A DNA stretch of 30,693 nt from a virus. This document shows positions 1-30,693 of this stretch, piece by piece. The stretch spans positions 1 to 30,693 of IMG/VR virus record IMGVR_UViG_3300025732_000182. One strand, written 5' to 3'. The notes beneath the pieces are model-generated. The model was not told the DNA's origin and made no database searches. It saw nothing but the letters and a program-made list of their open reading frames with translations. Position 1 is the first letter of the stretch. Every line of letters starts with the position of its first letter. A program made the position numbers and the translations under genes.

Positions 1-1483
1 TTGTTATAGCGGTGGGAGAAGCTAAAGTATTAGAGCAACCAAAGACTTGTAGTAGTCCGCCATCATTACCAGAGCCTAGAAAATAATTATTCACCCCTGA
101 ACTGGTATTGTAATCAACAATTAACTTTACGTTCGCTTGAATGAGAGACGTGCCGCTAGTCATTGCATTGATTGTCAGAGAGGAAGAGCCTACCGATAAT
201 AAATCCGGCACATAAACACCTGTGCTTGTTAGCCTTAGCCTTTCTGTGTTGTTGCGGTAAAGTTTAAGGTCGTCATTACTTGTAGTACCAAACCACAAAG
301 CAGCCGCGCTAACTGATAACCCCATACCTTGAGTACTTAGCGTCCAGTAATTTTCCGTTGCCGCTGTTCCACATATACCCTGGAAAGCAGACACAGTATT
401 AAAAGCCATAAGGTATTGGCAAGAACTCGAAGTAACTGCAATCTCGTACGCTGTCCCGCTAACGCTAGGATGTGTGATAAGCATATCCACATCACCAGCA
501 ATAAAGCTAAGTGAGGCGTTTGCGGATGTAGTTATTTTAGAACCGTCATAATAACATATACCGTTAGCAACTTGGCTATTAGTATTAGTGCCTCCATTAG
601 CTATAGGTAATACACCAGTCACACCTGTTGTTAGGGGTAATCCAGTACAATTTGTTAATACTCCGGCTGTTGGAGTGCCTATATTTATATTAGGTAATGT
701 AGTTGATAGGGAAGGTACACCACTTCCATTAGTCACCAACACCGCACTATTAACTGAGGTTATAGATGAAAGGGTTTTACTAGCACCAAAGTAAGCTACA
801 GTATTTGCTGTTGCAGTGTTAAAATTATGGCTTCCGTACCAAGTTACATTAGCAGTATTAGCCGCGCCTAAATTGGCTATTTGTGTCGTGCCATTAGCTG
901 CGTAAATATTAAGACCGTCTGTTGCGTCTGGGAGAATGGTGTGCGCTATTAAACTATGAACGCCTAGATTAAGATCTGTAGTAGCTCCCGTATAAGGTAC
1001 GTATACATCACCTAAACCAGCTATAGCAGCAGCTATTGCATTATCTACGTAAACCTTCGTAGTACCGCCGCCACCCCATCTTTTAGCACCACCAGTTTTT
1101 GATTCGGGAAGTTTTACAAATATCTGCTCGCCATCACTCATGGTAAATATTAAATTACCATCGGCATTAGCGTTAATTTCTTTTACGTAACGCCCGTCTT
1201 TACCGGCTAATCCCACATCCCCAGGGTCGCCTTTAATCGATAAACCAGGGTCGCCTTTAATCGAATCCCCCTTATCGCCTTTCTCACCTTTTGGAAGCAA
1301 GCCTAGGTTTTCTGTCGCGCCATCAGTATAACGGGCAATTAATTCACCATTGACTATCTTAAGCCTTTTTATGCCTCTCCCATCTTGCCCAGCTTCCCCA
1401 CGAAGGTCTGCCATAGCAATGTCAGGGTTATTAGCTGCTTTTTGGATTAAGGCAGCAAGAACGTCATAAAGTTTTTCATCCAT
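1..1483 (-). CDS. Tail fibre/receptor-binding protein, collagen-like stalk (3' end missing)
   Basis: The frame starts at the ATG at 1483 and is open to position 1, so at least 494 codons are present and the C-terminus lies outside the window. Residues about 1-60 form a short N-terminal part. Residues about 65-98 are a collagen-like Gly-X-Y stalk with KGD/KGDPG units. After a Gly-rich turn near 137-140 comes the motif [15 protein letters not shown], which recurs in fibres of many phages. The rest is rich in Thr, Ser, Asn and Gly, as in beta-helical or repetitive fibre shafts. A receptor-binding tip would lie beyond the edge. The start overlaps the stop of the 48-aa gene upstream (ATGGATGA), so it is probably translationally coupled. 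The tail-fibre role is inferred from composition, motif and position at the end of the tail module. Confidence 0.85.
1221..1264. repeat. Tandem 20-bp repeat (24-bp period) in the fibre stalk
   Basis: Two exact 20-bp copies, at 1221-1240 and 1245-1264, are separated by 4 bp. They encode two successive SIKGDPG units of the collagen-like stalk. Such a repeat can lengthen or shorten the stalk by slippage in whole 8-residue steps. Confidence 0.9.
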
Positions 1484-1622
1484 TTTTCTTCTTTTTCTTT
1501 TTAGATTTCCCAGCTTTAGACAAGGCTATAGCTATTGCTTGCTTTTGAGGTCTTCCCGATTTTATTTCAGTTTTTATATTAGATGAAACTACTTTGTTTG
1601 AGGTGCCTTTTTTAAGTGGCAT
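1476..1622 (-). CDS. 48-aa lysine-rich protein ([12 protein letters not shown] motif)
   Basis: The ATG at 1622 follows a near-perfect Shine-Dalgarno (AGGAGG, 5 nt spacing). The product is a small basic protein with a central [18 protein letters not shown] motif and a C-terminal run of six lysines. Short proteins with a related 'KQAVAIAL' motif are widespread in phage genomes (DUF6496-like), and their role is not established. The gene sits between an ejection-protein candidate and the tail fibre. Its stop overlaps the fibre start. It could bind DNA or be carried in the virion, but this is only inference from its charge. Confidence 0.8.
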
Positions 1623-1624
1623 AA

Positions 1625-1729
1625 CTACCTCCTTTTTGCTTTACCAGGAGTTAAACCGCTTGCTATTTTCTTAGCTAGGCTCTTTTGTTGTTTTGTTTTA
1701 GGCTCTTTTATTTTCTTTGGTTTTTTCAT
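1625..1729 (-). CDS. 34-aa lysine-rich micro-protein
   Basis: The ATG at 1729 is preceded by AGGAGA at good spacing, and the frame closes with TAG at 1625. The product has about one third Lys/Arg residues and ends in [11 protein letters not shown]. It lies head to tail with the 48-aa basic gene, 2 nt before that gene's start codon, and the two are similar in composition. The strong ribosome site and tight packing argue for a real gene. No function is recognised. Confidence 0.65.
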
Positions 1730-1731
1730 AT

Positions 1732-3237
1732 TTATTCTCCTATTTTATTTAATGATGATGCCGTTAACGCCGTTAATAAAGAGCCTAATTGAGGGTCAAA
1801 TTTACGCGGTGTTAATGCTATATTTGTAAGTGAATTATTCAGCCCTTGCAATCCTCTGTTAGCTACCATACCTGTACCAGCCAAAGCAGCCCCTTGCAAA
1901 GCTAACGCCGGATTAGTTAGTAACCCTGTAGCAAGTCCACCAACCCCACCAGCACCTAAAGCTTTTTGGAAAGTATCGGAACCACCTTTTTTAACTAAAA
2001 ATTGTTTTCCTATTCTAGCTAAATCTACTAATTCGTCATCACCTAGTTTTGTTTGTGAAGCTTTTATATACTTACTTCCTTTTACACGGTTAAGAAGCTC
2101 AACTGGATTGATATTCCCATCCGTCGATTTCTCAAGCAAAGGCTCTACAGTTCTGTAATTACGCCATTCTTTTCGTGCAGTTTTTAATAACTCTACTTTT
2201 TCAGGAGTAATGTTTTTTGCAGCTATATCATCAATTGTATCTACAATTTTCCCTATAAACTTTTTTGCACCACCCTCTGCGTCAATAGCGTTATTTAGGA
2301 ATGTAGAACGTATATTAGCTAGCTTTTCCCCAGGCATTACACCGTTTTTAATATCCTGTAATGCCAGTTTAATATTACTATTAACTATCGCCAAAGAATC
2401 AGCACCAAGGCTATTAGGAGCTACTTGTGCAATGTTCTTTATTTTCGATACATCAGAAGGGTCTATATTAATGTTTTGCCCTGTTAGCGTATTGCTAAAT
2501 TTAATAGCCGCATCTTTGCGGAATTTTTGAATAATTTCAGGAGAAAGATTGTCCGCATCTTGTCCTAAAGTTTTTGCTAATGCTTTATTCCACGCTTGCA
2601 TTTGATTAGCTTCAGAAGTATCAACACCACTCAAAGGTATTTCTTGGCTAATTTTTTGTGCTGTATTAATTGCCCTTGAAGGCGCGACTTGATCTACTCT
2701 TAAAGGAACACCTAATTCTTGCGCCCTTTGAGCTAAAGACCTAACAGCTCCTTGCGCCCTAGGCACTAATTGCTTTGCTGCAGCTGGTATTATTTTAGTA
2801 GCTGCCGCACCTAGTGGCGCAACTATTTCAGCAGCTTGATCTATCCCAGGAACTTCGCCATTTACTTTTCCAGCGTTATTGGTCGCCATATCATATAACT
2901 GTTTTGCACCTTCACTTGGCAATGGAATTTTATAAGCAGGGGCAACATCAGCACCCATAGCTTGTTGGACACCCCTAGTCGCGTCATACGCTGATTGACC
3001 CACCATTACAGGCAAATCTAATGGCGACGCGGCTATCCCTGTCGCTATCCTTCCCGTCCTTCCAGCCAAGCTCTTTATAATACCTGCCATCATATCGTTT
3101 ACTGGGTTAGCAGGTTCAGGAACATCAACAACGGGTTTTGGAGTAGGGAATTTCTTTTGCAGAACAGCTTTTATTTGCTCTGGTGGCATTTCGTCAGGAA
3201 ATTCTAATTCTTGTCCATAAACTTCTACAACTGGCAT
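1732..3237 (-). CDS. Internal virion/ejection protein candidate (501 aa)
   Basis: Residues 5-29 (VYGQELEFPDEMPPEQIKAV and following) match a short N-terminal motif often seen in podovirus ejection and internal virion proteins, where a 'G..lEFPdgms.eqI...l' stretch begins the protein. The remainder is Ala-rich and mostly helical, with a Gly/Ala-rich hydrophobic stretch near residues 430-460 that could insert into or cross a membrane. The ATG at 3237 overlaps the upstream stop as TAATG. It is the third of three consecutive genes after the nozzle, the place where podoviruses keep proteins delivered into the cell with the DNA. The role is inferred from position and motif. Confidence 0.65.
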   Translation of the reverse strand: MPVVEVYGQELEFPDEMPPEQIKAVLQKKFPTPKPVVDVPEPANPVNDMMAGIIKSLAGRTGRIATGIAASPLDLPVMVGQSAYDATRGVQQAMGADVAPAYKIPLPSEGAKQLYDMATNNAGKVNGEVPGIDQAAEIVAPLGAAATKIIPAAAKQLVPRAQGAVRSLAQRAQELGVPLRVDQVAPSRAINTAQKISQEIPLSGVDTSEANQMQAWNKALAKTLGQDADNLSPEIIQKFRKDAAIKFSNTLTGQNINIDPSDVSKIKNIAQVAPNSLGADSLAIVNSNIKLALQDIKNGVMPGEKLANIRSTFLNNAIDAEGGAKKFIGKIVDTIDDIAAKNITPEKVELLKTARKEWRNYRTVEPLLEKSTDGNINPVELLNRVKGSKYIKASQTKLGDDELVDLARIGKQFLVKKGGSDTFQKALGAGGVGGLATGLLTNPALALQGAALAGTGMVANRGLQGLNNSLTNIALTPRKFDPQLGSLLTALTASSLNKIGE

Positions 3238-4421
3238 TATTCAAACTCTCCGGTTGCTGGGTTATACTTTAATCTTTTTGGCATTACTTTATCAGGAACG
3301 TTTTCTACAGTTCTATCTACATTCTCCACGCCAACGGTATTACCACGCGCTGCATCTATAGCGCGTTTTGTAGCTTGTTTTACTATAGTTTTATATTCTT
3401 TTGCTGCATCATCAAAATCCTTAACACTTTGCGCCCTTTGCATTCTATTCTTTGCTTTAGTAGCTTTTTCGCCTTCTATCTCTGTTATTTGACCACCACC
3501 TTTTAATGTATCGTAAGCTTGTAAGAATGCATCGCCATTAATTTGTTCCATCCGAGCTTTAAAATCAGCTTGTTTAGTACCGGGAACAACAGGAAGCAAC
3601 GCGCCTTTTCCTACATAATATTTCTTGCCAGGATGGTCTAAGACCGCGTCTAAATGCTCACTTAAATATTGCGCACTATCCAATACTTGCGGTAAATTCT
3701 GTTGAGCTTTAGCTACAAATGCAGCGTTGGCTTTTCCTGTTTCTCTGCCAGTAGACTTAGCCTTTTCTATATTAGCTAAAGAATCCACAGCACCCGCGAT
3801 GGGAACTAAATTCCCATTAGCGTCTCTTTGCATATTTTTATCATACACTTTACCGAATCTGTCCATAATATCACGCTCTTCTTGAGAAGCGTTCATATAA
3901 GCTTTGGTAGTTTTTATTAAAGCAGGGTCTTCACCACCCCTTAAATCCTTCACAGCCTCAGCCTTAAGCTTGCTAATTTTCGCTTGTTCAGTTTGAGTGC
4001 TGAGCGGTGTAATACCCCTTTGCGCCGCATATTTCATAACTTTAGACTTAGCATTACTGGCATTTACAGGGTCAGGGTCAGCATGCAAGTCTTGAAGGAT
4101 AGACGCGTAAAGCTTAGGGTCACTACCCGCAACCTCAGCTATAGCATCATCCACGCCTTTAGCCTCCGCATTACCTCTTGCTACTTGCTCTTTCATCTGG
4201 TTATAAATACCAGTTTCCATGTCTATATTAACTTTAGACTGGTCTTGGTTAAGTTTACGCATGGTATCAAAATAACTAGCCCCACCATTGTTTTGCGTAG
4301 TAAGTGCGGACGCAATATCTCTCAAATCAGAACCTGGCGCAGGTTGCATAGCATTACGCATTGCGTTCATTATTCTAGTTTGTTGCCCTCTTAGAGCATC
4401 TTCCGAATTTATACTTGTCAT
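3237..4421 (-). CDS. Putative ejection/internal virion protein (394 aa)
   Basis: I choose the ATG at 4421 because it overlaps the upstream stop as ATGA; an in-frame ATG at 4439 is less well placed. The protein is hydrophilic and helical, rich in Ala, Lys, Asp and Gln. It starts MTSINSEDALRGQQTRIMNA and has no signal peptide or membrane segment. I recognise no catalytic motif. As the middle gene of a three-gene run between the nozzle and the fibre, it is most likely one of the ejection proteins, by analogy with T7 gp14-16 or P22 gp7/16/20. That is a positional inference, with no sequence match that I can see. Confidence 0.55.
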   Translation of the reverse strand: MTSINSEDALRGQQTRIMNAMRNAMQPAPGSDLRDIASALTTQNNGGASYFDTMRKLNQDQSKVNIDMETGIYNQMKEQVARGNAEAKGVDDAIAEVAGSDPKLYASILQDLHADPDPVNASNAKSKVMKYAAQRGITPLSTQTEQAKISKLKAEAVKDLRGGEDPALIKTTKAYMNASQEERDIMDRFGKVYDKNMQRDANGNLVPIAGAVDSLANIEKAKSTGRETGKANAAFVAKAQQNLPQVLDSAQYLSEHLDAVLDHPGKKYYVGKGALLPVVPGTKQADFKARMEQINGDAFLQAYDTLKGGGQITEIEGEKATKAKNRMQRAQSVKDFDDAAKEYKTIVKQATKRAIDAARGNTVGVENVDRTVENVPDKVMPKRLKYNPATGEFE

Positions 4422-5041
4422 GAAGCCCCCTGTAACCACGGCATTGAATTGCCTAAATCTACCCTATTAGAACCACCTTGATTGCTTAACATTTGGAATA
4501 TATTCGATAATGAACCACCACTTTTTAAAGCGTCTGCACCAGCAGCAAATAAAGAAGGCGCTCTGTTGTTATTTATAGCTTGTGCTGCTTGTTGATTAGG
4601 TATCATTCCCCCATAATTAGATGCATTAGTTGAATATCCTCCTGCCGCATCTATAATCCTTTTTAATGCATTAGAGCGTGCGGTTTGATTGTTCAAATCA
4701 CCCTGTTTGGTTAAAAACTGATTGACTGTTTCATCTTGCCTTTCTGGGTTAAAATATGAAGTCCTTCCCATTAACTGAGCTTTACGGTTTGCAGCTAAAA
4801 GATTAGAGATGAATTGTTGCGTACTATTATTTAATCCCTGGCTTTCTGCTGCGGTAATATTCTTAGTGATAGTATCATTAGGGTTTAAATACGCTTGTAA
4901 CAACCTTTCGCGGTTTGCCATGGACTGTAATTGAGCAGTCTCGGCTGGCGTTTGTTGATAACCCTTCGCTGTATTTTTGGCTGCAGAAAGCGCACTTAAT
5001 GCTGATAAACCCGTTGCTATCATAGGTAAATATTGTAACAT
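4418..5041 (-). CDS. Putative ejection/internal virion protein (207 aa)
   Basis: The ATG at 5041 overlaps the nozzle stop as TAATG. Residues about 5-22 form an Ala/Leu/Ser-rich hydrophobic N-terminus, followed by a Gln/Asn-rich, low-hydrophobicity body. This profile resembles the small hydrophobic-N-terminal internal virion proteins (T7 gp14-like) coded next to nozzle genes. There is no recognisable enzymatic motif. It could instead be a tail-associated chaperone. The assignment rests on position, size and composition. Confidence 0.5.
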   Translation of the reverse strand: MLQYLPMIATGLSALSALSAAKNTAKGYQQTPAETAQLQSMANRERLLQAYLNPNDTITKNITAAESQGLNNSTQQFISNLLAANRKAQLMGRTSYFNPERQDETVNQFLTKQGDLNNQTARSNALKRIIDAAGGYSTNASNYGGMIPNQQAAQAINNNRAPSLFAAGADALKSGGSLSNIFQMLSNQGGSNRVDLGNSMPWLQGAS

Positions 5042-7032
5042 TACTTTCTCCCAAATACGTTACCATACAATGTGTAACTGCTTAATATATCCGCACCTAC
5101 TGAGGTGTCGGTTGTTATTGTTAATTGCGCCTGCTTCCCCCGCCATCTAAGAGATGTTTTGGGGTTTGTTATTCCACTAGTCGTAGCCGTTACTACTACC
5201 GAATCCGTAGCTAATTGATCATAATCACCTACCACAGAAATATTATACTTGATTGCTGCGGAAGTTTCAAAGACAGGTTTAATATATCTACCATCTTTTA
5301 TTATAATATCTGTATTAGAGTCAGCTTCTTGTAATGTGTGCCAAGGGGAAACATAACTAGTATTAATATTTACCCTATCCCCATTAGCTGAAGCATCGTA
5401 ATATATACCACTTACATCAAACTGGTATGCCTGCGAAGTGGTTGCAACTATTAAATCACCATTACGTTTAGTTAAATAATAAGTTCCTGTTGCAAGTGGC
5501 CCTGTAAATTTCGTAAATGTCCCAACAGGATTAAATTTACCATTTGAATAAATAGGGGTATAATTATAATTATAAATAACGTTTCCTATTTTCATCATTA
5601 CCCAATTTCTCCTAGGATAATGTATTAATTGTACATTTTCAGGTGTAGATTCCTGGGCTTGTAAAGCTTGAATAATCTCAGTTTTAATTTGCTCTGATTT
5701 ATTATTTGTAGTGGTATTCTTACTATCAAACGCCGCCATAAATCCACGCAGACCATCATAGCCTATGTATAACATTTCGTTGCCAATATTCTGTAATGAA
5801 TAAGGACTAAATGCGCCTTGAGGAAATAAACCAACAGGGTCTAAGTCAATTACGTCAGCTGTCACATCTTGAATTGGACTTGTTCCATCTGTAACCCATA
5901 CAGCCCTTTTTCCTCCTACCACTAGATAACGTCCGAAAGTAGATAATGTTTGCAGCCTATCCCCTTGCGCTTGTCTAGTTCCGTAATCTATAGTTACACT
6001 TGAAAGAGTCTTACTAAATGTACTAAAATCCTCGGGGTCATTCGGCCCCGATACACGAATCTTTGTGGGGTCTCTTGCGTCAATTAAATGTAATCTCCCA
6101 TAATGCACATGCGCATATGAGGCTATAGGCATTGCTTCTTTGAGAAACACAAGACTATCACCAGCAGTTTGTCCAGCTACACTAGTCACTGATATATTAG
6201 AACTTACCGTAGTAACTTGAGTTATTGCGGTTCGTGTTGTGTTATAGATATAATCGCCTATAGCTATTTCAGTTGTCGAAAAATCAAAAGCCGTGACCGA
6301 AATAGCCAATGCATTAGTTGCTGCACCCGCTACTGCTACGTTATCTACAGAACCGTAATTATTAACCCCTATGGGAATAATATTTTGCTCTACTAGATCA
6401 AAAATCCTATATGCATTACCTGGAGCTGGAGAAGCCGTTCCTCCCACCCCTGTACTGCGCGTTAGTATATCTAAAGCAGACGTTCCTACACTTGTAATTA
6501 AAGAAAATATATTACCAGTTCCAAGTCCTGTATCGTATTGGAAATTAACTATATCGTTTACTGCAACATTTGTTAAACGCCAATTACTTATATCAGAATC
6601 ATATAATTGAGTAGCAGAAGTAGGGGAAGCCGCCACTCCTTTAGTAATTATAGAATGTAATTGTTGATAGTTATTCCCACCAGTATAATATTGAGGCCTA
6701 GTTATACCATCCACTATAATTAACTTTTCGTTCATCTGGACTGAAACTGTCCGCCCCTCGAATTGCCCAGCTGTAAATGCGCCGCGCCCTAAAGGACTGG
6801 TTTTTGTGGCAAAAGTTATAAATTGGCTACTTCCTGAAACATCTATATACTCTCCTATTCCTTTCCAGGGGCCACCTGAGGCTATTCCTTGCGTTCCTCT
6901 TCTCTTTTCTAAATCACCTAACATATTATAAAATCTATTTACTATATTAGGCGAAAAGTCCAAAGGCTGTAATTTACTTGATGATTCTGTACCAAGTCCA
7001 AGGGAGGCGGGTTTATACTTTACTATCTGCAT
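5041..7032 (-). CDS. Tail nozzle / DNA stabilisation protein (T7 gp12 / P22 gp10-like)
   Basis: This 663-aa, beta-rich protein begins with a segment (residues about 8-55: SLGLGTESS, FSPNIVNRFYNMLGDLEKR, RGTQGI) that fits the N-terminus of podovirus nozzle and DNA-stabilisation proteins, where Asn, a Gly-Asp/Leu turn and KRxGT recur. The family closes the portal channel after packaging and forms the tail tube tip. Size is typical (about 470-800 aa). It sits directly after the adaptor gene with TAATG overlaps at both ends, the order expected for adaptor then nozzle. The call rests on the N-terminal pattern, length and synteny. Confidence 0.75.
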   Translation of the reverse strand: MQIVKYKPASLGLGTESSSKLQPLDFSPNIVNRFYNMLGDLEKRRGTQGIASGGPWKGIGEYIDVSGSSQFITFATKTSPLGRGAFTAGQFEGRTVSVQMNEKLIIVDGITRPQYYTGGNNYQQLHSIITKGVAASPTSATQLYDSDISNWRLTNVAVNDIVNFQYDTGLGTGNIFSLITSVGTSALDILTRSTGVGGTASPAPGNAYRIFDLVEQNIIPIGVNNYGSVDNVAVAGAATNALAISVTAFDFSTTEIAIGDYIYNTTRTAITQVTTVSSNISVTSVAGQTAGDSLVFLKEAMPIASYAHVHYGRLHLIDARDPTKIRVSGPNDPEDFSTFSKTLSSVTIDYGTRQAQGDRLQTLSTFGRYLVVGGKRAVWVTDGTSPIQDVTADVIDLDPVGLFPQGAFSPYSLQNIGNEMLYIGYDGLRGFMAAFDSKNTTTNNKSEQIKTEIIQALQAQESTPENVQLIHYPRRNWVMMKIGNVIYNYNYTPIYSNGKFNPVGTFTKFTGPLATGTYYLTKRNGDLIVATTSQAYQFDVSGIYYDASANGDRVNINTSYVSPWHTLQEADSNTDIIIKDGRYIKPVFETSAAIKYNISVVGDYDQLATDSVVVTATTSGITNPKTSLRWRGKQAQLTITTDTSVGADILSSYTLYGNVFGRK

Positions 7033-7751
7033 TAACGCCCCCTTCTGCCGCGAGGTGGCACAAAGAACGTGTCGCTTCCAGTATCTCCATTAAAACGGTT
7101 GTAAGTCTCACTTACGTATTTTTTAAACATAGTGTATTCTTGTTGCCATTCTTGCGATTGATTGCCTCTTTCTTCATCCCTTAAAGTATAAGCAAGCAAT
7201 CCCTGTGCTATCATCCTTGAAGGAAATTCAGGTATTGACGAAGTATCTGCCGTAGTTATTAATGCAGGTTTCTTATAATACGCCACATTAAAATTAGCAC
7301 TAGCTTGTGCCGTAGTTGGAGTGGGAAATACCCTTACCCTTGGATTACCAGTAACTACGTTATCAACACCAACTAACGCAAATTGTGTAGGTACGCCATA
7401 AGCTTTAACCCTATTTAACCTACGTATATCATCTAAAGTAACTAACCATAGCGGGGCTATTTGACTACCGAACTGTATCTCGTGAATATTCTTTGTCGCA
7501 ACTGAAGTATTAAATACCCAATCGGACGTAGAAGAATTTGCCGTAGTAAAGGCAAAACTTTCCTCCCTGTACATTTCCTGCCAATCACCAAAATCTGATA
7601 TTTCAGTTATAACATCATTCATATAGTCAATCATTGCCATGCCAAGCGTGTCTTGACCTAACGTAGATATTTCATTCACGCCTAATTTACGGCGCGTTTC
7701 ATTAAATAATTGGATATATGTTTTTCTGGTATCTAATATACTAGATGTCAT
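7032..7751 (-). CDS. Head-tail adaptor (SU10-type)
   Basis: I place the start at the ATG at 7751 (MTSSILDTRKTYIQLFNETR), which overlaps the upstream stop as ATGA, rather than at the in-frame ATG 6 nt earlier. The 239-aa product has a helical N-terminus, a central beta-rich part (DWVFNTSVATKNIHEIQFG) and a conserved-looking C-terminal helix with FPSRMIAQGLLAYTLRDEER. This matches the layout of the phage SU10 adaptor family, which docks on the portal ring and carries the nozzle. It lies directly before the nozzle gene. The C-terminal PPRGRRGR tail is basic and may be disordered. Confidence 0.75.
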   Translation of the reverse strand: MTSSILDTRKTYIQLFNETRRKLGVNEISTLGQDTLGMAMIDYMNDVITEISDFGDWQEMYREESFAFTTANSSTSDWVFNTSVATKNIHEIQFGSQIAPLWLVTLDDIRRLNRVKAYGVPTQFALVGVDNVVTGNPRVRVFPTPTTAQASANFNVAYYKKPALITTADTSSIPEFPSRMIAQGLLAYTLRDEERGNQSQEWQQEYTMFKKYVSETYNRFNGDTGSDTFFVPPRGRRGR

Positions 7752-8056
7752 GAGCAAACCGTAAACAAATGATTAGCGGGTCCAAATGGAGTAGGTACAT
7801 TAGTTTGCCCTACATCCACAGGAACACAATTACCAACTTGAAAATCTTGTAATCCAGGGTTGGAAAACGGAATAGGTCTTGGGTCATTGCAAGGGCGTAT
7901 AAAATCCTGCGGCTGCTCATAATCAGCATACCGCTTAGTTACACGCTCACCTGTGTAGTCTTTTTTTACCTTATCAGAATAACGCGTCATACCACTTTCT
8001 GAATCAATAATTAAAAAACTACCTTTTTTCCACCTATTACGCATTCCCGATGACAT
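7748..8056 (-). CDS. Short basic structural-module protein (102 aa)
   Basis: The longest open frame begins inside the upstream gene, but the ATG at 8056 (MSSGMRNRWKKGSFLIIDSE) overlaps that gene's stop as TAATG and is the better start. Residues 6-45 contain a pattern (RWKKGSFLIIDSESGMTRYS, then VKKDYTGERV) resembling small phage proteins that often read 'g.wlviDd.sGF.yyrse...dw.G..v' next to head-completion genes. The C-terminal half is rich in Pro and Asn. Function unknown; a minor virion or head-completion role is likely from its place between structural genes. Confidence 0.65.
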   Translation of the reverse strand: MSSGMRNRWKKGSFLIIDSESGMTRYSDKVKKDYTGERVTKRYADYEQPQDFIRPCNDPRPIPFSNPGLQDFQVGNCVPVDVGQTNVPTPFGPANHLFTVCS

Positions 8057-8400
8057 TATATCAACCCCACTACCGTTGCTGTCCCCGCTGCACCTATTTT
8101 TTGTACCTTTACCCTCGTAAATGGAGCTTCTAATTGGCAACTAAAATAAGTACCTGCTGCACTAGTAAACACCGTTGCCGTAGCTGTAACCACCACACTA
8201 GTTGTAGTACTGCCATCATTAGCAAATTGCGGAACTACCGTTTCAGTAAGAACTACAATAATATCGCCTGTATCCGCTCTTACGCCAGATATAGAACGTA
8301 TCTTATCGTTCTCACACCTATAGTCTGTGTTAAACGTCCCATATGTTCCCGCCGAACTCTGAGCATTCATAAATAGGACGGGCGTTAAAAATGTAGCCAT
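8056..8400 (-). CDS. Structural protein of unknown function (114 aa)
   Basis: The ATG at 8400 is preceded by GGGGGTAG, a strong ribosome site. The product is Thr/Val/Ala-rich and probably all beta-sheet, with no motifs I recognise. It follows the 143-aa gene after the major capsid protein and overlaps the next gene as TAATG. A minor capsid, decoration or tail-joining function is possible but not shown. Confidence 0.6.
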   Translation of the reverse strand: MATFLTPVLFMNAQSSAGTYGTFNTDYRCENDKIRSISGVRADTGDIIVVLTETVVPQFANDGSTTTSVVVTATATVFTSAAGTYFSCQLEAPFTRVKVQKIGAAGTATVVGLI

Positions 8401-8402
8401 AA

Positions 8403-8834
8403 CTACCCCCTAATGATTCCACCTATTATAGTCACGTTTATTTTGCCCTCTGTAAACTGAGCCGCAGAGGCCGCCACAGAAGCCGTAACTTTAACAACTA
8501 TTGTTTTAGCACTAACCGCTTCTTTTGTGAGTGTAGATAAATACTGTCCTACAGCTTGTACGCCGTTAGTTGTGCCATATTGAGTATCCGTGCTACCATC
8601 ACCAAGAAGAATTTTACCACCTTGAGACAAACTAGAACATGCTACTGTTACAAAGCCATTACTAGCATGTAAGAAAGCGTTATCGGGTAAAGTAATAGTT
8701 TTATCTCTGCCGCCAGCAGAAACTGTAACCGTACGAATAAATGCCACACCTGCTTGTGTGTTTAATGTAGACCCCTGCCCATTATCGGGACCACCTACTG
8801 ATAAAATAGGAAATGTTGTTGAACCTGCTGTCAT
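8403..8834 (-). CDS. Structural protein of unknown function (143 aa)
   Basis: The ATG at 8834 follows TAAGGA at suitable spacing. The protein is rich in Gly, Thr, Ser and Val and has the look of a beta-sandwich virion protein. No domain is recognised. It is the first gene after the capsid-distal hairpin, so its expression may be lower than that of the capsid protein. Candidates are a capsid accessory or decoration protein. Confidence 0.6.
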   Translation of the reverse strand: MTAGSTTFPILSVGGPDNGQGSTLNTQAGVAFIRTVTVSAGGRDKTITLPDNAFLHASNGFVTVACSSLSQGGKILLGDGSTDTQYGTTNGVQAVGQYLSTLTKEAVSAKTIVVKVTASVAASAAQFTEGKINVTIIGGIIRG

Positions 8835-8853
8835 TTTAAATGTCCTTATGTAA

Positions 8854-8875
8854 AGGGGGAGAATTAACTCCCCCT
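8854..8875 (-). terminator. GC-rich hairpin after the major capsid gene
   Basis: A perfect 8-bp inverted repeat (AGGGGGAG / CTCCCCCT) with a 6-nt AT loop stands out in an AT-rich genome, 24 nt after the capsid stop codon. On the minus strand only three T follow the stem, so it would be an imperfect intrinsic terminator. It may partially stop transcription or protect the 3' end of the capsid mRNA, keeping capsid protein more abundant than the downstream products. Confidence 0.6.
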
Positions 8876-8899
8876 AATTAATTGAGTAAAATCAATATA

Positions 8900-9799
8900 T
8901 TAAGCCCCAGCGGTGCCATATATACATCTCCAATCATCGAATCCAGTACTGAATCTTGTAGATGTTTTAATCTTCAAGTTATCAGTAGCAAAGTCGTTGT
9001 CTTTCTGTATTTCAGCAGCACGTCTACGGAAGAACTTCAGTTTAGAAGGGTTGTTGGTCATTAAGAACCAAGCATCCTGGTCTGTTATAAAGTTAGTCGT
9101 AACAGGCTTAATGTTCATATTAGATATAATATTAACATCGTTGTTGCCAGTTTGAGTTTCGTACTGAGTTTCAAGAATCTTCCTAACTGTAAAGTATAAA
9201 CTTCTACCAGTTACAATTTTCTCTACTTCAGTATTAAGCCTTAAACCTTGGTCGTCACGGAAGTCTTTAACGTCAATAATACCTTGCTCTAGTGAAGTCT
9301 GAACTAAGTCAGCTGCGCTAGATGGTGTATTAGAACCTGTTCCTCCTGTGCCTACCAATGGGTGAGACGCGCTAATTAAAGATACGCCATCAGGACCAGT
9401 AGTTGAGAATGCGTTGTTAAGAATGTTAGTAGCAACGATTTCCTCAGTCTGTCTCATTGATTCAGCAAGTAGACGTGGAATCTGGTTGATTTGATTGTAT
9501 AAATCATCTTCAACCATTTCCCTAGTTACCACGCCACCTATTGAATAGGTAAGGTGCAAGAACTCTTGCTGGAAGCCTTGGAACATTTGCGAGAATACCG
9601 CCTCTTGGCCTTGCTCTTTAACCGCAGCTAAAGGGAAGCCTGTTAAGCCTTGTACTTTCTCAAACGCTTGTTTACTGGTCATTACGTCCATGAACTCAGT
9701 ATACATCGTTGGATGTCCATCATACCTAGTACCATAGATTTCTTTAATACCAGGCCATAATAGTTCGGCAAAATTGCCGGTTGTCATTACTGCTGCCAT
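8900..9799 (-). CDS. Major capsid protein
   Basis: The ATG at 9799 follows an AGGAG site. The 299-aa product begins MAAVMTTGNFAELLWPGIKE and continues with a pattern (YDGHPTMYTEFMDV, SIGGVVTREMVEDD, then a helix with MRQTEEIVATNILNN) that fits HK97-fold major capsid proteins of the Mu gpT-like type. The SASHPLVGTGGT segment near residues 142-153 is a common hallmark of such capsid proteins. The gene lies after scaffold and decoration candidates and before the hairpin at 8854-8875. Being about 300 aa with no separate protease gene nearby, it probably assembles on the scaffold without an encoded maturation protease. Confidence is high for role, moderate for subfamily. Confidence 0.88.
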   Translation of the reverse strand: MAAVMTTGNFAELLWPGIKEIYGTRYDGHPTMYTEFMDVMTSKQAFEKVQGLTGFPLAAVKEQGQEAVFSQMFQGFQQEFLHLTYSIGGVVTREMVEDDLYNQINQIPRLLAESMRQTEEIVATNILNNAFSTTGPDGVSLISASHPLVGTGGTGSNTPSSAADLVQTSLEQGIIDVKDFRDDQGLRLNTEVEKIVTGRSLYFTVRKILETQYETQTGNNDVNIISNMNIKPVTTNFITDQDAWFLMTNNPSKLKFFRRRAAEIQKDNDFATDNLKIKTSTRFSTGFDDWRCIYGTAGA

Positions 9800-9804
9800 A
9801 GTTG

Positions 9805-10401
9805 TTATACTCCTGTATTATTAACGCCAAAGGCTGCAAAGTTGATTTTTACCTCAACTACGCCTTTACCGTTTGCGTTTCCATATTCCGAAGCATAACC
9901 ATTCACTAGATCGGTAGGAGCTAGCCCTACTATCTGGAATTGTCCATCTGCTGAAGTAGATGTTGCTTTCTTTAGCGTCATGCCGCTACGTCCTGCTGCT
10001 GTTACTGGTGTACCCGCGCTTACAAATGCGTTACTACCAATCAAAGCCGCTGATGCAGTTACATCTATTAATGCTAAAAATGTCTTATATGGGTCTGTAG
10101 ATATTGTTACAAAACCTGCCTGGCTAGACTGTAGATATAAGCCAGTGCTAGGTAAGTTAAATGTTAATGGGGCTGGTTGTCCGGCGTTATTTGATTTAAA
10201 TATGCCTTGTACAATCCCCCATATGTTGCCTGTAGAACCTGCAGGCGCTGCCTTTCCAGTAGTTTTCATCTTTACTGCGTCACCAATAAAAAATTGGTTT
10301 CCTGTAGATGATGAAACTGGCACGGTGATGCATATATCGCTACCACCATTTAAAGAACGGCAACCCTGAAATCCCGCAACAGTCTGTGATGTAGCTGTCA
10401 T
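9805..10401 (-). CDS. Putative head decoration/structural protein (198 aa)
   Basis: The ATG at 10401 follows TTAGGAGA. The product is Gly/Ala/Thr-rich and predicted beta-sheet. Features such as FFIGDAVKMKTTGKAAPAG, IWGIVQGIFKS and VTAAGRSGMTLKKATS resemble the 'GDaV.l..dG......iiGvv' pattern of capsid cement and decoration proteins. It lies 5 nt before the major capsid gene, a common place for a decoration protein. No enzymatic motif is seen. A minor head protein is the main alternative. Confidence 0.6.
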   Translation of the reverse strand: MTATSQTVAGFQGCRSLNGGSDICITVPVSSSTGNQFFIGDAVKMKTTGKAAPAGSTGNIWGIVQGIFKSNNAGQPAPLTFNLPSTGLYLQSSQAGFVTISTDPYKTFLALIDVTASAALIGSNAFVSAGTPVTAAGRSGMTLKKATSTSADGQFQIVGLAPTDLVNGYASEYGNANGKGVVEVKINFAAFGVNNTGV

Positions 10402-10412
10402 TCGTGATTCTC

Positions 10413-10925
10413 CTAATTAATTTCAATTGTTGTTTTTATATTAGCTGCCCTAGCTATCGCTGAGCCGCCTTGTTCTGGTATTAATTTTGCTCTTGTCTGC
10501 TTTTCTGTTTCGTTGCGGTGATATTCTTCACGCGCTATTGCCATTTCTTCAGGAAGCAACATAGCTATCAATTCATTGTGAACTATGGAACTTTCTGCTT
10601 TAGCAATCGGCCTATCGTTTAGCTTTTTGTAGTAATTACCCATTTCAACGTCCATGTTATGCTCTAACCGATTGGCAGTTACCCACCCTTCGTATTGCAA
10701 TCTACGCACGTTTTCTAAAGTATTACTCTTCCAAGCCGCCCTAAATCCTGGCGGTGCTTTCAATTCGGGTAAGCGCCTAGCAGGTTTAAATTCGACTTTT
10801 TGGCCTTTTTTCTTCTCAACTGGTGTCTTATCTGCTTTTTTAGCTTTCGCAAGTTTCTCCTCGACAACGTGTTGTTCTAAGATATCTTGCTCAACTAATT
10901 TCTCTTTCTCTTTTAGTGTACTCAT
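10413..10925 (-). CDS. Head-module protein, charged N-terminus (170 aa)
   Basis: The open frame extends to a TTG at 10943, but the ATG at 10925 (MSTLKEKEKLVEQDILEQHV) has AAGGAGC at proper spacing, so I use it. Residues 1-50 are highly charged and likely coiled coil. A basic stretch with a KPARR motif follows. The rest contains WKSNTLENVRRLQYEGW. I do not recognise the family, though short proteins with a similar charged start lie between scaffold and capsid genes in other phages. It could be a scaffold partner or a minor head protein. Confidence 0.6.
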   Translation of the reverse strand: MSTLKEKEKLVEQDILEQHVVEEKLAKAKKADKTPVEKKKGQKVEFKPARRLPELKAPPGFRAAWKSNTLENVRRLQYEGWVTANRLEHNMDVEMGNYYKKLNDRPIAKAESSIVHNELIAMLLPEEMAIAREEYHRNETEKQTRAKLIPEQGGSAIARAANIKTTIEIN

Positions 10926-10945
10926 TTTTTTTGCTCCTTGCAAAT

Positions 10946-11857
10946 CTAGGTCATTAATTGTTTCTGGCGCGCGTATCTTTCAGGTGAAATACCCATATTA
11001 CGCGCTACATTTATTTCTGCTTGCGTTAGTCTAACTGTAGTTTTGGTTGGTGCATTATTGCTTTCAGATGACAATACTGAGGTATGTGCATTATTTTTTT
11101 TACCCCTAAGGCGTTCATCCATTACATCCATAATAGTTTTAATATCAACTTGTTTCCCAGCCGCCGCAAACTCCTTAGGAATGCTTTCAAATAACTCTAA
11201 AGCTTTATCGTTATCTGGATGCCCATCATAAAGATAACCCCTTAAAGGTTTTCCAGTCACGTCTTTTTCGGCAGCTATCACTTCAAGATAAGCCGCATTA
11301 CGAAGATACTGCGCCTCAAATTGTTGCTTTTGCGGGTCTACTCTTGGCTTAAGCTCTGGTTTTTCAACTGGTATTTTCTCAACCAATCTCTTTTCTAACT
11401 TTAAATCCAGCAATCTATCTTCTATGGATTCTATAGCTTCATAATCATTTTCCTCCCTTGCGATACGCAATTGTGTTTTAAGGTCAGACTCGATCTTATT
11501 TACAGCTGTATTTTTATTTTCTTGCTCAAACTTATTAAGTTTCTCTTGGTATTCAGCAAGTTTTTCTTCCATGAGTTTATTATGCTCAAGTATCGCCTGA
11601 TTACGCGCATCAGAACCCTTTACCTGGCGATAAAGATCATTAATGCGTTCCTGTACCTTTGGGTCATCTGTTTTTACAAACTCTGTACGTCTTGGTTCTT
11701 TTGGGGTTTCTATAACTACATCCACATCTGGAGTAGCTTCTGCAATAACCTCTACTTCTGGTTCTGCTTCTTTAGATATAGGCTTTAGGGATTTAATAGC
11801 CTCGCTAAGTTTGTTTTCAGCGGTGTCTATTGCTTTTTGGGATTCTATATTACTCAT
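10946..11857 (-). CDS. Capsid scaffold candidate (303 aa)
   Basis: The ATG at 11857 overlaps the GroES stop by 8 nt. The sequence is strongly charged and mostly helical. Residues about 10-75 are acidic, with Pro/Glu/Val repeats. Residues about 80-150 form a long predicted coiled coil (KLAEYQEKLNKFEQENKN). The C-terminal end is basic (NMGISPERYARQKQLMT), as in scaffold proteins that bind the capsid through a basic tail. The spot between portal and major capsid is the usual place for a scaffold. Function is inferred from composition and position. Confidence 0.75.
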   Translation of the reverse strand: MSNIESQKAIDTAENKLSEAIKSLKPISKEAEPEVEVIAEATPDVDVVIETPKEPRRTEFVKTDDPKVQERINDLYRQVKGSDARNQAILEHNKLMEEKLAEYQEKLNKFEQENKNTAVNKIESDLKTQLRIAREENDYEAIESIEDRLLDLKLEKRLVEKIPVEKPELKPRVDPQKQQFEAQYLRNAAYLEVIAAEKDVTGKPLRGYLYDGHPDNDKALELFESIPKEFAAAGKQVDIKTIMDVMDERLRGKKNNAHTSVLSSESNNAPTKTTVRLTQAEINVARNMGISPERYARQKQLMT

Positions 11858-12131
11858 ATACTACCCCCAGCAAATCTTCGTCTTGGCACATAAAATATTC
11901 TTCGTCTTTAATCTTTGTCCAAGCCCCTGAGAACTTAGCAAACATTACCTTTTGGCCTACTAGGTCTTTTAGTACATCATCGCACGTATGGCCTAACGCA
12001 ACAATTATTCCTTCTTCTTTATTGTATTTACCAATAGCTTGTTCTGGTAAAATAATAGAACCCACCTTCTCCTTTTTTTCTCGTTTCAATAATACACGCG
12101 CAAACAAAGGCGTGAACGGTATCTTACTCAT
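11850..12131 (-). CDS. groES: Phage co-chaperonin GroES
   Basis: The ATG at 12131 follows GAGGAAAAG. The 93-aa product fits the Cpn10 family over its full length: an N-terminal PLFARVLLKREKKEKVGSII strand-loop, a mobile-loop hydrophobic triad (IIL, residues 26-28) that docks on GroEL, a central KYNKEEGIIVALG turn, and a C-terminal EDLLGVV close to the canonical end. It lacks a companion GroEL gene in the window, so it would work with the host chaperonin, as T4 gp31 does. Its position just before the scaffold and capsid genes suggests a role in folding capsid protein. Several residues differ from cellular GroES, as expected for a long-resident phage copy. Confidence 0.88.
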   Translation of the reverse strand: MSKIPFTPLFARVLLKREKKEKVGSIILPEQAIGKYNKEEGIIVALGHTCDDVLKDLVGQKVMFAKFSGAWTKIKDEEYFMCQDEDLLGVVYE

Positions 12132-12180
12132 TGCTTTTCCTCTATTAATGTTTTATACTTACCTACAAGAACCACCTGCG

Positions 12181-12220
12181 AGGCCGTCATTAATAGTGGC
12201 GGCCTTAACTTTGTAAGGCC
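12181..12220 (-). promoter_or_regulatory. Two mutually exclusive hairpins before groES
   Basis: A perfect 7-bp stem (GGCCTTA / TAAGGCC, 12201-12220, 6-nt loop) spans the stop codon of the 265-aa gene. A second 6-bp stem (12181-12186 with 12200-12205) shares bases with it, so only one can form at a time. No T-run follows, so this is not a plain terminator. It could be an attenuator-like switch or an mRNA processing or stability element between the two genes. Confidence 0.45.
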
Positions 12221-13002
12221 TGGAAGAAATCAGTAGTGTTGTCCGTTGGTAAACCTAACCTTGATAAATAATTCCGTTCCACAGGCAATAATGCAGTATT
12301 CATGTTTTGCATCTGCCCCGATTCGTCAATTAAGTTTCTTTTTAAAAGACTTAGATAATAATTCTTATCTTCATCCCCCAAACCACCACCTTGCGAACCT
12401 TGCGTAGCTAAATAACTACGTTGTTGTGTCGGGTCTAAAGTGCCGAATTGTTGCCCTCCAACGCTACGGGAGAATAAATCAAAAGGTTTAGTTGGCTCAT
12501 CTCCACGTTTAGGAGTAAACAGCTGATCTACTTCACCTAGATTTGCGCTCGGCGCTGCTTGCATTGATGATGTACCACTTGAACCACCAGCTCCTAATAT
12601 TCCACCTAATGTATTAGCAGCCGTATCAAGCATAGATTTACCTATTGGAATCTGATATAATGGATTACTTGTTGTAACAGCGTTAATTGTTCCGCCTATA
12701 GGGTCTGCTATAAAATTACTAATTTGCTTACCAGGATTACTAAAGAAATTCTTTAAACCACTAAAGAAAAACTCCGGCGCACCTGTCTCTGGGTTTTTAT
12801 TCTCATAACCAGAGCCGACAATATGCCCTCTGTAATCAGCGCTATTGTCTTGCATGGCTTTTTTGAATTTAGTGAGGAACTCAGGATTTTGTAATACTAT
12901 CTCACGTGGGATAACTACATCGCCATGAGAAAGGTGCGCGATAGTGTTATCGCCACCACGTCCCATTGCACCCATTATATTTGAAATCATTTGTGTGTTC
13001 AT
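12205..13002 (-). CDS. Virion-module protein with GRGGDN.IAHLSHGDVVIP motif (265 aa)
   Basis: Residues 11-34 (GAMGRGGDNTIAHLSHGDVV and following IPREI) match a motif frequent in phage virion proteins coded near portal genes ('GRGGDTelaHlspGEvViP'). The middle holds FFSGLKNFFSNPGKQISN and an Ala/Gly-rich segment with low hydrophobicity. The C-terminal third is rich in Gln, Gly and Ser. The function of this family is not established; injection or internal virion proteins are possible. The ATG at 13002 has no Shine-Dalgarno and lies where a candidate promoter would start transcription, so a start at an internal ATG (12990 or 12975) cannot be excluded. Confidence 0.65.
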   Translation of the reverse strand: MNTQMISNIMGAMGRGGDNTIAHLSHGDVVIPREIVLQNPEFLTKFKKAMQDNSADYRGHIVGSGYENKNPETGAPEFFFSGLKNFFSNPGKQISNFIADPIGGTINAVTTSNPLYQIPIGKSMLDTAANTLGGILGAGGSSGTSSMQAAPSANLGEVDQLFTPKRGDEPTKPFDLFSRSVGGQQFGTLDPTQQRSYLATQGSQGGGLGDEDKNYYLSLLKRNLIDESGQMQNMNTALLPVERNYLSRLGLPTDNTTDFFQALQS

Positions 13003-13036
13003 AAGCTAATTTTAGCTTATAGAAATAACCTGTCAA
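13001..13036 (-). promoter_or_regulatory. Candidate sigma70 promoter with a 20-bp palindrome
   Basis: On the minus strand TTGACA (13031-13036) and TAAAAT (13009-13014) are 16 bp apart, close to consensus. A perfect 9-bp inverted repeat with a 2-bp spacer (13001-13020) covers the -10 box and reaches the ATG at 13002, so it could be an operator. The predicted transcription start falls on the ATG itself, which would give a leaderless or near-leaderless mRNA. Confidence 0.6.
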
Positions 13037-13047
13037 ACGTGGGTAAA

Positions 13048-15225
13048 TTAAGAGGAAATCTGCGTGTTTCGTTGGTCTAATGGAACTCGTTCAAGTACCC
13101 CTTCACCAGGTATCTCTCCGCTTCCTTCAAAACCTCCGCCTGTCCCCGGTATCGCTCCACTTTCTCCAGGGGGCATGTCAGAAGCCCCTCCGCCCAATTG
13201 AAGTTGTTGTTCAAGTGCTGCAAGAAATGCTTCGTCTCCGGTTTGCGCTTCCATACCTCCCAACTGTCCCTGTCCATTGAATACTCCATGCATTTGTCCG
13301 TATAAAAAAGCCACATGTTTTTGTTTATGTAGCATTAAAGCTTGTAATCCTTCTGGTGATATATCTATTTTACCAGTTCCCATTTGTTGTTTTTCTAGCC
13401 CTTTTAGTAATTCGTTTATTATTCTAATATGCGTTGCGTGGTCTTGGTCTGGGAATACATCAAATAATGGCCTTTCTTGCGGAGGCATAAGAAAAAACAT
13501 ATTTTCCTCATACTGGTCATCTATCCTTTCTGGTTTTTGTTCTTCTGGCTTAGGTAAGATTAAATCTATATCCTGAACCTCCATAGATTCTAAAGTTTGC
13601 TTAGTTATAACGTAAACAGAGTTTTGATTCTGTGCAATTATGGGGTTTTGCATACCTAATTGATATACACTCTGCGCTTTAGCCATCTTTTGTTGTTTTG
13701 TGACCGATCTTGGATCCATAATAGGGAATATCCTAGTTGCACCCTGGAAATCTTCCCTAGTAACGCTAACTTTTTCCTCTTCGTTAGTAAATGTTTGTAT
13801 AGCAGGGGCGTTATCTTTTACTATGTTAAATATCTTCTCAAGCTCACCTTCCATAGCTAAGGCTAAATTCTCCATAATAGAGCTTGGCATTTGCAAGCTT
13901 TGCTCTAACATAGTTAAAATAGTCATAGGCTGATAAACTTTAGACACATCACCGCTTACCGCTTCCGTAGTATTGGACAATCTCTGTATAGTAGATTGCA
14001 TAAACTCGATAAGACCAACATACGCGGTATTAGGCCCCGGAAAGTTCATTTGATAAATTGCTTTGCTTAAATCATCCGCTGTGCGTGGAACTTTGGTAAA
14101 CTTACCTATAGGCGACTCAATCTCACCGCCTTTTATACCAATATTCTCAGATATAAAACCGCCCATATTACCAGCATTTGCCAACTCTCCTGCATCCAAA
14201 GAGTTACGCAACATTTGGTTTAATGATTGGTTTAATTTGGCAATAAGATGCCCGTAACCAAAACAATAAAAGCCGTCAGTGTTATCTATAAAACCGTAAT
14301 GTGTAAAATATTCTATAGGGGTTTTTTGGTCATCATCTATCTTATATCTTGCGGCAATCCTAAGCACCCTTTCGCTATTATCATCTACCCATATAATAAC
14401 TGGCTCTTCTATCCCATCGCCATCTAAATCATACCAAGTGTGTTGTTCTAAAATAACAACGGATTTACCCTCTTTCCCTACTTCATGCATACCTTCCGCA
14501 TCATCTTCAACATCCTGCATATCTCCCATGTCTTTAAAATTAACATCAGATTCAACAGGTAATTTACTAAAAAACCCATCACGGTATAATTTTTTTGCTG
14601 TATTAAAATCCATAGTTATGCGGTGGGTCTTTCTCCGCACATCCTCTAACTCGCGCGGTCCAGTCCCATAACAGACAATAAAATCTTGCGCCCTTACTCT
14701 TTCTACTTTAGGTAATCCAGTTACCGGGTCTGGATAAGTCTTACTAAAATCGCTACCCATTAACGCCGCAGCTAACAACATTCTTTTTTTGTCTCGTTTA
14801 TATCTACGCTGTCTAAAGTTTAAATCGTAATTCATCCATTTAGCCAAGCGTTCAGCGCGTTGTTGTTCCTCCGGGGTATTATCTTCAAGGGACGTGGTAG
14901 AAACAAATGACCTTTGCGGGAATATAGCTTTATATGCCCTAGCTTGGAAACCAAGGCATGATTCTGTCAAAAGAGGCACTCTTGCATCAGCTGAGTTAAA
15001 ATCACTAGAAAAGTTATTATCATAATTATCTATTTGATGATAAATTTCCAGATATTCCGCATGCTTTGATAACCAATCCGCACGACTTTCGTCATCTTCT
15101 TTGGTTAAAGAACAAACCTTTTCCCCTAATATTTGCAATTCCTTAGGTTCAAAATGAGGAGCTAAGTTTAAAGGGTCTTTGCGCCTTGGTTTAATCTTAG
15201 TCTCTTCTTTTGTTTTGTTACGCAT
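13048..15225 (-). CDS. Portal protein
   Basis: I use the ATG at 15225 (MRNKTKEETK), which overlaps the end of the upstream gene by 8 nt; a TTG in frame just before it is less likely. The 725-aa product has an acidic and basic N-terminus, then the typical podovirus portal region, including DWLSKHAEYLEIYHQIDN, DARVPLLTESC, and AERLAKWMNYDL. An elongated helical middle follows (LNQSLNQMLRNSLDAGELAN). The C-terminal 80 residues are Gly/Gln-rich. Length fits the large P22-like portals. The dodecameric portal is the DNA entry channel and binds the terminase. It begins the head module, separated from the terminase by the glycan cassette. Confidence 0.9.
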   Translation of the reverse strand: MRNKTKEETKIKPRRKDPLNLAPHFEPKELQILGEKVCSLTKEDDESRADWLSKHAEYLEIYHQIDNYDNNFSSDFNSADARVPLLTESCLGFQARAYKAIFPQRSFVSTTSLEDNTPEEQQRAERLAKWMNYDLNFRQRRYKRDKKRMLLAAALMGSDFSKTYPDPVTGLPKVERVRAQDFIVCYGTGPRELEDVRRKTHRITMDFNTAKKLYRDGFFSKLPVESDVNFKDMGDMQDVEDDAEGMHEVGKEGKSVVILEQHTWYDLDGDGIEEPVIIWVDDNSERVLRIAARYKIDDDQKTPIEYFTHYGFIDNTDGFYCFGYGHLIAKLNQSLNQMLRNSLDAGELANAGNMGGFISENIGIKGGEIESPIGKFTKVPRTADDLSKAIYQMNFPGPNTAYVGLIEFMQSTIQRLSNTTEAVSGDVSKVYQPMTILTMLEQSLQMPSSIMENLALAMEGELEKIFNIVKDNAPAIQTFTNEEEKVSVTREDFQGATRIFPIMDPRSVTKQQKMAKAQSVYQLGMQNPIIAQNQNSVYVITKQTLESMEVQDIDLILPKPEEQKPERIDDQYEENMFFLMPPQERPLFDVFPDQDHATHIRIINELLKGLEKQQMGTGKIDISPEGLQALMLHKQKHVAFLYGQMHGVFNGQGQLGGMEAQTGDEAFLAALEQQLQLGGGASDMPPGESGAIPGTGGGFEGSGEIPGEGVLERVPLDQRNTQISS

Positions 15226-16885
15226 CAAAATTTAACCTTTGTATATAATCTTCAAGTTCAAGAGCTTTTGAATTAGCCTTTTTTTCCATTTCTTGCATAT
15301 ATAGTTTGTGACGTAGTTTGTTCCTCCATACCCAAGGAATCATACCGTCACCGTGTATTTTTAAATTAAGTTTCTCCCTTAAAAAGTAGTAATTCCTAAA
15401 TTCCTGTAATTGAGCAAGGAATTGTCCTTCTGTCCAAAAAGTACGTTTAATCTTTTTTGGTCCATAAGTTTCTACTTCAAGGGTAACTTCTTCGTACTTC
15501 ATAGTACCATTATCTTTCTTTTCCTGCAAATCTGGCTTAGAATAGTAAGAACAATCATAACCGAACAGCTCCATATTACGAAAACCTAAACCCTCTAAGA
15601 CAGATATACCCCTTGTGGAAGTAGCCGAACCTCCTACTATCAAACAATCACCGTTACTTAAGAAATCTTCCTCATGCGCGCCTACTGCGACATGGTATCC
15701 TATGACTTTAGCTTTACGCTCCAACAATCTTTCAGTAACAATCGGATCTACCATTGACGCAACAAACACTAATGAATCTGGGTGGATGTCATCAGTGAAA
15801 TTTGCTACATGTGAGCGCGGGTCTAACAAAATAACAGCCCAAGGAATTATGCCAGCCTCATGTAATGGTTTAATAGCGTGCTTTACAGCTACTATCTTAA
15901 TCCCATTATCATAATACTCCTTAACTTGTATGGGGTCTAAAGATGGCCCAGCACTGCAAATAACAATAGTTTCGTCTGTTTGTTTGCATGGCGCGTACCA
16001 ATTACGGATTAATCTTACATTCTTGGAAATATTATTTCGTATGACTTCCTTATCTACACAGTTTTTAGTTTTAATCTTTATGTCGTTAACATCAACCGCC
16101 TGAGGAATTATAGGTTCCCCGCTACGCATTTGCTGAATTTTTTGCGCTAACGCTAATTTAGCTGGCGCACCTTTAAAATGCTCCATAGTTTCGCCAAGGA
16201 TAGATATATTAAATACATCACGCCCTTCTATACCTTCTGATATGTTGTGATATGTGAGGCTAGAGAACTCTTCACGTAATCTATCAAATATATAACTATC
16301 GTGGTATTGCTTATGTGATAATACCTCATCTTTTACATACATTTCATGGAATCGCTCTATGAATTGTCCTGCTGTTTCTGTTTTATAGATAACGAGACCA
16401 CATTCTGAATGGTCCCAATCTTTGCGCCCTAAATAAGATATATCGGCTCCATTATGCCATTTCTCTATATCTTCTACTGTTACCTCAGATTTAACCATAA
16501 TATCAGCATCCAACCAGATAATGTAATCCACGCCATTTTGTTTGGCAAATAAGTAGGCCTGATAAAGAGCAAATATCTTATGGGAGAAATCTATGTAATT
16601 AGTCCTGTAATCACCTTCGTTTTTATAATCCTTGTGACGTGTGTAAAAATCAGTTTCGTCTTTTGTTGCGCCTGTCTCTATATGAATTAATCTACCTTCT
16701 TTAGCACCTACATTATTAATCAAGTTATCTAGGCTTTTACTAACTACTTCACTCAAATCATCTTTGTATATTTTTATAAGCAAAGGTATTTCAGTAGGGA
16801 AGTTCTGCAAATAAGATACAGTGCATACATTTAAGTATTCGTACCAATCTTTATTAGGGAACGTTGTTATTGTTACGTATTTCAT
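15218..16885 (-). CDS. GT-A glycosyltransferase fused to a DUF115/MptE-like domain
   Basis: Two domains are visible in this 555-aa protein. Residues about 1-240 look like a GT-A glycosyltransferase, with IIWLDADIMV (DAD at 126-128) as the metal-binding DXD and an ECGLVIY segment near 161-167. Residues about 300-530 match DUF115-type domains (found in flagellin-modifying Maf proteins and MptE-like proteins). These show VICSAGPSLD (308-317) and the stretch 418-447 with GGSATSTRG and a hydrophobic LFGYDCSY end. Maf-type domains transfer nonulosonic sugars to proteins. The fusion suggests one protein that carries out two sugar-transfer steps. Acceptor and donor are unknown. It ends the glycan cassette and overlaps the portal start. 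The upstream site AGGATTAATC supports the start at 16885. Confidence 0.8.
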   Translation of the reverse strand: MKYVTITTFPNKDWYEYLNVCTVSYLQNFPTEIPLLIKIYKDDLSEVVSKSLDNLINNVGAKEGRLIHIETGATKDETDFYTRHKDYKNEGDYRTNYIDFSHKIFALYQAYLFAKQNGVDYIIWLDADIMVKSEVTVEDIEKWHNGADISYLGRKDWDHSECGLVIYKTETAGQFIERFHEMYVKDEVLSHKQYHDSYIFDRLREEFSSLTYHNISEGIEGRDVFNISILGETMEHFKGAPAKLALAQKIQQMRSGEPIIPQAVDVNDIKIKTKNCVDKEVIRNNISKNVRLIRNWYAPCKQTDETIVICSAGPSLDPIQVKEYYDNGIKIVAVKHAIKPLHEAGIIPWAVILLDPRSHVANFTDDIHPDSLVFVASMVDPIVTERLLERKAKVIGYHVAVGAHEEDFLSNGDCLIVGGSATSTRGISVLEGLGFRNMELFGYDCSYYSKPDLQEKKDNGTMKYEEVTLEVETYGPKKIKRTFWTEGQFLAQLQEFRNYYFLREKLNLKIHGDGMIPWVWRNKLRHKLYMQEMEKKANSKALELEDYIQRLNFDA

Positions 16886-16887
16886 GA

Positions 16888-17049
16888 TTAATCCTTTATC
16901 TCTGCGAAATATTTATTATTAGAATTTCTGTAAGTATTAATAATTAATCCTAGATATTTATTACCAATTTTGTTTAATTTGCCGTTACTAGTTAGATAGA
17001 CAGCGTGTCCAATTAGGGGTATATATTCCGCCTCACATTCGCAAATCAT
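16888..17049 (-). CDS. 53-aa hypothetical protein in the glycan cassette
   Basis: The ATG at 17049 overlaps the cupin stop as TAATG, and the stop lies 2 nt before the next start, so it fits the operon exactly. The product, MICECEAEYIPLIGHAVYLT and on, contains GHAVYLTSNGKLNKIGN followed by LGLIINTY. This order recalls the 'GdaVyl..dGkv...iGvv' strands of capsid cement proteins, but the match is short and could be chance. It has no membrane segment. Function unknown. Confidence 0.65.
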   Translation of the reverse strand: MICECEAEYIPLIGHAVYLTSNGKLNKIGNKYLGLIINTYRNSNNKYFAEIKD

Positions 17050-17375
17050 TATTTTCTCTCAATATCGTCTTCAGTTACTTTCTTTCCGTATTGTAGCTCT
17101 AAGGCGTAAACTGGTTCTCCTGAAAACGCCATAAAAGTGTGCCATGTATTAGGTTTAATTTTCCAAATCTGAAAAGGGAATGCACACCATTCAAATGTTT
17201 GAGGTTCACGCACTCCCCACCCCTTAATAAACCACCATATTTCAGTTCTATGTTTATGTCTTTGTAACGATAATTCTCCTCCTGGCTTAAACCTCAACAA
17301 CTTTACACAAAACCAAGGTGTCCGCATCAAAGTAGCATACCATCCCCAATTACGTTTCTTTGGCCAATTCAACAT
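17049..17375 (-). CDS. Cupin, mannose-6-phosphate isomerase type II-like
   Basis: The ATG at 17375 follows GGAG. The 108-aa single-domain protein has the cupin pattern: FKPGGELSLQRHKHRTEIWW (His residues for metal), a strand-rich middle and NTWHTFMAFSGEPVYALELQ (second motif). It resembles the C-terminal cupin of bifunctional mannose-1-P guanylyltransferase/mannose-6-P isomerases, which make mannose precursors. Whether it isomerises a sugar or binds one is not known. Its neighbours are sugar-transfer and nucleotidyl-transfer genes, so a sugar role is likely. Confidence 0.8.
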   Translation of the reverse strand: MLNWPKKRNWGWYATLMRTPWFCVKLLRFKPGGELSLQRHKHRTEIWWFIKGWGVREPQTFEWCAFPFQIWKIKPNTWHTFMAFSGEPVYALELQYGKKVTEDDIERK

Positions 17376-17658
17376 AAAAACTCCAAATTATTACTCCAAC
17401 CGAAACCTTGAGCACTGCTATTGCATAAGCATTTCTTTCATATAATAAAAAAGGCAATATTAATAAAAGAGGTAAAGTTTTATAAACCATTTTATTTTGT
17501 ATCTTCTTTTGTCGCACCTGAAATAAATACTGCTCTCTTTCTTTTAAATTTTTAATCGCCCAATACTCACCCCTAGTTTGCTGTCTGTCTCCTAAAGTTT
17601 TAGTTATAATAAATATCGCTACTATAAACCCAATAAATCCGGAAATCATTTCAACCAT
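17350..17658 (-). CDS. Small membrane protein with three likely TM segments (102 aa)
   Basis: Starts at 17703, 17658 and 17649 are possible. I prefer 17658 (MVEMISGFIGFIVAIFIITK), which overlaps the upstream stop by 8 nt. Predicted membrane segments are at about residues 4-22, 60-73 and 78-95, with a charged KNLKEREQYLFQVRQKK linker between the first two. It overlaps the cupin gene. Holin, sugar-lipid carrier or anchor protein are all possible. Size and topology fit a holin, but the position inside the glycan cassette fits a membrane partner for glycan synthesis. Uncertain. Confidence 0.6.
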   Translation of the reverse strand: MVEMISGFIGFIVAIFIITKTLGDRQQTRGEYWAIKNLKEREQYLFQVRQKKIQNKMVYKTLPLLLILPFLLYERNAYAIAVLKVSVGVIIWSFYVELAKET

Positions 17659-18130
17659 GTAATCTATCTTCTTCAATAATAGCTTGACTAAAATCAAACC
17701 CATTAGACCACCTTGCTAATAAATGGCTGCTACTTTGCGCGTTATTACCACCAAGGCCAAATATTACAGGAATATTAAGCTTCTCACATATATCTTGCTC
17801 TGGTGTATTTTTAGCAGTTCTATCGCCGCCCTTGCCAAATATTAGGAATCTATGTTTAAAGCCTATATGATTACGGATAGCTTCTATATCCTTAGATACA
17901 TCACTAAGCGTCGTTGATTCCCATATTGTTGTCACACCTTTTACAGTGTTAAGCACATCTGCTCTTTGTGTTAAAGACATGAACGCTTTGCCTTTTTTCT
18001 TAACAAGCCAGTCATCACTATTAAGAATGACGCATATCTCTCCTATCTCTGCAGCTTGCGCAAACATTTTAGCATGTCCGTCATGATACGGGTCGAACCC
18101 ACCACTAAGTAATACTATTGGTTTTTCCAT
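17651..18130 (-). CDS. Nucleotidyltransferase, cytidylyltransferase-like (HxGH)
   Basis: The 159-aa protein carries LLSGGFDPYHDGHAKMF (residues 7-23), the phosphate-binding H-x-G-H-like motif of the nucleotidyltransferase superfamily (PYHDGH). LIFGKGGDR follows at 96-104, then SSSHLL at 133-138, in the place of the ISS/T-T signature. This fits the family of RfaE/HldE C-domains, glycerol-3-P and other sugar-P cytidylyl/adenylyl transferases that activate a sugar or alcohol with a nucleotide. The substrate is not evident. It would feed the glycosyltransferases of the cassette. The ATG at 18130 lies inside the end of the FkbM gene (16-nt overlap). Confidence 0.85.
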   Translation of the reverse strand: MEKPIVLLSGGFDPYHDGHAKMFAQAAEIGEICVILNSDDWLVKKKGKAFMSLTQRADVLNTVKGVTTIWESTTLSDVSKDIEAIRNHIGFKHRFLIFGKGGDRTAKNTPEQDICEKLNIPVIFGLGGNNAQSSSHLLARWSNGFDFSQAIIEEDRLHG

Positions 18131-18774
18131 GTTAATATATAATCCTTTCTTACTTGTTGAACTACCTGCATACCCATTTGTTGTAGTATCTTTAATGCAT
18201 CATGGTTTGTGCGTTGCTCTACACATACCACGGGACGTAATGCATATAAAATTTTATCCATACCAAGAACGCAATCAGCTTCCATGCCCTCAGTGTCTAT
18301 TTTAACTAAGCATTCATGAGGTTTAATATCATACAATTCTATATCCCAATGGAGATGTTTGTTGTTTATAGGCTTAACAAATGGACCGCTTCCTTCTTTT
18401 CTAGGCAGCTTTTTAATAGTGACTGCCCCAGAATTATTTATATCTACTTCAACTATTTCCACAAACCTGAGTTCTTCGCTAACTCCATGCGCCCATAAAA
18501 AGCGTTTAATATCTTTATTATCCAAATTCTTTTCTAAGCATTCATAAGTTTTTAAATTAGGTTCGTACGCCTCTATTTTCTTAAATCCAGCCCTATGCGC
18601 CATCAATGACCATAACCCTACATGCGCTCCTATATCGTAAAATATCTTAGGCTCTTTCACATAAGATATAGCAGTGTCGAATATATCTTTCTGGTAATTG
18701 CCTTGTTCGTCAATCATCCCTAATTTAAAATGAGTATCGCTTTCGGGAAACCATACACCGCATACTTGTTTCAT
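18115..18774 (-). CDS. FkbM-family SAM methyltransferase
   Basis: The 219-aa product has the FkbM layout: IFYDIGAHVGLW (44-55) as SAM-binding motif I, AYEPN (69-73) for the ribose-binding acidic residue, and CLVKIDTEGME (155-165) as the family signature, ending in VVCVEQR. FkbM enzymes O-methylate sugars, polyketides or lipids. In this cassette sugar methylation is the likely job, which could cap a glycan or block a receptor. The ATG overlaps the upstream stop as ATGA. Confidence 0.88.
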   Translation of the reverse strand: MKQVCGVWFPESDTHFKLGMIDEQGNYQKDIFDTAISYVKEPKIFYDIGAHVGLWSLMAHRAGFKKIEAYEPNLKTYECLEKNLDNKDIKRFLWAHGVSEELRFVEIVEVDINNSGAVTIKKLPRKEGSGPFVKPINNKHLHWDIELYDIKPHECLVKIDTEGMEADCVLGMDKILYALRPVVCVEQRTNHDALKILQQMGMQVVQQVRKDYILTWKNQ

Positions 18775-19253
18775 GTGTAATGCCTCACAATCTTTATGTC
18801 CTTGTTAGTCTGCAACATCAATTCCCACCATTCTTTAGGCTTAATTGTTACGTGGACATTTTCGCCATTAGTAAATGTCTTTTTCGCTGGTTGCGTGGAG
18901 ATAGATAAAAACAAAACTTTATGCGTAAAAAACATTAACTCATGTAATACTTTACCTACATCGCTTTCTGGGACGTGTTCTAAAACATCAGTACATATTA
19001 CCATGTCAAATAACTCATCATCAGAAGGCTTTAAGTCATAAGGATAACAATAAGGGTCATACAAATACACTTTGTCGGCTAATTTCTCTTTATGGCACTT
19101 TGCCTTTCCGCAGCCGTAATCTAGGATGCTACGACAATCATACTCCTGTATTAACTTCTTTATCTCTGGCAAATGCATTTCTAGACTACCACCACCAAAC
19201 ATTTTCTTTTCGTGCATGCGGCGATATTCTGAGGCTATATACTCTTTATTCAT
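18771..19253 (-). CDS. Class I SAM-dependent methyltransferase (160 aa)
   Basis: Motif I is SILDYGCGKAK (42-52), a second acidic residue lies at YLYDPYC (64-70), and DMVICTDVLEHV (83-94) is the post-I/motif II region of the Methyltransf_11/23 type. The conserved-looking NVHVTIKPKEWWELM (132-146) gives the family a distinct tail. It is small for the superfamily but complete. Substrate unknown; it stands next to the FkbM gene and probably methylates another position of the same product. It overlaps both neighbours as ATGA. Confidence 0.82.
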   Translation of the reverse strand: MNKEYIASEYRRMHEKKMFGGGSLEMHLPEIKKLIQEYDCRSILDYGCGKAKCHKEKLADKVYLYDPYCYPYDLKPSDDELFDMVICTDVLEHVPESDVGKVLHELMFFTHKVLFLSISTQPAKKTFTNGENVHVTIKPKEWWELMLQTNKDIKIVRHYT

Positions 19254-19483
19254 GACTTTATTTCCTCCAGAAGCATATTAGCAAATTTATAAGCCTCTCC
19301 TCTTGGCATAGGAAAATCGAAACTTTGACCACATTTTTCAAATCTGAATATATAGCCGCCCTTAGTATCTCCAAGCACTTCTAAGCTCGCTCCTTTATCT
19401 GCGCTTGCTTGGTGTGCGAATCTAAAAAAACTAGTTCCTATAGAACCTAATATACAGCCAATGTTATTGCGTATCTTATTCAT
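19250..19483 (-). CDS. Hypothetical protein in the glycan cassette (77 aa)
   Basis: The ATG at 19483 gives an 8-nt overlap with the upstream stop; an alternative start at 19519 would add 12 residues and overlap by 44 nt. The product, MNKIRNNIGCILGSIGTSFF and on, has a short hydrophobic start but no clear signal peptide, then a TKGGYIFRFEKCGQSFDFPM segment. No domain is recognised. Position and coupling to the methyltransferase imply a part in the same operon. Confidence 0.6.
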   Translation of the reverse strand: MNKIRNNIGCILGSIGTSFFRFAHQASADKGASLEVLGDTKGGYIFRFEKCGQSFDFPMPRGEAYKFANMLLEEIKS

Positions 19484-20255
19484 ATTTAGTACTAGGTATG
19501 TTAGTAAATTCATTATCACAAGCGCGTTGCCAGTATTCGTATTCCTCTGTCCATAGTTGAGCGTACGCTACATCCTGCCATTCAGGAAACCACGGCCCAC
19601 CTAAAGTGTAATGGATCACATCTGGTTTAGCAGACTGGTAAGCTGAAATATTAGGCGATAACCCCTCAATCCAGTTATATGTCGAAGGTAAAGTACCAAT
19701 GTCTTTGTCTTCCAGCCAATTAAAAGCGTGCATATCGCCACCATTAGCCCGATTTACCATATCAATAGTAAGATGTTTATTCTTAGGATGTGCGCAGTTC
19801 CACAACACAAAACTAGACCAGTTCTTACGGTGATACTTAGTCTGCGGTTGGTCATCCATCTTAACAGTTTCAATAGGCTTTTGGTTATGTTTTACAACCA
19901 TACAAGCGTATTTATTATCGCATAGATCAAATAACTTCTTTGGATTGGATGTGAATATCATATCGCAATCCATAAACAACGCCCATCCCTTATATTCATT
20001 TAAATAAGGAACTAAAAACCTAGTATGTGAAAACTCTGTGCTAAATGGCTTAAGGTCAAACATATCAACCCTATTACCGTCATGCGCTTGAGTTAACCAA
20101 GGCCTATAAAATAAACCTTGTTTACGTAGCTCCTTATGTTTTAAAGGAATAATGTTTATATTAAACCTCTTAGCTTGACGTAAAATAGAATGTTTACATA
20201 CTTGATATGCTACATCTTCCCTTGCGTCCCATCCTATATATATATTATGCATGCA
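19476..20255 (-). CDS. DXD glycosyltransferase (259 aa)
   Basis: I use the ATG at 20255 (MHNIYIGWDAREDVAYQVCK) because GGAGG lies 7 nt upstream; the longer frame from 20276 would be internal to the previous gene. The fold is GT-A-like: the N-terminal IYIGWD strand starts the nucleotide-binding domain, FMDCDMIF (DCD at 95-97) is the metal-binding DXD motif, and SSFVLWNCAH is the usual acceptor-side segment. HYTLGGPWF near the end resembles a conserved HxxGxxPW tail of GT8-like transferases. Donor and acceptor sugars are unknown. Confidence 0.82.
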   Translation of the reverse strand, partial: CMHNIYIGWDAREDVAYQVCKHSILRQAKRFNINIIPLKHKELRKQGLFYRPWLTQAHDGNRVDMFDLKPFSTEFSHTRFLVPYLNEYKGWALFMDCDMIFTSNPKKLFDLCDNKYACMVVKHNQKPIETVKMDDQPQTKYHRKNWSSFVLWNCAHPKNKHLTIDMVNRANGGDMHAFNWLEDKDIGTLPSTYNWIEGLSPNISAYQSAKPDVIHYTLGGPWFPEWQDVAYAQLWTEEYEYWQRACDNEFTNIPSTKYE

Positions 20256-21015
20256 ATAACCTCCATGCCGTGCCATTCTTAATTTCTTCTAATGTGAATT
20301 GATTGTAACTTATAAACCTTAATAACTGGTCTACTCTCTCATTTGTCTCTGGTTGAATTTTATTATCGATAACATCTTGTAAAGTATTTCGAGACCAATT
20401 TCCCACTATACTATGCATTCCACTTACTACAGGAACTCCCTTAATCACAGCATCTACTGCAACATTACTATTAAATGTTATTACGCAACTAGCGTCCTGT
20501 AAATCATGTTCTAATGGTGACGTGTCTGATTTATGGCGCACCTTGAAAGACTTCCCATCTAAAACCTGTGTAATCTCTTTTTCCCACCAACCAGGTTTAT
20601 GTCCGTGGTATGCCTCCATATATTCCGAAGGAGGAACAACAAGTATACGTCCTTTTGAGTTAAACCACTCTTCGCGCTTAAACTTAAGCTTTTTTAACCT
20701 ATCGTCCCATAACCAATTTTCTACATACTTAGCTTGCAACCCATTCTTACTAATACGGTAATAGCCATCAAAATGCCCCGGATTGATATATCCACGGTCT
20801 ACCATATAATAATCAACACCATATTGTTCGTTGTGCTTAAATATATCACCTGTGCCACGAAGGATGCCATATCCTACAGCTGTATGCTTATTGGTGCTTT
20901 TGATATAATTATCAGCCCAACTAGTATGTTTGATGATATTTTCAGGAATACCGGCATGAAGGGCTTTACTTACATGCTCGTTGATGTGATGGTCAGTCTG
21001 CCATACGTAGATCAT
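20245..21015 (-). CDS. KpsC/LipB-like capsule polysaccharide glycosyltransferase (256 aa)
   Basis: The ATG at 21015 follows AAAGGATTAT, and the promoter lies about 70 bp upstream. Residues 1-90 form an N-terminal sheet-rich half. The C-terminal half has ITFNSNVAVDAVIKGVPVVS (about 184-203), the nucleotide-sugar binding pattern of Kdo-type capsule glycosyltransferases, near ILVVPPSEYMEAYHGHKPGW. The protein is shorter than full KpsC, matching single-domain relatives. Known members add Kdo to phospholipid at the start of capsule synthesis. The role here could be similar or altered. It is the first gene of the cassette and overlaps the next glycosyltransferase. Confidence 0.7.
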   Translation of the reverse strand: MIYVWQTDHHINEHVSKALHAGIPENIIKHTSWADNYIKSTNKHTAVGYGILRGTGDIFKHNEQYGVDYYMVDRGYINPGHFDGYYRISKNGLQAKYVENWLWDDRLKKLKFKREEWFNSKGRILVVPPSEYMEAYHGHKPGWWEKEITQVLDGKSFKVRHKSDTSPLEHDLQDASCVITFNSNVAVDAVIKGVPVVSGMHSIVGNWSRNTLQDVIDNKIQPETNERVDQLLRFISYNQFTLEEIKNGTAWRLLHA

Positions 21016-21047
21016 ATAATCCTTTCCGAACCACCAGAAAGTTATTG

Positions 21048-21079
21048 CCTAGCAAAGGTGTTCAAGCTACTACTAGGCG
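21048..21079 (-). other. 5'-UTR inverted repeat of the glycan operon
   Basis: GCCTAG at 21074-21079 pairs with CTAGGC at 21048-21053 across a 20-nt loop on the minus strand. It sits between the promoter at 21085-21113 and the first cassette gene. The stem is short, and a regulatory role is only possible. Confidence 0.3.
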
Positions 21080-21084
21080 AATTC

Positions 21085-21113
21085 ATTTTATCTTTTGCAA
21101 TTTATCGTGTCAA
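21085..21113 (-). promoter_or_regulatory. Near-consensus sigma70 promoter for the glycan cassette
   Basis: On the minus strand TTGACA (21108-21113) and TAAAAT (21085-21090) are separated by exactly 17 bp, one mismatch from full consensus. It overlaps the last codons of terL and lies in the largest gap of this stretch, about 70 bp before the first cassette gene. This would let the host RNA polymerase express the glycan genes independently of the upstream packaging genes. Confidence 0.78.
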
Positions 21114-22558
21114 CTATTTTTTCTCACTTGTCGTTTAGCTTCCTGTATAGCTGCTTTTAATCTATCGCCTTTAGTTGTGATATACGGACGTGATGCACAG
21201 GCATACTGTGTTTCATCATAGCAATGGTCTTCTTGCTCTGTATCGGGACCAAGTTCTGGTCTTCGTTCATCTAATTGCAAATCCGGCACTGTGCGCCACC
21301 AATGTTTACATCCAACCGTAACATACAACATGGGGCCATCATCGTCACCTGCTATTCTTGCCCTCACTTCCTCAAAGTTCCCTATTCTCCCTTTGCGTGA
21401 TTGCTCCATTAAAAACCTACCATTAGTCGCGTCATACATTCTTTGCTGCACACTTGCGCCGTCATGCTCTGCCCACATTGCCGCATCACCTACGCGGTAA
21501 TCCATTTCCTCCCCTGCGTCTTCTTCTATATCAAGTATCTGTTTCGCTATTACCGTACTTTCTAACCTACACCCTTCATTAGCTTTACCATTCCAGCCGT
21601 AATATTCACGATATCGGATTAAAGCTCCTCTTGGGATTAACCTTTCCTTCCAATCATCTTTGGCCTTTAAAGTCATATGGTCTTCTACCACACACCACCA
21701 ACCTACTGAAAAAGGTTTTGCACTTCCCCAGTCAATCACCATAAACTTAGTCCACTCGTTAGGCACTTCAAAATCACGTATCATATGCTTATCACGTCTA
21801 AGCTTCTCTAATGCCGCACCTGCTGTAATATCCCATAAACCATATCTCATAGCCTTGACAAGATCAGGCGAGCCTAATCCTTCAAGGCGCATCTCATAAC
21901 CTGGGTCACATTCTAATAAAGAGGGATTATCTTCTAAGAGTGCAGGGATATATTGACGCAACATCCCACCCTCTTCTGGTGGCATTCGCTTAACCTCGAA
22001 AGGTGTTAGCATGTCAACAAAAGTTTGCTTAACAAAAGTATGACCAACGTTACCGGGATTAGAACCGCAAATAATTTTAGGCAAAGTAAAATCTTCTCCG
22101 AAGATTTGTTTAATAATGGTAGGGATAGCAGGTGGCATACGCACTCGATTGCGAAGAAAGCGATATATAACATCAGTAAAATGGGTAAGCTCGTCAATAA
22201 GTAACACATGTATTTCTGCTCCTTGGTATTTATATCTGTCCTTTTCGTGTTGGCAATGGCATAAATGAATCTTAGCACCATTAGGGAATTTTATTTCATC
22301 TTCCAACACCGATACATTAGGAAATGTACTTAATAAATTCCTAAACCCGCTTTCGCCGTCTAAATGGTTAGCTAATAAGTCGGGTCTCAATCGCCTAAAA
22401 AGATATACCTGGATGTTTGGGATGTACACACATAGGAGAATGGCAATAATGCGTAATAGATGTGATTTACCACCACCAGCCGCACCACCGTATAATATCT
22501 CAGTGGCTTCAGTTTCTAATACAAATGTTTGTTTGGGATGAAGGTTAAAATTTACCAC
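21110..22558 (-). CDS. terL: Terminase large subunit
   Basis: The ATPase half shows Walker A GGAAGGGKSH (24-33) and Walker B VLLIDE (118-123), then a coupling segment CGSNPGN (164-170). The nuclease half has VIDWG (D276), RVGDAAMW (D358) and EDHCYDETQYAC (442-454), which supply the metal-binding acids of an RNase H-like fold. The 482-aa length is typical. It moves DNA into the head using ATP and cuts the concatemer. The frame opens with a GTG at 22558 that overlaps the upstream gene; GGAG lies 8 nt before it. The gene normally precedes portal directly, but here it is separated by the glycan cassette. Confidence 0.96.
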   Translation of the reverse strand: MVNFNLHPKQTFVLETEATEILYGGAAGGGKSHLLRIIAILLCVYIPNIQVYLFRRLRPDLLANHLDGESGFRNLLSTFPNVSVLEDEIKFPNGAKIHLCHCQHEKDRYKYQGAEIHVLLIDELTHFTDVIYRFLRNRVRMPPAIPTIIKQIFGEDFTLPKIICGSNPGNVGHTFVKQTFVDMLTPFEVKRMPPEEGGMLRQYIPALLEDNPSLLECDPGYEMRLEGLGSPDLVKAMRYGLWDITAGAALEKLRRDKHMIRDFEVPNEWTKFMVIDWGSAKPFSVGWWCVVEDHMTLKAKDDWKERLIPRGALIRYREYYGWNGKANEGCRLESTVIAKQILDIEEDAGEEMDYRVGDAAMWAEHDGASVQQRMYDATNGRFLMEQSRKGRIGNFEEVRARIAGDDDGPMLYVTVGCKHWWRTVPDLQLDERRPELGPDTEQEDHCYDETQYACASRPYITTKGDRLKAAIQEAKRQVRKNS

Positions 22559-22823
22559 CGCCTACACTCCATGAGTTTAACTCTACTTTAGTCATCTGAG
22601 CAAACTTAGACTTTAAATCACCATTATAACTAATCTTCTCAGGGTTATCTACATTATCGGGTAATCGCGCATAATATCCACAGCAAACAACCTTATCACT
22701 ATGCTCATGACATTCAAATGGTTTAGGTGATTGCAATGCTATTGCTCTTTGTATTGCTGGCTCAATTACACAAGCATGTTTAGTAAATAAACAATGACGG
22801 CATGGCTTCTTTCTAACTTTCAT
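22545..22823 (-). CDS. Cysteine-rich hypothetical protein (92 aa)
   Basis: The product contains CRHC (8-11) with further Cys at 18, 38, 47 and 48 in the first 50 residues, a spacing that could hold zinc. The second half is polar, ending SWSVGGGKF. The first ATG is at 22823 with a weak ribosome site inside a short inverted repeat (ACACTT/AAGTGT). It overlaps the terL start by 14 nt, so it may be a terminase-linked protein. No known family is recognised. Confidence 0.65.
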   Translation of the reverse strand: MKVRKKPCRHCLFTKHACVIEPAIQRAIALQSPKPFECHEHSDKVVCCGYYARLPDNVDNPEKISYNGDLKSKFAQMTKVELNSWSVGGGKF

Positions 22824-22898
22824 TGTTACACTTCGGAAGGTTTAAAAAAGTGTTTTCCCGTGATTTTTAGCATATTACTTGTTAGTTTCTATACTATC

Positions 22899-22925
22899 GT
22901 TACAAATAAACACCCCGTTTGTAAC
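22899..22925 (-). other. Perfect 8-bp inverted repeat after the peptidase gene
   Basis: GTTACAAA and TTTGTAAC flank an 11-nt loop, immediately after the peptidase stop codon. No T-run follows on the minus strand, so it is not a standard terminator. It may be an mRNA 3' hairpin or a protein-binding site. The 103-bp gap around it holds no gene. Confidence 0.4.
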
Positions 22926-22926
22926 A

Positions 22927-23463
22927 TCAATTTACATCTACACCTAGCTCATTAAACCTAAAACTAGGCACGAAGTGTTTGTAAAAGTAATCCTTAGCCT
23001 CTGGTAAGTGTTGATTCATTATATCTAATACATATACCTTATCACCTAGTCTTGCAGTTAGGATTAAATGAGGCTTACCATCATAATCACCAGACCATAG
23101 GTTAAGTTCTTCTGGTTTCCAACCTAACGCGCGTAGCTCGTAATACTTAGTTGTAGCATAAGCCTTGCAATCAGCTTCCGCCGTCATATAAAATTGAGTT
23201 GGTGTCATCCAAGGTGATAATGCAAATAATCTCTTACTGTTAACCCTATCATTAACCATTCTAAGTTTATCTAACGTAGGTTTGCCACGGCCAGATATAA
23301 TCTTTTCAGTCTGTAATATCCTAACCCAATCAGGAACTATTACTTTCATTTGCGGGTCTTTGTCTATTTCTCTAGCATAGTTCTGTACTCTTTCTATATG
23401 CGTAGGATGTCCTGCATAGGCCGTTAGGGGTAATAACATTAATGCTATGATTAAATACTTCAT
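22927..23463 (-). CDS. Secreted transglutaminase-like cysteine peptidase (BTLCP, Peptidase_C93-like)
   Basis: The first 18 residues (MKYLIIALMLLPLTAYAG) form a Sec signal peptide with likely cleavage after AYA. The mature part keeps a transglutaminase-type triad: Cys99 in EADCKAYATTKYYELRALGW, His132 in DGKPHLIL and Asp147 in VYVLDIM. This matches the bacterial transglutaminase-like cysteine peptidase family (BTLCP). The family's substrates in bacteria are mostly surface or periplasmic. In a phage, export plus a Cys-His-Asp triad makes an endolysin or cell-envelope enzyme possible, and no other lysis enzyme is seen in the window. The start overlaps the terS stop as ATGA. Confident in family, not in role. 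Confidence 0.8.
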   Translation of the reverse strand: MKYLIIALMLLPLTAYAGHPTHIERVQNYAREIDKDPQMKVIVPDWVRILQTEKIISGRGKPTLDKLRMVNDRVNSKRLFALSPWMTPTQFYMTAEADCKAYATTKYYELRALGWKPEELNLWSGDYDGKPHLILTARLGDKVYVLDIMNQHLPEAKDYFYKHFVPSFRFNELGVDVN

Positions 23464-23810
23464 GCAGGTGTGTTGTAATTCTTAGTTAGGATTATTTGTG
23501 GGTTGCCAGTTTCTTTGTTTTCTTGTTTGTCCGCCCAATCAAATCTATTCTTCATATTCATATAAAATAATGTAGGACTAAATTCTTTATCTCGCAAAGC
23601 AATTCTTCCTTGTTTATACCACCAACCCTTTGATAATTGTTCACCTATACTTTTGGCGTCCATAAATTCAGAATGCTCTTTACACCAATTATATAATGTT
23701 TGCTTTACTACCCCTATTTCTGCAGCCACTTCTTCTATCGAAGCCCCTTCGGACATCAATTCTTTTATCAACTCACAATAAATAGGAGAATATTTACTAT
23801 CTGTACCCAT
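23460..23810 (-). CDS. terS: Terminase small subunit
   Basis: Residues about 24-45 (IEEVAAEIGVVKQTLYNWCK) form a helix-turn-helix that would bind the packaging site. The stretch SPTLFYMNMKNRFDWADKQE (about 79-98) is a recurrent signature of small terminases ('lmknrfgwrdkqe'). The 116-aa length is in the lower normal range. It selects phage DNA and activates TerL. The gene lies between HNH and peptidase, with terL two genes downstream. Confidence 0.85.
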   Translation of the reverse strand: MGTDSKYSPIYCELIKELMSEGASIEEVAAEIGVVKQTLYNWCKEHSEFMDAKSIGEQLSKGWWYKQGRIALRDKEFSPTLFYMNMKNRFDWADKQENKETGNPQIILTKNYNTPA

Positions 23811-24348
23811 AATCTAAACTATCTTTTTTTGATAAATTAATTTCAGGTAATACTAATTGTATGTTAGATATTACATGATGACCACCTTTTGCTAACGGAA
23901 TGATATGATCAATATGATAAGTATCTAAAGGTTTTCCACTAATAGCACATCGGTAATCTTGTGTTAATAATAATTTCTTAATCGACGCATACGTTACTGA
24001 CCCATCACTGGTTGATATTTTTTGCGCACGCCTGTTATGATTATTAGCAAGAACTTTTAATCTTCCATCATCCGTGGAATATCTTTGTCTTTTGTATTTA
24101 TTAATTTGTTCTTTATTATTTAAATAATATTCGCGCATTTTTGCTAAATATTTTTCATTTTCATTACGTAATTTACGTATACGCTCTTTATTCATTAATC
24201 TATATTGTTTTTCACACGTTTTACAAAAAACTTGAAACCCAAGAGAGCTACGTTTATCTTTATTAAAAGACTCCGGAAACTTATTTATTAAACAAGTTTT
24301 ACATTGAATAGTGCCATTAGAATTAAGTGTTTTTTTTGGTCTACCCAT
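23797..24348 (-). CDS. HNH endonuclease with N-terminal zinc-binding region
   Basis: Two CxxC pairs (C16/C19 and C42/C45) suggest a zinc knot. A Lys/Arg-rich helix (RIRKLRNENEKYLAK) follows. The C-terminal domain has the HNH pattern: CAISG (134-138), YHIDHIIPLAKGGHHVISNI (144-163) and LPEINLSKKD. All key His, Asp and Asn residues are present, so it should be active. Beside a small terminase, such nucleases either help terminase cut cos sites or are homing-type elements. No intron is seen. The ribosome site is weak. The overlap with terS (14 nt) supports a packaging link. Confidence 0.85.
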   Translation of the reverse strand: MGRPKKTLNSNGTIQCKTCLINKFPESFNKDKRSSLGFQVFCKTCEKQYRLMNKERIRKLRNENEKYLAKMREYYLNNKEQINKYKRQRYSTDDGRLKVLANNHNRRAQKISTSDGSVTYASIKKLLLTQDYRCAISGKPLDTYHIDHIIPLAKGGHHVISNIQLVLPEINLSKKDSLDYGYR

Positions 24349-24358
24349 ACCAGCTATA

Positions 24359-24511
24359 TTACTTTTTCTTTTTCATTTTCATTTTCTTAACTTGCTCCCT
24401 ATCAGCTTTAGTATCAGCCTTTGAGCCTTCTTTGTAACCTTTCTTCTTATCACGCTTTTTATCTTCTGCTGAGCTTTCTACGTCTTTCATGGTTGGTTTT
24501 TTCTTTTTCAT
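24359..24511 (-). CDS. 50-aa lysine-rich charged protein
   Basis: ATG at 24511 follows GGGGATGAA. The frame closes at TAA 24359. The product is extremely rich in Lys, Asp and Glu, begins MKKKKPTMKDVESSAEDKKR, and ends in a run of Lys and Met. It has no hydrophobic core, so it is likely disordered. It parallels the two lysine-rich micro-proteins at the tail end. Function unknown. The composition might reflect nucleic-acid binding. Confidence 0.6.
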   Translation of the reverse strand: MKKKKPTMKDVESSAEDKKRDKKKGYKEGSKADTKADREQVKKMKMKKKK

Positions 24512-24561
24512 TTCATCCCCGTAGTTAATTTTCTTTTATTTTATAACATATTACATAAATG

Positions 24562-24786
24562 TCAACTCTTGTAATCTTCTATTTTACTTATTAATTCTTT
24601 TACAGCCTTTAAAGCTTGAGGCGGTATCCATATTCTCTTCCAACCTGCTTCCTGCTTCTTTTTCCTGCTTTCCCTTTGTGCTTCTGCATTGTATTTCTTC
24701 TCACATGGCGGGCACATGTAATCATGCTTAGCTATCTGTCTAGCTGTTGGCATAAAACTGTTGAAGCATATCCTACAGTGTTTCAT
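24562..24786 (-). CDS. Small zinc-ribbon protein (74 aa)
   Basis: Residues 4-29 contain CRIC and CPPC, an arrangement typical of a zinc ribbon that binds nucleic acid or stabilises a small fold. A basic stretch (ESRKKKQEAGWKRIWI) follows, with a helical C-terminus. The start at 24786 is coupled to the upstream stop as ATGA. Role unknown. Similar short zinc-ribbon proteins occur among phage early genes. Confidence 0.7.
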   Translation of the reverse strand: MKHCRICFNSFMPTARQIAKHDYMCPPCEKKYNAEAQRESRKKKQEAGWKRIWIPPQALKAVKELISKIEDYKS

Positions 24787-25064
24787 TTACCTTCTGCCTT
24801 TTCTATAATAGCCTCTATCTTAGGAAAGTTAGTATCATGTGTTATCATTTTCTTTAACAATCCTAACGTTTCTTTCAAAGCCTCTAGGAGTTCGGGAGCG
24901 GCTGCTATTAATCTTGCATCCACTTCTTCTCCAACATCAGCAATCCATCCGTTGCATTCTCCCTTCTCGTTTGTCGGATAAACACAGTAACCGTGCCCAT
25001 CCCAATTATGACTTGCTTCAGTTTCTTCTCCATTATAGCCCCAGGGTGCTGCTGTATGTGACAT
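24783..25064 (-). CDS. Phage protein with DARLIAAAPELLEAL motif (93 aa)
   Basis: The ATG at 25064 (MSHTAAPWGYNGEETEASHN) has AAGGATTAACAC in front and is preferred to the in-frame ATG at 25106. The C-terminal half holds EEVDARLIAAAPELLEALKE (about 59-78), a widespread motif of small phage proteins that begin 'HTPGPW'. The N-terminal half is aromatic and Asn/Gly-rich. The biochemical role of this family is unknown. Confidence 0.8.
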   Translation of the reverse strand: MSHTAAPWGYNGEETEASHNWDGHGYCVYPTNEKGECNGWIADVGEEVDARLIAAAPELLEALKETLGLLKKMITHDTNFPKIEAIIEKAEGK

Positions 25065-25068
25065 TGTG

Positions 25069-25263
25069 TTAATCCTTTTTTCTTCCGTTAATTTTAAGTA
25101 GCGCATTTGATAAAGATTCGACGTGATCTTGGCGATTCAATAAACCACATTTTTCACACACCCTTGATCTAATCTTTACTTTGTTAAATTCTATAGGGAA
25201 ATAATCACTCCATTCAGGCTTATGCTTAATAAGTCGCCAAAATAAAGTTTGTATTAACCACAT
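25069..25263 (-). CDS. Hypothetical protein with CxxC (64 aa)
   Basis: ATG at 25263 follows AAAGGATTAATAC, the same ribosome-site sequence as several early genes here. The product has CEKCGLLNRQ (a CxxC pair), hydrophobic residues at the start (MWLIQTLFWRLI) and a basic end. Perhaps a single-knuckle zinc protein. Unknown family. Confidence 0.6.
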   Translation of the reverse strand: MWLIQTLFWRLIKHKPEWSDYFPIEFNKVKIRSRVCEKCGLLNRQDHVESLSNALLKINGRKKD

Positions 25264-25266
25264 GTA

Positions 25267-25509
25267 TTAATCCTTTATGTTAAGTTCTTCTAATACCCAA
25301 TAAATATTACGCAATTTATTATCACCTCCTAATCGAGGGTTATAATCCGGTTTATCAGGTAAGAAATCTTCAATCAATTTAAGCGTATCAACAAGCTTAG
25401 TGTTCTGTTCTGTTAGTTCTTTTATTCTTGCCGCCAATGATAAAGTTATGTCTCTAACTTCGGCGGTTGCTTTTTTTCCTTCTGCTAGCATATCGTTTAA
25501 TTCCTGCAT
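25267..25509 (-). CDS. Coiled-coil hypothetical protein (80 aa)
   Basis: The ATG at 25509 lies inside the end of the upstream 51-aa gene (13-nt overlap). Residues about 1-50 are predicted helical coiled coil (LAARIKELTEQNTKLVDTLK). A charged C-terminus follows. It may form dimers. No family recognised. Confidence 0.65.
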   Translation of the reverse strand: MQELNDMLAEGKKATAEVRDITLSLAARIKELTEQNTKLVDTLKLIEDFLPDKPDYNPRLGGDNKLRNIYWVLEELNIKD

Positions 25510-25652
25510 GGCCTAACCTTTTGATAACTTGTTACGTACATATTTCCTTTATAGGTATAAACTTTTACTATACACCCTGTACAAGCCCCATATACTCTTT
25601 TACCAAAAAGTCTTGCTTTCAATCTAATCCATAATCCAGAGCTTTTTAGCAT
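25497..25652 (-). CDS. 51-aa hypothetical basic protein
   Basis: The frame starts at ATG 25652 after a purine-rich GAAGACTAAGACC site and ends at TAA 25497. The product, MLKSSGLWIRLKARLFGKRV and on, is basic with a CTGC and a final CRN. The short sequence before its start is also found before the 38-aa gene at 26008 (AACCAACACAA..GACTAAGAC). No family recognised. Its overlap with the next gene supports translation. Confidence 0.5.
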   Translation of the reverse strand: MLKSSGLWIRLKARLFGKRVYGACTGCIVKVYTYKGNMYVTSYQKVRPCRN

Positions 25653-25678
25653 GGTCTTAGTCTTCTTGTGTTGGTTAT
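25653..25678 (-). repeat. Leader repeat, copy 1 of 2
   Basis: On the minus strand AACCAACACAAGAAGACTAA precedes the ATG at 25652. A near copy (AACCAACACAAAAGGACTAA) lies before the ATG at 26008. Both provide the ribosome-binding region of a tiny gene and differ at a few bases. Confidence 0.65.
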
Positions 25679-25800
25679 ACTACTTTTAATTGATCCTCTA
25701 TTTCTTTTGCTTGTTTTTTAGTTATTTTTATCGGAATTCCATTTTTAATTACAAGGTAAAATGTCTTATCCATAACATCCTGTATAATTTCAATCTTCAT
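25675..25800 (-). CDS. 41-aa hypothetical protein after promoter A
   Basis: ATG at 25800 follows AGGAG and lies directly after the duplicated promoter-operator module (copy A). The product, MKIEIIQDVMDKTFYLVIKN and on, is a compact mixed alpha/beta small protein. Its position behind a putative operator suggests repressor-controlled expression. Unknown function. Confidence 0.6.
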   Translation of the reverse strand: MKIEIIQDVMDKTFYLVIKNGIPIKITKKQAKEIEDQLKVV

Positions 25801-25801
25801 A

Positions 25802-25927
25802 CCATTCTCCTATTTATTGTCTTGATTCCCCTATAATACACCTATTCTTGACGCCGTCAAGAGTTATTTCAATAAATATCTATTTATTTCATTATACCAC
25901 ATTAACTATATGATTTATATAAAATAT
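25802..25927 (-). repeat. Duplicated promoter-operator module, copy A
   Basis: About 126 bp that match 26318-26438 closely, with identical tails of 37 bp. Contents in transcription order: the end of the preceding small gene, a -35/-10 pair, an operator-like dyad, and an AGGAG ribosome site. The two copies differ by small indels and base changes, which shows they have diverged since duplication. Confidence 0.85.
25833..25861 (-). promoter_or_regulatory. Promoter A with dyad operator
   Basis: TTGACG (25855-25860) and TATTAT (25833-25838) are 16 bp apart on the minus strand. A 15-bp perfect dyad, CTTGACGGCGTCAAG (25847-25861), covers the -35 box, so a bound dimeric repressor would block RNA polymerase. 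The XRE protein at 30175-30534 is a candidate binder, by inference only. Confidence 0.7.
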
Positions 25928-26008
25928 ATTTCTTACTTGGGTTGGCATTTCAGCTTGCTCCATCCATCCATGTAATACACCGCGCTCAAAGTCTGTTAAA
26001 TTTATCAT
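25892..26008 (-). CDS. 38-aa hypothetical protein
   Basis: The ATG at 26008 follows AAAAGGACTAAGACT. The frame is closed at TAA 25892, inside the repeated module. The product starts MINLTDFERGVLHGWMEQAE and may form a helical hairpin. The last 12 residues are coded by the duplicated sequence, so they might be fortuitous. Function unknown. Confidence 0.5.
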   Translation of the reverse strand: MINLTDFERGVLHGWMEQAEMPTQVRNIFYINHIVNVV

Positions 26009-26033
26009 AGTCTTAGTCCTTTTGTGTTGGTTC
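26009..26033 (-). repeat. Leader repeat, copy 2 of 2
   Basis: Near copy of the sequence at 25653-25678. It contains AAGGA as the ribosome site and precedes the ATG at 26008. The paired leader repeats, along with the duplicated promoter module, show that this small-gene region grew by local duplication. Confidence 0.6.
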
Positions 26034-26315
26034 TTAGGCTGCAAACATGCGGCGCACATCATTTAAACTCTTTGCGTAGAAACCATTCCTGTCTTCGTTA
26101 CCAAATTCTTCGTTACCAAAATATTCGTTCTTACCAGCCCACATGCGGCAACTAATGGTATTATTTTCTGTGTGTAAACGAACAGTAGCTATAGTCACGC
26201 CATTAGGCTGCGTAATTGTTGAAATAGTTGAAGCCATTATCTCGCGACCTTTCATACCTAGAAGATTTGCAAGTTTTGATTTAGCAGTAGAAATGATAAT
26301 TTTTTTGTTTTCCAT
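26034..26315 (-). CDS. Hypothetical protein after promoter B (93 aa)
   Basis: Two ATGs lie close together. The one at 26315 (MENKKIIISTAKSKLANLLG) has AGGAG at 7 nt, whereas the first, at 26321, is too close to that site. The body is mixed alpha/beta, with TISTITQPNGVTIATVRLHT and an acidic, Phe/Gly-rich stretch before a basic end. No domain recognised. It is directly behind the putative operator (copy B), so likely repressor-controlled. Confidence 0.65.
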   Translation of the reverse strand: MENKKIIISTAKSKLANLLGMKGREIMASTISTITQPNGVTIATVRLHTENNTISCRMWAGKNEYFGNEEFGNEDRNGFYAKSLNDVRRMFAA

Positions 26316-26317
26316 AT

Positions 26318-26438
26318 CCATTCTCCTATTTGTTGATTCCCCTATAATACACCCATTCTTGATACCGTCAAGGGTTATTTCAACAAATAATCAATTATTT
26401 TATTATACCACATTAACTATATGATTTATATAAAATAT
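26318..26438 (-). repeat. Duplicated promoter-operator module, copy B
   Basis: About 121 bp, matching 25802-25927 with small indels. Its upstream part contains the last codons of the 155-aa gene, so each copy begins inside a different preceding gene. Confidence 0.85.
26344..26372 (-). promoter_or_regulatory. Promoter B with dyad operator
   Basis: TTGACG (26366-26371) and TATTAT (26344-26349) are 16 bp apart. The dyad is CTTGACGGTATCAAG (26358-26372), which keeps the outer CTTGA...TCAAG half-sites of copy A but differs in the centre, as expected for a repressor that reads the half-sites. Confidence 0.7.
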
Positions 26439-26893
26439 CCTTCATCTTGCGCTAATTTATGTAATGGGGAAACATGATTTAATGCGCTTGCATCTATCTT
26501 GTCGAAATCTTCTATAGTCTCGTAACCTTTATTTATTACACTCCCTAAAGCGTCTAATACTTGGTAAATTTCATCAGATATAATTATACCCCCTGCCTCT
26601 ACTAGACTTGTCGCCCATCCTGTAACTGCTAATAAATACTTACGTGTGCAAAACTTATTTTTACACATGTACGAACCTACCTTACGTACAAACCTATCCA
26701 TACGGTTATACAATCTAGCCCTACGTTTAGGGTCACGGGTGGAGAAGGACTTCTCTACCTCTTCTTGACAAATTTGTAATGCTTCTTTTATCTCATCGTT
26801 GTTAGTATTGTTAAAATGCATCTTTAGTAAAGTAGCTAATAAAGCTGGAATAATTGCATCTTCTATTAGTTGTTTGTCTGAAGCGTATGTCAT
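26426..26893 (-). CDS. Helical hypothetical protein (155 aa)
   Basis: The ATG at 26893 overlaps the upstream stop as ATGA. The product is mainly helical, has DPKRRARLYNRMDRFVRKVG as a basic region near residues 54-73 and two Cys around 77-82 (CKNKFC). No enzymatic motif is seen. Expressed with its neighbour. Unknown function. Confidence 0.65.
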   Translation of the reverse strand: MTYASDKQLIEDAIIPALLATLLKMHFNNTNNDEIKEALQICQEEVEKSFSTRDPKRRARLYNRMDRFVRKVGSYMCKNKFCTRKYLLAVTGWATSLVEAGGIIISDEIYQVLDALGSVINKGYETIEDFDKIDASALNHVSPLHKLAQDEGYFI

Positions 26894-27639
26894 TTGGATT
26901 GCTCTAAATGTAGCTCTATATATTCGCTGATTTTGCTAATTAGTTTATATTCTTTAATTTCTACCGTATCTAACGGTGGATAAAAATATTGCAATAACGT
27001 TTGCTTCTTAGGTTCTGTTTGCTCTGGTATTATTCTATAGGCGATTATATGTTCGTGTCCTTTCTCCTCAGGAAGAATCCAATTCTCCCACTGATAATTA
27101 AATGGAGATACATGCAATAATTCACGTCCTCCTAAAAATTTAATATCCACAAAGTTAGATTTTATTATATTTTTAGGTGTATCATTACCATTATGATTTA
27201 TCCACTCCCCTTGCTTTTGTTCGTCAAGTATAGGGTTTTCAGGTGAGAAGCTGTCAAAGATTGAGTTATTCAATTTTCTCGAATTACTGGCTATATGAGT
27301 AAATACAGCTTCTAAGGCTGCTTCCCACGATTCGGCCTCATCGCCTCCGTGGTGATAATATATTTTTCTAGCTATATCTATTATTTCCTCTGTAACATCT
27401 ATCTTGCTTTCCTCTTTCCATAGGCTGATTATATCACAATCGGATAGCTCGTTTTTAAATCGTTTACCATCTATAAACCATTGCAGGGGCAAAATTGAAC
27501 CTTCAATAACACCCACAACCGAATCCCTTCCTTCTGAATTTTTACCAATCCAATGGATAAATATCTTTTTGCCCTTCCTAACTTTATAAAAACTCCAAAC
27601 CCTCAATTCATCGCCATTTGGTAAATAATGTTTAGTCAT
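26890..27639 (-). CDS. Hypothetical protein of 249 aa
   Basis: ATG at 27639 follows AGAGGATTAT. The N-terminal third is beta-rich (VRKGKKIFIHWIG). The middle has a helical segment with ARKIYYHHGGDEAESWEAAL and the C-terminal third includes GHEHIIAYRIIPEQTEPKKQ. The mixture suggests two or three small domains, none of which I recognise. It is coupled to the 155-aa gene. Sequence composition is like its neighbours, giving no sign of recent import. Confidence 0.6.
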   Translation of the reverse strand: MTKHYLPNGDELRVWSFYKVRKGKKIFIHWIGKNSEGRDSVVGVIEGSILPLQWFIDGKRFKNELSDCDIISLWKEESKIDVTEEIIDIARKIYYHHGGDEAESWEAALEAVFTHIASNSRKLNNSIFDSFSPENPILDEQKQGEWINHNGNDTPKNIIKSNFVDIKFLGGRELLHVSPFNYQWENWILPEEKGHEHIIAYRIIPEQTEPKKQTLLQYFYPPLDTVEIKEYKLISKISEYIELHLEQSK

Positions 27640-27661
27640 ATAATCCTCTTTGTTAAATTTC

Positions 27662-27763
27662 TCATTTTAAAGCCCTAGGAACGCAATCTTGTTTTAAACA
27701 CTGTCGGATACTAAAATCCATTCTTGTTGCTGTAGCCCCCCTTAGAATCGTTTTAAACGCCAT
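27662..27763 (-). CDS. 33-aa possible micro-protein
   Basis: ATG 27763 lies 1 nt after the previous stop (TAGAATG), with GGGGGTTAGA as a possible ribosome site. The product, MAFKTILRGATATRMDFSIR and on, is basic with two Cys. It fills most of the gap between its neighbours. Coding is plausible but length is too short to be sure. Confidence 0.4.
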   Translation of the reverse strand: MAFKTILRGATATRMDFSIRQCLKQDCVPRALK

Positions 27764-27764
27764 T

Positions 27765-28013
27765 CTAACCCCCAAAGGTAAAATCCCCGTTCGTATAATA
27801 AACTTTCCCACATTCATCTATAGCAAAATTATCCATATTGACATGATCTCTGCTAAACATAGTCCCAGAGATGTATTTACCACCGCTTTGTTTTTCTATG
27901 TAGGTTAAAAGCCTATCAACTATTTTCTGCTGATACAAAAATCTAGAATGCATTTCCTCTATCTGTCTGCGTAACCTTTGACATTCGGTCTGGTAATCTA
28001 TCTTTAGTTTCAT
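27765..28013 (-). CDS. Hypothetical protein with coiled-coil start (82 aa)
   Basis: The ATG at 28013 follows GGGAG at 8 nt. Residues about 5-45 form a likely coiled coil (CQRLRRQIEEMHSRFLYQQK). The rest contains FAIDECGKVYYTNGDFTFGG. No family recognised. It may pair with the helicase module by position, without direct evidence. Confidence 0.6.
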   Translation of the reverse strand: MKLKIDYQTECQRLRRQIEEMHSRFLYQQKIVDRLLTYIEKQSGGKYISGTMFSRDHVNMDNFAIDECGKVYYTNGDFTFGG

Positions 28014-28113
28014 TAACTTGCTCCCGTTTATTCTCTATTTCTTTTAATAATTTATCTAAAACAGTATCTAATTTCTGCCAATTACCAGCATCTTTCTTCA
28101 AAGTGCGTTCCAT
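27943..28113 (-). CDS. Possible 56-aa charged protein overlapping two genes
   Basis: The frame runs from ATG 28113 in the end of the helicase gene to TAG 27943 inside the 82-aa gene. The product starts MERTLKKDAGNWQKLDTVLD and continues with KLLKEIENKREQ, a charged coiled-coil profile. It fills the 68-bp gap between those genes, but the overlap with the 82-aa gene (71 nt) and a weak ribosome site keep confidence low. Confidence 0.4.
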   Translation of the reverse strand: MERTLKKDAGNWQKLDTVLDKLLKEIENKREQVNETKDRLPDRMSKVTQTDRGNAF

Positions 28114-29338
28114 TTTTGTGAATCTCTAAATAAGGTTGCGATACTGAGCCTAGGTTTATAGTTTTGGTGTAACGTGAAAATCTAAGCTTGAGAGCTACTC
28201 CATTCCCCACTGGGTCTCCTTGTTCATCAAGCGGCCTTTCAATTAAATAACCTTGGTCACATGCGCGATTAAGCCCCCTACTACCTAATACTTTTTGTTC
28301 ATCATTGGTTTGGACTAACAAAACACACCAGATATTATGTTGTTTACATACCCTATGAACCCAGTTAGCTACATTTTCTAAGTGTTGTGCTTGCGTTTCC
28401 CCTTTCTTACATCCAGATACCAACTGGTAATAATCCAAAATAAAACCCTCAATCTTGTTTTTGTATACATGCAACTCTATTAAAGTTTTTAAATGGTCAA
28501 ACTCTACGCCTGGTACATCTTCAAAAATAACATTATGCTTTAACTTACCTATTGCCTCTCCAGCTTTAACAACTAAAGCTTTATCTTTAGTCATAAACGC
28601 GCAGGCAGGCACATCTAATTTTTGCCCTAACATTCTTTGGGATATTTCATTAGAACCCATTTCAGCGCAAACAAAAACATGTTTGTGGTCGGCATCGTTA
28701 AGATTGTTGCTTATCATGGTTGCAAGCATAGTCTTGCCACACTTAGGGGCTGCCATAAATGCATATACACGGCCTTTTTGTATACCACCTCCCATTGCTT
28801 CATCTAAAAGCCTCAAGCCAGTTTTTGCCATGTAAATTGGTTTATCAGAAACCATTTGTTTGTATAGCTTATCCATAGCTTCAACTATGCCAATTGAGCT
28901 TGCGCTACTTGTCCCGGTAATGATTTTTGTTGCGTCTGTAATTAATTCCGCTGCACATGCAATCCCGCCTTTGTCAAATGTATTTATTTTATCAAGGGTT
29001 ATATTGCATAAGTGTTTTAAGTTTCTCCTATACCCTAGGTCTGCTAGGTGTTTAATATCACTTTTAAAGCTTATCGGGCTTGCAAGAGACGCTAGCGTCG
29101 CTAAGTAACTTTTATTTTCCTCTTTGAATATTGCAGAAAATCTGTTGTAGAGCCTGAATGCGCTAACCTTTTCGCCCTCGTCTAAAAGTTTTTTTATGCA
29201 GGTGTAAATATCTTTATGCAAACCCTCGCTAAAACAATCTTCCGTCAGGATATCTAAAACTTTATAAACAATATCGTTGTTTGCAAGTATAGTTCCTAAT
29301 ACGGAAGCCTCCATATCTACGTTAATTAAATCAATCAT
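28082..29338 (-). CDS. DnaB-type replicative helicase
   Basis: The 418-aa product has an N-terminal domain (residues about 5-110) like DnaB's N-domain, starting INVDMEASVLGTILANNDIV. The RecA-like C-terminal domain shows Walker A AAPKCGKTML (196-205), Walker B IEGFILDYYQL (296-306), and a segment LGSRGLNRACDQ (351-362) matching DnaB's motif near the nucleotide-coordinating loop. It is a little shorter than E. coli DnaB (about 470). A phage-borne helicase beside a lambda-O/DnaT-like protein suggests self-driven replication, recruiting host primase and polymerase. It overlaps the initiator as ATGA, coupling the two. Confidence 0.92.
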   Translation of the reverse strand: MIDLINVDMEASVLGTILANNDIVYKVLDILTEDCFSEGLHKDIYTCIKKLLDEGEKVSAFRLYNRFSAIFKEENKSYLATLASLASPISFKSDIKHLADLGYRRNLKHLCNITLDKINTFDKGGIACAAELITDATKIITGTSSASSIGIVEAMDKLYKQMVSDKPIYMAKTGLRLLDEAMGGGIQKGRVYAFMAAPKCGKTMLATMISNNLNDADHKHVFVCAEMGSNEISQRMLGQKLDVPACAFMTKDKALVVKAGEAIGKLKHNVIFEDVPGVEFDHLKTLIELHVYKNKIEGFILDYYQLVSGCKKGETQAQHLENVANWVHRVCKQHNIWCVLLVQTNDEQKVLGSRGLNRACDQGYLIERPLDEQGDPVGNGVALKLRFSRYTKTINLGSVSQPYLEIHKNGTHFEERCW

Positions 29339-30006
29339 ATTTTCCTCAAATGTACGGTTTCTCTTTCGTCTTGTATTTTTGGTTTCTCTTTCAAGTCATA
29401 AGGAATGTATTTTCTTCTGTAATTTACTTTCCAAGTTAATAACCAATCTGTTTTTTTGCCTTTCTTCAAATGTTTTACACTTTCCCAATATAGTTTAAAT
29501 TCTTGCATCCAATCTGTTGCTATCATCAAAGAAACATTTCTTTCATTCATAGCAATTTTTATCCATTCCATTTCTGTTTTTTGATCTAGAACTAAAGGGG
29601 TAGTACTAACTACTTTATCTACTTTATCTTCTTTATCTACTTCAGTATCACGTGGTGATGTATCATTTGATGTATCATTTGATGTATCATTTGATGTATC
29701 ATTTGATGTATCACGTGGCGATACATTTGAAACTTTATCAACATTTACAAAGACATAGACGTTCGATAAGTACCTATCCCCTGCCATACGCACCTGGGTT
29801 CGGGTAAGGTGACCATAGGTTATTAAATCCTTGATTCCTTCTTGCACTGGATTAACCGTTAAGCCTGATAATTGTGACAGTGTTCTAATAGACGGATAGG
29901 TGCAATGATTATTGCGATAAAATTGAGAAAGCACTAAGCCTACAAATTTAGCTTTGTAATTTAAATTTGATTCAAGTAAATTATCGCGCCATTCTATAAT
30001 ATTCAT
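29335..30006 (-). CDS. Replication initiator, lambda-O/DnaT-like
   Basis: Residues about 20-75 form a winged-helix DNA-binding domain (SIRTLSQLSGLTVNPVQEGI) of the type found in phage initiators. Residues 97-120 are a low-complexity linker of SPRDT and NDTS repeats coded by the 12-bp array. Residues about 147-200 carry EMEWIKIAM, then W174, KKGKKTDWLLTWKVNYRRK. That last stretch resembles the DnaT/O tail motif 'kk.DW..tWrnWl.r' that contacts the helicase. It would bind the origin and load the DnaB-type helicase coded just downstream. Length 223 aa is compact. Confidence is good in role, moderate in the precise family. Confidence 0.8.
   Translation of the reverse strand: MNIIEWRDNLLESNLNYKAKFVGLVLSQFYRNNHCTYPSIRTLSQLSGLTVNPVQEGIKDLITYGHLTRTQVRMAGDRYLSNVYVFVNVDKVSNVSPRDTSNDTSNDTSNDTSNDTSPRDTEVDKEDKVDKVVSTTPLVLDQKTEMEWIKIAMNERNVSLMIATDWMQEFKLYWESVKHLKKGKKTDWLLTWKVNYRRKYIPYDLKEKPKIQDERETVHLRKI
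29656..29715. repeat. Five tandem 12-bp repeats in the initiator gene
   Basis: TGATGTATCATT occurs four times in a row (29656-29703) followed by a fifth copy with a changed end. They code the NDTS repeats between the initiator's two domains. In lambda the O-binding iterons lie in just this place in gene O, so these repeats are a strong candidate for the replication origin. Confidence 0.88.
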
Positions 30007-30174
30007 ATCTTTAACCTTACGGGTTGTTTACGGTATTTACGGAAAGGTATGGGGAGCGCGCCCGTAAACACGCCCGTAACAGAGATTATAAGCCCCTGCT
30101 TACCCACTTGTTGTATTGTATATTTCTAATAAATAATTGCAATATAATATTTCAATTATAAATTATTTTTATAC
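30007..30174 (-). promoter_or_regulatory. Early control region with TTACGG-type sites
   Basis: This 168-bp gap has five copies of a TTACGG/CCGTAA site: three in one orientation (30017-30023, 30027-30033, 30036-30042) and two inverted (30061-30067, 30073-30079). Upstream on the minus strand lie two candidate promoters, TTGCAA/TACAAT (30137-30142 and 30115-30120, 16-bp spacing), and a lone TATAAT (30085-30090) with a poor -35. Next to it is an AT-rich stretch. The sites look like a multi-site operator or iteron set in front of the initiator gene. Confidence 0.6.
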
Positions 30175-30534
30175 TTAGTCTTGCAACTTTTTAGTTGCCA
30201 TTATCCTTGACAAATCTACTAAAATCTTTTGCTGTTGCGGTTCTATTTTCTCTAGGTTTTCACCTATCTCTACAAGTACATTTAAATCAACGGTTGATAA
30301 CGGCTTCTCATAACCGCAAATAACGTCTATACTCTCTCCAAGAGCTTTAGCTATAAGAACCATTTTAGACATAGCTATGCGATCTTTACCTGATTCGTAC
30401 TTATCTAACTGATTAGTAGAAATCCCTATATTTTGAGCAAAATCTTTTCTAAGTATGTTTTTCCCTTTTCGGAAAATAGCAACCCTTTTGCCTATAGTTT
30501 TATCAAGTAATTTAGTGCAACTAGTATTCCTCAT
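30175..30534 (-). CDS. XRE-family repressor (HTH_3)
   Basis: The 119-aa protein has an HTH of the Cro/CI type at residues about 27-50 (RKDFAQNIGISTNQLDKYES), with the usual KxxDxAxxxGIS pattern. The region after it may form a dimerisation or effector part. No protease-type cleavage domain is seen, so a RecA-driven switch is not evident. AGGAG lies 7 nt before the ATG at 30534. A likely target is one of the operator sets described here, and which one cannot be settled from sequence alone. It may be an early regulator or a lysogeny repressor. Confidence 0.85.
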   Translation of the reverse strand: MRNTSCTKLLDKTIGKRVAIFRKGKNILRKDFAQNIGISTNQLDKYESGKDRIAMSKMVLIAKALGESIDVICGYEKPLSTVDLNVLVEIGENLEKIEPQQQKILVDLSRIMATKKLQD

Positions 30535-30693
30535 TCCTAATCTCCTTTAAATATTTTGTTTTATTAACAATGCAATAATTCTCCATGCAAATAACTTTCT
30601 TCGGGTATTTATATTTCAATTCTTCAATGTCTAGTTTAAGTTCTACAATCCACATAGATGCGCAAAAAAAACATATAGTCACAAACCAAAAGC
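30521..30693 (-). CDS. Partial small membrane protein at the right edge
   Basis: The frame is open from the right edge to the TAG at 30521, with 57 residues visible. The edge part (FWFVTICFFCASMWIVELKL) is a hydrophobic segment, possibly transmembrane, followed by a charged helix. An internal ATG at 30655 (MWIVELKLDIEELKYKYPKK) is another start choice. It overlaps the repressor start by 14 nt, so both are likely in one operon. Function unknown. Confidence 0.5.
   Translation of the reverse strand, partial: FWFVTICFFCASMWIVELKLDIEELKYKYPKKVICMENYCIVNKTKYLKEIRNEEY

Follow-up and report, generated by a model that had tools for sequence, protein, structure and literature searches.

The block of genes that separates the terminase large subunit gene (terL) from the portal gene in the virus IMGVR_UViG_3300025732_000182 is an ancient, fixed component of the late gene order in one podovirus clade, and its gene families support the earlier proposal that it acts on glycans. 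We read it as an old, vertically kept glycosylation cassette in the late (head) operon that decorates the virion, a reading for which we judge the case evenly balanced. The window, which is the whole stretch of 30,693 nucleotides that was analysed, carries ten ORFs in this interval, all on the minus strand, between terL (21110..22558, minus strand) and portal (13048..15228, minus strand, phrog_1216), both of whose identities were confirmed with PHROGs.

Reading from terL toward portal, with all coordinates on the minus strand, the block begins with J (20245..21015, 256 aa), a GT-B-like glycosyltransferase with a KpsC/WbbB fold without the nucleophile motif, and I (19476..20252, in an ORF open up to 20276), a GT8-like GT-A glycosyltransferase with an invariant DxD (phrog_28018). 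These are followed by H (19250..19483, in a GTG-started ORF open up to 19519), a 77-aa ORF of unassigned family; G (18771..19253), a SAM-dependent methyltransferase (phrog_24759); F (18115..18774), an FkbM-family methyltransferase (PF05050); E (17651..18130), a cytidylyltransferase-like nucleotidyltransferase with HxGH (PF01467); and D (17350..17658, open up to 17703), a small, lineage-specific protein with two predicted transmembrane (TM) segments. The block closes with C (17049..17375), a stand-alone mannose-6-phosphate-isomerase-type cupin (PF01050); B (16888..17049), a lineage-specific 53-aa ORF; and A (15218..16885), a GT-A domain fused to a Maf/MptE (DUF115) domain, which overlaps portal. 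With starts set from relatives, most adjacent ORFs overlap by 1–16 nt, and the start codons of I, H and D probably lie at 20252, 19483 and 17658, respectively. The location, families and overlaps given in the earlier note are borne out; its list of two glycosyltransferases, a fusion, two methyltransferases, a nucleotidyltransferase, a cupin, a membrane protein and 53-aa and 77-aa proteins was correct in content but was counted as nine genes rather than ten.

Synteny was counted over 45 distinct viral loci in which at least 2 kb of upstream sequence precedes a related portal. A lies immediately upstream of portal in 44 of these, usually with an overlap of 3–108 nt, while I and usually J sit nearer terL and the middle of the cassette varies. 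Across complete terL–portal intervals, both I and A were present in 31/31 and J in 30/31, and cassettes ranged from 3.6 to 6.6 kb across the clade. The cassette-bearing loci form a single portal clade (support 100/100), and cultured outgroup phages with related portals are without the cassette. Because the core is fixed across the whole clade, it is lineage-defining; the block is thus shared by relatives, and its description as inserted does not hold as a recent event. Outcomes that the earlier note would have counted against it were not seen: the genes are intact, DxD and HxGH are retained, and relatives keep the block together. Pairwise distances for J tracked those for portal (rho 0.71) about as the capsid protein did (0.66), whereas correlation with portal was weak for A (0.38) and I (0.28) and correlation with the capsid protein was near nil (A 0.15, I 0.05), so that A and I have a partly separate history. 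Values of dN were 0.12–0.31, with dS at least 1.6 or saturated.

A sigma70-type promoter, TTGACA-17-TAAAAT (21085..21113, minus strand), overlaps the terL stop codon and matches consensus at 11 of 12 positions, with about 0.002 such sites expected by chance for that gap and strand. Three relatives (L082, L002 and L004), whose leaders have otherwise diverged, retain the TTGAC box behind terL. No terminator-like site separates portal from the cassette, so the promoter is not exclusive to the latter; what had been called its own promoter exists and recurs, but probably also drives the downstream head genes. A conserved predicted hairpin, CTTTCTGGTGGTTCGGAAAG, lies at the J ribosome-binding site (21022..21041, minus strand), and a second predicted hairpin (21047-21078) is common only to L082. 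Leaders fold better than shuffled sequences (z −2.2 and −2.4), and an Rfam scan of the window returned no known RNA. The leader motif GGTGGTTCGGAAAG is a 14-mer, too short for an informative search of viral contigs.

The enzyme bordering portal, A, comprises a GT-A domain (residues ~1–243) with an invariant DAD and a Maf/MptE (DUF115) domain (~278–523), within which residues 284–448 match PF01973 (MptE-like/DUF115) at 71.4 bits against a cut-off of 34.6. Its N-terminus resembles many GT-A enzymes, including the capsid-glycosylating enzyme 2p72 of PBCV-1 (Z 14.3). Its C-terminus shares the central-domain fold of the Maf flagellin O-glycosyltransferases (PF01973; 5mu5, Z 21.1, rmsd 3.2, 222 aligned, 19% identity), the next-best fold match being another DUF115 protein, the pterin pyrophosphokinase MptE (8sd5, Z 14.9). 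Maf enzymes O-glycosylate Ser/Thr of flagellin, and some accept CMP-Neu5Ac and CMP-Kdo (PMC11339370). A differs from them in that an N-terminal GT-A domain replaces the other Maf domains, and its acceptor is only predicted.

J gave no match in a Pfam search, and a single divergent J scored weakly against PF05159 (15.7 bits vs 20). Its model nevertheless matched the retaining beta-Kdo transferase fold in Foldseek (E 5.8e-6), and the entire model fits KpsC, WbbB and KrkA (GT107/GT99/GT140; Z 8.2–11.1, 204–232 residues), with a Z of 11.1 over 219 residues for KpsC (VIA) against at most 7.7 for other GT-B chains. QxxxD with its nucleophilic Asp is absolutely conserved in retaining beta-Kdo transferases (PMC12887879) and present in Capsule_synth reference proteins, but occurs in 0/23 J proteins, whose corresponding strand has ILVxPPTxY or VIPLTGA instead. 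The CMP-binding (K/R)xHP motif is likewise absent in 23/23, with an invariant Lys in its place (K162, (R/K)xK), and profile–profile comparison of J with Capsule_synth proteins was not significant (hhalign E 0.08). The KpsC resemblance noted earlier therefore stands for the fold but not for the catalytic motifs, and we rejected J as a true Kdo transferase. J looks like a divergent branch of a small group of enzymes whose mechanism is unusual, minus the residue that this mechanism requires.

Among the remaining enzymes, I matches phrog_28018 strongly (6.5e-58) and GT8 marginally (PF01501, 24.6 bits vs a 24.3 cut-off), with its DxD invariant in 5/5. C passes PF01050 (51.1 bits vs 23.6) and, as a lone cupin would, falls below the cut-off of the full-length GMP_PMI equivalog. 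E is related to glycerol-3-P and ethanolamine-P cytidylyltransferases and to HldE-C, F matches FkbM, and G is a second methyltransferase. Elsewhere in the clade, the variable middle includes GDP-mannose 4,6-dehydratase-like genes and, in some cassettes, radical-SAM or FAD-oxidoreductase genes. PDB sequence searches with A, I, J and C profiles found no relevant relative. No ORF with three or more TM (hydrophobic) segments was found in 57 cassette loci, duplicates included, and no transporter, flippase or polyprenyl-linked enzyme in any cassette; these loci thus differ from gtrABC-type serotype-conversion cassettes, which carry a multi-TM flippase and polyprenyl/GT-C transferases.

Taken as virion glycosylation, the block would work as follows. 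J, I and A would be core transferases assembling a short glycan in the cytoplasm, and the variable middle, with its nucleotidyltransferase, cupin isomerase, GDP-mannose 4,6-dehydratase-like enzyme, FkbM and other methyltransferases, would supply or cap clade-specific sugars. The cassette would be transcribed together with portal and head genes, and during assembly the Maf-type domain of A may link a sugar, perhaps the first, to Ser/Thr on one of the phage's structural proteins, paralleling Maf action on flagellin, with J and I extending or capping it. Such a coat would change adsorption, stability or recognition of the particle. Assembly of the glycan in the cytoplasm is well supported, its acceptor being a prediction.

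We favour virion glycosylation over remodelling of the host surface because the late position is fixed and J diverges with portal, because A carries a Maf-type domain and no cassette a transporter or multi-TM enzyme, and because a J–I pair with a DUF115 protein lies between the tail and lysis genes of the Caulobacter jumbo phage CcrColossus. In CcrColossus and phage C1, both grown on a laboratory host, J and I homologues are adjacent with a DUF115 protein and a methyltransferase nearby; unlike the present block, theirs follows the tail genes of a jumbo phage rather than lying between terL and portal, and DUF115 is not fused to GT-A. For capsid glycans there is precedent in mycobacteriophages (Freeman et al. 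2023, cited in PMC11256854). As cited there, Che8 and Rita likewise encode glycosyltransferases thought to decorate the virion, but their glycan was shown chemically, whereas the one proposed here is predicted, and the glycosyltransferases of their relative Maravista lie near the 3′ genome end, not between terL and portal. Against virion glycosylation, the late position could be no more than a tolerated cargo site, A and I track portal and capsid poorly, DUF115 also takes in the pterin kinase MptE, comparable cyanophage clusters have been assigned to O-antigen modification, and an integrase in some clade genomes would allow lysogenic conversion. The stronger proposal, that the whole clade obligately glycosylates its own particles through a cytoplasmic Maf-type protein O-glycosyltransferase and J as a new glycosyltransferase family within the head operon, is a tentative one that we think rather unlikely. 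If it were true, the J family would have kept a Kdo-transferase fold and lost its nucleophile, and a head operon would encode sugar addition. Phage glycan genes are mostly regarded as patchy cargo; in this uncultivated short-tailed group sugar decoration looks built in, not an optional extra. With the cassette fixed in this way, virion glycosylation can be tested directly in environmental phages, and the related J–I blocks of cultured Caulobacter phages offer a laboratory model.

The earlier note left virion glycosylation, host remodelling and receptor blocking unranked, and the evidence leans to the first without proof. Late remodelling of host glycans (LPS core, O-unit or capsule), which would prevent other phages from adsorbing or progeny from re-adsorbing to debris, is the less probable but serious alternative. 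The J fold is of the capsule/O-antigen Kdo-transferase type, the middle genes are variable, and clusters in jumbo cyanophages, which have been read as modifying the O-antigen (PMC7824862), similarly group a cupin sugar isomerase, a HIGH-superfamily nucleotidyltransferase, an epimerase/dehydratase and several glycosyltransferases. Those clusters, however, are sporadic and polymorphic in large phages, and it is this sporadic presence that underlies the O-antigen reading, whereas here the site is fixed and universal across a diverse podovirus clade (this phage, ~43 kb). The lack of a flippase or of polyprenyl-linked or multi-TM enzymes also argues against it, as does the failure to find a tyrosine integrase in this phage, which gives no sign of a lysogen phase, the classic setting of surface conversion; an integrase in 2/6 clade genomes searched makes lysogenic conversion possible for some. 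In favour, kdsA/kdsB lie close to an I homologue in S-SCSM2R and KdsA-like ORFs near I/J in three loci (L102, L105 and L109). As linked partners, Kdo biosynthesis genes near I in a cyanophage and a few marine contigs were set aside as a lead only, being absent from the clade's cassettes.

Modification of another phage molecule, either the bases of its DNA or a small compound that diffuses, is improbable. In its favour, phage glycosyltransferases can use hypermodified bases as substrates, one relative within DUF115 (8sd5) is a pterin pyrophosphokinase, and some cassettes hold the radical-SAM or FAD-oxidoreductase genes. Against it, no gene for base hydroxymethylation or nucleotide hypermodification was recognised within the cassettes (the genome elsewhere being only partly annotated), and a sugar isomerase, a GDP-mannose dehydratase-like enzyme and FkbM are partners typically seen with glycans. 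That the block is a dispensable moron (accessory cargo) recently acquired by this phage is most improbable, and for the J–I–A core the 44/45 synteny and single clade contradict it; cassette GC (36%) is slightly under that of head and tail genes (40%), but GC3 of J, I, A, E, C and F resembles that of portal and terL. A search of bacterial genomes for full-length A found N-terminal relatives only, save one MAG contig that is probably the same sequence as the viral contig behind L195 (both 50118 bases), and a description of the cassette was not found in the open-access literature. The 117-aa membrane protein (D) and the 53-aa (B) and 77-aa (H) ORFs are not conserved in L082, an 82%-terL relative, and these three small ORFs may have been acquired recently.

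The earlier note had singled out a block of glycan genes between terL and portal; this observation is real and non-random, and the spread of the cassette across a whole clade at a fixed position gives it more interest than the first description suggested. Searches using terL, A, I and portal as queries, together with local HMMs, showed that many uncultivated phages share this cassette. Among the 45 distinct portal loci that extend at least 2 kb upstream, A was the gene directly preceding portal in 44, mostly overlapping it; the sole exception, locus L308, has the most diverged portal, preceded at a distance of 9 nt by a large ORF judged terminase-like by eye. All 31 distinct complete terL–portal intervals (3.6–6.6 kb) contained I and A, and 30 contained J, the J of locus L185 being counted from a separate local HMM search rather than the interval survey. 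The cassette middle was modular: one group carried E and C with a Gmd-like gene and MT5, others carried F and/or G, and an epimerase, a phosphomannomutase-like HAD protein, a GT9, a radical SAM protein, an FAD oxidoreductase and further methyltransferases occurred singly.

In phages that are cultured or complete and have a related portal (22–29% identity), terL adjoins portal or is separated from it by one or two unrelated genes, and the cassette was absent from the terL–portal region of vB_Af_QDWS535, ct2G2228, ct2os315, CRP-902, HTVC023P, DSL-LC04, Pag-Yong1, Caulobacter RW and ctpbd312. An IQ-TREE portal tree, built from a search seeded with cassette-bearing sequences and using only portal peptides as queries, placed all carriers on one side of a single branch (support 100/100). 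The simplest reading is one gain in the clade ancestor; loss of an ancestral cassette outside the clade could also give this pattern. Distances correlated with those of portal for the capsid protein MCP (rho = 0.66), J (0.71), A (0.38) and I (0.28; all P ≤ 0.005, permutation). A and I correlated more strongly with each other (0.53) than either did with head genes, so the transferases have at times been swapped inside the clade.

In the window, J, I, H, G, F, E, D, C, B and A all lie on the minus strand of the terL–portal interval, neighbours mostly overlapping by 1–16 nt with starts set by relatives. The families first guessed were borne out, and profile matches refined their names: A joins a GT-A domain to PF01973 (DUF115/MptE/Maf), C is a PF01050 cupin, E a PF01467 nucleotidyltransferase whose solved-structure relatives are glycerol-3-P and ethanolamine-P cytidylyltransferases, F an FkbM methyltransferase, G a methyltransferase and I a GT8-like enzyme (phrog_28018); no Pfam family was found for J. 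Against L082, a relative with 82% terL identity, most ORFs were under purifying selection (dN 0.12–0.31, dS at least 1.6 or saturated), and relatives kept the DxD of I, DAD of A, HxGH of E and cupin H/E/H residues. B, D and H had no conserved counterpart in L082 and may be accessory.

The J model (pLDDT 88) matched the retaining beta-Kdo transferases KpsC, WbbB and KrkA (Foldseek E = 5.8e-6; VIA Z 8.2–11.1, other GT-B chains at most 7.7). These enzymes require QxxxD and usually also (K/R)xHP (PMC12887879, PMC10148158, PMC9587256), whereas none of 23 J proteins had either motif at the equivalent place, where PPTxY-like and (R/K)xK sequences occur instead. With the fold shared and the catalytic motifs absent, J must differ in mechanism, and perhaps in donor. 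Its acceptor-side motif YGILRG...DxGY, invariant at the Y, G, R and D positions, aligns with WG...EDGF of KpsC-like proteins in a low-confidence profile alignment. In the A model (pLDDT 87, pTM 0.53), the GT-A domain resembles GT6/GT8 enzymes and the PBCV-1 capsid glycosyltransferase, and the C-terminal domain resembles Maf (Z 21.1).

The analysis establishes families, folds, conserved motifs, fixed synteny and single-clade distribution, and the proposed function of the cassette is plausible: it would be expressed late, and its glycan would be assembled in the cytoplasm and attached to protein in the Maf manner. The acceptor is most likely the phage's own particle, which is always brought along, since no cassette encodes a transporter or a protein with at least three TM segments and the block stays fixed among head genes while its sugar-tailoring middle varies. 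Modification of the host surface is a strong rival: the enzymes whose folds come closest to J target capsule and O-antigen, and comparable clusters in cyanophages have been interpreted as host-surface modifiers (PMC7824862).

A promoter, TTGACA-17-TAAAAT, overlaps the terL stop, and its TTGAC box just after terL is kept in L082 and two further relatives, L002 and L004, despite leader divergence. The leader of J holds two stable hairpins at 21022–21078. One, at the J ribosome-binding site, occurs in the form CTTTYYGGTGGTTCGGAAAG in all three relatives, one pair shorter in L002; this hairpin, CTTTCTGGTGGTTCGGAAAG, is nearly invariant across four relatives, which suggests translational control of the operon. 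A scan found no terminator at either the terL–J or the A–portal junction, and transcription from this promoter may therefore run on into portal and the head genes.

Beyond the clade, J lay within 4 kb of I at 38 of 76 I loci lacking a detected clade portal, and adjacent at 32, although a few of these are short clade contigs that end before portal is reached. In the Caulobacter phages CcrColossus and C1, homologues of J and I sit side by side between tail and lysis genes, with a fold match for gp128 (K4JVV7) of CcrColossus; gp126 of CcrColossus is MptE-like just below cut-off (E = 1.5e-7). Mosig EXVC030M groups A-N, I and two J homologues. Synechococcus phage S-SCSM2R has homologues of kdsB and kdsA near one of I (L464 5815–9340 = 209814–213339), a hint that some phage relatives of the cassette may use ulosonic-acid donors. 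A 50118-base contig from the Myxococcales MAG SURF_8 (L309, QZKR01000020.1) matches the IMG/VR contig behind locus L195; probably the MAG has taken in viral sequence here, or the match hints at the host.

The window, a virus record of 30,693 bases, is continued by a 42,950-base contig (L001/L332; 99.95–100% match) whose ends meet at window 26356–26490, giving a circularly mapped genome of ~42.8 kb. These ends fall in a region (25798–26438) holding an imperfect direct repeat of ~131 bp (25798–25927 and 26313–26438, 87%). Integrase was present in two of six clade genomes searched and was not found in the window's phage. A 93-aa GroES/Cpn10 co-chaperonin (11850–12131; PF00166, E = 3.4e-14) lies shortly after portal, as in cassette-less relatives too, and a transglutaminase-like cysteine proteinase (22927–23463; PF06035, BTLCP), kept in L082 and L004, lies between terS and terL. 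On L332, a probable 1183-aa tail fibre (14392–17943) downstream of the ejection proteins carries short G-x-y runs of collagen type close to its start, and ORFs at 5785–6081 and 8615–9769 consist of simple repeats (GSGDGYG-type and AASSGxxSK-type).
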